From Diadema setosum (Eukaryota; Echinodermata; Echinoidea; Diadematoida; Diadematidae), in NCBI GenBank assembly GCA_033980235.1, contig CM067072.1:16681047-16745046 (forward strand): a stretch of 64,000 nucleotides of DNA, given 5' to 3'. Of this stretch, positions 1 through 64,000 are shown in pieces. The notes under the pieces are model-generated. The model saw only the letters and a program-made list of their open reading frames with translations. It ran no database searches and had not been told where the DNA came from. The position numbers were made by a program, and so were the translations under genes. Each line of letters starts with the position of its first letter. Position 1 is the first letter of the stretch.

Positions 1-686
1 GAAGCGACATCACAGCTGTTCTCTGGAGAATGCAAATAAATCATAACATATTTAATGCTCTACAGTCCGGCATGATTATGCCATGTTGTCAATGAGCTGA
101 CCTTTCACGAGCGCGTAAACACAGGAAAGCGCTTTTTTTTTCTTCATTTCATAAACCGCTCATTTCCCTGAAACTCCATAATGCATAGCATATCAATACA
201 ACCATTCCAAGTTCAATTAATAAAAACGATTAATTAGTGCATGAAACTTATAGTTTTCTGCAAATTGCTAAGTAACCAAAATAATGTTAAGAGAAAGGGG
301 ACGTCTCGTCCCGGCAAAGCTGCCCCTATTAATTATAGTAAAGGGATGTCCTCGATTCCGCTAGGAGGCATCCGCACCTGCATGCTTATGTACACTGTAT
401 TCGTTTCAGGTTCGCAACTCGCATTTGAATTGTCAGTCAGCTCGCGTATTCTAATCGTGGCTTCTCCAGAGTTTTGTGGCTACACTATCCTCATAGTGAC
501 ATGAAACTCGATGTATTTACTTTGCCTGCTCGCTTTTCATCGCTCTCGGATTGTGATGCACGGAAGGCTTTCCAGGTTTGTTTAGGCACGGAAGGTTACC
601 ATGGTTACAGGTTAGATCTTCTCTAATTCTGATTCGGATAAAACTTAGTATTATGTTTTTTGTTTGTTTTGTTTTTTTTTTTTTAC
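1..686. other. Non-coding / unassigned
   Basis: No exon or element with defined ends could be recognised here. The stretch is AT-rich with a homopolymer T run near 670-684 that lies directly 3' (on the minus strand) of the candidate exon at 687-846. Confidence 0.4.
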
Positions 687-846
687 GTCGTAGCCTGTGC
701 TGAAGAGCGGCAAGTTGTTCCATCAAACTAGCTTTCTCCTTTATTTCAGGCCCTGAAAGCGATTTTATGTTCACATGAAATAAATTATACAACCAGAAGA
801 TGACCACACATATCAAGCACGCACTAAAACCTTGCCGCCAAATCAT
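687..846 (-). CDS. Candidate first exon of a type II membrane protein
   Basis: On the minus strand the frame opens with MIWRQGFSACLICVVIFWLY, that is a short basic cytoplasmic tail followed by about 18 hydrophobic residues, then a charged segment with heptad-like spacing (residues about 33-54, EIKEKASLMEQLAALQHRLR). This layout, tail, signal-anchor and coiled stem, is typical of Golgi type II enzymes such as glycosyltransferases. A possible splice donor (GTAAAA) follows at 686-681, just before a poly-A/T run. No catalytic domain is visible in the window and I do not recognise the family. It could be a chance open frame; the amphipathic stem after a clean membrane segment is the only argument for it. 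Confidence 0.4.
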
Positions 847-1951
847 TATGAAAATTTGGAAAAGTGGGAAACTTTTTTTTAAACCCCTTTTTTCTTAAGC
901 TGCTAGTTGCCCAAACCTGGCACACAGTTACAACACAGTCATTTGTATGACTTGCTCACAACAGCGAAAGAAAATAGATCAAAATGGTTACATCGATATT
1001 TTTAACAAAATAATAGGAAGGTTTGTGGTTGAGAGCGACTTTTGAAAAGAGGACATCACCACGGCAGAGAGGCACTACTGTAGGCAACCTACGGCACAAA
1101 GATTAGGGACTGACTGTATTATTTTACAGATGAGAAGAGACCACACTGTAATCTCTCAAGTACTTCAGACTATTAACCCTTGAACAAATTTACTGAACGA
1201 CATGCTTTGGTGTGGTCTGGTTTTAAGACTTTGACACCTTGTTTCACTCAACCGACAACAAAGGTCTCCGAACAATTGCCAAGGGTATGATAAAAAATAA
1301 AGTCTCCACACACCGACTGCCATTTCACGCTTCGATCACATCATTCCTCGTGCTCTCACACAATATGGAGCCGTCCAGGCGTAAGTTTCGTCAACATAAA
1401 GTGCTTTTCGTGTCCGCGTACAAAGACATTTTGTTTGCATAATGCCTTCAACATTGACAATGTGCGACAGTGAGTCGGAAAACTCGTGTTGGCAAACGGC
1501 TGTGTTCCAGATTGAGGGAATTCACGGTGGTGTAGTTCACATGTTTCGGCTGGATTCGGCGTGGTGAATTGGCGGACAGCCAAATAAAAAACACCTGTGA
1601 AAACTATAGAATGAATTGACTTTTAAACGTAAGAAAAAGCGAACAAAAAATGACTGATTCCTTCCACGTTTTAATTTTTTTTAGATCCAACTGGTAAAAC
1701 CGAACAATTGCGTTCATATGGGCCTACAATGTAATGTTGGTCAACTCGCTTTATTTTGGGTTTTGAGTGTTTGTGTGTTTGTTTGTTTTTTTTTTTGTTT
1801 GTTTGTTTTTTTTTTTTAACTGCCGTGCCTTTTTAACATTTTTTAAACTGTGGAATCATAATAATAATTATTATTTCGTGTAAAGATATAGTCTTAACCG
1901 ATCTTGGAATCCACTTTCCCACTGTCTTAAGATAGCTTCTTCTTCTTTCTT
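847..1951. other. Intergenic, nothing recognised
   Basis: Only short chance open frames on both strands. The end of the stretch has T-rich, TTTG-type low-complexity sequence (about 1760-1818). Confidence 0.4.
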
Positions 1952-1955
1952 TTAA

Positions 1956-2738
1956 CCCTAAAAGGGCCGGGGGGGGGGGGGGCGGAATCCGCCCCCCCCC
2001 CCCCCCCCTCGACGTTTCGCGCTATAATTCTGTTACGCGAGAAGGCCTCGTCGCGAGGCTTCTTGACTTTGTTTGTTCAAGTCTCGCGCAACTTTTAAGA
2101 CCAAATTTGCGACGTCCGCGCGTACTTTTGCGAAGCCACGCCCATTTTTGTAACGGAATGTCGCCCCAAAACGGGCACAATTTTGTGATTTTGTGTACAT
2201 TTCCTATGGAAAACAGTGCACTGTCGTGAAAGTCATAAAAACCTGATTATTTTTACAATTAATCACTTTCATTGATTAGTTTTGTGCTAATTATGGTAGA
2301 AAAGTGGTCAGTGACAATTTCCAATGAAAAAACAAAGAAAAAACAAAAGTTGAAAAACAAAGAAATACATAAGAAATTCTGAAAACAATAAAATACATAA
2401 GAATTGAAATGAATTTTGGAAGTTTTTGTGATGTACAATCGTTGAATATGCTGCAACAGATTTACAGACCAAAAATTAGACTCTCAATGCTTTTAATTAG
2501 GCTAAAATATGATCTTGAGCTTAATTTGCATAATTAATTAATTAAAATTAGAAATTGATTGTTTCAAAAAATCTTATGACACAATCTTGTAGATTATGAC
2601 GCAGGTCTCACGCATGCAAAATTTCATCGCGATCGCGCCACCGATGGCCGAGATCTCAGGGGGGGGGGGCGGAATCCGCCCCCCCCCCCCCCCCCCCCCC
2701 GGCCTGAGCATAGCCAAAAAAGCCCGGCCCCTTTAGGG
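1956..2738. mobile_element. piggyBac-like non-autonomous element (TTAA TSD)
   Basis: The element is bounded by TTAA at 1952-1955 and 2739-2742. Its ends are inverted: CCCTAAAAGGGCCGGG on the left and the complement CCCTAAAGGGGCCGGG on the right, followed by long G and C runs at each end. CCC-starting termini at TTAA are the hallmark of the piggyBac superfamily. There is no transposase; the interior is AT-rich with only chance frames. It shares its right TTAA with the next element. Confidence 0.75.
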
Positions 2739-2742
2739 TTAA

Positions 2743-4007
2743 CCCTATTCTAACTGGGCTATTTGATACCAAGTTTTAACTGGGGGGGGGGGGGGTCAAT
2801 TTGACTATGCACCCCCCTCAGATCTCGCCGCCGATCGAGCGTTTTCTATTGTTGGGTTTTTTCTTTTTTTGCCAAAATTTGTTGCAGGGAACTGATTAAA
2901 GGCCCGGTCCCACTGCACTTACGGATGCAAAGAGGATGTAAAGCGTACAAAAAATCTTGCCATCCGTTGGAAAACGCTACGAATCCGCTGTGTACCCATC
3001 GCATACGTGTTTCATCCGCTCTATCCATCAGCATCCGTACAATGTGATTTCATCCGCGCAAAAAGTTTTAAGCTGCTTAAAACTTTTAGAACGGATGAAC
3101 TTTCCGCTGTGTACGATGTGAATCCGCGACATACGAGCAACAAACGTTGTATATCCGTGCGGTATCCTTTAAACGTCCGCTGCATCCTCTCTGCATCCTC
3201 TGGGCATCCTCGCAACTCACATCCGCTGCAGCTAAAAACGGAAAGAGGGAGGAAAGATATGGTACGTGGAACGTCTTTACATCGTTAATAGCACGTTAAT
3301 ACAAAGGATGTAAGCGTATGCATCTCGTATATAAAGCATTTCGAAAGCATCCCCTCTGCATCCGCTCTGCATCCGCTCTGCATCCGCTCTGCATCCACTC
3401 CGCATCCGCTTTTTCTGCTATGCGCCCGCTTCGCAATTATCTCCGGTAACCCCTTCGGAGCTGTCATCCCCTTCCATCCGCTTTCATCCGCTAGGCTTCC
3501 GATGAACATCCGTTTAACATCCTCGCTACATACTACCCACGTCCGTTCTTTTTCCGTTCTATTACCGCCAATTTTCGCCAATTTGTCAATTTCTGGAGCG
3601 GATGAAAGCGGATGAAGCCATCCCCGAAATTTTGCTCGTCCGCTGTGTCCTTTCTGCATACGCTTTGTGTCCGTCGGCCAGTGGGACCGGGCCTTAATTT
3701 CGATGTTTAAAAGTTGAAATAATCTAATTTACATCAATTAAAAAAAAACACACACACAATTTGCATTGAATTTGCACACGATATCATGAGTTTGAGCTGT
3801 TTTCGGGTTGACATGCATATGCAAAACATTACGTAACTTCAGAACGGTGTACCCCGGACGTCGCAAATTTGGTCTCAAAATATACGGGAGACTTCAATGA
3901 AAAAAAGTCATTAAACGACGCGGCAAAATCTTTGCGCGTTGCGGAATCGTAGCGCGAAATGTCGAGGGGGGTCAATTTGACCCCCCCCCCTCCCAGTCAG
4001 AATAGTG
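2743..4007. mobile_element. Second piggyBac-like element, carrying a nested insertion
   Basis: The element lies between TTAA at 2739-2742 and TTAA at 4008-4011. The ends are inverted: CCCTATTCTAACTGGG on the left and CACTATTCTGACTGGG as the complement of the right end, each followed by a G run and the motif GGGTCAATTTGAC. No transposase is present. About 800 bp in the middle belongs to a different TIR element at 2900-3694, so the original copy was roughly 470 bp. Confidence 0.7.
2900..3694. mobile_element. PIF/Harbinger-like element nested in the piggyBac-like element
   Basis: The termini are perfect inverted copies of AGGCCCGGTCCCACTG, flanked by TAA at 2897-2899 and at 3695-3697. A 3-bp TWA duplication is the usual PIF/Harbinger target. 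The interior is dominated by variants of a CATCCGCT / GCATCC motif on the plus strand (for example 3350-3410), which makes several spurious open frames. No DDE transposase or Myb-like gene is visible, so this is a non-autonomous copy. Confidence 0.7.
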
Positions 4008-4043
4008 TTAAAGCTTTTTCTATAACTTGTCATAGAGCTTTAA

Positions 4044-4393
4044 AGGCATAATTTACCATTTAGCAGATGAAAGCATTAGTGCTTTAAAATAGTTCTAAAA
4101 TGTGAGTTAGGGATAGAAACAACCACTGTCAAAATTTGAATCCATATAATCGATGTTAAGTGTTGTTAAATACACAAAATGTGAACAATAGTTATAATAA
4201 AAATGTTTCCAGACTAAACCGTATACAGTTACGGTTTACTGAGAAAAACCCTGATATCTCCTTATATTTTAGGTTTTATTGCAAATATTTCATATGGTAG
4301 GATGTTTTATGATACAACAGACCTACACATATGCATCAAATGTGATATCTTGAACATTTTTGAAATCACTGCTCCCAAAGGTAAACTGGACCT
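4044..4393 (-). mobile_element. TTAA-flanked TIR element, family A copy 1
   Basis: The element is flanked by TTAA at 4040-4043 and 4394-4397. The ends are inverted (AGGCATAATTTACC against the complement AGGTCCAGTTTACC). The body is closely similar to the plus-strand copy at 13100-13505, for example the shared run around ATGCATATGTGTAGGTCTG. Two independent copies with the same ends at the same target motif support a transposed family. There is no coding capacity. Confidence 0.7.
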
Positions 4394-4397
4394 TTAA

Positions 4398-5597
4398 ATT
4401 CATTTGATCCAGAAAACAATAATGGGTGATTAGCCCATGTAGTGCATTTGAATGGGCCCATAACTTAAAATGCCGTTACCTCACAATACAGCTGTACATC
4501 ATGCCTCAAAGTTTCCCCCATTTAAGAGTGGGTTAAGACATCAAAATCTTAACATTTAGAAAGATAGAGGGAGAAACAAGGAGACGCATAATGTCCGTAC
4601 TTACGTTAAGATCACATTCTGGTGTAATACACATTATGGTGAGAAAGAAAAAGAGAGGGGGCATAGGAAGGGGAGGCGAGATATATTTGTCTCGATTTGT
4701 TTGTTTGTTTGTTTGTTTTGTTTTGTTTTTTTTTTTTTTTTTCAGGGTGTTCAGAAGTCACTGCCTCCCTGTCGAATTTTTTTTTCTCAGTTGTGCGATT
4801 TTAAGTTACCCCATCCAACCAAGAGGGGGCACCAGGAAAAACAGCGCAGCAGGGATGACAATTAAACTATTTCGGCCCTAGGGAATTTTGATTCCTAGAG
4901 CCTCAATGGTAGCTAGGAAGAATGTTTATTCTTGAGGGTTGTGCAAGGGTCAAAGGCACGGTTTGACCTCAGCAGGTCTCTCAGCTCCACTCCCCAGAAA
5001 TCGGGGTCAAGTTAGACGTGAAGCTGGCACGGGCGGACTATGTTATGCGTACAACGCATCGCTACATTAGTGTTTACATTATGCCATGTAAAGTGTACAT
5101 AATGCGTACCCAGAACAGAAAATAAAATTATATCATGAATAATGCTCGGCATATAGACTATCGTTGAAAGAGATACACCTGTTCAAATTTGCTCAGTAAG
5201 ATGACTACGTACTAATTTACATGACCATGTACTTCCTAGACAAAGGAATGAGGCAGTTCTTGAGCAGAATTGACTACAGATCTTTTATTTCAGTAATATT
5301 GTATTCTACTACACATCCTATTGAGTGTGTTTACGCCATACAATTACATTGTATTGAATTGCAAATCTTGATTTATATTCCTTCAAATCTGCCATTAGCG
5401 TTGCCCCTAAATGATTTCTTACTTATTGTTTTAATGACAATTTTGATTATCATTTTTGTTGGTGTGAACATCTTTATCATATGGTACGGGGTGACACATG
5501 CAAGCCCTGTCCCACCTCCCGTGTGAATCACTCCTTTACATCTTAATTCTATGTACGGCCTATTATGCGATGGCACGGCCAAATAAACGGATGAATA
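4398..5597. other. Intergenic, nothing recognised
   Basis: AT-rich DNA with a TTTG/T-rich stretch at about 4695-4742. No exon, TIR pair or conserved frame was recognised. Confidence 0.35.
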
Positions 5598-5627
5598 ATA
5601 TTTATAATAATAATGACAATAATAATG

Positions 5628-5716
<89 letters not shown>

Positions 5717-5740
5717 AATAATAACAATAATAATGATTAA
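5598..5740. repeat. (AAT)n / (ATT)n palindromic microsatellite
   Basis: A tract of AAT units switches near position 5673 to ATT units, so the two halves are reverse complements and could fold into one long hairpin. The long Asn/Tyr open frames on both strands here are artefacts of this repeat. A separate poly-A run of over 30 bases lies at about 5989-6021. Confidence 0.9.
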
Positions 5741-5984
5741 GGTGATAATAAAATAAAAAGCTCACAATGTTTAAAATATTGGCAGTGGATGAAAGCGTTG
5801 TGTGGATATATTATAGGGCCAATGTGGCCAAAGTGTATTGATGGCAAAATAACGAATAGGTCCTAAATGTTGTGCTAAGTTGTGGGGTATCGACTGATGT
5901 TACCTCATGTGCCTTAACACTGGTGGGGGTTAACCTGACTTTAACACCATCCTGAACACATAGACATTTGTCTTCACATCACGA

Positions 5985-6025
<41 letters not shown>

Positions 6026-6126
6026 CTGGTTATGACATTAAGTGCAATGGTTACAACGATTTTTTAAAAAAGGGTGGTGTGCAGTAAACGCTCGGAATTT
6101 TTCGAGTCCCGCTGGCCAGTCATTAC

Positions 6127-6606
6127 CTTAAGGATTCGTTCGTTGCTAAGCTGCAGACTGTAAGCTATTTCCTTCATCAGTTTGTAGTTGGCGTACTCGT
6201 AACATTCCTCCTTCTGCCTGTACGCCCGCTTGTTAAAGCAGAGTTGCACGTCTTTCACCGACGGCGTCACCATTTTAATGGCCACGTCTCGACCCCGGAA
6301 CGTTCCGCCAAACACCTCCTTCGTCGTGCCCTTACCGATGGGAGCTAGCTGCTGCATGCGGCTGATGTCCCTGCAAGTCATAAATTTACCCGATGTGTTC
6401 GCTTGGATGAATTCGGGGTTGAATCCCATGTCCGGATGCTTCTCGAGTAGGTCGAGATGGAGGCCGAACACGGCACTGCAATGGTTTACCATCAGTACGA
6501 ACACGAAGATGTACATGGCTGTTAACCAGCGAGCCCGGGTCACTGTCTTTCGAAGCGTCCGAAAGAAAATCCTTTTGAAGTTCAGCATCACTGCAGGTGT
6601 ATACAA
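6127..6606 (-). CDS. PKDCC: PKDCC/VLK-like secretory-pathway protein kinase, first coding exon (partial)
   Basis: The minus-strand frame begins MYTPAVMLNF; an alternative Met lies six codons on (6588). Residues about 28-50 (WLTAMYIFVFVLMVNHCSAV) form a signal peptide or signal-anchor. A cysteine and leader (MTCRDISRM) then precede a kinase N-lobe: Gly-rich loop IGKGTTKEVFGG, then VAIKMV with the ATP-binding Lys, then a Cys-containing insert and a helix YANYKLMKEI carrying the candidate partner Glu. The spacing and the GxGxxKxV loop fit the VLK/PKDCC family, which phosphorylates proteins in the secretory pathway and outside the cell. The exon stops at a good donor (AAG then GTAATG, 6126-6121). 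The catalytic loop, DFG region and C-lobe exons are not found downstream in the window, which is filled by repeats. Orthology to PKDCC rather than a related VLK-like paralogue is not settled. Confidence 0.72.
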
Positions 6607-6640
6607 ACTCAGTACGCTTTTATCAATGCAACACGGACGC

Positions 6641-6664
6641 TTTATAAGTATCCATATTATATAA
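6641..6664 (-). promoter_or_regulatory. Possible TATA elements upstream of the PKDCC-like exon
   Basis: On the minus strand TTATATAA (6664-6657) and TATAAA (6646-6641) lie about 35-60 bases upstream of the first Met of the kinase exon. The position would imply a very short 5' UTR. AT-rich background makes chance matches likely. Confidence 0.2.
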
Positions 6665-8544
6665 GGTTCAAATCCCGGCTAATAATATCACTGGTGCTAC
6701 AGTCGTAAGTGCACGTCGACATTTCAGTGTGTACTAATAAAGCTTCAAATCTGCAGGTGCAATGTGCAACACACAAGTCCGAGGGAACTGGGTCACTATA
6801 TATACAGTGTACAGAGAGAAAAACATTTGACAGGTCCAAAGCGCACGACCGCCTTCACAGCTTTGATAGCAAGGCTGACTACACAGTAGGCTGACCCCAC
6901 AGCGTCGTTCCCTCGCTGCGTGAGTATAGTGAGAGATGGGCAGGCCTTGTACGCGGCGATAAAAGACACCCTCTTGGGACTTCAAATTTTCATGAAGACG
7001 ATCATTTCCTGAGAGCCATGATAATAGATCTGAAGAGGTTAAAATATAACCAGAAAAAAAAAGAGAAGAAATATATTAATGAAAACAATTCTTTTGCAGT
7101 TTTCAACGCAAGCACTACTGTCCTTATTACTTGACAAAATAACTGAATAGGCGCCCTTGGATTATTTCTGTAAATAACCTTAAAATGTCAAACTTGCTTT
7201 AATACACTATACTAATATATACACGCAATTTTATCTACCGCACACAGCAAGGATTCCCATGCAGCGCGCCATACATAGGTATGACTGGTGATAATAGCTA
7301 AAATCATACGTGCCATACAACACCATTGTGGACGGTACCACACATCGCAGAGTCCTGAAACGTGTACTAGGGAAGAAGTATACGCAGATCATATCAATAC
7401 ATTTTACACATCACAGGAGGATTTAGCTAGAGTTAGAGAATATATTACATTGCTATATAACCAGCATATTTATTTGCTAAATCTCAATACTGACAGAATT
7501 ACCATTCCTCGTTCTATACGACTTGTGCTCATCAGACACCTCTAAAGAGGGAGGGGGGGGGGGGAGCTAGAGGCGTTAATCGCTTGAACTGTTAAGGGAG
7601 TGCAAAGTAAAGCTTTTCATGCAAAGGAGCCAAAAGCTTTCTCTGGTATATCCACCCGAAACGCATCATTATAACCTCGCCCATTCACTGGTCCCATTCG
7701 CAATTAATGATGTTTGAATAATAGCTGTTTCCGCGCCGTCTGTATACAACCTTCTGCTAATGGTTTTGTGTTTTGTCTTCTTCTGTGGCATGACCTCCCG
7801 TTAGACCTCTCGATCTAAACCGATCCTTTCAAGTAAGGACGATAATGCCTTTGTTCATTTCGAGAGTCTCCTTTTTTCTTTTTCTTTTTTTAGCTCGGGA
7901 AGGTAATGGGTGAGGTTAATTCACTGTCTGTGCCTCTGATGTCACTCATACAAAGTCTTATTCTAACCAAGCAGTACTCATCTTCACCAAAGAAAAAAAT
8001 GGACGATATGATGGCGACAATTTCACCATGACAGATCGTAATATTCAATAATTCCAAGGGAATGAAATATTGGACTCGGAATATCCTAAACAAACAAACA
8101 AACAACAACAACAAAACTGAGAAAACAAAACCGACAACAAAATACCAAAATAGATTTAACAAACAATCGGCCTGTGGCAGACGGTAGAATTCACAAGAAG
8201 CCTAAACATTGACAATTCAATCTCGGGAGAAGGAAAATGACTAAATCGCGCCGAGAAAGCTATGGATATTTGGTGAAAGCGTTCATTTCCGTTGACAAAG
8301 CAGGACGTAATTTGATTTAGAATCTATCGCTGGTCGATTCACACCTGTACAGTCTATCGACAGCATTGAAAGGGCGTGCACAGGGGACACAGTGAAAGAA
8401 CATTATCTGGGACAGGTGAAAGATATGCCCGTAGATATTACCCGCACCCCTCAACCCCTCCCTCTCCAAAAACAAACAAACAAACAAAAGAAGAAACAAC
8501 GAGGTACCTATCAAAACATATGACTGCAAAACTTGTTTTTGGTT

Positions 8545-8547
<3 letters not shown>
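6665..8547. other. Intergenic, nothing recognised
   Basis: No gene or bounded element recognised. Short chance frames occur on both strands; a G run lies at about 7551-7564. Confidence 0.35.

Positions 8548-8575
<28 letters not shown>
8548..8575. repeat. (TG)n microsatellite
   Basis: About 14 uninterrupted TG dinucleotides. Confidence 0.9.
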
Positions 8576-8579
<4 letters not shown>

Positions 8580-9047
8580 GTTTTTTTTTTTTGTGGGAAT
8601 ATCATATCCGACTTCTGAAACATGAAATTGCGGATTGAATTTTGTTGCAAAATATATCCTATTAAATCTCACATACTAGTACCCCTCAGTTTTTCCTGGA
8701 TTACGTTTATTTTTCAAAGAGTGAAGATGGTATACATGCCGACAGTTTTACTCGTATGCAGTTCAAGATAAAGCAACAATCCATGATGAATGTATAAAAT
8801 CTTAATGCCATAACAAGCAATGACTCACATACAGTCGTAGCACATGCAATAATACGAGAATACAAAAATGACATGTAAAAGACAAAACAAAGTTTATCAA
8901 GGGATGGGCAGGAGGAGGAAAGGTCGGGACTTACGATCCATTCCATCATGAAGCAATCTCCAAGTGGCAACCGAGGCACTATTTCATGGAGTTGATGTAC
9001 ACCACATCGTGCACTCCATGATTTAGAATAATGTGTTCCTAAGTTAA

Positions 9048-9875
9048 AGGGGATGGCTAGTAACTGATCAGTGGGAATCAGTGGGAATGCTGGGGATGAT
9101 TGTTCCAATCCTTGTGGGATTCATTTATACCTATTGGTGTGAAAATTATTTGCTTCAGAACGGTCTCATATTCAAGTAATGTGCAGTTTAATGCCCCGTC
9201 ACTGTACAGGCATGCTAACCTGGAAACATTAAACTGCACATTACATGTATTTGAATATGAGACCGTTCTGAAGCAAACAATTTTCACCCAACAATAGATA
9301 TATAATGTACTCTTAAAGGGACATTCCAGACGATTTTCATAATTTCACATTATGTAGTGTACATAATTATGTAGTGTACATCGACAACTCCGGGTATAGA
9401 TTTGTAGAATTTAGTGTGGTTCTTTAGCAGAGAAACAATACTTTGAAAAACCTTAAACAAGTTAAACTGAACAAGGATGATGACATAGGAGGTTCACATA
9501 TTATTTCAGAAATGTAGCAGTGTAATTCCATTACAATACCGCTTGCTTGCGAGTTCACCTGTGTATAATCTATGCATGTCTTCTTCTTTTGTTCTACTTC
9601 CTTGAGCCCCAACTCATGCATTCTTATGGTGACTCTGCCATGTCATCATCCTTGTTCATTGTAATTCGATCTAAATTTTGAAAATATTCTTATCCTTCAT
9701 CCCAATTATCACAAATTCTGAAACTCTGTCCTCAGTATAACTAATTTATAGATGTTCAAATGAAAAAATCTGAAAATCATCCGGAGGTCTCCTTTAAATG
9801 AATCCCACGAGGATTGGAACAATCATCCCCCAGCATTCCCACTGACTCCCACTGATCAGTTACTAGCCACCCCCT
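9048..9875. mobile_element. TTAA-flanked TIR element, family B copy 1, with internal palindrome
   Basis: TTAA flanks at 9044-9047 and 9876-9879. The left end begins AGGGGATGGCTAGTAACTGA and the last ~80 bases are its inverted copy, running through the GATCAGTGGGA and GATTGTTCCAATCC motifs to the ATTCAT segment. A second inverted pair lies just inside the left arm (about 9138-9284). There is no transposase. A related partial copy lies at 12896-13095. Confidence 0.75.
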
Positions 9876-9961
9876 TTAATATACCACAGAAAATGTTCTT
9901 GTCAGCTAGCTAGCGTTGTCCCCCCTCCCCCCCCCCCCCCCCCCCCGGGGGGGATGATGTG

Positions 9962-10012
9962 CATGTATATGGAGAACTTTCGTGGCCACGAAAGTTCCCC
10001 ATATACATGTAC
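9962..10012. repeat. Hairpin, about 23-bp arms
   Basis: The sequence from CATGTATATGG to CCATATACATG is a near-perfect palindrome centred on TCGTGGCCACGA, directly after a C run and G run (9919-9953). It could form a cruciform. Function unknown. Confidence 0.75.
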
Positions 10013-11364
10013 AACATTTTTTTTTTTCGAGTGCTGTTAAACCTGAAAGAAATCTCTTGTTTAACGCATTGATAATTTCGGATCTCATAAAAGAGGTTCA
10101 TGTCAGATCCTACGCTCATTTCGGTGTCATTTAAGTGTCGATCACCGACAATCGTAATTGATGTAGGGGTCAAACACGAGTCGCCAAGCTGTTTACGGGA
10201 GGGAGTTAAATGGGGCCAGTGTGGTGAGTAATACACAGCACATCATGACTGCGGTTACGGACACCGATTCGTCATTCACATTGTGTAGCCGTCGTGTCAG
10301 GATTGGCACATGTATGACGTCATAATGCGTGTTATAAATTTATACCTGTAATTTAGGGCAAGTTAAGCTTTAAACTTTGCTTTCCAAAAAAGGCTGTTAC
10401 TAGGAGCTCATTCGTACTGCAGTACAATCATGTACAATGCCATGTAGTCTTATTCTTAGACGTTATGATTGATAAATAAAACCACTCACTGTCAATTCCA
10501 CGACACTTAGTAGGCCTATTCGTGATTTACTTTTTTTTTGTTCATGGCTGAAATCTGGATTTGACAACTCGCAACTAAATTGAATAGCACAAAAACAATT
10601 ATGTGCAGTCTACCCCCATCCCACTTCCGCCTTCATTAACGGCATGACCGGCTCTGACAATTCACATTTGTATGGATTTATACAAGTTTCCCTGTATAGA
10701 AGTGTGTAAATCTATCGACTGCTCATCATCTAATCTACCTTTCTCCACGTGATTACAGCTACCGACTGGCTGACTGGTTCTTCACGAAAATTATCTATTA
10801 TGCAGGTATTATAGTTTTGCCAACAATCACCAAACTATGAGTCTCAACGAAATCTCTCTATCCAAAGAATATTGACTAATCCGTGATTAAGACTGTCAAT
10901 CCATGATTTAGGTAGACATGGCGTATCTGTACTCAGAACATGCCTATAGACGGATAGTCGGTGAACAATAAATGTGTGGAAACGTGACTACCTAAATTTG
11001 CAAGAAATGTGACTAAAAAGCCCACATGCTTTCATTTTCACGATGGACCTGGTACTTCTCGTATTGACGGGACACTGAAACCAAAACCGTCTCTGTCATT
11101 TCTTACAGTGGTGTGGAAAATTGTTCGGAAGTAGGACAAAGTAACCACCGCCCACCGACGAGAATTCCAAATGAAGGAAAACTAAATCTGGCAGGGCAAG
11201 GCTTTATACGGAGTGTCACGGAGACACGCGAGTCACCATCAATGGATCTACTTCCACAGTACTGAAAGCTGACCTCGTTTGACTCTGTTGTCACCTGCTC
11301 CATATCTCAGTATAAAGTGCGACGATCACTCTGGGAACATTACGTACAGCACAGAGTGTGTGAA
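10013..11364. other. Intergenic, nothing recognised
   Basis: AT-rich DNA with short chance frames only. Confidence 0.35.
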
Positions 11365-11734
11365 AGGGATGGTATAGTATTGGTTAAGGTGAGGATCCAG
11401 CTTCTAACTTTTCGCGAGATACTTAGTCACCACTTAATGAAATGTTCCTATTAAAAGAGGAATTCAGAAGTTACTTGATGAGAATCGGTTCTGAAATGGC
11501 TGAGATATTCAAAAACAAAGTAAAACAGAGCGATCATGATACATTAACCATCACTTTGTTGAGAATATCTCAGCCATTTTAAAACAATTTTGTTTATCAA
11601 ATAAACTGTGAATTCTTTTCAGAATTGTTATGCTTTTTGATATTTCATATGAGGGTTCTCATTATCTTTAAAAAATGTCATCAAAAGAAGTTGGAAACCT
11701 GAAGCGCGATCTCAACCAAAACTGCAACATCCCT
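11365..11734 (+). mobile_element. TIR element, family C copy 1
   Basis: The ends are imperfect inverted repeats: AGGGATGGTATAGTATTGGT at the left against the complement AGGGATGTTGCAGTTTTGGT at the right. The interior carries two inverted 'atctcagccatttt' type segments. Related copies occur at 18063-18454 (full) and about 20640-20855 (right half). Non-coding. Confidence 0.6.
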
Positions 11735-11871
11735 TTAAAACACAGCTGAGTAGGTATACGGACGGATTCATGAATTTCACGGTAACTATAAAGCGACAGA
11801 AAGAGGAATGAACAATTTTTCAGAAGTACTCGTATAATAGGAGCATAGCAGCAGTGTAAAATATTGCTTGA

Positions 11872-12349
11872 GTCACACACGGCCGGATTTCGTACCGGGT
11901 CCATAAGGAATTAAAACCGTCAATCGACCCGGTTCGAGCCGTGGAGACCCGCATTGACCCGCATCGTAACCCGTGTCAATTCCTGATTCCGGGGGCTACG
12001 ATACTGCGGTGAAAAAAAAAAAAAAATGGTCATGTTCAAAATGTTCTCACGGATTTCGATTCCGTATTGATATCCGAATTGACCCGGTTCGAACCGCATT
12101 GACTCGCATCGACCCGCTGCAACCCACAGTGTAAAACCGTATGGACCCTTGCCGTATACCGCATTGCCTTCATGCAACGGATAATTTTAAATCCCGGGTT
12201 AACACGGGTCGATAGGGGTCGAAAAGGATTCAGTTAAGAATTTCTCACGCGGATTTTTATACGGTTCGACACGGGTCTCTACGGCTCGAACCGGGTCGAT
12301 ACGGTTTTAATTCCTTATGGACCTGGTTCGAAATCCGGCCGTGTGTGAC
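11872..12349. mobile_element. Inverted-repeat element with ~90-bp arms (CACACACGGCCGG ends)
   Basis: The left arm starts GTCACACACGGCCGGATTTC and runs through a CCATAAGGAATTAAAACCG stretch. The right arm is its inverted copy and ends GGCCGTGTGTGAC at 12349. The interior repeats a 'GACCCG(G/C)' theme. Just outside, at about 12417-12438, another copy of the CGGCCGTGTGTGAC end occurs with the shared flank AGCATAA, suggesting a second, damaged copy. No clear TSD could be fixed. Confidence 0.55.
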
Positions 12350-12895
12350 TGTAGCATAAATTACCCTCCATTCCGGAACTAATCCGGCTCATTTTTACTC
12401 GGATCAAATCCGTTTTGTGACCCGGCCGTGTGTGACTCCAGCATAAGGGGACGATGAAGATCGTAGAAGGGGTGGTACGGTACGGAGAAGAAAGAACAAA
12501 CAGAAGGGACGAGGAGCGAGAGAAGGCAGAAAATCGAGACATTGGTGGGTGAGGGAGATAGAAGTTAAAGATAGCTGGCGGTGGGCGTCAAGATATCCGT
12601 GCCTTTGGCGGAAACATTCCCGCTCACACACCCATCGACGAGGGTATCAACCTGTATCATAGGCGAGGATACTGTGGATCTAGCTGGGTCATAGACATAC
12701 CCTAATATTAGTAAAACGTGTATACCTCTTTGAGCTGGACAAAAGAGATATTAATTACGAATACTGAGAGGTTCTTAGTATTACATTCATATCTACGAGC
12801 TGGACCCAGTTTCGCAAAATGTGAAGAACTAATCACTTTTGAGCTTACACATTATGCGGTATAACATGAATATTGTAATTAGTATGTCTTGTTAA

Positions 12896-13095
12896 AGAGA
12901 TGAATGCTCCTTCCAGGGACGCTAACCTGGAAGCATTAAACTGCACATTACTTGAATATGAGACCATTCTGAAGCAAATCATTTTCACACAACAATTGAT
13001 ATACAATGAACTCTTGAATGAATCCCATAAGGATTGGAACAATCATCTCCCAGCATTTCCACTGATTCCCACTGATCAGTTACTAGCCTTCCCCT
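12896..13095. mobile_element. TTAA-flanked partial copy of family B
   Basis: This stretch matches the internal and right-hand part of the 9048-9875 element: the CTAACCTGGAAGCATTAAAC segment, the GAATATGAGACC segment, and the terminal GATTCCCACTGATCAGTTAC end. TTAA occurs at 12892-12895 and 13096-13099. The left terminus of the family is missing, so it is a deletion derivative. The right TTAA is shared with the next element. Confidence 0.6.
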
Positions 13096-13099
13096 TTAA

Positions 13100-13505
13100 A
13101 GGTCCTGTTTACCTTTCGGAACAGTGATTAAAAAAATTTCAAGATATGACATTCTTTTAATGCATATGTGTAGGTCTGTTGTACCACATGACATTTAATG
13201 CATTACGTGTAGGTCTGTTGTACCACAAAACATCCTATCATATAAAATTTTCGCGATAAAGCCTAAAATATAAGGAAATATCTGTATTTTTCTCATTAAA
13301 CCGTAACTGATGGTAACTTATGGAAACATTTTTATTATAACTATTGTTCACATTCTGTATATTTAACAATACTTAACATTGATTTTACCGATTCAGATTT
13401 TTACAGTGGTTGTTTCTATCCCTAACCATTGTAACTCACATTTAGAACTATCTCAAAGCACTAATGCTGGGTTTTTGTGTCATCTGCAAATGGTAAATTA
13501 TGCCT
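13100..13505 (+). mobile_element. TTAA-flanked TIR element, family A copy 2
   Basis: TTAA at 13096-13099 and 13506-13509. It begins AGGTCCTGTTTACC and ends with the complement of AGGCATAATTTACC. It is the plus-strand partner of the inverted copy at 4044-4393, with most of the body alignable by eye. Non-coding. Confidence 0.7.
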
Positions 13506-13509
13506 TTAA

Positions 13510-14334
13510 GATGAAATAATGTATAATTCGGCTAATTATGAAGTATGAATAATCGCCCTATAAAGGTAATGATTTAAAAAGGTTTGATGCTTGGTAAACA
13601 TTACTTAGACCAATGTTACATGTACATTTGAAGGTGAACATGGAAGTTCACGATCTAAGTAGGCGCTATCACCACAGCTAGAGATAGCACTATATTCTTT
13701 TCTTTTCTTTCGTAATTTACAGTTAGCTACTAATATATTTTTATCAACTTGTGCACATGCGTAAACACATCCTGCCTGGAATTTTTTCTTTCCGACCTGC
13801 CCAGATGAAATACTATATCTCTCATTGACAATTGATAAAATTAGGTCATTTATACAAAATTCCAAGTGACATGTTTGCCGGAAGGGGAATTAGGGATCAA
13901 CACTAAGCGGCAGCTCTAACAGTGTCCATCAGAAACTTTCTGGCTTCTTTCACCACGGAGGTAGAAAGCGAGCTTACAGATTGTAGTACCGCCTTGGGGT
14001 GGTATTCTGGAAATCTCCACAAGTTTCTTCCTAAGTCAGAAACTAAAGAATGTGCCTAGGAAAGACAGAATTATTTGTATTCTGAAATGTCTTCCTAGGA
14101 ACTTCTTGAACAATGACATCTGCTTGCTATTTTTTGCAAGGCTTTCCCGTTTGTCAAGGCAAATTTTAAGACGTTATCAAGCAAAATTGTGAAACAAGAG
14201 TCATTTGTTGTTGTTGTTGTTTCACGGAGTGCTAGCAAAAATCAAACTAATATTGCAGCAGGTTACCTCTGGCGGAGAAATCTTCCTTTATCTCTGCCCA
14301 TCTTTCCCCAGGACATCATCGTCATCATCTTGAA
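13510..14334. other. Intergenic, nothing recognised
   Basis: No supported gene. A short minus-strand frame at 13605-13865 has no recognisable domain. Confidence 0.3.
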
Positions 14335-16800
14335 ACAAGAGACCCGCGGGTCTAGCGCTCACCTGAGTATCGCAAGTTCACCTTTCCACAGTCACTAATC
14401 TAAATTATTCACAGCTCTACTAAAATTTGACCAGGCATTCTCAAGTAGAAGATGAAAATGTATAATAAAAAAAAAAAAACAAGAGACCCGCGGGTCTAGC
14501 GCTCACCTGAGTATCGCAAGTTCACCTTTCACGCAGTCACTTATCTAAATTATTCACAGCTCTACTAAAATTTGACCAGGCATTCTCAAGTAGAAGATGA
14601 AAATGTAATTAGGGCCCAAATGTTTTAAGATTCCTTAATTTGGGGGGATTGGGGGCCCCTGGGACCTCTGGGTGGGGCATGGTGCCCATTTTGATAAATT
14701 GAGATCCTGACCCCCTAGGGATGCTACCTGCCAAGTTTGACGAAAATCCATCATGAGGTTTTCAGGAAAAAGATGAAAATGTACAATTCAGGCCCCCATT
14801 TGGACCTTCCCAACTCCCCCCCCCCCCTCCCCTGCCCCAAGAGGGGCACCCTTGGATCTGCTATGAACAAACTTGAAACTACAGTCATTAATGTACTCAC
14901 TCATAGTATTATCTTAGCTCTATAACTTCTGATTCTAGAGAAGATTTTTAAAGATTCCTTTATTTTGGGGGGTTTGGGCCCCCTGGGGGCCCCTGGGTTG
15001 GGCATGGTGCCCATTTTAAGAAATTGAGATCCTAACCCCCTAGGGATGCTACCTGCCAAGTTTGATGAAAATTGGTCATGGGGTTTTCAGGAAGAAGATG
15101 AAAATGTACAATTCAGGCCCCCATTTGGACCTTCCCAACCCCCCCCCCCCTCCCCTGCCCCCAAGAAGGGCACCTCTGGGGCTCTGGATCTGCTATGAAC
15201 AAACTTGAAACTACAGTCATTAATGTACTCACTCATAGTATTATCTTAGCTCTATAACTTCTGATTCTAGAGAAGATTTTTAAAGATTCCTTCATTTTGG
15301 GGGGTTTGGGCCCCCTGGGGGCCCCTGGGTTGGGCATGGTGCCCATTTTAAGAAATTGAGATCCTAACCCCCTAGGGATGCTACCTGCCAAGTGTGATGA
15401 AAATTGGTCATGGGGTTCTCAAGAAGAAGATGAAAATGTACAATTTAGGCCCCATTAGGACCCCTCCCCACCCCCCTCCCTCGGGTCCCAAGGGGGGCAC
15501 CCCTGATTCTGCCATGAACAAACTTGAAACTACAGTCATCAATGTACTAACTCATAGTATTAACTTAGCTCTATCACTTCTGGTTCTAGAGAAGAAGATT
15601 TTTACAGATTCCTTAATTTTGGGGGGTTTTGGCCCCCTGGGGCCCCCTGGGTGGGGCATGGCGCCCATAAAAAAAAAAACAATGAGTTCCTAACCCCCTA
15701 GGGATGCTACCTGCCAAGTTTGATGAAAATCGGTCTTGGGGTTTTCAAGAAGAAGATGAAAATGTAACAAGTTTACGCACGACGGACAACGCACGACGCA
15801 CGACGGACGCCGGACGAAGGGCGATCGCAATAGCTCACTTGAGCCTTTTGCTCAGGTGAGCTAAAAAAGGGCTCCAATTTTTTAAGATTCCTTAATTTGG
15901 GGGGATTGGGGCCCCCTGGGGCCCTCTGGGTGGGGCATGGTGCCCATTTTGATAAATTGAGATCCTGACCCCCTAGGGATGCTACCTGCCAAGTTTGACG
16001 AAAATCCATCATGAGGTTCTCAGGAAGAAGATGAAAATGTACAATTCAGGCCCCCATTTGGACCTTCCCAACCCCCCCCCCCCCGCCCCCAAGAGGGGCA
16101 CCCCTGGATCTGCTATGAACAAACTTGAAACTACAGTCATTAATGTACTCACTCATAGTGTTACCTTAGCTCTATAACTTCTGATTCTAGAGAAGATTTT
16201 TAAAGATTTCTTCATTTTGGGGGGTTTGGGGCCCCCTTGGGGCCCCCTGGGTGGGGCATGGTGCCCATTTTAACAAATTAAGATCCTAACCCCCTAGGGA
16301 TGCTACCTGCCAAGTTTGGTGAAAATAAGTCATGGGGTTCTCGAGAAGAAGATGAAAATGTACAATTTAGGCCCCATTCGGACCACTCCCCACCCCCACC
16401 CCTCCCCTGGGTCCCAAGGGGGGCACCCCTGATTCTGCCATGAACAAACTTGAAACTACAATCATCAATGTACTAACTCATAGTATTAACTTAGCTCTAT
16501 CACTTCTGGTTCTAGAGTAGAAGATTTTTACAGATTCCTTAATTTTGGGGGGGTTGGGCCCCCCTGGGGGCCCCCTGGGTGGGGCATGGTGCCCATTTTA
16601 ATAAATTGAGTTCCTAACCCCCTAGAGATGCTACCTGCCAAGTTTGATGGAAATCGGTCTTGGGGTTTTCAAGAAGAAGATGAAAATGTAAAAAGTTTAC
16701 GCACGACGGACGACGCACGACGCACGACGCACGACGGACGCCGGACGAAGGGCGATCGCAATAGCTCACTTGAGCCTTTGGCTCAGGTGAGCTAAAAAAA
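14335..16800 (+). repeat. Composite tandem repeat, about seven ~330-bp units with a head and tail
   Basis: The array opens with two copies (14345 and 14484 on) of a head containing GAGACCCGCGGGTCTAGCGC and CTCACCTGAGT. About seven units follow, near 14623, 14941, 15276, 15606, 15870, 16191 and 16516, each with a G-rich 'tttggggggattgggg' segment, CCCCCTAGGGATGCTACCTG, a GAAGATGAAAATGTA segment and a C-rich segment. Two tails rich in ACGACGCACGACG, ending CTCAGGTGAGCTAAAAA, lie at about 15763-15866 and 16684-16797. The tail end is inverted relative to the head (CTCACCTGAG / CTCAGGTGAG), so the whole looks like a TIR element expanded internally. Short open frames inside it are repeated and spurious. 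Confidence 0.8.
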
Positions 16801-17737
16801 CAAATCTTTCGCTTTTCCTTTTTTCTTCTTCTTTATAGACCGTCTTCTCTATCTTCTTCTCCATCATCTCTTTTCCTCTTCTTATTCTTCACCTCCTCCT
16901 CCCTTTCTCTTCCCCGCGATGTATGTCAACCACCCAAAACGTATAATTATCATGGGAACCGACATGAACTTCCGGTTTTTACACGTGAAATACACCATCA
17001 CTCTTTCCCACTAATTGGGAAGCGATGGTGTGCACGGGGTTTCCTCGTTCTCTACGACCGCCATGATCGGAATGTTGAATAGGAAGTGATGGTAGAGTGT
17101 ACTGCTTCATTGTTTGAAATGTAATGAGTGCGAGAACCAGACGGCAGTCGGAAAGTAACGAAGATTCACGATGTGTGAAGATGCATAAAATGAAATGGGA
17201 TGTCTACCTCCCGCGATATTCATAGAGTTCAGTATCAAAAAGGTCTAAATAATTTCAGACTCGTCACTCCTTCATTGGTATTAAAAGGAAGAATGTCAGT
17301 AGTGCCCATAGTGATTTTTAGAAGAGCCTATCTCTATAAGACGGTACCTCCTTTTCTTTACTTTACTTTATTCCAACAATGATGTAGGACAATGCCTGTT
17401 TATCGATCAACGCATAAACAATGTTTATACATTTTCCGAGGACGTGTCAGGCAGGAGTGATCGTTAAACTTCACTATCAAGAGATGCCTACAGCCCCCTT
17501 CTCCTCCTCTCGTTACCCCCTCCCCGGCCTCCATCCTCCCACGTACCCCCACCCCACTCCCGTCATTACGTTATCCATCTGACTCCGATCTCCTTCATCA
17601 AAACCTAGTGCCCCTTTCGCTGAGTGGTTTTAGTAGAGAAGTGATAGACGGAGACTCGCCACGATAGCAGCGCTGAAGAAACCCTAGCAAAGCAGAGGCT
17701 TGCGCGCTCATCTTTATTTGGCTCTCTTCACATCGTT
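16801..17737. other. Unassigned DNA next to the foldback element
   Basis: A CTT/TCTTC-rich pyrimidine stretch at about 16808-16915, then unremarkable sequence. A minus-strand frame (17598-17735) continues into the foldback element but has no domain I can name. Confidence 0.3.
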
Positions 17738-17739
17738 TA

Positions 17740-17947
17740 TGGAAGCAGGAGCCCGTCAAAAACATGGATATACGTCGCGTAGCAATTCGAATTACTATGC
17801 GACGTAAATAATTACGTCGCGTCGTAATTCGAATTACGACGCGTAGTAATTCAAATAACGACACGACGTAATTATTTACGTCGCGTACGTAGCAATTCGA
17901 ATTACTACGCGACGTATATCCGTGTTTTTGACGGGCTCCTGCTTCCA
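17740..17947. mobile_element. Foldback (palindromic) MITE with TA duplication
   Basis: Almost the whole 208 bp is self-complementary: it begins TGGAAGCAGGAGCCCGTCAA and ends with the inverted copy TTGACGGGCTCCTGCTTCCA, and is flanked by TA at 17738-17739 and 17948-17949. The interior repeats ACGTCGCG and the palindrome AATTCGAATT several times in alternating orientation. A TA duplication suggests mariner/Tc1-type cross-mobilisation. Non-coding. Confidence 0.75.
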
Positions 17948-18062
17948 TAATCGTGAGGGCCTTGCTCAAGACTAGCGCCCAACCTGCCTCTGCTCGAGCT
18001 GGTTTGTCTGCGGTGCAATTGGCGCCTCAGGGCCACCTCCCTGCTGGCACCCTGCATATAAT

Positions 18063-18454
18063 GGGGGATGCAATAGTATTGGTGGAATTGAGGATTGGGC
18101 TTTTAACTTTTTGCAAGATACTAAGAAACCACTTATGAAATAGTACAAAGCATACCATTCTTAGAGGAATTCAGATTTTTATTTTGATGAAAATCAATTT
18201 CGGAATAGCTGAGACATCCAAAGACAAAGTAAAACAACGCGATTGTAATAAAAGGTGGGTCCCACCTTTTATTAGGATTGCCTTGTTTTGGATATCTCAG
18301 CCATTTCATAACATATTTTCATCTCAAACAATGAATTCCTCTTGGAATTACATGCTCGTTTAAATTTATATCTTATAAGATGTTTCTCGTTATCTCAGCA
18401 AAAAATGTTAGAAACATGAAGTTAGGTCTCAACCAAAACTATACATACGATCCC
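18063..18454 (+). mobile_element. TIR element, family C copy 2
   Basis: The left end (GGGGATGCAATAGTATTGGT) and right end (CAACCAAAACTATACATACG then ATCCC) match family C at 11365-11734. A small palindrome AAAGGTGGGTCCCACCTTTT sits at about 18252-18271 and also occurs, partly, in the third copy near 20650. Confidence 0.6.
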
Positions 18455-18925
18455 TTTTTAAGCCCTGTCTTCTTGATTTATGCTTGCACGAATCACGGTT
18501 TAAAACGGAGGGCGCGTGGCATAGTCCAGTCAGTGATAATATTCATTCACGATGTTCTTCAATTAGTATTAGTGTCATAGTTCTGGGGAGATAATAATTT
18601 CGTGTACATTGTATGTATAATGAAAACCGACCTTTGATCCTTGGCGGTGGGGAAACGAAGCAATGTCAACACTATACTCGACAAGCACTTTTTGAAGACA
18701 ACGCGCAGCGCAGTGGATACACACAGGGATGTTCTCTCCAGCTCCCACCTCCCAATCCCTGTTGAACCCTGGTACACCATGCATGTGAGAAACCCGAAGC
18801 AAGAAAGAAGGCAATGGATGACGACACGGCATAGTAATACAACTACAGTCAGTCAGAAAAAAACACTAGGGCCTACTTACATTCACCTGTCACCCATTCT
18901 CGTGCACACACCCGAGACGAAGTAA

Positions 18926-19195
18926 TCATCCCATAGCCTCCTGTAAGCTGCTCACGAAGACATCCTGCGTATCCATCAACTGGATGTGGCCTGTGTCATT
19001 AGTATCATTGGCGCATGGTCTGGAGCAAAGAGCGTAGAAACTCGCTCTACGTTCTTTGGTCTGGAATGCATGGCCGTGGGAATCCACGGACAAGATGAAC
19101 CACGCTTGGCAAACACTGGACATACAAGTGGCAAAAGGGGGCGCTATAGCTGTACTCTTCGGATCCAACATTACTTTTAGTGAGTTGCCAACCAA
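18926..19195 (-). other. Unassigned open frame
   Basis: An 89-codon minus-strand frame, less AT-rich than its flanks, with five cysteines and two candidate N-glycosylation sites (NDT) but no recognisable domain. It ends MDTQDVFVSSLQEAMG then a stop. It could be a last coding exon or chance. No splice acceptor could be chosen with confidence. Confidence 0.15.
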
Positions 19196-20528
19196 ACAGT
19201 GGTCAGTAGAGACGCCTCGTGTATGGCTAGCTCAATGTACATTCTATTTATTCTCAGATTATTTATATATTCAATTTGTAGTGTTTTTCCCCACACATGT
19301 TACGTTTAACATGATCAGTGTTCAGACATTTTTTTTTTAAACCAGGGATAATGATGTCCGCCAAATAATTGAAAGTGAAGTGATAAAGTGCCAAAGATCA
19401 TGAAAGGAACTTGAGCGAAAGCAAGATGATATTGCATTCTCAGAAGAAAACTGGATCTCAAAACTCGCCTTTTCGGGAAGACGATAGCTTGGGTAGCACC
19501 TGCTTGCCTTCCTAGACCTGAGAAGTTTGAGACCGCAGCAAGTGAACATTTGAGGGAGAGAAATTCATACCGGGGCCTCATTCACCGGGGGAAAGAAACA
19601 ATCAAACAAACAAACACTCCCGGGTTTCCCCGTTAAGTTCCCTGGTAAATCTCCTGGGTGATTTCATTCATGAGCGAATAGCGTATATAGGAGGGCTATA
19701 CATTGTATTGACATAAAATGTCACCTCCACTCCGGTTGCGGTTAGCCTTCAAAGGTTCGCTCTTTTATACTGTGGAAAACAATCCAAGGGCAAAGAAAAC
19801 GAATGTTTGTTTTTGTTCTGACGTGTGGCTAGATAACAGACTTGTATACTATCAAAAAGGAAAATGGCAGATGGTTAGTTCGTATTACGGTATTTTATAA
19901 TTCACGAATGTATGCTCACTCCGCACGTGCAGCAAGTAACCCCTTATTACATATTTTATTTTAAAAAAAAAACAGTGTGTTGCAAAGTATGGGGAACACC
20001 CCTTTTCCAGAAGCAAATATTTTCCCTCTCCCTAATCACTTTCTGATAATTCCGATAGGCAATAGAATTCACAATAATGGCTCACTTTAACATGTTTTGT
20101 CAATACCAAATTGCCTCAGTGCTGGATATTAGACGGAAAAATATGGGTGATATTCATAATTATAATGTGTCAAGTTAATTCACTTTATCTAGTTATGTAG
20201 GTATCCCTCGAAGTCAAGATTAAGGCTACACATTGGTGAGTACTTAAACCAGTAGTAATGGTGTCTAATTTCAGATTAAATGATTAATAGATAGATAAAT
20301 TGTTAAGCGATCTTGAACTATACAGGTAGGCCATGCTCTTGGAACATGATTTGAAGTAAACATTTTGGACTGGTGAACAGGAGAACTGACTTCACAGTGG
20401 TGGCACAAACATTCTGGTATTTTGTACCAAGAATGGGGATGATTGTTTTGACGTAAGGCTAAAATCACCCCCACCCCCATCCCCCCCCCCCCCCCATCAG
20501 CTTGCATGCTCGGCAACCAATCGGCGAG

Positions 20529-20594
20529 TTTTCTTCTTCTTCTTCTTCTTCTTCTTCTTCTTCTTCTTCTTCTTCTTCTTCTTCTTCTTCTTCT
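20529..20594. repeat. (CTT)n microsatellite
   Basis: More than 20 CTT units; poly-Glu, poly-Arg and poly-Leu frames on both strands come from it. A near-perfect inverted pair CGGTCGATCACC / GGTGACCGACCG follows at about 20607-20634. Confidence 0.9.
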
Positions 20595-20639
20595 TTTGCC
20601 CAATTTCGGTCGATCACCGATTGGTGACCGACCGAATAT

Positions 20640-20855
20640 TCCAATACAAAAGTGGGTCCCACCTTTCATTAGGACCTGTTTGTTTTTGGATATCTCATCC
20701 ATTTCAAATCTAAATTCCTTATGAACTTTGTATTCCTATTAGAATTGTGTGGTCTCCGATATATCATAAGAGGTTTCTCATCGTCTCGCAACAAAAAAAA
20801 AAAAGGTGAAAACTTGAAGTCCCATCTCAGCCAAAACTTTACCATGCCTTTTACA
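20640..20855 (+). mobile_element. TIR element, family C copy 3 (right half)
   Basis: The GTGGGTCCCACCTTTCATTA segment, the 'ggatatctca' segment and the right end with 'tctcagccaaaac' align with the right half of family C copies at 11365 and 18063. The left half is replaced by the CTT microsatellite region. Confidence 0.5.
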
Positions 20856-21216
20856 TTTACATTCAGAGTAAAACACGAGGGAAAAGTCAAGGCTTTATTT
20901 TACTTGGCAAGGGAATATCATCAAAAAAAAAAAAAAACTCTCAGAAAAAGATCATTTTCAAGCATGCTGGGCATTTGGATAAGCATGCGAGTTAGCTGCC
21001 AAATACCTATCATCTCGGCATAAAACGTGGGTACTGCCCTTTCTTTCATCTATCCTATAAGAATTTACAAACTTTCTGTCTCCCCAATATGTCGTGTCCC
21101 TGCACAAGGAAATAGACAAACAAAAATCAAGCGAACCAAAACAAAACAAAATCGTAACCTTACTCAGTATATGGAACAGAAGCCATAAAAAGGGCATGTT
21201 GAACTTAGAACAGGGT

Positions 21217-21250
<34 letters not shown>

Positions 21251-21295
21251 TGTTTGAGTCTGACTGGAGGTGAAGTGCCCCCGCAGGATCCATTT

Positions 21296-23971
21296 TAGTC
21301 CATGGGCCAGGCCAGATATTGGTACCATCTGAGGTGGCAAAACCTTTTTGGTGTCATTTTGTTTGTCGGGCATAGATGTACTTATCAAGCTATGATAGCA
21401 TTTCCAAATGAGTAGCTTAGTCCTAATAAATGAATTTTAACCCGTTTGGTTTCGCTGTTATATCCCTTTACTTCTGAATCGAAACTAACCGCTATAGAAA
21501 GAAGAGCACTGTCTTCTGTATGTCCACAGGTGTTCTGTTGTAAACGCGGTGCGCTTAGTCTTTGTTCAAGGCAGCGAAGGGAATATCCAAGGGTTATGAT
21601 GTCCACAGCGCTTAGTCTTTATTCAAGACGGCGAAGGGAATATCCAAAGCTAATGATACATTGCATATCCCTTTATCTAAAAAGCAAAAACAAAAAAAAA
21701 AAAACAATTCCTAGTGGATTTTGCCGTATTTTCAATTATTCATTATTTTCCGGTGAAAACGCTACGGTGAAAACGCTAATGCCACGCCACTGTCGCTTTA
21801 TTTCCACCCAACAATGAAAGATAATGCAGAAACAATGTACCGATCCACTACAATACATTATAATAAATAATATTGTACATGAGCAGAGTGATTTTTGTTT
21901 AAAACTGATGTATTTGTTGAAAGGGTAGTGTAAAAACAGTATAGATAATCCCTTTTATTAGGAACTTTAGATATGATAACAGTACATTTTTTTTAGCAGT
22001 GTTTACCAGAATATTGTTGTTAATCAGGCAAAAAACAAAAAAAACACAGACACACACACACGGAGACAATTGTCACATAATGTAAAGACGCCCGAAGGTG
22101 AGGGGCTCCCTTTATACAAGGAAGGTGAGATGAACATCACCCTTTTTGTACCACATACATCCGTTGCTGAGGTTCTTATCCGATGATCTCCAAATTTCAA
22201 ACAAAATATGATTTATGTGAGTTGACCCATTCTGGTTGCCACTGCAACCAGCATATAAAATCAATTTGTGAATAATTCTTATTGCTTTTCCAATGATGTG
22301 TGATTGGGAAAAGTCTCTAGCATGGCTCGATATAATTTCTTCACATGAAATATGATAATAAGATTAAACAAGTTTTGTTTTTCTGTGCATTTTGTTTTTA
22401 AATTTTTCGAAGTAATGTTTTGTCCTGAATAATACTATATCTTATAGCAGCGTCTCCATTACAATATCATTATTGTGATAGCACCTAATAATCTGCTTCG
22501 AAGCAATACATATATACAGTTAGAACCACAACAAATTTTATTTTAAGGAAATATTCATTAATTATTACAATTGTTATAGCACCCTCTTTAATTTTGTCTC
22601 TATTTCTTATGTGGTAAACATCACTTTCTTGCAAGATTTGGCCCTTTAAATGCACTACATTTGTCAAAACAAAGCTCAAAATGTGTTCCTTTGTCTTTGC
22701 AGATTTGAAATAAGATAAGTGCACAATTGGATTCTGTTTTACCTCACATACCCAATTCATGATTTAGAATAAAGTAGTTGAAAATCAATCTGAACATTTT
22801 TCTTTGTTTTTATTGTATTTTGACTGAGTGCACCCCCATCCGACGTTTTGGTGAAATTTTGATGTTGTCATTTTCTTAGAGCATCATATGCTAAATGTAT
22901 GTGCCAAATTTCAGAGGAATTGGTTTAAAAACCTTGAAATTTTCAAAGGTCACACTCTGCCTGTTTTTGGTCAAAGAGCGTCAAAAATATTTGGCATGGT
23001 CGGGTTGATGGCTGAAATCTATGACTAAGCTACTACTCTGGAAATGCTATTATAGCAAAATAATATTCCTTGTTATATGCCATTTCAAAATGCACAACTA
23101 AAACTTGCCACCTCAGGTGGTACCAGTAACCCATTTTTCGGGTCTTGGCCCATGGACTAATTGTGTGACAATTGTTTCCGTGTCTGTGTGTGTGTGTGTT
23201 TGTCTGATTAACAACAAGATCAGTTCTGATAAACACTGCAACAACAACAAAAAAAAAATGTACCGTTATCATATCTAAAGTTACTAATTAAAGGAATTAT
23301 CTATAGTGTTTTTATACTACCCTCTCAACAAATACATCAGTTTTAAACAAAAATCACTCTGCTCATTTACAATAGTATTTATTATTACGTAGTGTAGTGT
23401 ACCGGTTCATTGTTTGATGGAAATAAAGTTACATTGGCGTGGCATTAGTGTTTTCACCTCAGCGTTTTCATCGGAAAATGATGAATAATCAAAAATACGG
23501 CAAAATCCACGAGGAATTGCTTTTTTTTTTTTTTTTTTTTTTTAGATAAAGGGATATACACTGTATCATAGGCTTTGGATATTCCCTTCGCCGTCTTGAA
23601 TAAAGACTAAACGCACTGCGTTTAGCTCTGGACAGCATCACCCTTTGGATATTCCCTTCGCCGCCTTGAATAAATACTAAGCGCACCGCGTTTACAACAG
23701 AACACCTGTGGACATACCATGAGCTCCATGGACATACAGAAGACCGTGCTCTTGTTTCTATAGCGGTTAGCCTCGATTCAGAAGGATAGGGATATAAAAA
23801 CGAGACCAAAATTGGTTAAAAATTCATTTATTAGAACTAAGCTACTCATTTGGAAATGCTATCATAGCTTGATAAGCATATCTATGCCCAACAAACAAAA
23901 TGACACCAAAAAGGTATTGCCACCTGAGATGGTACCAATAACCAATTTTTCGCCTCTTGGCCCATGGACTA
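21296..23971. mobile_element. Large inverted-repeat element with ~780-bp arms
   Basis: The left arm (21296 to about 22068) starts TTAGTCCATGGGCC and the right arm (about 23166 to 23971) is its inverted copy ending GGCCCATGGACTA. Shared landmarks in opposite order include TGGTACCATCT/AGATGGTACCA, CTATAGCGGTTAG, GAAGGGAATATCC/GGATATTCCCTTC, CATCAGTTTTAAAC and the CA/TG dinucleotide run. A third copy of the end (CCACCTCAGGTGGTACCAG to GGCCCATGGACTA) lies inside at 23107-23160. No transposase was recognised. It may be one foldback transposon or two elements inserted head to head. Confidence 0.65.
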
Positions 23972-25110
23972 TTTGTGTATACCTTATACCGGATGTTTCG
24001 TACTGCCTGAATGCGCATTGACTGTGTTCGCTCATTGTGAAATGAATAGAATTATGAATGCTGCATGTACATGCATTTGCATTTGTAAACAGTATTCAAT
24101 TAAAAACTCGTAAACTCCAGTAGATGTGCCAAAAATGTTGAGAAAAATGGCGTCCAAGCTGGTATTCCTTCTGTGATGTTTGTTGGTCTTCTTTGCGGCA
24201 AGAAGAGTGATGGGTAAGTTGGAGGAAAGGGAGCATTTTTACCCCTTTTCTCCTTTTGAATAGTCAGAGTGCCAGTAAAGTATGTGCAGTGTGTAGGAGG
24301 AAGTTGATCTCTATAAATATTCGTTTCCTCGTTCCTCATTATAAGTTACATCAATGTTCCATGTTATACTGATGCGTTTCAAAACACTGATTGCAACTGT
24401 TTGTTTTCAGTGTCGCTCTATGGACAGTGTATAAGATATTTTCAAGCTCATATGTCTTTTGCAATCAATATGCCTTCTTTTGAAATTGGAAAGATTTACG
24501 ATTTACGCAACTATACCTCACGGCAGTATGCTCCTATCATGAATCACTGTTTGTTTGTTTTTCATTTTCACTCCAGAATGTGCATAACATGGTATAACAG
24601 GTACAAGTTGACTATTCGGTTTTTTTTTTTTTTTCATGCATGTCATAAAAATACAGACGTAACTTGATGTAAAAGAAAGAGATGATTATAAGAACTGATC
24701 ACACTTCATGTGAAATATAAATCATTCTTTTTCAAACACAGCGAGATCCGTACAGTCTGTTTTGAGCAATATTCATGACTTCATGTGGTTCATTAGTTCA
24801 TTCTTTACATTGATTTTTGTACTGGTATAACTTTAGTTGCTAAAGACAAACATATTCGTTCTCCGTTTAATTCCACGCCTTTGAATTCGGGTACCTACAG
24901 ATTTACAAGCGTTATAGTTTTATATAGGCCCCATTATATTTCTGATATTGCCTTGTGTCATCCCCATATCATGATATGACAATTACTGTGTTCAGTACGT
25001 CTTCTTTTTTTCCTCTTCTTCTATTAAAAGACGGTTGTAAATATTTTTGTATTCTTACTTGCTGTTTTACTGCCGATCATTTTGTAATTTCATCATCGAG
25101 AAAGTGAAAA
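23972..25110. other. Intergenic, nothing recognised
   Basis: AT-rich DNA with short chance frames (for example 24100-24339 minus, 24401-24667 plus) and no recognisable domain. Confidence 0.3.
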
Positions 25111-25565
25111 TATGAAACTAGAGAAGCACTCTGAGAGTGCAGACCTCCGCCAAAGCACAGCTAAGTTCCACCAATGATCTTGTGATTTCCACCCATACGT
25201 AAACATGTTAAAAATCACCCAAATTCCCAATAGAGAAGCATTTTGTGACGTCATAAACCCTCAGCTGTGCGGCGCTTCAGGGCATTAGAGCACGCACTTT
25301 AGTACGCGCATGGAAAACTCAAAAATGCGCAACTTGAACTCATAAGTTAAATGACCTTACCTGCCAAAATATCGGAAATCCTTCATAAAATCCATAAAAG
25401 TTTCCGGATCACTACCAACATTTTATCATCTGTTCTTTGTGTCATTCTCAAACTTTCCTGCAAGTTTCATCTAAATCTGTTACCAACTTTTTGAGTTATC
25501 TTGCACACGGACAAACAAACAAACAAACGGTAACGAAAACAACCTCTTCCCTTGGCGGAGGAAAT
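25110..25565. repeat. Dispersed repeat with GCGGAGG ends
   Basis: It begins near AGAGTGCAGACCTCCGCCAA and ends near CCCTTGGCGGAGGAAAT, with a short run of CAAA/ACAAA units just before the end. The inverted CCTCCGCCAA / TTGGCGGAGG ends suggest a TIR or SINE-like family. A CCTCCGCCA motif also occurs at about 63807-63815. Confidence 0.45.
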
Positions 25566-25589
25566 AAATTTGAACGGAACTGAGAACTG

Positions 25590-26070
25590 AAATAATAGCC
25601 ATGTCTACACCTATCCAAAAACTTGTAGTTATACTAACTACGAGCGCAAAAATGCGTTCCCCTAACCACGACAAAACTTCGATGCCGTTCACACCTACAT
25701 GCAGTTAGCAAAACCTCGAGGTAAAGATAACTACGATAGAAAATAAAGGGCGCCTAGTTTGCACATAGGGTTGCGCACTATTATGGAAAAAACTGAGCGT
25801 CGTGGTTAACAAAACTCCGTTCACATCTGTCATAGTTTAAGCGCGCTGCCACAGCGCGCTTAAACTACGCGCTTAAACCACGACAACACCCTAAGAAATC
25901 TTGTGGTGTTGTCGTGGTGTCTTCGCCTTAAGGTTTTGTCGTGGTTTTCTAAACTACATGCGTCTACATCTACGCTAACTTGGAGTTTAGTGCCTCGTAG
26001 TTTACAAAACCTCGAGGTTTAGAAAACCTTAAGGTAAAGGGACCTAGGTGTGAACCTCACTAATAACGAC
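25590..26070. repeat. Inverted-repeat-rich segment with perfect 15-bp hairpin
   Basis: The segment repeats motifs AACTACGAG, CTCGAGG and CCACGAC in both orientations. A perfect hairpin, AGTTTAAGCGCGCTG, three-base loop, then its complement, lies at 25834-25866. The outer ends (GTCTACACCTATCC and AGGTGTGAAC) are only weakly inverted, so the borders are uncertain. Confidence 0.5.
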
Positions 26071-26124
26071 ATTCCTCTTAAAATGCGCGCACTTTTTTTT
26101 TCAGGTGCCAAAAGGAGATTCAAA

Positions 26125-26744
26125 GTGCGTGTGTATACAGAGAAGCAAAATACGCGCTCATGCCAGCTCATGCCGGCTCATGCGAGAGGACCTCTCGAAT
26201 TTTGCTCTGTATAAACACGGCGTATGCCGGCATACGCCGCCAAATGCAGGCTCATACGAGACGTTCCGTCCGCCACCTTGTGAGGTGGCCGATGCGAGAG
26301 GAGCCTCGCGTACTATTTTGCTGTGTGTTTGTACAGACGACCGAAATTCGAGAGGTAACCGGAAAGCGCGAATGTCATGATCGAACCACGTCTTCTCCTT
26401 CTTACTGAAAAACTGGATTTCAATTGATCATTTGGCCGGGTGGTTGTCAAGAGGAACGTTACAAGAATGACCTTCAAGCTTGGTGGTCCTGATGACTTTG
26501 CCGGTGCCATCTTGATTTTTTTTTTTTTCATTTTTTCCCATCATGCAATAAACCATGCACTGCGAACGTGACCTATGCTTGACCCCAACATTCGAGAGGT
26601 CCGGTTCAGCTGAGGTCCGCTCGCATCGGCTCGCATGAGCCGGTATTTTGACTTCTGTATAAACACGAGAAATAAGCGCTCATGCGGGAGGTAAAATACC
26701 GGCTCATGCGCGCCGATGCGAGAGGCTCCTGTATAAACACGCAC
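26125..26744. mobile_element. TIR element with GTGCGTGT ends
   Basis: The left end GTGCGTGTGTATACAG is the inverted copy of the right end CTGTATAAACACGCAC. The interior repeats GGCTCATGC, CGATGCGAGAGG and CTGTATAAACACG in both orientations. No coding capacity. Flanking AAA on both sides may be a 3-bp TSD but is too short to trust. Confidence 0.55.
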
Positions 26745-27245
26745 AAAGAAGCACTTCATAATACAGCCCATGTATCAGTACTGCATTTAGGTCTAGTTGT
26801 ATCATTCCTTATAGTAGAGCAGATAAGCCGAAAAATTGTGCAAAATTTGACTAAAGCATGAAACTTTCACCAGTGTTAGTATGGTTGAGGGGTCTAGATA
26901 TCGCGCACGAAAAATTTGAAATGCTCTTATAATAGAAGTTATTCCATAATCGTACCTGAATTTCTCAATGAATATCACGAAAATGCAGAAAAATCACCTC
27001 CCAGAATCTCCTGATGATACGATGACGGAGTAGTGCGCTGTCGCCGTTTGTATGTCGGACTTTTTTCTATGCGTTCAATTTCTCGGGGTATGTAAAGATC
27101 GCGCAGCTGCCCTCTGTAGTTTCATGCGTGAAAGTGTCTGCCCCTCTGCGGCTGTAACGTGCTCCGGCTTTCGTCCATAGAATATTTTTTCACTTGATAT
27201 TAAATTTGTCCCTGTTAAGCAACAGCAGTTTTATCTAACTTGTGT

Positions 27246-27440
27246 ATATTATTGTTATTATTATTATATGTGCTATTATTATTATATGTGTTATTATTAT
27301 TATTATCATTATTACTATTATCACCACCACCATCATCGATCATCATAATCATCATCATCATCATTTTCATTATTATTATTATCACTTCCACCACCATCAT
27401 CATTTTATCATTCTTATTATCATTATATTTATCATTGATA
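27246..27440. repeat. Mixed ATT/TCA/TTA microsatellite
   Basis: Trinucleotide-type low-complexity DNA that creates long Ile/His/Asn frames on both strands. A separate (TG)n run lies at about 27560-27590. Confidence 0.85.
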
Positions 27441-28249
27441 TTTTCATAATCGTTAATGATTTTCATTTATAAAGTTTTCTTACAATATTTCTAATCACTT
27501 TAACCAATAATATACACGTAATATAAAATGGAAAAAAGTAAAATATGAACATATATTTTGTGTGTGTGTGTGTGTGTGTTTGTGTGTGTGCTTACCCATT
27601 CGTCACCCTCTCATTTTCGTCACCCATTTGTCACACTCTCATCTAATTTGTTTTCCTCAGTATCATTATGGCCCTCCCCTGTCACAAATAAATTATATCA
27701 CAAGTTAGCGCAAGAAATCACAAGCAAATTCAAATTGAAATCACAATTCAACTTCGATAGACTGAAATATTTATTCCTTTGTAATATTATAATCGTTGTG
27801 TTAAAATTTGACTTAAAACAACATTCATTAACAGTATTTCAGCGTAGCTGGCAGCATACATTGTTCTTGTGTATGATGACGCCACGTGGTAAACGATCGA
27901 TCGAACAAATTACGAATTCTATCGACTACGAACGAGACAAGTGAGACGACACGTCTAGGCTACAACATCCTTAGAACAGATTTTAAGGGAAGGTAGGTTT
28001 GTACAAGGTAAAAAATTGGAAATTTAGTGGAAAATTTGTTGGAAATCAAAATTTCTTACCTGCTTCCTTCTCATGTTGAGCGGTAAGTCAGGTATGTTTA
28101 TTCCATGGGCGTATCGGCAAATTTTGCGCTTAGTCCTACGCGTAATATCGCTTGCTATACGCAGTTACGCTATGCGCGATCATTAGGTCCCTGCGCGAGA
28201 CCTAGTACCCTTACTATACATGTTATAAAATTCATCTTAAGATCGGGAG

Positions 28250-28570
28250 GTAAGTCTGAATTGACCTCTGATGACCTCCAAAGGTCAATGACCTCACAAT
28301 TTGATAAAAATTGATATTTTGCGTCATTGATTATAAATATGGTAATGATGAACCATGGAGCTACCAAACCTTATTTTTGGTAGCTCCATGGATGAACTAA
28401 AAACTCATTTTTGTTACAGTGGAATTGTCTTCATGTTCCATAGAACCCTGACAGGTTTCTTCCTTTGACCTCTGATGACCTCCAGAGGTCAATGACCTCA
28501 AAATTTGATAAAAATTGATATTTTGCGTCATTGATTAATGTTAAATAATATGGTAATGATGTACTAAAAA
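28250..28570. repeat. Two-copy direct repeat with TGACCTC motifs
   Basis: Two copies (about 28252-28430 and 28465-28605) of a unit containing TTGACCTCTGATGACCTCC, AAGGTCAATGACCTCA and ATTTGATAAAAATTGATATT. The first copy carries an extra 37-bp hairpin at 28354-28390 that the second lacks. Confidence 0.75.
28354..28390. mobile_element. 37-bp hairpin insertion with 7-bp duplication
   Basis: The segment folds into perfect 16-bp arms (CATGGAGCTACCAAA with its complement). It is flanked by GATGAAC on both sides (28347-28353 and 28391-28397). The neighbouring repeat copy near 28555 has an uninterrupted GATGTAC at the matching place, acting as an empty site. Confidence 0.6.
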
Positions 28571-30427
28571 CTCATTTTTGTTACAGCGGAATTGTCTTCA
28601 TGTTCCATATAAGACATCCTATAAGACATTCAAACCCACCTTCAGCCTAGACATCCGTAGGCGTTGTGGTGTCGAGCGGGATCTGAACATCTCTCATGAA
28701 GCGAGACTTTTCTTTTCTTTTTTTTTTCTCCACTAACAATGTGAAACAAAGATATCCGTAGGCGTTGTGGTATGAAGATGTGGTAGAGCGAGACTTCTCT
28801 TCTCTTTTCTTTTCCCCACTAACCATAACTTTAGCAGGAAACATAGAAGCATTCGCACGTACTGTTTACATTTCCCATCACATGCTTTTAACATCGGAAT
28901 TTTCATGTACACATTTTGCCTGGAAAAGAATTACCAAGAACTTTTCAACACAATACATGTTCAAAAGAAGCCATTTGGTTCATATATAATTTACTCGACA
29001 GAGTGATTTATAGGGGCCTACTTATCACTGTCCACGTACTCGAACAGTTTTCGCTAAAGATACAAGTATGTTTACAAGACTGCAAACAGTAGAATGATTT
29101 GCCCCTTAACATATCAGACTACTACATCTCTTGAAATGTCTTCAAACGTAAATGAAAGTCATTCCTCTTAAATGATTACTCTCGGTCGACGAATGAGGTC
29201 CCCGTCTGCATGTCACTGTCGATCTCGTCAGTGTGACTGGGCCGTCCGTTGAGCGGTCTGCCGTCACGCTCTCAGTAGGCCTATTCTCTTCGTCACATCA
29301 CTCTCCACTTTGTATCAGTCTGACAGGGCGCTTCAACATCTCCATCTCCGATGACACCAGTTGACTATTTGGAGTTTGTAATTGCACTCCAAATTCCTAC
29401 TGTCCTGCTGCTGGCCGGTTCAGTCAAGACAGTCAGATCCTCATCACATTCACAGCGTAGGTCGATGGTGCATTCATCGTCGATAAAGATTAGTTGGTTG
29501 ACTTGGAGGGGGGAGGGGCATGATGTACCAAGAAAGGGGAACTCCTGACTTTATCTCTGTGGTCTCCAACTATTCTCAAAGTTCCTCAAAATTCTCTCAA
29601 AATCCTCAAAACTCTGCAGCCTTTGCTTCACTACATAGCGTGAAGCCGCTCCCACTGTGCTTGCCATGCACTCTAACTGATTTCTCGGCTGAGACATGTT
29701 TTTTTATAACTAATTTGCTAACAAACTTCCTTTCCCTAAAGCATTTCATTGGCTCAATCTTATATTGGGGTGTGGCTTTCAATAGAAATTAATTCCTATA
29801 CTGGTCAAATGTTCAATTTGCTCTTCCTATTCGTTTCTGTGAAAACTCAATTTTCTATGATTCATCTCATTTTCTGATTAACTCGCCCACTGTCTTTTAG
29901 TTTCTTCATTCACTTGTTCTCTGTAACCACTGGTAAAGACTTTATTGTTTCTTGGATATCAAAGTGATAAACCAAATGAATATTAATGTCCTTATGGCAA
30001 CCAGCGTCATCGTTGTTCTGGGTCATTATCCCTGAATTTGTCTTTGGAGTTCCTGTTTGACCCCCTCCACTAAACAATAAATGCTAAAATAGAGGGATAA
30101 ATTCTGACAGGAGGGCCACCTTCCAGCTCAGAGGGTCATTTATGTTTGGTGATCAGAGGGCAAAAACACGTCATCACGTCATTCTCCGTAATTTGGCGCG
30201 GGGCTTTGGGGATGGAGAGTGCTGACCACTAGCGGGGAAAGTAGCCAACATCAAACTTTCTTGGAAGAGGTGGTCTTGACCAAAAAGAAAAAAGAAAAAG
30301 AAAGGAAATAGCTGGAAGGAAGATAAACGGTTTCATAAACTCCAAGAAGGGGAAAAGACTGAACATATATTGACCTCACAGGGTGTCTAGGAAAACGACT
30401 GCAGTGTTCTGTTTTCTTTTACTCTCT

Positions 30428-30461
30428 ATCCTATTCTATTCTATTCTATTCTATTCTATTC
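30428..30461. repeat. (TTCTA)n pentanucleotide repeat
   Basis: About six to seven units of CTATT/ATTCT. Confidence 0.85.
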
Positions 30462-30514
30462 TTTATCATAGACATGTGCTAGTAGCCATCTGGGCTACAA
30501 TTGTGTTTGTTTTG

Positions 30515-30990
30515 TACATCCTCTAAAGGTCACCAGAGGTCAAAGGTTTGATCTTTGGAATATGAAGACAATTTCTTGTAAAACAGGTATGCTTGTTTTG
30601 TACATCTTAACCATGTTTATCATTAACTAATGACACTACAGATCAATATTATGATATTTTGAGGTCATTGACCTCTAAAAGGTCACCAGAGGTCAGAGTT
30701 ACACACCTGTCTTTGCTCTTTGGAATATGAAGACAGTTTCATTGCAAAACAGATATGCTTGTTTAACCATATTTATCATTAACTAATAACATCACAGATC
30801 AATATTATGGTATTTTGAGGTCATTGACCTCTAAAGGTCATCAGAGGTCAAAGGCAGAAACCTGTCAATGCCCTGTGGAATCAGAAGATTTGTAGTACAA
30901 ATGCATATTTAGTGCAGCGTAACCAAGATCTAAGCCTATCATTCACAAATGCCTCCAAACATCAATATCTGAGTCATCAGAGGTCAAATC
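30515..30990. repeat. Tandem repeat with AGGTCA half-sites
   Basis: Three related units of about 150 bp (near 30520, 30660 and 30815) each contain GAGGTCATTGACCTCTAAA-type and GGTCACCAGAGGTCA-type motifs plus 'atgaagacaatttc' and 'catcacagatcaatatta' segments. A further AGAGGTCA lies at about 30978. They are inverted relative to the 28250-28570 copies. Confidence 0.7.
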
Positions 30991-31286
30991 AGACTTACCT
31001 CCCGATCTTAAAATGAATCTTATGGTATGTACTAACACTGGTGAAAGTTTCATACTTTAGTCAAATTTTGCACAATTCTCATGATTTTGAGGGCTTAACC
31101 GCTCTACTATTAAAAGCCCGATGGTTGTAACGTAGTCAATATCACTTAGATTGATGTCTTCTTGAATCATTTTTTTTTTTACTCTAGGTGATTTCTCCTT
31201 GCTGAGTAAGTTCATCTTTACATTTGATACTTGGTACAACTGTCCTGTGTGTTTTTCCTTTGCTTACTGATATCTGTGCTGTCCAG

Positions 31287-31640
31287 GGGAACAAACTCAC
31301 ATCGTTGTACTTGCGCAAAATTATCTTTTTACTAACGACCAACCTCGGTACCCTATTGGATATCAGTGTTATCGCAAACTGGAAGAAACCGATGTGTCCC
31401 TTGACTTCGGCCGTCTTGTGGAGACCACGTCTTCATCGGCCCCTGACCTTCCAACACCAGCTCCTCATTACTATTATACCGACAATAACGTTCTCAACAT
31501 AACGTTGTCACAATCTCCACTTTCGCCGCCTGCCCTGCCTAGTGACTGGACTGGTGTATTTTACTGTCATGCTTCAAGACAGGGTACAGTGAGCGGAGAT
31601 GAGGGCACTACGGTTTCTACATTTTTTCAGAGTAATGATG
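31287..31640 (+). CDS. TEK/TIE1-like: Tie-like receptor, exon A: N-terminal Ig-like domain
   Basis: The 354-bp exon (118 codons, phase 1-1) follows acceptor CTGTCCAG and ends at donor GTAAGC. The peptide opens with a β-strand like that of the Tie2 N-terminal Ig (VVLAQNYLF), has the first Ig cysteine in GYQCYRK, a Ser/Pro-rich loop at the centre, and the second cysteine in the strand-F signature WTGVFYCHAS. In vertebrate Tie receptors this domain with the next one forms the angiopoietin-binding head. The signal-peptide exon that should precede it was not found; upstream DNA is repeats. Assignment rests on the whole exon series; alone this exon would only be called Ig-like. Confidence 0.75.
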
Positions 31641-31953
31641 GTAAGCAGTATTAATGATTATAATGATTTTCGAGGGCGTTGCATAATTCTGGATAGAAAA
31701 AAAAAACGAGGCTAAATGTAAGGCTAAATGTCATAGAAGATTACGAGCGCATTAATAAATATATAAATGGACGATTTAGAGAGACGCGATGACTCATAAT
31801 TTATACAAAAGAAATTGCAGCATGAACAAAAGCAGCTTTGTATAATGATAAGCTGCGTTTTGATATCTGAGAACCTTCGATCTGTTGTTTGAACAACAAT
31901 TCTTAATCGATGCACAAGGCTTTCCAGCCACATGCAACTAATATCATGATACC

Positions 31954-31989
<36 letters not shown>

Positions 31990-32761
31990 TTATAGGAAAC
32001 TAACATCAATACATATGAAAATATACTACAAATTGATGCTTCGAAGACGGCTGTTTTCTTTCATAATCTCATGAAAAACCCCACGATATAGGAAAAGAAA
32101 ACACGGTGCGGTGAATTGTTGGTTGACATCGCACAGGGATTTGCATTGTGTGCCAGACAACGAAGACTTCAGATGCAAAATAATTTGAGCTACAAATTAA
32201 ATATGAATATATTCTGTCATCCACCCTAACTGCTGAATGAAATAGGATATCCCTAGCTATCATAGCTTTGTGAAATATATCTTATTTCTCGCTTCAGTTG
32301 TTCTTTCTTTTATTAATCGTATACAACCGCAATATTTCTCTTAAGTTTGTATTCTTCGTGTTTTGAGCATGCCTATGTCCTTATTTTCACCTTACTGCAA
32401 CAGAATTATGGTAGACCTATACCCATTGTTACCATAGTGATTCTTCGTCACAGATTTTAACACATTTATTCAAACTGTCCCTGTAACTAAAATTGTTGAC
32501 CATCAACACTCTCCAAGACATCTGACTCGCAATCATTTTCTGGCAATAACAACTTTATGCTTGTGAGATTGTAGTGTATATTAGGAACTGTGAAGGTGGT
32601 GATATTTATCTCTGAAGGGAAAAACAACAACAACAACAAGTGGTATATGAGGATAAAAGAAGTATAGGTCTATCCAGTGCGCACTATTAATGATTGCATT
32701 GTAACCGCGTAGACACTATTCCTAATGCAATGCTATGGCATTTCGATTGTTTTGCACTCAG

Positions 32762-33037
32762 CAAAGTTTGCTCCCGGTGAAGGGGTGTTCACTCGTACCG
32801 TCAATGTGGGTGACTCTGGAGTGATCATCAGCATGGACGTTGTCCACGGACCTTCGGATCCAGGAGGGATCATCAACTGGCGCAAGAATGGTGGTCAGCC
32901 AATTGCCATCCAGAATGGGTTGACCGATTTCTCATTCACGGGACCAATTCGTCCGTCTGACGGAGGTGTCTTCGAGGTTTACTACGAAACTGAAAGGGAT
33001 ACTGGAAGAGGTGGCCTATTTCGTCTCATTGTCAGAG
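32762..33037 (+). CDS. TEK/TIE1-like: Tie-like receptor, exon B: second Ig-like domain
   Basis: The 276-bp exon (92 codons, phase 1-1) lies between acceptor TGCACTCAG and donor GTGAGA. It contains a central INWRKNGG strand with the core Trp, a GPIRPSDGGVFEVYYE strand F, and the closing strand FRLIVRG that leads straight into the EGF block. Tie2 has the equivalent order (…DAGVYSARY…TRLIVRR) and likewise lacks the usual Cys pair in this domain, replaced here by Val and Tyr. Position and lack of the Cys pair are both diagnostic for the second Ig of Tie-family ectodomains. Confidence 0.85.
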
Positions 33038-33534
33038 GTGAGACATAATAGACATTTTGATGTTATGACTGCCGATTTAAATTAATTTTATACTCACGAA
33101 ATGCTATAATTATGTTCAATTTCAATAGTTTATACATTTATTACATTTTATACGCAAATGTACAAAAATAAACAAAAAAAAATCACACTCAGGATTTTCA
33201 GGGAGGCAATTTAAATGACATTCCTATATTTTGCTTTCTTTGTCATGTAAGAAAGAAATACTGGGGTACCTTACTACTATAATGGTTATAGATAACATAG
33301 TTATAGCCTAAAAGAATATAATGATATCCCTAAAGAATGTAATGGCATCTAAACAAGCGTGAAAATGAAGAAAAATAAAAGTTTCCGTCGCACTGTTTCA
33401 CTGCATAATATGCTTCGGTCTGTTTCACTGTATTTTATCATTTTCTTAGAAAACTGACTTTTTTTTTCTCTGTGGGATAAATTGTGTAAAGCGCACGATA
33501 TTCTTTTAGTTAAGTATGCACTATATAAATGCGA

Positions 33535-33535
<1 letters not shown>

Positions 33536-33567
<32 letters not shown>
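33536..33567. repeat. (ATT)n microsatellite next to the exon C acceptor
   Basis: About ten ATT units end roughly 30 bases before the exon, in the place of the branch point and polypyrimidine tract. Confidence 0.85.
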
Positions 33568-33596
33568 TTTCTGATCTGCACCTGTGATATACTAAG

Positions 33597-33731
33597 AGTG
33601 TCCCGCCGGTAAGTGGGGCCCTCCAGACTGCCTTGGGGTGTGCGACAAATGTTACAATGGAGGAATATGTGACGACAAGACCGGCTTCTGCATCTGCTCG
33701 AACAACTTTATGGGACCAAACTGCCTCGAAA
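33597..33731 (+). CDS. TEK/TIE1-like: Tie-like receptor, exon C: EGF repeat 1
   Basis: The 135-bp exon (45 codons, phase 1-1) encodes CPAGKWGP, then CDKCYNGGICDDKTGFCICS and NFMGPNCLE. This parallels EGF1 of Tie2 (KWGPEC…CMNNGVC…TGECIC…GFMGRTC). The acceptor is weak: CTAAG with little pyrimidine tract, after an ATT microsatellite. The donor GTATGT at 33732 is duplicated 30 bases downstream at 33762; use of the second adds ten in-frame residues including one extra Cys. No stop interrupts either form. Confidence 0.82.
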
Positions 33732-33771
33732 GTATGTTTGTGGGACCAAACTGCCTCGAAAGTATGTTTGT
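33711..33771 (+). repeat. 30-bp tandem duplication spanning a splice donor
   Basis: Two perfect adjacent copies of a unit that contains the last ~20 exon bases (GGGACCAAACTGCCTCGAAA) and the donor GTATGT. It creates two identical donors 30 bases apart. Confidence 0.9.
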
Positions 33772-35016
33772 GGGAATGTGATAATGTGAACAATGTATTA
33801 TGTGCATTTCAAATCCGTGTTGCCAGGGGGATAGCAGGGACCGAAAGGGGGATGTTTCCCACTTTCACACACATATTAGACAACGTTCAGCGGCCCATTA
33901 AGCCCTTGTTAAGTTCAACAACTGTTTAAATCAATTCACTTACAAAAAAAAAAATGTGTTTCGGGCGTGAGCTCAATACAGTTTCAGGCATAGGTAGCAT
34001 AAGAAACAGGTATATGTTCTACTATTTGAGCTAGCTGTAGTGTTCCCTTGTCAAGTTTCCCAAGAATATTTGATTAATAAAATGAAATGTCTGCATGGCA
34101 GAGTTCTACAGGTTATGCCGATCCTATCCGCCGCGTATCCGCGAGTATGGTCTTATCGTATTTCTACCAAAAAATGTTCGCAACAATTGCGATCATAAAA
34201 ATACAGTATCTCCCTCGCAAGAAGGAAATGTACAAGCAGAGAATCTAAGTGAAATATATAAACTTAGAAGTATTTCAGTTCGCTTTACCATTAAAGATGA
34301 CATATCTTGCTCCTAAGTTGACTAGACGTTCAACGCCCATCTGTGTAATGCTAAGAAATTTGTTTTCCGCCTGAAGTTGGGTAGGCTGTGAACTAGACTC
34401 GTGATTATTCAAACTAACAAACTGAGTTCATTCTGTAAGGTAACATTTAAACCAATCCAAGGCCCTTCCACGAACCCCATGCTTTAATTCGATCCTACAA
34501 AAATATTTTATGGTTAATCGTGTCCAAGGCCCTGGAGTAGTATACGAAATATACCTACTTTGTGACACTTGGCATCGATCTCTTTCCAATCAATAATAGG
34601 ATAGCATGAATAATAGTGGATTTTTTTTTGCGAAATCCAAATTGGTTATTTCATAATAAAGTAATTAAAAAGAAAAGTTATCATAGATATTGGTCGATAA
34701 TTTTCCCGTGTATCCTCTCTGCCTTTTTTACATTTCGAGTATAGGCTCTACTTCAGACATAAACACTAATGTGTACTTTTTCAAGACTCTCTTATATTCT
34801 TCCGTAACATTCGGAAGACAACAAATAAATTAATACTTTGATATGGGCATAATCAATGTTATAATATGTCTTTCTCCATAACAAAAATTATCAACCTGTG
34901 CGTCTGGGGAATCCGAAGTACCGGAGTCGACCCAAATGCATTCAAGGCCTCTGACAGCAAAGGATATCTTAACTCAAGAAGAATCACATAAAGAACTATT
35001 ATCTTGTGTTTCATAG

Positions 35017-35187
35017 TTTGCAGATCAAGAGGAGGAAATCGCTTTGGCGAGAGCTGTGAGTTCCGATGTACTTACGTAGAATCTGCTAATGATCCCCCTC
35101 AGGCTTGCTCGCCGTTTATGTTTTGCCTTCCTGACCCATACGGCTGCACTTGCGACATCGGGGTTACGGGCTTGGCGTGTGATACTG
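35017..35187 (+). CDS. TEK/TIE1-like: Tie-like receptor, exon D: EGF repeat 2
   Basis: The 171-bp exon (57 codons, phase 1-1) begins after acceptor TTTCATAG and ends at donor GTGAGT. It contains NRFGESCEFRC, then the segment MFCLPDPYGCTCDIGVTGLAC. The core FCLPDPYGC is a near-exact match to the second EGF of vertebrate Tie1/Tie2 and is the strongest single piece of evidence for the family. An LTR retrotransposon starts only 27 bases after the exon. Confidence 0.9.
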
Positions 35188-35214
35188 GTGAGTCGAGATT
35201 TTCAACGAGTATAA

Positions 35215-35481
35215 TGTGGGGATGTACTAATTACTAGAGTATGTAGAGACATCAGCAACAGAAGGGCGCCCCCATGTGGCAGGCACCTCTCTGCTTGCTG
35301 TTCACAGGACTCCTGTCGAGTGTTTGTCTTTATTGACTGCACGACCTCCCACTCGAACCCGCGTGCCGTATAACCATCTCCATCATAGACACACGTACAT
35401 TGCACACCCACCGTCTTCACATCATCTCGCCTTCTCCATCTCTCTCCTCATCCGCCCATTCGCCCCCCCCCCCCCCCTACA
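35215..35481 (+). repeat. 5' LTR
   Basis: 267 bp, TG...CA ends, matching 40505-40759 almost base for base. The length difference comes from a C run near the 3' end and a short indel in the 'cacacgtaca' region. Promoter and polyadenylation signals were not identified with confidence. Confidence 0.93.
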
Positions 35482-35483
35482 AC

Positions 35484-35500
35484 TGGCGACGAGGATGGGA
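35484..35500 (+). promoter_or_regulatory. Primer binding site complementary to tRNA-Ser(GCT)
   Basis: TGGCGACGAGGATGGGA starts two bases after the LTR. Its complement TCCCATCCTCGTCGCCA is, from memory of the metazoan gene, the 3' end of tRNA-Ser(GCT) plus CCA. The position is right for minus-strand DNA priming. Confidence 0.8.
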
Positions 35501-36769
35501 TGGGAGGATACAGCATAGTTGGAAGTCACTACTGAGAGGACTTGGGCTGAGTTAATGCGGCGTGGATGCTCACAGACGGCTTAGTGAAAGATGCAGCGGG
35601 AAGTGTAGGACATAAAGGGGGAGTTCCAGTGTGGTCCTTTCTGAAGATTGGGTGGTGATGTGCTCCTGGGCGTCTAGGACGGGTAGACATGAAGAACTGA
35701 TGGTGAAGGGGATCCAGAGATGGACAGGAGATGGTTCCAGGTAGCTGCAGGACTGTTACATGACAAGGTGGTGATGTAGAGGACTCGAAGTTCAGCTGCA
35801 GTTGATGAAGTAGCGGCAGACAGGCGATTTCGAGTAGACGGATGTGAATTTGAACTGGTGCAGTCTGACATTATTAGATACTAGAAGGGATGATGTCATT
35901 GATATTATCCCTGTTTGGACTGGTAGATAGCCTGTTTAGGTAGTTTTTACCACCTTTCATGAAGAAAGGACATGGTGTGATTTGAGGTTGATGTAACCTG
36001 CTGAGCTAGTAGACATTTTTGTGTGATTTACATACAGTTTTGCCCTATCATGTGTGGATAGAGTTATTACCGGATTTAAGGGCAAGGGTAAATAGGTAAT
36101 TGGTCGATGGACTTAGTTTTGTAGTGTCAGTTTTGAGATTTAAACTGTTTGGTACGGTATTGATACGGAGTGTACAGAGTATTGCAGACACTGCGAGTAT
36201 ACACAGGGTATTTTTTATGAATGTGGGACTGACTGTAGTGATTATATTGTGAAGGGCTATTGAAGTTAGACCTGTCATGTTTTGGGCAGGTTTGCTATTT
36301 TTTAATACATTGTCTATTACTGCAGTTAGGTCATGAGGTAGTGTTGTACTGCTTTGATGTGGGTATTTGTGCCTGTATTTAAATGCAACCAGCGAAATAA
36401 GTGTATTGGATCATCTTTTTCAAGGTGTATTATTAGTGTCCTTTCCATTCAGTGGAGTGTAAATGTTGGACACCACTCATTAGGATTTGGTTATAGAGCT
36501 GGTTTCCTTTATTACTGATCCTTCTCAGATAGGACTGTATAATCTTTTGGGAACTTTAGTTGTCTTTCAGAGATATTTGGCATTTATTTGTATATGCTGA
36601 CTTCAATAGTGTTTCCGGGGTGTATTCTTTTATACACACTGATGCCTTAGTAATTTTTTTTTCTTTTTTGCAATGTGAGTGGATATTTGAGACATATTGC
36701 TTGCATTGTTTTAACTTGTGAGCATATGGTTTAAGCGAAAGCTGTCTGGCTTGGGATATTTGTGATACA
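35501..36769 (+). other. LTR element leader, non-coding
   Basis: About 1.27 kb between the primer site and gag with no sustained frame. It may hold packaging sequence or be a non-coding insert. Confidence 0.5.
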
Positions 36770-38144
36770 TTGATATATATTCAGGATATGGCAAAGATGT
36801 TATTTTTACAGATTGAAGAAAGCCCAGGGGATGTCACAGAATATCCTTTGGAGAAGGAAGGTCATCTCTTGCTGGAAGTGCTACAAGCGGTACATCCTCG
36901 TGCAAATGGCCTTGTCTACATGGCAGAGGATGGAAGGAAAAGAAGGACAGTTGCCATACAGGGAAATATCCGGCCGCCACCTGATGGCTGGGACGACAGG
37001 GTGGTGTACTCGCCCTCCACTCCAGCGGCAGATCAAAATGACGTGAACCAGGAGCTGTCGGACCTGAAGACGAAGATCAGGGAACTGACGATGAGGCCCC
37101 CCAAACTGGTGATGGCGCCCGAGAGGAAAATGCAAGTGTTTGATGGGAAGGCAGGAGATGCAGAGGAGTTTATTTCCGGCATGAAGTCAGCCTTTTCCCA
37201 CTATGGGGTACCGGAAGAGGAAAGGGCTTCTTACTTGCTAGACTACATTCGAGGAGTGCCAAAGATGGAGGAGAGGGCCCTGATCAAAGAAGGGAATCAA
37301 GCGGAGGAAATATTGCAATTTCTGAGAGATTCGATCGTACGCAGGTGTGCAAAATCTGGGTGAGCTGCAGCAGCTTTTTCTGGAGCGAAAGCAGAGGAGA
37401 GGGGAACCACTTCGTGATTTTGTGGTAGATCTAGAACGGAGATTCAACAATTTGTGTGGTCGCGAGGCCAAGCTGTACGCTGACCCCAACGGGATCTTAG
37501 TCGAACAGCTCATTGAAGGATTAGAGGACCCTGTCCTGCGAAGTGCTTGCAGGGATCGGTATGAGCGGGATGGTAACACAAACTTCAAGGTCTTACGTGA
37601 GTTTGCCATCCGTAGGTCAGGGCAAGAGGGGTGTCGCACACAAGACCACGAGGGTGCCCGCCAGGCTGCTGTGCGGGCTCGGCAGGGGGAACACCCAGTT
37701 CAACCATCAGACGTCCTCTTGACAATTCAGGAGATGGGTGACAAGATGCGAGATGCGATGCCTGTGGCCCCCTCGGCACCACCAACCGTGCGAACGTGGA
37801 ACCCTCGTGTGAGTCGGCAAAGAGATGCCTGCTTTTCATGTGGGAATTTAGGGCACTTTGCTAGAGACTGTCCCAGTAGAGACTATGGTGGAACACAGTT
37901 TCGGTCTGCTGATCAGAGTTGGCAGCATGGATTTCCACAGTCTGGTGCGCCTCATTTCAACGAGTTGTACAGGAACAGGAATTACTCTCCCAATCCACAT
38001 TGGACCAATGGCAGAGATAGTAGAGGCCAGGATTTTCCCCCGAGAACAGGAATGACATACCTCCAGGGAGGACCAGATGGGTATCGGGGTCATCCTGATT
38101 TTGCAGAGCAGAGGGGAAGTTCACAAAAGGCAAGACATGCCTAG
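36770..38144 (+). pseudogene. gag: LTR element gag (frame-shifted)
   Basis: Two frames join near 37345 with an indel. The first (36770-37363) includes the capsid-type segment from APERKMQVFDGK through AEEFISGMKSAFSHYGVPEE. The second (to 38144) has ERKQRRGEPLRDFVVDLERR, a conserved gag helix, and a CCHC zinc knuckle CFSCGNLGHFARDC at about 37831-37872. The role is particle assembly and RNA packaging. The frame change may be a mutation or sequencing indel; no slippery site was evident. Confidence 0.8.
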
Positions 38145-38874
38145 ACATCAAATCGATTCCAGTAGACACAAAGCACCCAATGTATCCCATACCCCAAATT
38201 CCCAGAAGAATGTGAGTCCATCAGATCGTACAGGTGGTGAAACCACCAGACAAGGGAGTCCCTCCGCAGGGCCACATGGATCAGGTTCCCCAGTCGGGCG
38301 TATGTCAGAGGTGGAGGTGGTCCTCAACGGTACTAGAGGAGATGACGGGTTCGTGTCCAGGGCCATTGGAGAGTGCTATTCTGTTGACGTTGAGTTTGGG
38401 GGTGTCACCGTGCCCTGTCTCCTGGATCCCGGTTCCCAAGTAACTACCATAGGAGAGACGTACTTCAAAGAAAAGTTAGAACCGGTGGGTATTCAGATGA
38501 AGGACGTCCCAGTGTCATCCTTGGTCTCAGCAAGTGGGGATGATATCCCATATGTGAGGTGTTTTGAGGTCGATGTCAAGGTCTTGGGACATCCGATCGC
38601 AGCCAGGATTGTCTTGGTGTTGAAAGATGACATGGCCATGAGGCGTGGTCAGCGTTCCGTGCAAGGGATACCAGGAATGAACGTACTGCAGCAGGTTTGG
38701 GGTCAGTTAGTAGGTGTCGGGCAGGAACACATGAACAAGATACCCAGGCCCACCCCAGATCCAGTATGGCAAGAGGCACTACAAGCTATTCATACCCGAC
38801 AGAGGGAGGATGCAGTGGGCAAGGCATATGGTAGTTGTGGAGTCTCAGAGTCGTGGAGTCAGCGGGTCCTATGA
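38077..38874 (+). pseudogene. pro: LTR element retropepsin-like protease region
   Basis: This frame overlaps the end of gag by 68 bases in the +1 frame. The segment CYSVDVEFGGVTVPCLLDPG, then SQVTTI, is a retropepsin flap and active site, but the catalytic triplet D-T/S-G reads D-P-G (GAT CCC GGT at about 38424-38432). One T-to-C change from Ser would explain it. Later, GQRSVQGIPGMNVL resembles the helix with ILGMN-type motif. The frame ends at 38874 where the match moves to the next frame. Confidence 0.75.
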
Positions 38875-39367
38875 GGCAGTTCTCGAGCCTGAACATTGCG
38901 GTAATGTTTTCCCCGGAGTGTCAGTTTCTCCATGCTTGGTCGATGTACAGAATGGGATTTTCTCTGTAGCCTTGTGCAATGAGAACAACGAAGAAGTGGA
39001 GATCCCGAGGAAGCTGTTACTTGGCACTCTGTACAATGCAGCTCTGGTCAGGAGAGGGACCACTGGTAGTGATGTGGAGGATCAGGATAAGGCAAACAAC
39101 CAAAGAGACTCTACCGCCGTTGATGTAGATTGGACGTCTTTGAGTCAGGAGCAGTGTGGCAAGCTACAGGGCTTTCTTGAAAAGCATCTGCCTTTTCTCA
39201 TGGTGACATGAACTTTGGTTACACTGACCGTATCACTCATCGCATAGAGACTGGTGGTGCACCACCGATCAGGCAGAGACACGGGCCCGGTAAGCAGAAC
39301 CAAGCCCCCGATGCCCTATGCCGTCTGGATCCTCCTGAGGGAGAAGGACAGATGATTGTGAGTAGTA
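38810..39367 (+). pseudogene. LTR element pol: linker, RT start joined to RNase H end
   Basis: After a frame change the frame 38810-39211 carries the usual region before RT (GTLYNAALV). Another shift near 39205 opens FGYTDRITHRIETGGAPPIR, the classic start of Ty3/gypsy RT, which at about 39277-39285 passes directly into GPGKQNQAPDALCRL, the classic end of RNase H. Everything between, that is the whole RT palm with YxDD and most of RNase H, is missing. The join is seamless in frame, which indicates a simple internal deletion. Confidence 0.8.
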
Positions 39368-39427
39368 CGTGATACAATCCGTGCCCAGTTTGACTTAGTT
39401 TCTCAAGGAACAGATATACCAGTTGTT

Positions 39428-40085
39428 TTGAGTACCTGCATTGAGGAGAGACGTCTAAATGGAGAAGCGTGCATGCCTTGGTTCTCAGCTGAGTATCTGC
39501 AGGAGGCTCAAGAGAGGGATGATCTTGTCAATCAAGTGCGCTCCTTTGTGTCAAGGGGTACACCACCCTCGCGTGAGGAGAAGGGCGGTTGTTTACCTGG
39601 AAGTCTGGCTCTCCTGCGAGACTGGAAGAGGCTGATCATCCGAAATGGTATTCTTTTGCGGAGGAGGCGCCGCCCGAACGATGGTACAGAGCACCTGCAG
39701 GTCGTTGCCCCACAGAGCATTCAAGAGGAGGCTATCACCCGGTTTCATGACGAGGCAGGGCATTTCGGGTTCAGACGTACCTATTGGCTGGTTGGAGACA
39801 GGTTCTTCTGGCATGGGATGGAGGAGTCGGTGAAACAATGGTGCGCCAAGTGTAAGCGCTGTGCTGTTAGCAAGCCGCCTGTTTGGAAGGAATGGACACT
39901 TCCCACGTGATCTGAGCTTAAGCGGGGAAGTGAAGCAGGGAGCTCACCGTGGTGCGCAGTCGTATGTTCGACGGCATCAGTTCCGGATGCGAACAGCGAG
40001 AAGGCGGCATGGCTTCAAGGGTCGCTCGAAGATGACAGACTTTTGGGAGGAGTTGATCTCCCTAAGAAGTTTTATTCGTGTGTGA
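39428..40085 (+). pseudogene. LTR element integrase remnant (zinc finger only)
   Basis: The frame 39428-39910 carries an H2C2 zinc-binding domain: FHDEAGHFGFRRTYWLVGDR, then WCAKCKRCAVSK. The DDE catalytic core that should follow is absent; after about 39890 the sequence passes into a basic region (VRRHQFRMRTARRRHGFKGR) that could be the pol C-terminus. This is the second large deletion in the element. Confidence 0.75.
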
Positions 40086-40490
40086 AGTTTATCCAGTTTG
40101 GTTAACATTTCGTTGGCTATTGTTTATCACATAGTTATTGCATTTGTTATTTATGAATTTTGTTGTGGCTGCTGAAGTCCAGTGTATGGTTAGGACTTAT
40201 GAATGCAAATTTGCGTGCATTCAAATTACAGGATCACAATGGTATACATAAAGTGGGACTCGGTTGTGAAACCAGATGGAAGTAGTTATTGTGAAAGCCC
40301 GAGGTTAAAGCATTTTGCTCATGTTCAGTTGGTTTAATAATGTTCTTTTATTGTAGGAAGCAGCATTGTTTCTTGAAGTGTTAAATATGTGAGGTACTTA
40401 GGCCTACAAGTGGAGTATTTCGCATCCATAGTTATCCCATAAAGTACATGTATGTGTACGTACAAATGGTCATCAGGGACGATGACCTCT

Positions 40491-40504
40491 AAGCGGGGAA
40501 GAGT
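40491..40504 (+). promoter_or_regulatory. Polypurine tract
   Basis: AAGCGGGGAAGAGT immediately precedes the 3' LTR, as expected for the plus-strand primer. Confidence 0.7.
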
Positions 40505-40759
40505 TGTGGGGATGTACTAATTACTAGAGTATGTAGAGACATCAGCAACAGAGGGGCGCCCCCATGTGGCAGGCACCTCTCTGCTTGCTGTTCACAGGAC
40601 TCCTGTCGAGTGTTTGTCTTTATTGACTGCACGACCTCCCACTCGAACCCGCGTGCCGTATAACCATCTCCATCATAGACACACATACACACCCACACCG
40701 TCTTCACATCATCTCGCCTTCTCCATCTCTCTCCTCATCCGCCCATTCGGCCCCCTACA
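40505..40759 (+). repeat. 3' LTR
   Basis: 255 bp, starts TGTGGGG, ends CTACA; partner of 35215-35481. Confidence 0.93.
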
Positions 40760-40960
40760 ATAATAAAACAGGGGTGCAGAATCCCCCTAAAAATGGGGAA
40801 AATATTATGAACAACACAACAAAACCCAAGATGCTTGGAGTCTGACGTAAGAGGGGAGTCGCTATTAATTCATGACCTACCACCAGCACTATACCCCTGA
40901 CATTCCCCTGCCAAACACCCACACACACGTACTAAAGAGAAATTCCTAATAAAACGTATC

Positions 40961-41113
40961 AGGGCAATCACCCCGAGGGTAACTATCCCCTGCTAAATAC
41001 TGATTAGTTACAAGGTTAGAGTAAAAATTAGGGTTAAGATTAGGTCTAGGATTAGGATTAGGGTTAGAGTCATAGGAAGGGTCCGGGATAATTGCCCAGA
41101 GGCTAATTGCCCT
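40961..41113. mobile_element. Short TIR element with telomere-like core
   Basis: Ends are imperfect ~30-bp inverted repeats (AGGGCAATCACCCCGAGGG / the complement of CAGAGGCTAATTGCCCT). The middle holds degenerate (TTAGGG)-type units: TTAGGGTTAAG, TTAGGATTAGGGTTAG at about 41028-41066. It lies 178 bases before exon E. Confidence 0.55.
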
Positions 41114-41290
41114 AGACCCTAATGAAAAACATAACAAAAACGTTCCTATTCGATCTAATAACGCATTATCATTTCCTTACAACTGAAAGAGGAAGGTACG
41201 AACAGATGACATGTTAAGCAAATTATGAAATAATACTTGTACATAGTATTCACCTTCCAAGTGTGCACTTCTTCACATTGCCAATTTTAG

Positions 41291-41443
41291 AATGTGACTC
41301 CGGTAAATTCGGGCCTGGATGCTCCCAAACGTGTCACTGTCAGGATCCCTCCTCCTGCAGTCGATTCACGGGAGAATGCTCTGATAGTTCCTCATCGGAT
41401 AGCAACCTCTGTGAAAGCGGCTGGTCGGGACAAAACTGCCAGA
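41291..41443 (+). CDS. TEK/TIE1-like: Tie-like receptor, exon E: EGF repeat 3
   Basis: The 153-bp exon (51 codons, phase 1-1) has acceptor CCAATTTTAG and donor GTAAGT. It encodes CDSGKFGPGCSQTCHCQD, then CSRFTGEC, a Ser/Asp spacer (SDSSSSDS), and CESGWSGQNC. Tie2 EGF3 has the same skeleton (GFYGPDC…CSC…CDRF…CSPGWQGLQC). The acidic Ser-rich spacer between cysteines is longer than in vertebrates. Confidence 0.85.
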
Positions 41444-41984
41444 GTAAGTATGCTAACCAGCTTACCATGTTTCAATCTGCAGTGATGAAGGGATAGCAGT
41501 GGATGTTTAGACGATTATGGAATTAAGATGCGTAATTATTGCTTAAACTGTCAAACGGTAGGCCTAAGTCTGAACGTAAAAGAACCACATTGTTGGAGTA
41601 GTTACTTTATGGATAAGGCGTAGCCTGTAAAAACCCTGATTTTGAATCTTGCCAGACATGTAAAATTGTGGATTACCCGATAAGTTTCTTTCCACACAAG
41701 GGAATGAATTACACTTGTCAATGCTAGAGTCATGTTATGCAGGCATGGTCTGTTTTTGCGGCATTGCATCGATGTTGTCGAACTTGTTTCACATTCTAAG
41801 GATACCTTACGTCCCGATGGTTTTCACGAACTTGTTGTTTTACATTTAAACTATTCCAACCTCGAGGCCTCAGGCTTTCCTTTACCGGGATACCAGTAGG
41901 CTTATGATAAATCATGAATAACATGCATAGGGTAATCAATTATGTCACATGACTCATATACAAACAAAAATTATCTACATGGTA

Positions 41985-42519
41985 AGTAGTATGAACATGT
42001 ACCTGTTCGACCCCCAAAATTCTCCCAATCCTCCCGATCGATGGGAGGATTGGTATTACGTAATAGTGTGTCATCGAGAACAATAGATGAGAGTACAATG
42101 CAAATATGTGACAGATTGCGCAAGGGTGTTTTGTACTTAATGATATATCTGAGGAAATATGATTTTTTATGAGCGTTATCTTTGTTTCGCTTCGATTGTT
42201 CTGGTAATTATTATGACTACTGGTTGATCCTTATGGGTTTTTCTACTTCTCTGGTTTGCAGAGATTCCCAAGACGATGTGGTACACATGGTTAATGTAAA
42301 CAACACTTTTTGTACACGTGATTGCTCTTTCAATAGATTGACAGATCCGAATCATCTGCAGAAGGCAGATTCATTCATTGTAAGTCTGTTGTACGAGGAC
42401 AAGGTTGCGTTCTTTGTATGATTATAGGTCTCATAGACTGTGTACGTGTTGATATGATATTGGTGGGGTATTGGTCTTATAGGTAAAAGAAATGTGTCGT
42501 TCATTACTATAGTTACAGG
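41985..42519 (+). repeat. Polinton left TIR
   Basis: It begins AGTAGTATGAACATGTACC and matches the complement of 57466-58001 to about 42519 (TCATTACTATAGTTACAGG). By eye roughly 4% of positions differ over the inner 340 bases. It contains an open frame (42182-42421) preserved in the other TIR. Confidence 0.93.
42182..42421 (+). other. TIR-encoded 79-codon frame, left copy
   Basis: The frame (FRFDCSGNYYDYWLILMGFS start; CRDSQDDVV; TRDCSFNRL) is also open in the right TIR at 57566-57814, with about four or five amino-acid changes between copies. A splice-acceptor-like TGGTTTGCAG lies inside it. No domain recognised. It may be a real subterminal gene or a by-product of young TIRs. Confidence 0.3.
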
Positions 42520-42816
42520 GCACACCTTTCATACAGTGAAACCAGTTTGTTTGTTTTTTTTTCACCATGACTCGCATTTGTACTTTTTTTTATTAGAGTC
42601 ATCGTCATCACAGTTGTCATTTTGCATATATTATGTATATGCCAGTGTGTCAGAGATTGATTTAACCAGTGTAAACGAATACACAAAGATAAGAAATATA
42701 GATATTTGTTGATATTTTGTTTCTTTGGTTAATATGTAAATTACACAATAGACTGAATGTTTGAACAGTTGTTTTAGTAGTATAGCCCGTTATACGCCTT
42801 CTTGTCAGAAATCATG

Positions 42817-43051
42817 AATTAACTTACGAATAAAGTGTAGTCGACCAATATCATACACAACGATAAAGCTTGCATTTAGAAAAGACTCGTGTGAGGTATG
42901 TTTTAGGGCAACGTGTATTGTGTCAACTTTATATAAAAAGAAATTTATAGCAGCTGCAGCAGCATCAGGAGTAGCTATGGCTAGAACAGTAGAAAAGGAG
43001 GAAGATGTATTAAGACAGATAACACACTTCATTGCGTGTAAAAGAACATAA
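42817..43051 (+). other. Open frame just inside the Polinton left TIR
   Basis: A frame without a clear start runs about 77 codons from INLRIKCSRPISYTT through FRKDSCEVCFRATC, an Ala run (FIAAAAASGVAMART), to DVLRQITHFIACKRT and a stop. Its position, reading inward from the TIR and opposite the polymerase, is where Polintons keep other genes, but I cannot match it to integrase, protease, ATPase or capsid proteins. Confidence 0.25.
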
Positions 43052-43246
43052 AAATATAAACCTTGCCCAAGTGGGGGTCTTTCCCCGAATACTTGTTCGT
43101 TACCGAGCTAGTCTACAGACTCATTTGACCCGACGTGAGAACAAAAATTAAAATAAAATTAGTGCAAGCCGCTTTCAAATCAATAGCATCTTATAACCAA
43201 CTTTATTTTGCTTTTAGTGGTATAACTCGCTTAGAGTCAACTTGCG

Positions 43247-44120
43247 TATTAATACTTGAATACGTGATATTATCGTGATGGTTTAAGGCTGTGTTCGGCA
43301 TGTTGTTCAGAAGATTTCGAATCACCATGGTAACATCAAACAGTTGATGGATGCATGACAATCGTTGATTGACACAAGCATGGTATGGTCATGTTATCAC
43401 CATATTTAAGAATGAACGTGTCGGTTTCCCTTACATCAGTGTTTGGTCAGTCGTTTATTTGTTTACATTATCGCCATGGCAACAACAAATACACGCAAAA
43501 AAAATGGTCACTTGCTATTGATAGGACTTACGTGATATTATCGTGGTGGTTCTATATGGTCTTGCTGTTCGTGACAATCGTTGATCGACACAAGCATGGT
43601 TTATTTTCACATTATAACCATTTTTAAAGAATGAACGTGTCGGCTTTGTAATGGTCAGTCGTTTATTTGTTTACAATATCGCCATGGGAACAACAAATAC
43701 ACGCAAAAATGATCACTCATTGTACATGTGTTATTATCGTTTGTTGTTTGTGACGAGCTTGACACAAACTTCATTTCGTTATACGTTATCATCGTGATAA
43801 TTACCCTGAGGAACATGGTTTTCCTTGCGGTCTATGGTCAGTTGTTGTTGTTGTTTGTTTACATTATTGCTATTGACAACAGCAAATACACACAAAAATG
43901 GTCACTTGTGCATTGCATACGTGACATTATTTTGAGGTTTTGGTCGTGTTGTTCATGAAAATCGTTGATCGTCACATGAGTGGTTTAGTCATATTGCCGT
44001 TTTAAGGAACTAAAATTTCCGGGCTTTCATTTTTTTTCCTTATACAATGTAATACGGTTTACGGTCAGTCGTTTATTTTGTTTACGTTATTGCTAATGGC
44101 AACAGCAAATACACACCTGT
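43247..44120. repeat. Tandem repeat inside the Polinton, ~4 units of ~200-240 bp
   Basis: Units share CAACAACAAATACACGCAAA, AATGGTCACTTG, GACAATCGTTGATCGACACA, AGAATGAACGTGTCGG and TGGTCAGTCGTTTATTTGTT. Divergence between units is visible. No coding function. Confidence 0.75.
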
Positions 44121-46948
44121 GAATGGTCAAATGCAAAACGGTTATACGGGGTTGTGGAAAAAAACAACAACTATACAGTGTTTACTGTATTAGCATGCAA
44201 GCTCCAAAGATGACGTGTAGTCATTTTTGAGCTATCGAAGTATGATTTATTTATTTCATCATCGAATCTAAACACGTAGTTCCTCCGTCAAACTATTGAT
44301 CTGTGCTGCAGTCTATTGTTCGATTCTACTCGCTCTCTTTTGTAAATTGTATGACGTCTTTAAACCAGTGATGATGTGCCCAGACAAGTTTTGACAACGT
44401 TGTCGTCTTCCAACAATAAGTTACTGCTTGATATCCCAACAAGATTCATACACGGGGACGGGACATCGTGACGCACACACCATAACCATGTCATATTGAG
44501 GCGCGCAAATCAAACTCATATAGTATACACATATTTTTTTTTCTTACGAGCGACATTGTACCTCTTGAACGTAAAATAAAATGAGATGTTTGTCGGAGAT
44601 ATATCAAAAATGCAATGAAACACGTATGAAAGTTATCTTTGTCATTTCTTCACTGTACTACAGTCAAGCTTACAGTACGAACATGACGAAGGCTGCGGTT
44701 TTCATTTCCTGCACATATACATATTTGTAACAAAGCTTGATATTTTCGATGCAAGACATCCTCAGACTTCATGACTATGTTCAAAATAACTGAGCTACCA
44801 TTTGTATTCTTTTATAAGTCCTTTAGAATAGTTGTTTGATATTGCTCTTCGGAGTCAAATACAATATTCTCAACATTTCTTGAGGTATATAGACTTACAA
44901 CCGCAGTGTCTGTCCAATCTTTTAAAACGTTGTATTCAAGTTTATACACCTGAAAAAAATACTTTGTCGGAGTATTTAACTCACTTCACCATGTTTGCAT
45001 GCCTATTAGTGAGACTGGGATATATATCCAGCTTAGGATGTCGCGTATTCAAGCAAATGCAATGGTTGTTGTTGTAGTCCTTTTCTTCGATCGCCTCATT
45101 GGTGCAATGTTCACGTGATTTGAGTGTCTTTTGTATTGTATGTTACGATTCTTTTCTTTCCCCGACAGCGTCTTCTGAATTTGTCTGATTGTGAAGAAAT
45201 GATAAACACGCGACACTAGTATAGGTGCTTTGTTTATGATAGCACTTATGGCGATCAATGTATTTGACGAGTTGACGACCAAGCTAACAGTTCAATCTGG
45301 CCAAGATGATTGTGTCGCTTTCCAACTTTTCTGTAAGGTTGTAGATGTGAGTTGCTTTTGCTCTGTTTTTTTCCATTGATTTTTCTGATTCAGTTTGCAA
45401 GTTGTGCTTACATGATACATTGAGGCGGACAATAATACACCCGCTATTCAAACACATACACGCAAGCGCACATTGTTGAACACACTCAGTAAATAGCACG
45501 AATATGATTTCAGGCGCTGTATAGCATTTTTTGTTCGCAACGCTGCATGGTCTATTGGTTTCTTAACGTTATAGACACTAGTAACACTAATGATCATTTA
45601 TGATTTATCGAAATGTGGTTTGTCATCAAGGTATCTTCATTCATTTAGAACGTAATGAATTGAACGAGCGCTCGACTATGATAAAAGCGTTGTTTGTTGA
45701 TATTTGAATAGCAATGCCAAGATTTACAAGACAACAGACCTATCATCACGCGTTGGCCATACAGCCGAGCATGACAAAAGCTTGTCTGGAAGTGTTTAGC
45801 CTACTTTACGGAAAGTGTAAACAGGCAGGGATATCTTATTGTGCCCGTGTATATTGATTACCCTTCCCAGTCTTGGAATGGTTGTATTGACCCGCCTATT
45901 GTAAGGTTTCTGTGTGGTGGTATTCAGGTGAAGACAAGTTCGGACATGACAGGCTCACCTGGCAGACAGGCATTTTGTGTCGTGATTTCGAAGCGGTGCT
46001 AGATTTAAGAAGCTGTACCAGCAAGTTAATCCTCATTTCGTCTGAACAAATCACACACACGTACGCACACACACACACACACTTACGACTCGAACACAAA
46101 CATATAAGTTTATGCACAGTGACTACAGTCACAGCCACTCACTACCTAAATAGCAACAACAAAGACGCGTTTCATGGTCAGTTGAATATAGATGCAAGAC
46201 GACAAAGAAAAGTCATGAACACTATCATTATGAAATGTCATTGCGTGATTTTTATTCATTCCAACGATATCACGACATAGATTATAATGTACAGTATCGT
46301 AATAAATAAAATTCTCAGTGAGAAGATATGCACTGAATATTTTCAAAGATACTCAACAGGCATATGTGTTGAATACAGAATTAATTTATGCGGATGAACA
46401 TTTATCTCGGTGGGTTTGTTCTTTTTTCTTTTGAAACGAAGTATGCCACAGGTTTGAAAAATCGTTTACTCACAGAAAGGCGCTGCGGATTGTTTCATGC
46501 AGAAGAATAAAAACAAGAAAAAAAGGACAAAGAAACTCAAAGTTAAATCAAAATGGATATGGTTCAGCATATAACGTAACGATTCGATATATATTGTAAA
46601 CATAGAGGAAGAGAGTATAGTATGATATCAAGGTTTGTTTGTTTTTTTCACACTTTTCCTCCAACATCAAGGCTACATATCTGAAAGACATGAAACAGAG
46701 CTAAAGGGTAAAATCTCCCCCTTAATTATGGATAGGATGCTTCGATACGTATGTACATATCAGTTTTTATCTCCTCTTACGACGCAGAAGCGGAACAATT
46801 TAATTTGTTGACAGAGTTCATCCCGAAACTTGATAATCACAAAGTCACTGATCGCAGAAACCAACATGAAAGTAGATATAGCAAAGAAATACTGAGTGTG
46901 ATTAAAAATTTCGCGGGTTATAAGGATCTTAACACTTCTGTAGAGATA
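44121..46948. other. Polinton interior, no gene recognised
   Basis: AT-rich DNA with chance frames only, where structural genes would be expected. A CA-type run lies at about 46060-46082. Confidence 0.45.
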
Positions 46949-49900
46949 TCAGATATCCAAGAAGGTTGTGGATATGTTATCACTGAGTACTTTTCGTTTC
47001 GGGTAAAAGTACGTAAAGGCATTTCTAGCCTGTGAGTAGGTAGAGACACCATTGTCAACGACGCGAAAGCCGGAATTCATACCACCAGATGCCATTCTAG
47101 ATCGCAGCACCTGCAGATGTCTTTCGTGATGACATTCTGCATGCTTTTTGTTGATGCCTTTGCTGCTGAATTTGTCGGTAGCACCGAAGCAGTGGTAGGT
47201 CTTACCAAGGAGCTACTACGTAGCTCATTGGTCTTACTGCACAGTGCTACGATCCCATCTCCTTCCCATTCAACCTTGAACAAACCCGGGGTTCGCTTGT
47301 CGTATCGGGCGTTTTCGGGGTTATCATTTCGTGGAAACCAGTTACATTTATCCTTTGCATACTCTCTTCTCATCTCTGGTTTGATGACCTCATCGAAAGT
47401 TTCGGCAGATAGAGCGATAAGCCGAGTCTGTATCCATCTCGCATAGTTGGAAATCTGATGGATCAACATACTTTAAAAGAATATCGAAGTAAAACTCGAG
47501 CATGCGTAGTTTTGCCAACTGGTACACAGCGTGTCCAATATGAACAGGGAGGTCCATCTTGATTTTTGCTTTCGCCATATCAACCTCAAAACAATCTTCG
47601 GATATGGGGTTCAAAGCTCGGTAGAGAATGTTATTGATGTGTTTTTGTGCTTTGCTTTCATTACAGATTTTCACGTTCCGATGCCCTACTTTGTTCGTGA
47701 TTGTATTCCCATAGGAAGAATTACCAATAAGCTTCATGGTGTCGGCGATGATACTTTTGGCCGGATCAATATCACCAGCCCTTCAGGCATCGGACACGCT
47801 ATTTCCAAACTCTCTAAAACAAGCTTTCGATTGATATTCAATGAATTGGGTTATCTTAGTCACCACAAGTCCGTGATTAAGATACCACTTGAGCAATGGT
47901 GTGTACAGCAGTATGTAATCACCAAACATACCACCTATCAGACTCCGACGAGAGGTATTCATGATGTCGTGCTCTTCCGGGTAAGACTGCATCGTTTCAC
48001 CGATGTGTTCTCGTCGTATATTAACATTTTTTTAAAATGGGGCACATTTCCGAGAAGTAGGCTTTGAGGTGATCAGGTACGTGAATGTCGCATTGCATGA
48101 AACCAAACAGCTCGCCGCTGCGTATGGCGACTAGAAGAGTCTCCTGACTCAGTCCATGTCGGAACTTAGGGGGTGGGAATCTTTCTGTCAGGAACGCGCT
48201 CAGAGAGCCATCGTGTTTACGTAAATAATTTTGTATTCACACTCCCAGATGGAGATGTATTCATAACCTAGACTTTCAATGTATCGCCGTTTTTCTTCTG
48301 TTTTCTTTAACAAATCTTTCATTGATTTCCCCAGTTTCTGGTTATGTGTTTGACCCTTTGTCAGATGACAGGGATGACCGTGAAAATAACATCCATTAAA
48401 TTCGAAGACTTGTTTAGTTTCGGGGCAGAATCCATCTACTGGCAACTGAAGGGGACCTAGCTTTTTCTCTGTGTGGTTTCCGGCATGGCGTAAGTGAATG
48501 CCTCGGCGATGCGCTTGGTATTGCAACCACTCTTGGGCGATGAGGTATTTGAATTCTGGCTTAACATTGTTCTCCAGTCTTCGTCTAGAATATTGTCCCG
48601 TCGGCATATGTTGCATTATCGCCCAAAGATACGGGGCATTAGCATCGAAACCAACCACTTTTTGGCAGTGCTTACCACCCCACCACGAATCTGGGTTACA
48701 CCACGTTCGTGGTAACGATGGAAGATGGTGGATGGTCCTCCTACTAGATTATCTCTAAAAGTAGAGCAGAGGTCTTTGTCTTTGTCAGAAATAAGACTGA
48801 AATGGGCTTCTGGGCTACACTTCATAAGATATTTCATGGTAAGACCAGGAACCGAAATGCCATCTTTAAATAGGTCGATTGTCAGTCCTCGATAGAAGGC
48901 ACGCATTTTCTCGATCGTTTCGATAAAAGGTGTAACATCTAAATTATTGTACCATGTAAGGTAGTCCTTGAGGCACGACATGCTCTGCTCTTTCCAAACA
49001 GATTATTTTGGAAGGCCTCTATTGGTGGTAGCTGACCTTCTTCTAGTTTGTCGAGGGAATCAACCCAACCGTGAGGAAGGTAACCCTTACTCTCCTCACA
49101 GTCATAGGCTTTGAGAAATGCGGCGTACGAGAAGCCCGGAGCGAGAAAATTGGTAATATCAAGAAATTGGAGATTGCCAGTCTTAAGAGCCATGTGGTTA
49201 TGATTCCTTTTGATGACATAATTGACCGGGTCTTTTTGCAAGAGTGCGGGGTACAGAACTTCTTGATGGCATTGATATCATATCTACCGGAACTGAAGCC
49301 AACCACGGGTAGTTCAGACAAATAGTTTTCAAATTTCTCTTTCAGTTTGATGAGATGGATAGGCTTCTTGGATTTTTTTCTCGTCAGTTTCCCCCAGTCG
49401 ATCTGTTAGCGATGCAATTTTTTCATCCAACTTTTCCATGACATCAGCGTATGTTGTTTCAAGTAATTCTAAAGGACATTGGCTAACTTCCAAGAGATAC
49501 GTGACCATATCATCGATCAGTTTTTGTGGATCTCCGTCAGACACAAGACAAAAAGGCTCATTACACCCGGGGACGTTAGAATTTACACTAACACTCATGG
49601 GGATATGCCTGGAGGTGTATTGGAGTTTACCCGTCGGTATGTCTGGTTTGTTCTCCACTCTTTCAAGATAACATTTCATACCGAATGTCGCGAAGAAAGG
49701 GAAATACCTCCGACACTCCTCCACCACGACCCCTTCATCCGATAATTCTTCCCAAATATTAGGGGCATTATGAAATGTAGCCATGCCTTTCTGGAAAATG
49801 AAGGAGGTTCCCGAAGCCGTACAAGTGGTTTCGCAAAGATTTTCGCGTCTTCCAGAGCTTCAGACATTTACGGCACTGGAAATTTTGACAGTAGCGCTCA

Positions 49901-51210
49901 GTATCAACGATATAACTGAAGTGGTTGCCATAGAGATTAACAAACATGGTATTGTCATATTGTATTTAAATATTGTATTTGAATTCTCGTCACCATCCTC
50001 AAAGAGTGCCAACTCAGGGTGCATACACAGTAATATTAAGCTGAAATAAGTCTTCGATTTTACCCAGTTTACCTAGTCGGACCCCTTGAAAGTCACTGAC
50101 AGCCACACCAGGTTGGTACTTGTGAAACAATGAATTGGTCGGTATTTCTAAAGACTCAGGATCATTTCCTTTACTCGAGGCAATGCACCTGAATAAGCAT
50201 AAGCTGTCGTCGTAGGTATGGCAATTTTTCCTATTTCTACAGAGTGATACAACCGCTCGATTGTCTCTGATATATGTCGGTAGCTGTACACCTTTACCTA
50301 TAGGGTGATCTGTGAGTCGAGCATGGGCGTAAATCCCGGGGGGATAGGGGGGATATATCCCCCCCTGAAATGGAGGAGGGGGGGGGGATGGCCTGTACAA
50401 TCATCCCCCCCCCCCCCCTGAATTTTGAGGGGAAAAAATTGAGGAAGCAGAAATGTGATTGTATCAATTTTGGCATATTGCATGACGTTTGTACGCCGGC
50501 CTTCAGACAGGTAACAGAGCTGAACAGTATTCTATCTTGTAGGAAAATGTATAATTTTCTCAAGCGCTCGCTCGCGAAGAAAGTAACATCGACATAAACT
50601 GTAAGGTATGGCTCAGGCGTTGACAACGTCAAATAGTATAGGTCTACATGTAAACATGCTATGACGCGAGTAACTGGGGACCATCTGCAAAATATTATGT
50701 ACGAAAACATACAAACAAACAATAACAACAACATTATCGCCATAATTGAATCCCCTCCATTTCCTGAATCATTCCTGAGAAACGACAGTGACTGATGACT
50801 CAGCCAGGATACATCTATGGGCATACCAAGGGAAGATCAGGGACGTCGAATCTATGGGGGGCAAAGGGGCATTTGCCCCGCCCCAAAGGAAGTGTTTAGA
50901 CAGACAAATTATTTATCCCCCAAGCAATTCCCGAGATGAGGACAAATCTCGAACTTTCTTAATGGAAAATTGTCCAAATATCGCCAGAACTATATGCACC
51001 AGATCGTTGTATTGCAATCATGAACATGCAAAAGGTCCGCTATACAGGATAAGGGATAAACTTTGTACACTTGATTTGACATAGACGTATATTCCATAAT
51101 TTATCAAAGAGTGTGCAGCAGATCTTTCACTTAACAAAAGCAACCTAATTGTATAGAGGCGTCGATGGGGGAGGGGGGGGGGATGGTTCTCAATTAAAAG
51201 TGGGACAAAC

Positions 51211-52926
51211 AAAAGCGAAAACTATAGCTACAAACGGCAGTTTTTGGAGTGTAAAATTTTTAAATTTTTAAAGCTCGCTCGCTCCGCTCGCTCGCATTTA
51301 ACCGCTATGTCATTTTCCTGATGTTGCTGCCAATGATTGACAGCAGGTGCACCCCGTGCGTCCCCCTTAATTTCCAAAGCGAAAATATAGCTACAAACGA
51401 CAGTTTTTAGGACTGGAAAATGTCAAAATTTTCAAGCTCACTCGCTTCGCTCGCTAGCATTTAATCAGTATGCCATTCTCCTGATGTTGCTGCCAGTAAT
51501 TGCCGGCAGTAGCGCCCGGTGTGCCTCCTTAATTTCCAAAGCGAAAACATACAGCCACAAACGGCAGTCTTTGGACTGTAAAATGTCAAAATGTTCAAGC
51601 TCGCTCGCTCCGCTCGCTCGCATTTAACCGCTATGCCATTCTCCTGATGTTGCTGCCAGTAATTGCCGGCAGTTGCACTCGGTGTGCCCCCTAAATTTCC
51701 AAAGCGAAAAATATAGCTACAAACGGCAGTTTTTAGACTGTAAAATGTCAAAATTTTCAAGCTCGCTCGCTCCGCTCGCTCGCATTTAATCGCTATGCCA
51801 TTCTCCTGATGTTGCTGCCAGTGATTGTGAGCAGGTGCGCCCCCCTCAATTTCCAAAGCGAAAAATATAGCTACAAACGGCAGTTTGGGGACTGTAAAAT
51901 GTCAAATTTTTGAAGCTCGCTCGCTTCGCTCGCTCGCATTTAATTATTATTCCATTCTCCTGATGTTGCTGCCAGTAATTGCAAGCAGTTTTCGCCCAGT
52001 GCGCCCCCTTAATTTCCAAAGTGAAAAATATAGCTACAAACGGCAGTTTTTGGACTGTCAAATGTAAAAATTTTGAAGCTCGCTCGCATTTAATCATTAT
52101 GCCATTCTCCTGATGTTGCTGCCAGTAATGGCCAACAGTTTTTGCCCGGTGCACCCCCTTAATTTCCAAAGTGAAAAATATAGCTACAAACGGCAGTTTT
52201 TGGACTGTCAAATGTCAAAATTTTGAAGCTCGCTCGCTTCGCTCGCTCGCATTTAATCATTATGCCATTCTCCTGATGTTGCTGCCAGTAATTTCCAACA
52301 GTTTTTGCCCGGTGCGCCCCCTTAATTTCCAAAGCGAAAAAATACAGCCACAAACGACAGTTTGGGGGACTGGAAAATGTCAAAATTTTCAAGCTCATTC
52401 GCTTCACTCGCTCGCATTTAATCATTATGCCATTCTCCTGATGTTGCTGCCAGTAATTGCCAGCAGTTTTCGCCCGGTGCGCCCCCCCCCCCCCTTAATT
52501 TCCAAAGCGAAAAAATACTAGTACAGCCACAAAGGACATGTGGGACTGTAAAATATCAAAATTTTCAAGCTCACTCGCTTCGCTCACTCGCATTTAATCG
52601 TTATGCCATTCTGATGTTGCTGCCCGATTGCCCGCAGTTGCTCCCGGTGTGCCCCCATAATTTCCAAAGCGAAAAAATACAGCCATAAACGGCAGTCTTT
52701 GGACTGTAAAATGTCAAAATTTTCAAGCTCGCTCGCATTTAACTGCTATGCCATTCTCCTGATGTTGCTGCCAGTAATTGCCAGCAGTTGCGCCTGATGC
52801 GGCCCCCCTTGATTTCCAAAGCGAAAAAGTATAGCTACAAACGGCAGTTTGGGGACTGTAAAATGTCAAATTTTTGAAGCTCGCTCGCTTCGCTCGCTCG
52901 CATTTAATTATTATTCCATTCTCCTG
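51211..52926. repeat. Tandem array, left block (about 10-11 units of ~160 bp)
   Basis: Each unit contains AATTTCCAAAGCGAAAAATA, TAGCTACAAACGGCAG, ACTGTAAAATGTCAAAATTT, the block CTCGCTCGCTTCGCTCGCTC, and CATTCTCCTGATGTTGCTGC. TTTCCAAAG landmarks occur about every 155-165 bases (51369, 51533, 51690, 51849, 52012, 52164, 52326, 52500, 52661, 52814). Long open frames here on both strands are repeat artefacts. Confidence 0.9.
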
Positions 52927-54061
52927 CAGGCGCGGTGGAGCACCCCAATTATCTCGCAGAAATCCATCGGCAGCCGAGCCTCATTTGCATAAAGTAAACA
53001 ACATGTACTCGCGTAGTTGAGAAAAAGTAAACAACTTCTCAAACTAATAACAATTTAAGGAAACCTATTTTCGGATTAAAATTGAGTTAGTTTGAATTTG
53101 AAAACATGTCCGAATATGCACATATAACATATTAAAGGATTTGACAATGATAAAATGTGAAATTTTAGCGAAAACCTGGCGAGCAAAATTACCAAAAATA
53201 TGCCTCGAAAATCATCCTAAAATTCACGAAGTGTGATTGTGGAACCAAAGCGCCATTCAAACAAAGTACACCGAAATTTATTTATCTGCTTGCATTTTAA
53301 ATGTCATACCGTAATATTCCCGGCCATGGTTGTGTCGGAAAAAAACAGAAGGTGATGTCAAAAATGACACGAACGCAAAGCGTACAGGTCGGTCCCATGT
53401 ATATATAATCGCGTGACTGTAGCGTTGCATGTCACAGCACACAACGCTTTGCTGCATGCAGCGTGCGCGGCAGCAGCTCAGCAGTCACCGCCGTGCGACA
53501 CTCGGCAAAATTGACTGCGTCACATGCAAACCAACAATGAGCACGAAATCCTGAATCTCACGTACCACGCATGCCCAATATTACGGGAAAAGAAATGACG
53601 TCATTTTCAATTGTTTCGCTTGCTACAATTTTCTATTCCAAACCCTGTAGAAACATGTTGATTTCTCAAAAAGTACAGGTGGAACCAAGCGAAAACTTTC
53701 ACCATAATGGATTGAGGCCTGATAAACTTATGTTGTCAATTTCGGACACATTGGAGCCCGGCCATAGTCCAGTCGGAAAAAAACAGAGAGCATGTTTTGC
53801 GAGAGGTGATTTTCAAAACGCTTTAATATCTCAAGTTCTAGTGCAGCAAATTTCATAATTTTTTCATCAAAAGGAAGGTTTTTAAAAACTTAGATAGTGT
53901 GGGAAGTTTGAGTTTACTAGCGGCACGCATAGCGGCACAAGGAGAAGGTAAAGATTTGACTTTTTCATGCACACAGTTTCGGGCAGCCGTGGATGCCCGT
54001 TGGAAATTCAAATAGAACGGGGCGATAATGAGATGCAAATTGGGGTGCTCCACCGCGCCTG
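52927..54061. mobile_element. 1.1 kb TIR element nested in the tandem array (4-bp TSD)
   Basis: The termini are 24-bp perfect inverted repeats beginning CAGGCGCGGTGGAGCACCCC. CCTG is duplicated at 52923-52926 and 54062-54065, within the array motif TTCTCCTGATGTTG, so the empty site is known from every other unit. No transposase is visible; one 95-codon frame (53571-53858) has no domain. The superfamily is unclear: 4-bp TSD and CA-start ends are compatible with several DDE groups. Confidence 0.88.
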
Positions 54062-55235
54062 CCTGATGTTGCTGCCAGTAATTGCAAGCAGTTTTCGCCC
54101 GGTGCGCCCCCCTCAATTTCCAAAGCGAAATTTATAGCTAAAAACGGCAGTTTTTAGACTGTAAAATGTCAAATTTTTGAAGCTCACTCGCTTCGCTCGC
54201 TCGCATTTAATTATTATTCCATTCTCCTGATGTTGCTGCCAGTAATTGCAAGCAGTTTTCGCCCGGTGCGCCCCCTTAATTTCCAAAGTGAAAAATATAG
54301 CTACAGTTTTTGGACTGTCAAATGTAAAAATTTTGAAGCTCGCTCGCTTCGCTCGCTCGCATTTAATCATTATGCCATTCTCCTGATGTTGCTGCCAGTA
54401 ATTGCCAACAGTTTTTGCCCGGTGCACCCCCTTAATTTCCAAAGTGAAAAATATAGCTACAAACGGCAGTTTTTGGACTGTCAAATGTCAAAATTTTGAA
54501 GCTCGCTCGCTTCGCTCGCTCGCATTTAATCATTATGCCATTCTCCTGATGTTGCTGCCAGTAATTTCCAACAGTTTTTACCCGATGCGCCCCCTTAATT
54601 TCCAAAGCGAAAAAATACATCCACAAACGACAGTTTTTGGGACTGGAAAATGTCAAAATTTTCAAGCTCATTCGCTTCACTCGCTCGCATTTAATCATTA
54701 TGCCATTCTCCTGATGTTGCTGCCTAGTACAGCCACAAAGGACATGTGGGACTGTAAAATATCAAAATTTTCAAGCTCACTCGCTTCGCTCACTCGCATT
54801 TAATCGTTATGCCATTCTGATGTTGCTGCCCGATTGCCGGCAGTTGCTCCCGGTGTGCCCCCATAATTTCCAAAGCGAAAAAATACAGCCACAAACGGCA
54901 GTCTTTGGACTGTAAAATGTCAAAATTTTCAAGCTCGCTCGCATTTAACTGCTATGCCATTCTCCTGATGTTGCTGCCAGTAATTGCCAGCAGTTGCGCC
55001 TGATGCGGCCCCCCTTGATTTCCAAAGCGAAAAAGTATAGCTACAAACGGCAGTTTTTAGACTGTAAAATGTTAAAATTTTCATGCTCGCTCGCTCCGCT
55101 CGCTCGTCTCCTGATGTTGCTGCCAGTGATTGACAGCAGTTGCGCCTGGTGTGCCCCCCTTAATTTCCAAAGCGAAGAATATAGCTACAAACTGCAGTTT
55201 TTGGACTGAAAAATGTCAAAATTTTCAACGCAAAG
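54062..55235. repeat. Tandem array, right block (about 7 units of ~160 bp)
   Basis: Same unit as the left block; TTTCCAAAG landmarks at 54117, 54281, 54436, 54600, 54867, 55019 and 55164. Variant units, such as the one with GGACATGTGGGACTGTAAAA and CACTCGCTTCGCTCACTCG, appear in the same order as in the left block, showing a block duplication of about 1 kb. Confidence 0.9.
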
Positions 55236-55941
55236 AGATTTCACCGTAGGAGGGGGAAACCCCCCTACCATACCCTCCCCCTCGCTTGATTCGTTCCCTC
55301 ACATAACCGCTCCTCCTAAGATCAAATCCTGTCTACGCCGATGATAGGCCCCATTATTTAGTAGGCCTTCACAGTGATGTCGCACAGCAAGAGCTGAAAT
55401 ACCTCGATTTTGTCATTCAATAATATATTGTGAATATTTCATTTTCTTATTTTTTTTAAAGAAAAGAAAACAAAATTTTCACCACAAGTGAGCACCAGAT
55501 CGCTGAATTTCAGGTCTGAAAATGCAAAATCTTCCTCGTGTGGGAGAGGGATACCCCCCCCCCCCCCATACACACCCTTCCCCCGTTCGGTCGTTCCGCT
55601 CCCTCTCACAGATATTTCAAAAAAAAATCATACTTTTAAGGTCTGATTTTCCGCCGAAAGTCGTCTGACAAGCAAAAAAAAAAGCAACAAGAACAAAAAG
55701 TCTGACAAGCAAAAAAAAAAGCAACAAGAACAAAAAGTCTTTATGTTATTGCTGCCACTTTTCTCCCACTTTATATTTCATGCAAAAGAGTGTGGGGGGG
55801 GGGAGGGGGACACAAAGCTTCTCCCCCCCCCCCCCCCCCCCCAAAAAAAAAGGCTTCGCCGGTCCGGTTATGGGCTTGTAATCGTGGTGATGGTGACCAT
55901 CCCCCCCCCCCCCCACTCCTCAGTATGGATTTACGCCGTTG
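55236..55941. other. Right flank of the array-bearing transposon
   Basis: Poly-C, poly-G and poly-A runs with a perfect 36-base-period duplication near 55665-55739 (unit containing GTCTGACAAGC and GCAACAAGAAC). No gene. Confidence 0.6.
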
Positions 55942-56800
55942 GAGTCGAGACACATAGAAAGTTACGTTCGTAATATGCTGAACCACCCATTTTGTGTCTG
56001 GGCGAAGAGAACGAGCATATTCCAGGGAGTCTTGCCATACCAAAACATCCTGAAACTCCTGCAAATAAACTCTGTCCCTTACCAGGAATGGTGCTGGAAA
56101 CAATTTGGTATTTCTGTTGCTCATGGCATAATAATAACGGCACTCATTCGTTTCATTGTTTAAAAGAACAAACCCATAAGATGCATAAGATATCTTAAAG
56201 GCTGTGGAATGTTGCTTGAACACCAAGTCCATCTTCTCTTTCAATACATCGTCATTCAGTATTGGCAGATGGAAGTTGTACCAGCAATACACCCTATTCT
56301 GCGTGGATTGACGGTCTTGAGTGTCGTACCAATGGTCTCTGTACATCTGTCCTAGGCACCCGTCCGGATCAACGTGAGGCGGTAGTTCTAGCGGTGCCAC
56401 GACACTCGGACGTTTTCTCTCTGAACAATAAGGAGATAAAAGAAAAATAGGCCTATATAATTTGTATAATTTCACTCAGAAAGAAATAAACGTCTTATAT
56501 TGTGTAACATGGTTTAACAGCCAGTATGAAATCACTTTGTACTATTTTCAACCTTCCCCCGTGATTACAAGATGTGGTTCTTTACACTGAAGGAATAAAA
56601 CAATACATAAAATCATGATTTTTTTCTGTTGGTATACGCAAAACATGTTTTTAAGTTACACCTAAATTCAATAAACTCTAAAGTACACCTGAACATAAAC
56701 AACAGATATTTTTCTTTCTTGTTTCAAACCATCTTTTACATTATAGACAAACAGTGAGTTACGCCATTATGCACTTACGCTTTCTAGCCTGGAACATTTG

Positions 56801-56802
<2 letters not shown>

Positions 56803-56841
<39 letters not shown>
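56803..56841. repeat. (AT)n microsatellite
   Basis: About 19 AT units directly before the tRNA-like sequence; a second (AT)n run of about 30 units lies at 57118-57180. Confidence 0.9.
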
Positions 56842-56844
<3 letters not shown>

Positions 56845-56867
56845 AAAACTTTGAACAAAGAAAATGG

Positions 56868-56938
56868 GTTTTTATCGGGATTCGAACCCGAGACCTCCTG
56901 ATTACTAGACCGGTGCTCTACCACCGAGCTATTGAAAG
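56868..56938 (-). tRNA. tRNA-Thr(AGT)-like sequence, probable pseudogene or SINE head
   Basis: On the minus strand there are an A box TAGCTCGGTGG and a perfect B box GGTTCGAATCC. The D arm (GCTC/GAGC) and T arm (TCGGG/CCCGA with loop TTCGAAT) pair fully. The anticodon loop CTAGTAA gives AGT. The anticodon stem has two mismatches and the acceptor stem pairs poorly, so it is unlikely to be a working tRNA. It sits inside the Polinton between (AT)n repeats. Confidence 0.45.
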
Positions 56939-57013
56939 CCCTAGACAGGTGTTCGTCCCAACCCTTAACTCTCTTTGCTCGTGTGGTCAGAAGCTATAGT
57001 GTGTGTATGTGTG

Positions 57014-57058
<45 letters not shown>
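57014..57058. repeat. (CA)n microsatellite
   Basis: More than 20 CA units inside the Polinton right flank. Confidence 0.9.
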
Positions 57059-57060
<2 letters not shown>

Positions 57061-57130
57061 TTAACCTGACATAGACCCAAAGGATGTAAATCAACTTTGG
57101 AATAAATGCTTCTTTGTTTATATATGTATA

Positions 57131-57181
<51 letters not shown>

Positions 57182-57465
57182 TATGTATATTACAACTAAT
57201 TGATAAATCACCCGACATTGACGTGCAACGCACTGAATTGATTTGTTTTAGTATAACAGCCACGAGAAATCACGGGAATGCATCAATTTAAAAAAAAAAA
57301 TACATGACAAATTTACAGAGCATCCTAATGAAAAGGTCGGTATAGTTCTTGAGTATACAACCTGATGAATGTTATTTTTCAACAAACAGTGGTGTGACCA
57401 TATGGTTTATCGCATTGGTGTCCTTGACATTCATTTTCCCCTATGCATGAATAACTTATTATAGA

Positions 57466-58001
57466 CCTGTAACTATAGTAATGAACGACACATTTCTTTT
57501 ACCTATACATGACCAATACCCCACTAATATCATGTCAACTCGTACACAGTCTACGAGACCTATAATCATATAAAGAACGCAACCTTGTCCTCGTACAACA
57601 GACTTGAAATGAATGAATCTGCCTTCTGCAGATGATTCGGATCTGTCAGTCTATTGAAAGAGCAATCACGTGTACAAAAAGAGTTGTTTACATTAACCAT
57701 GTATACCACATCGTCTTGGGAATCTCTGCAAACAAGAGAAGTAGAAAACCCCATAAGGATCAACCAGTAGTCATAGTAATTACCAGAACAATCGAAGCGA
57801 AACAAAGATAACACTCATAAAAAATCATATTTCCTCACATATCATTCAGTATAAAACACCCATTGCGCAATCTGTCACATATTTACATTGTACCCTTATC
57901 TATCGTTCTCGATGACACACTATTACGTACTACCGATCCTCCCATCGATCGGGAGGGTAAGGAGGATTTTGGGGGTCGAACAGGTACATGTTCCTACTAC
58001 T
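57466..58001 (-). repeat. Polinton right TIR
   Basis: Inverted partner of 41985-42519; ends CCTACTACT, followed by the ATGGTA duplication. Confidence 0.93.
57566..57814 (-). other. TIR-encoded frame, right copy
   Basis: Inverted copy of the 42182-42421 frame, open over the same length with a few conservative changes (for example His to Tyr and Thr to Ser). Confidence 0.3.
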
Positions 58002-58265
58002 ATGGTACAAGGGGTGATAGACGTCCATTATGGGATATATTTGGTTTTTAGAGAGGTGCACATTGTGTGCATGTAACTTGTATGGGCGTTACCTGTCAAT
58101 AGCGTCATAACTCCCCCCCCCCCCTACTGCATTCACGCTACATTAATTTTCTGTATGGAGTGCAGTTGCTTTTCATGCCTGAGTGCTTGATATTACCTGG
58201 TTCGTTCAAGAGATTGAGCACCTGGCGGAACAGCGAATGTCTAATATGTCTTTTTTATGTTTTAT

Positions 58266-58320
<55 letters not shown>
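58266..58320. repeat. (TG)n microsatellite before exon F
   Basis: About 27 TG units ending 12 bases before the exon F acceptor. Such tracts near acceptors can affect exon inclusion. Confidence 0.9.
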
Positions 58321-58323
<3 letters not shown>

Positions 58324-58332
58324 AATTTTCAG

Positions 58333-58491
58333 TTCCTGCTATATGTGATAGTGGATACTACGGCGTGCGGTGTGTGGACAAATGCCACTGTGAGAATGAC
58401 GTGCTCTGTGATAAGATTACTGGAGAGTGCCCTCAGCGGCGATGCGCTGCAGGATATCGTGTTGAAAGTGGACAGATTCATTGCTCCTCAG
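58333..58491 (+). CDS. TEK/TIE1-like: Tie-like receptor, exon F: EGF repeat 4
   Basis: The 159-bp exon (53 codons, phase 1-1) follows acceptor TTAATTTTCAG and ends at donor GTACTG. It encodes PAICDSGYYGVRCVDKCHC, then ENDVLCDKITGEC and CAAGYRVESGQIHC. The cysteine pattern continues the EGF series. Vertebrate Tie receptors have three EGF repeats before the next Ig, so this fourth module is an addition. Ig3, FnIII, transmembrane and kinase exons were not found in the remaining 5.5 kb. Confidence 0.82.
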
Positions 58492-60470
58492 GTACTGCCA
58501 TCAATCGATACAGTATTATTACGAGGCGCGGTCAGACTAGCAAAAGATCGAGATGAAAGTGAAAACATAGTTTTGGTAAGGGTCTGAGAACCCTTCTTGC
58601 ACCATTTCATATTTGCTTGGAATACATCGAAAGAGTCTACCAAGAAACTTACCTGGCTGACGCGATTTTCCGGGATGATGAGTTGTTTCAGAGTATTTGT
58701 GACCGTACATCACAAAACAAACAAAAAGCCGCACCCCTTGATATTATGTGAGGACTCAAGAAAGGTGAAACAGGTCAACCGAGTCAGTTTTGAGTTTTCC
58801 ATATTTTCTGAAAGAGCTATTCTTCTACATTGTCTTTAAGTTTGGGATCATAAATTGAATGGAAAAAATAATGGGTTTTCAGCAGTTTTTCCACAACCCC
58901 TTTTTTGGTAAAGTACTGTGATCAGATTTTTCTTAGAGGCCCCTTTTAATTTCTTGAAAATCCTTTGCACACTCTTCACTTTCAACTCTAATAACTTTTG
59001 AAGGGAAGATGCTACTGCTTTGAAAGTTGAAATTTATTATGAACAGAATGTGTTAATTAAGCATGTTTAATTTCAGCTTAATTTGATAATTCCTTCATTG
59101 TTGTTTCTACAATGGTTTCATCAAGGTTTTTGTCCCATTCATAGGTTAGGAGAATCCACTTGAACATAGTTATACATCATTTCAAAGCTTAGAGTGTGCT
59201 TGTCAAAATGAATCTGACATTGGTGATCGAGTATATTTTGTTTTGGTGTCGATAGAGGGAGCTGGTGATATTATGGAGACAAATATTTTGGAATAATAAT
59301 TTAAATACGATTTGAATAGTATGTGACAGGAATGTATGGTTAGGGTGCGGGTGTGAAGTGAATGAGCAGCGAGAGTGAACAGTTGCATTTGAGGCTTGCT
59401 GGCGAGAAGGTGCGCAGACGGGTTGACAAGCCAAGAACAGGGCCTGAGCATCAGTGCATTTAATTCGGCTGCGTCGCTTGGTGCATTCCCCGTAGACACC
59501 GCTGGCCGTCACTCCAAAAAGGAAAAGGGACCGAGAAGCTGTAAGTTTTGCAGAATTTCATACTGTTACTTCATTTAGCACCCGGTAGGAAAGAAGTTTT
59601 CTTTTTTTTTTTAATCGACTAGAATAGTAGCCAGGAAATGTTAACGTTAAAGAGTATAAAGCAAATACACCACGTGAGGTTCTCGAAATAAAGCTTGAAA
59701 TGATGTTTGTTTTTGTGTACGTAATGAACCAAAATATTCAAGCCAGAGAGAGAACTGGTCTGGTAGTGAGAGTGTTTGAGTAAAAGAAATAGCAATTAGA
59801 TTTTAATCCTGAACGATGAGTTTTGTTGTTGGTGTAATTGCTACGACATTTTTTCTGATAATTGTAATAATTATGATATTAGTAATATTATCGATTTGTG
59901 TTGATACACATATCTACGCCAAGGACGATATGTATGAGGATCGATAAAGCGTAGCTGTGAATCGATTCAGACACAGAAATTAATGGTAAGAGAAAGTATG
60001 TCTTCTCTGAAATTCGGATATGAATGTTAGAACGACGAGAGATACAGTGTAAAGAGCATATATGCAAAGTTAGTAAAAACAGCTAGAAAAGAGTGAGCTT
60101 TTACGGGAGAGATCGGTATTGTTTGGTAGATTAATTCTATCGCTGGATAGTGATAACTGTCCCATTAATAGTGTGAATTTTAAATACTCGCAGGGGTTCA
60201 GTGAGACGGATATTGCCTTGCTTATGCATTTTGTTGTATGGCAATTTATTGCAACAGGACCGAAATGTGCCATAAGCTTTTGCATTCTTTTGTAAGAAAG
60301 GTCAAAATGAACATGAAAGAAGAAAGTGATGTCTTACTAAGCTGAGAGTGTTCGGATACACTTGTTCCTTAACACAACTCTGCAATGGTGAGCACAAATG
60401 GTATATTATAGGAGTTGGGGATTAATAGTTGGGTAGAAATGTATTTTGACAAGGGATTTGTTATATTTCT
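58492..60470. other. Receptor intron or downstream DNA, nothing recognised
   Basis: Short chance frames on both strands. No continuation exon with Ig or FnIII character was seen. Confidence 0.35.
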
Positions 60471-60473
60471 AGC

Positions 60474-60815
60474 CGTCCGTATCCAGGCACTGAGTATCCG
60501 GACTTGTCCGAGGACGTATCCGGAGGCGGATACCGCCCAGTCTTTGAGTCGTCGAGTAATCCCACGCCCAGCTGTGGACAGAACCAGGCAGACACACGCG
60601 AACCGGACGATACCCACGCCAATCGACCGTGTGTATCCGGCCACGCCGTGCTGCCACACCCGTATACACTTCACGCCGCGACGGACTGCAGGAACAGGCG
60701 TCAGCCACCTCGCGTGAACCGCGTATCCGACGCCAGCTGGATCCGGCTTCGCCTGAGCAACACTGTACAGTCGTCGCGCGGTTATCGACGACGTGAAAGT
60801 ACCTTAGATATGTAG
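60474..60815 (+). other. GC-rich open segment, unassigned
   Basis: A roughly 340-bp island, clearly more GC-rich than its flanks, stays open on the plus strand to a stop at 60813-60815 and is largely open on the minus strand too. It repeats GTATCCGG / CCGGA motifs. A possible acceptor (TTTCTAG) precedes it. The translation (PYPGTEYPDL... SRGYRRREST) has no recognised domain. It resembles the CATCCG-rich interior of the Harbinger-like element at 2900-3694 in style, so a repeat origin is as likely as an exon. Confidence 0.25.
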
Positions 60816-61129
60816 GGACTTTATTCATAGGGGTTTTTTTCATACGTAGAAATGCACGTGCTCATATAGGGGCTTATTAGAAATGAGGATACCATAAAAC
60901 CATTTATTTATATACATATAGTTTTGTCTTGCATTCTTCTTCCCGAAAACATTTTTTCTTTCGGTGACTTTGTATTGACATTCGGGAGACAACATCCCAC
61001 ATTGCACCGACTTTGTTTAAATAAAAGAGTCGGATGACACAATTGATTTGAAACGATAATTTGCTGTGTTCAGTTTATTATTGCGGTCGTCTTCCGAGAA
61101 ACCCTTTGACAGATACTTTCTAAGCAGAC

Positions 61130-61755
61130 TGTCTGAAACCTTTAATAACCCAATAAGTCCTGGAAAGTTTTAAACAACCTTCTACCTAACAAAAAAACAG
61201 GTTCAAGATAATAGCATCACTGTAGATGGAGAAATTGTCACTGACCGTGTAAAGCTGGCAAACGACTTTAATGCTCTCTTTTGTCGTGTAGGGAGCATGA
61301 ATAACAACTTGCCCCCAATTGATGTGAATAAGATGTGTACACTAGCAGCCGTAGATTCAAGGTTTACTTTTGATGAGATAACAACAAATTTTGTACAGAA
61401 AGAACTGGATAAAATCAATTGTAAGAAGAGTATAGGACTTGATGATATTCACCCAAGACTTCTCAAATGTGGATCTCATTTTCTAGCAAAACCTTTGGCT
61501 CTTTTGTTTAACTGTTCATTACAAACTGGTGACGTACCCAATGATTTTAAACGTGCGAAAATCATTCCTATTCCAAAGTCCAAAAACTCAACTGAGATGT
61601 CGAATTTCAGACCTATATCAATTCTGCCCATCGTTTCAAAAATCCTTGAAAAAGCTGTTCATAAGCAATTATATGATTATTTACACAGGCAACACCTGCT
61701 ATCTGATAGTCCAGTCAAAATAGGGTTTCACCCACCACTAATTGCAACAGTATGA
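61130..61755 (+). pseudogene. Non-LTR retrotransposon reverse transcriptase fragment
   Basis: The frame encodes TVDGEIVTDRVKLANDFNAL, then CKKSIGLDDIHPRLLKCGSH and KIIPIPKSKNSTEMSNFRPI followed by SILPIVSKILEKAVHKQL. These are the fingers and early palm motifs of CR1/L2/Jockey-like RTs (K-S-x-G-x-D-x-I, F-R-P-I-S-x-L). The frame is disturbed before 61297 and stops at 61755, just after the expected G-F-R position (here GFHPP), so the catalytic YxDD part, endonuclease and 3' end are missing. Confidence 0.85.
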
Positions 61756-61785
61756 ATTCCACTGCAGTGCAACTTGTTATGGGCT

Positions 61786-62520
61786 CCTAAACACCATACT
61801 AAAAGTCCCAAGAAATCCAGTGGGGCAAATTGGCTAAATTTGCATAATATGCAAATTAGCTCCCATAATGATAAAAATGCAGTGTTTCCATGAAAACTAG
61901 GCTTCTAGGTTTCAGATTGGAACACCGAAAGTGTTGAAACCTATGTCTACAATGTCAGTTAGTGCGATGCAAACATTTCCATGCACATAGTCTGGACCTC
62001 ATTTGCATAATATGCAAATTAGCTCCCATAATGATAAAATACACTGTTTCCATGAAAACTAGGCTTCTAGGTTTCAGATTGGAACACCGAAAGTGTTGAA
62101 ACCTATGTTTACAATGTCAGTTAGTGCGATGCAAACATTACCATGTACATAATCTGAGCCTCATTTGCATAATATGCAAATTAGCTTCCATAATGATAAA
62201 AATATCTTTACAGTGTTTCCAGGAAAACTATTCTTATAGGTTTCAGATTGGAACACCGAAAGTGTTGAAACCTATGTTTACAATGCAGGTTATTGCGATG
62301 CAAACATTTCCATGTACACAATCTGGCCCTCATTTGCATAATATGCAAATTAGCTCCCATAACGATAAAAAATAGTGTTTCCATGAAAAGTCAAACTATG
62401 CTATTATGTTTCAGATTGGAACACCGAAAGTGTTGAAACCTATGATTACAATGTCAGTTAGTGCGATGCAAACATTTCCATGTACATAATCTGAGCCTCA
62501 TTTGCATGATATGAGCCAAC
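61786..62520. repeat. Tandem satellite, about 4.5 units of ~165 bp with palindromic octamers
   Basis: Each unit has ATTTGCATAATATGCAAAT (about 61839, 62000, 62162, 62329), 'gtttccatgaaaa', and TTTCAGATTGGAACACCGAA. The palindrome places two octamer motifs (ATTTGCAT and ATGCAAAT) head to head. The array abuts the truncated RT fragment. Confidence 0.85.
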
Positions 62521-63778
62521 GGAATATTCAAATGCTTCAAAGCGCCCGATATGAGGAAAATTAAGAGTGTTCAAATATGATATTTCATTTTCTCTGCACA
62601 AAAACAAAAACAAACTCTACAGCATGAGTAACCTAGCATGAATAATATTATGCAAATTAGAGTTTGTTATCAGACAGATAATGATAGCTTATCCATCAGT
62701 TACGTAGAATGAAAGTACGAAATTAAACAGAACCAGTGCAACATCTATAACTTGTCCAATTTTGTAATGAATGAACTCTATTTGGAGGGTGGTTTATTCG
62801 AATCTTGATGATTCAGCTCTTGCATCCTTGAGGGTTTTGAGATATTGAAGATGGCATAGTCAACTTTAGGAAACCCTGTGCGTAGTGCCCAAAGTTACCT
62901 CTATCGATCATATTATCCCCACGACCATTTATAGAACATGCATCAACCAACACGATTTCCGTTGTTCTAAGCGTACCAGATTTTTTTTAAAGTCGTTCAG
63001 CCGTCTAGCAAAGACCTCTTTTATTTCCATGAAATTGAATTGGCACTGACAGCGGAGACATTTTTCTACAATGTGTATATCTTTTTAGATAAAAGGTGGT
63101 GCACAGTCAAAGCGACTCGCAGGGAGGTACTATCCCTATAGACCCTCACGACCCGGTACAAAACATAATCATATACGCACGTGAATACAGCTGTTTGAAA
63201 CAAAAAACCTCTATAACGTCCTTTTAGTTTCATTTCCATTAAAATTCAGTGAAAGTTATAGAAGAATTATTGTTTCATAATATCTATAAGGTGAAAATAG
63301 TTCTCATACGAAGGCAACCACGTGGAGGGTACCCAAAATTATCCCCTTCCAAAGGCAGTCTAAGACATGCAATAATCATGTACCGACGCAAATACATAAT
63401 TATGTTCTATGGGTACATGCCTTTAAACAGTCTTTCTGGTCCTCTAGCAAAGAAACTTTTATTTAATGAAATTCAATGAGGTTAGCAGAAGATATATTGC
63501 TCTGCAATTTTGACTTACACTGACATGGTTAAAGTGGCGGTCATTCGAAGGGAGCCTACTAGTACTATATGGGAAGTGCCCACATAAATTGCCTCATACA
63601 TGACTCTTATAACGCAAATACGAACGCATTTACAGTCGTTCCAAAAGTGCATGTCTCAAAAAGTTTTATAACTATCACTTGAGTTTTATGACTGTATAAT
63701 TTTTGTAAGGTGCTATAAAATCATTGTACATTCTTTTCATCCTACATAGTTTTACGCACCTCATTTTCTGTTTAAACT
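62521..63778. other. Intergenic, nothing recognised
   Basis: AT-rich DNA; short frames lack recognisable domains. Confidence 0.35.
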
Positions 63779-64000
63779 AGAAATGTCGCTTTGGCGACTG
63801 GTATGCCTCCGCCATAATGCATGATTTTCCCAATATGTCTAGATAGTACATGTGGACAATGTGTGATTACATTTTCACAAAATTGGCAAAATATTGAAAT
63901 GACAAGTTTGTCACAAATGTGTTGAATGTTCACCTTCCTTGACCTAGGTTTAATTGGATGAATAGGAGAGCATGTATCTAGGGATTTAAGGACTTTAACT
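63779..64000. repeat. Probable dispersed repeat, cut by the window end
   Basis: It begins AGAAATGTCGCTTTGGCGAC, with a short inverted pair GTCGC/GCGAC, followed by CTGGTATGCCTCCGCCATAA. The CCTCCGCC motif recalls the repeat at 25110-25565. The right end is outside the window. Confidence 0.35.

What the first reader, a model, noticed from the sequence alone, without database searches (positions are those of the whole stretch)
41979..58007. A complete-ended Maverick/Polinton inside an intron of a Tie-like receptor gene
A perfect 6-bp duplication (ATGGTA), ~535-bp TIRs starting AGTAGTA and a type B polymerase define the element to the base. It makes up about 95% of the 16.9 kb intron between EGF exons E and F. 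Exact ends of old Polintons are rarely this clear.
Basis: seen in the sequence. Interest (0 to 1): 0.8.

Follow-up and report, generated by a model that had tools for sequence, protein, structure and literature searches.

The report
Decayed polymerase-only Polinton in sea-urchin intron
A large virus-like jumping element sits inside an intron of what is probably a sea-urchin genome; it has perfect Polinton ends but belongs to a family that seems to carry only its own DNA polymerase, so it probably borrowed another element's integrase to insert itself.

Summary
The ends, (AGT)2//(ACT)2 with a 6-bp duplication, are those published for Mavericks.

It is not a complete Polinton. The only gene recognised is a broken protein-primed polymerase (TP, vOTU-like, Vsr-like nuclease, palm). 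A nested 5,620-bp hAT-like insert with an 8-bp duplication splits it, and the apparent tRNA-Thr is a common SINE.

The host genome has 19 further TP-domain matches. All five elements with both ends read (this one included) have AGTAGT ends; four have an exact 6-bp duplication, the fifth the same plus two bases. In two relatives with long open polymerase frames (C19, C20) no scanned ORF matched integrase, ATPase or protease. The polymerase is under purifying selection. Integrase-chromodomain, ATPase and polymerase genes of a standard Polinton lie together elsewhere in the genome.

Best reading: a decayed member of a polymerase-only Polinton lineage that replicates itself and integrates with borrowed integrase. 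The borrowing is inferred, not shown.

The parts
41444..58332 (+). host intron between two EGF-like exons (41291-41443 and 58333 to about 58491; outer exon edges read by eye)
   Evidence: GTAAGT donor, TTTTCAG acceptor, phase 1 on both sides
41979..41984 (+). target-site duplication ATGGTA, left copy
58002..58007 (+). target-site duplication ATGGTA, right copy
41985..42519 (+). left TIR, begins AGTAGTA
57466..58001 (-). right TIR, inverted copy, ends TACTACT
42520..47076 (.). stretch 3' of the polymerase gene with degenerate ~200-220-bp repeats at 43261-44116; no recognised gene
   Evidence: repeats; the 12 ORF pieces of 75 aa or more (of 45 of 48 aa or more listed) scanned with Pfam, one of them in a slightly shorter form, none over a cut-off
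47080..50313 (-). polymerase gene, vOTU-to-palm part, broken into stop-free pieces in several frames; palm motifs at 47393-47782, Vsr-like endonuclease in 48203-48748, vOTU-like piece 50017-50313
50314..50321 (.). 8-bp duplication GAGTCGAG flanking the nested insert, left copy
50322..55941 (.). nested 5,620-bp hAT-like insert with 15-bp TIRs (13 of 15 match) and arrays of a ~163-bp unit
55942..55949 (.). 8-bp duplication GAGTCGAG, right copy
55951..56454 (-). terminal-protein (TP) domain piece of the polymerase gene, open frame
   Evidence: homologs; junction; fold
56866..56939 (-). tRNA-Thr(AGT)-like sequence: a SINE copy, not an element gene

Best explanation
The feature is a decayed copy of a polymerase-only Polinton derivative. 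SHOWN: it inserted into the intron with Maverick-type ends and a 6-bp duplication. Its one recognisable gene, antisense to the host gene, is for a protein-primed DNA polymerase with a terminal-protein domain, a vOTU-like domain, a Vsr-like nuclease and the palm. The gene is now broken, among other things by a hAT-like insert; a SINE also lies in the element. Relatives elsewhere in the genome have the same ends, long TIRs and one long open polymerase frame with C2H2 fingers before or in it, but no detectable integrase, ATPase or protease. INFERRED: the family replicates as linear DNA by its own protein-primed polymerase, the TP domain priming at the AGTAGT ends and the vOTU cutting TP free. Integration is done in trans by the rve-chromodomain integrase of standard Polintons in the same genome, which would explain the Maverick ends and the 6-bp duplication.
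For: Ends and TSD: window, C12, C20 and C13 have exact 6-bp TSDs (ATGGTA, GAGCTC, ATCATA, GACGCA); C19 has CACACT with 2 extra bases on the left. The pattern AGTAGTATNNNCATGTACC occurs 23 times (11 forward, 12 reverse) against 1 for the backwards control; it forms seven inward-facing pairs, five enclosing pPolB hits. Gene: palm homologs 572 of 574 candidates, 5 of the 120 listed with PF03175; TP homologs 15 of 34 candidates, 4 of the 15 with C2H2 fingers. The TP model has the b-a-b-b-a-b order; the first 16 PDB neighbours are by title Y-family polymerases (weak E, 0.015 to 0.18), and the best viral neighbour is a C2H2 protein of an adintovirus (E 1.5e-3), in line with the TP/LF-PAD account in PMC11071308. 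Nested insert: 8 of 15 relatives align on both sides of the 55942/50319 junction with adjoining or slightly overlapping protein coordinates. Family content: the C20 and C19 elements are TIRs, fingers and a 1338/1435-aa frame. Outside the unfetched 4.0/3.7-kb core of that frame and the left-TIR insert of C20, all ORFs of 80 aa or more were scanned, 9 of 9 in C20 and 19 of 19 in C19; in the C20 insert 3 of the 7 ORFs of 110 aa or more were. Selection: TP pieces of L027/L028/L029 give dN/dS 0.08-0.14; distant pairs have dN 0.19-0.31 with dS too high to compute. Recent movement: C13 and C3 copies are 98.1% identical over 5.85 kb starting exactly at the element start, with different left flanks. 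Donor of integrase: around C7:7.06-7.08 Mb there are rve E 5.8e-14 with chromodomain 2.1e-7, Pox_A32 E 1.1e-5 and a 1409-aa pPolB frame.
Against: No step of in-trans integration is shown, and the ends of the C7 standard Polinton were not mapped, so I cannot say its termini match, and that its genes form one element rests on their closeness. A short-exon or very divergent integrase or recombinase could escape ORF and Pfam scans. C19 is a distant relative (TP 37%, palm 58% identity), C20 a nearer one (57%, 76%); the nearest ones, C12 and C4, were scanned only in part (7 ORFs of C12) or not at all. Capsid absence rests on lack of room, because Pfam did not name a capsid gene even at C7. The whole-genome ATPase search (0 matches) was a false negative, since one search finds that family at C7. 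The TP model is modest (pLDDT 68.8), no structural match passed E 0.001, and the Vsr match has no stretch significant on its own. In close pairs dN/dS is noisy (0.24 to 1.15, dS up to 0.21).
Confidence: 0.66

Rival explanations
1. It is an ordinary Polinton that lost integrase and capsid genes by decay in this one copy.
For: The window copy is clearly decayed, and integrase- and ATPase-bearing Polinton genes exist in the same genome. Its nearest relatives (C12, C4) were not fully scanned.
Against: Better-preserved relatives with long open polymerase frames (C20, C19) have the same one-gene layout with TIRs close around it.
Confidence: 0.14
2. The family integrates itself: the Vsr-like nuclease or another part of the polymerase protein does the strand transfer, so no separate integrase is needed.
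For: A Vsr/endonuclease-like piece lies inside the polymerase gene (phrog_13076 E 1.6e-5; PADLOC Vsr E 7.7e-4), and the family moved recently without a visible integrase.
Against: AGTAGT ends with a 6-bp duplication are those of integrase-bearing Mavericks (PMC8097293). Polinton polymerases are known to carry homing-endonuclease inserts, read as intein invasions (PMC11071308 passage).
Confidence: 0.08
3. An unrecognised transposase or integrase is encoded in the TIRs or in short exons, and the family is autonomous.
For: TIRs are long (0.5 to 3.7 kb or more) and part of the interior has no assigned function.
Against: None of the scanned ORF pieces of C19/C20 outside polymerase and fingers matched a recombinase; the only other match over a cut-off was one reverse transcriptase piece (RVT_1 E 1.9e-7, C19; others). 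The same method found rve at C7.
Confidence: 0.1

Closest known systems
Maverick/Polinton (vertebrate Mavericks, PMC8097293; polinton pPolB, PMC11071308)
   Same: (AGT)2//(ACT)2 ends, 6-bp duplication, TIRs, protein-primed polymerase with TP and vOTU-like domains, nuclease insert in the polymerase
   Different: no integrase, ATPase or protease detected and no room seen for a capsid gene set; one-gene layout with TIRs up to 3 kb or more
Adintoviruses (Polinton-like animal viruses)
   Same: best viral structural match of the TP piece is a C2H2 protein of Drosophila-associated adintovirus 2; C2H2 fingers precede TP in relatives
   Different: adintoviruses are recalled, not tested here, to carry integrase and capsid genes
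Cytoplasmic linear plasmids (polinton-derived, per PMC11071308 passages)
   Same: TP-vOTU-polymerase kept, capsid genes lost
   Different: those are extrachromosomal (recalled); this family is chromosomal with target duplications
Non-autonomous deletion derivatives of DNA transposons (recalled class)
   Same: borrowed recombinase inferred; short same-ended pairs of 2.3 and 7.2 kb exist
   Different: keeps its own conserved replication enzyme

Membership tests
Polinton/Maverick | (AGT)2//(ACT)2 end motif | tested here: met
   AGTAGT...ACTACT in window, C12, C20, C13, C19; motif as stated in PMC8097293 (passage)
Polinton/Maverick | 6-bp target-site duplication | tested here: met
   exact in 4 of 5 elements with both ends read; the fifth (C19) exact plus 2 extra bases
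Polinton/Maverick | terminal inverted repeats | tested here: met
   535/536 bp in the window; ~2.3 kb C20; 2.96 kb C19
Polinton/Maverick | protein-primed PolB with TP-vOTU-palm order | tested here: met
   pieces in that order on the minus strand; TP fold weakly supported; the vOTU assignment is by position and conserved Cys region, no profile match; exonuclease motifs not examined
Polinton/Maverick | rve-type integrase | tested here: not met
   absent from the scanned ORF pieces of window, C19, C20; found by the same method at C7
Polinton/Maverick | packaging ATPase and adenain-like protease | tested here: not met
   same scans; at C7 ATPase E 1.1e-5 over cut-off, protease E 0.028 under cut-off
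Polinton/Maverick | double jelly-roll major capsid protein | tested here: inconclusive
   no ORF over 168 aa outside polymerase and fingers in the fetched parts of C19/C20 apart from repeat-like frames in a C20 insert; Pfam names no capsid even at C7
hAT transposon (nested insert) | 8-bp duplication and short TIRs | tested here: met
   GAGTCGAG twice, TIRs 13 of 15; that this points to hAT is recalled
hAT transposon (nested insert) | hAT transposase | not tested
   the ORFs of the insert were not scanned; treated as non-autonomous

The most novel reading that the evidence does not exclude
Sea urchins host a lineage of satellite Polintons: elements that gave up integrase and capsid, keep only a conserved protein-primed polymerase and Polinton ends, replicate themselves, and spread chromosomally by borrowing the integrase (perhaps also the capsid) of resident Polintons, a chromosomal parallel to virophage-like parasitism.
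Probability: 0.4. Interest if true: 0.7.

Novelty: new variant of a known kind. Interest (0 to 1): 0.5.

Why it matters
Polintons are seen as ancestors of several eukaryotic virus groups (PMC11071308 passages). A family that keeps only the priming polymerase and the ends, yet stays under selection and moved recently beside full Polintons, would separate replication from integration and packaging and make cross-use of Polinton integrase testable. It also warns annotators that a polymerase plus Maverick ends does not make a complete Polinton. I did not see such a family in the listings of my searches; these cover open-access papers only, with few phrasings, and I opened five of the papers in passages.

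Tried and rejected
tRNA-Thr as an element gene: rejected. The same 96 bp gave 41 matches (its own included) at 94-100% identity, several in tandem clusters, with only 40 of 1,135 first-look candidates scored, so it is a SINE-type repeat; the predicted fold of the strand is also not a cloverleaf.

Other copies through the window TIR: six hits including its own two ends. C12:12197570 is a lone TIR of ~426 bp at 89.5%; no second TIR and no match to the collected polymerase relatives was found in 28.5 kb. The C7, C3 and C21 hits are weaker and likewise gave no second end in 28.5 kb.

Long inverted arms at C12:26.61-26.64 Mb first looked like multi-kilobase TIRs with genes of their own; of the seven ORFs scanned there four match reverse transcriptase families and one is zinc fingers. 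The arms contain LINE-type sequence as well as the element TIR.

Whole-genome search for the packaging ATPase gave 0 matches and was nearly read as absence of full Polintons; one search shows this was a false negative. Viral contigs: no relatives by two protein pieces, a TIR string or the palm alignment. PDB sequence search of the palm piece: none. Pfam on the polymerase pieces of the window alone: nothing over a cut-off. TIR dating: outer and inner TIR parts of one element (C20) give K80 0.026 and 0.070, so I give no dates.

Not scanned with Pfam: the window's ORFs in 56475-57465, in the TIRs, in the nested insert and on the plus strand of the polymerase region; the unfetched cores of C19 and C20; four larger ORFs and all smaller ones in the C20 left-TIR insert.
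Full report
What was checked. The ends were read directly. ATGGTA flanks 41985-58001 on both sides, the element begins AGTAGTA at both ends, and the TIR alignment starts exactly at the ends and stops at 42519/57466, with 29 differences in 533 ungapped columns. The intron runs from 41444 to 58332 with standard splice sites and phase 1 on both sides. The receptor's identity was not: neither exon piece gave an EGF call in Pfam, and I did not look for a kinase domain.

What is inside. On the minus strand, reading from the right end: right TIR; a SINE (56866-56939, called tRNA or tRNA-Thr by two programs, but with 40 other scored matches in the genome); a TP-domain piece (to 55951); a nested insert; the vOTU-like, Vsr-like nuclease and palm pieces (50313 to 47080); 4.5 kb without a recognised gene; the left TIR. 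The nested insert is 50322-55941. GAGTCGAG stands on both sides, and the insert has 15-bp TIRs matching at 13 positions. Eight of the 15 relatives collected align in two blocks, one on each side of the insert, with adjoining or slightly overlapping protein coordinates, so the insert interrupts a once continuous gene. It is hAT-like by duplication length and ends; that assignment is recalled and no transposase was sought. The polymerase gene is otherwise broken into stop-free pieces in several frames, and the finger part that precedes TP in relatives was not found in the window at E 0.01.

What the gene is. The palm piece has 572 homologs among 574 candidates, and 5 of the 120 listed carry Pfam DNA_pol_B_2. 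The TP piece has 15 homologs among 34 candidates; the best is annotated in Diadema antillarum (58%), then Lytechinus variegatus (48%), and 4 of the 15 carry C2H2 fingers. A model of the TP piece (pLDDT 68.8) has the strand-helix-strand-strand-helix-strand order. The first 16 of 299 PDB matches are by title Y-family polymerases, at weak E 0.015-0.18, and its top viral match is a C2H2 protein of Drosophila-associated adintovirus 2 (E 1.5e-3, probability 1.00). No structural match passed E 0.001. [quoted passage not shown] The Vsr-like piece scores E 1.6e-5 (PHROG endonuclease) and 7.7e-4 (PADLOC Vsr, no stretch significant on its own).

The family in the genome. The window lies in a held genome of 885.7 Mb. 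The host is probably Diadema setosum: its published assembly is 885.8 Mb (PMC11066563, search listing and start of the abstract only). This is an inference. TP-domain search: 20 matches including the window, eight of them in open frames of over 1,000 aa (1,074 to 1,436). Palm search: 25 matches, some of them pieces of one locus. Five elements including the window have both ends read. Their duplications are ATGGTA, GAGCTC (C12, 32.6 kb with LINE-type sequence), ATCATA (C20, 14.9 kb), GACGCA (C13, 15.0 kb) and CACACT with two extra bases on the left (C19, 15.6 kb, TIRs 98.9% identical). C3 and C6 copies have a left AGTAGTAT end; their right ends were beyond the stretches fetched. The end pattern AGTAGTATNNNCATGTACC matches 23 places against 1 for the backwards control. 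Seven inward-facing pairs result, five holding polymerase hits and two (C9, 2.3 kb; C20:9.96 Mb, 7.2 kb) holding none of those listed. The window's own right end does not match the pattern because of one changed base.

Is integrase really missing? Between the ends of C20 and C19, in fetched sequence, I scanned with Pfam, one by one, every ORF of 80 aa or more listed: 9 of 9 in C20 and 19 of 19 in C19. Not covered: the core of the polymerase frame (4.0 and 3.7 kb, not fetched) and most frames of a 3.1-kb insert in the left TIR of C20, where 3 of 7 ORFs of 110 aa or more were scanned. Over a curated cut-off stood only C2H2 fingers and one reverse transcriptase piece (RVT_1, C19). In the window the 12 ORF pieces of 75 aa or more in 42520-47200 gave nothing over a cut-off. 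The nearest relatives, C12 and C4, were scanned in part or not at all, and C19 is distant (TP 37%, palm 58%; C20: 57%, 76%). The method is not blind. Around C7:7.06-7.08 Mb, beside a 1,409-aa polymerase frame, it shows integrase with chromodomain (5.8e-14, 2.1e-7), packaging ATPase (1.1e-5), a protease match under its cut-off (0.028) and a PC4-domain ORF (1.0e-12). That these form one standard Polinton is inferred from closeness; its ends were not mapped. Four more loci (C11, C13, C18, C21) have the same polymerase score. A caution against my own method: the whole-genome search for the ATPase family returned nothing although that ATPase exists, so whole-genome family negatives are not trusted here. 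Capsid absence is argued from lack of room only.

Selection and activity. TP pieces of related copies show dN/dS of 0.08-0.14 among L027-L029; distant pairs have dN 0.19-0.31 with dS too high to compute. Close pairs are noisy (0.24-1.15). The C13 and C3 copies are 98.1% identical from the exact element start with different left flanks, so they look like separate insertions of recent common origin. C20's outer and inner TIR parts differ 2.8-fold in divergence, so TIR divergence is not used as a clock.

How it most likely works. Shown: ends, duplications, one conserved polymerase gene, no detectable integrase in the scanned parts, integrase-bearing Polinton genes in the same genome. Inferred from the published model: TP primes synthesis at the ends, vOTU frees TP, the palm copies the linear element. 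Inferred without direct support: integration by a resident Polinton integrase. The ends and 6-bp duplication equal those reported for vertebrate Mavericks, (AGT)2//(ACT)2 with 6-bp TSD (PMC8097293, passages), which favours an rve integrase over the nuclease insert as the integrating enzyme.

Place among known kinds. It has the ends and polymerase of Polintons but fails the integrase and ATPase/protease tests, so I do not file it as a full Polinton; it is a Polinton-derived, polymerase-only variant. My paper searches did not list such a family in animals; they cover open-access papers only, and I did not look for the original Polinton and Maverick papers themselves. Other papers seen in passages only: PMC6431247, PMC2836005, PMC12721341.

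Noticed in passing
window 36722-39910 (+): Long + strand frames; the last one (39362-39910) reads by eye like a Gypsy-type retroelement pol piece with an H2C2 zinc-binding region, near the same host exons.
   Followed up: no
window 61174-61755 (+): 193-aa frame that reads by eye like a LINE reverse transcriptase piece.
   Followed up: no
window 51212-55228: Arrays of a ~163-bp unit inside the nested hAT-like insert, with two blocks (52518 and 54724) 99% alike over 300 bp, suggesting an internal duplication.
   Followed up: partly
L033/L031/L032/L034 (C12:26611464-26644039): Both arms of this related element carry LINE-type sequence in mirror positions at ~95% identity, as if an insertion in one TIR had been copied to the other.
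   Followed up: partly
L045-L047 (C7:7063801-7082500, with a gap): Genes of a standard Polinton: integrase-chromodomain, ATPase, a weak protease match, a PC4-domain ORF, beside a 1409-aa polymerase frame; ends not mapped.
   Followed up: partly
G000 C9:8141702-8143967 and C20:9962869-9970018: Inward-facing pairs of the same ends, 2.3 and 7.2 kb apart, without listed polymerase hits: likely short derivatives.
   Followed up: no
L037:1685 (C19:19737685): The element has CACACT on both sides but two extra bases (AT) between the left copy and AGTAGT.
   Followed up: no
The whole-genome search for Pfam PF04665 missed an ORF that matches the family when scanned alone; a sensitivity limit of that search.
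   Followed up: yes
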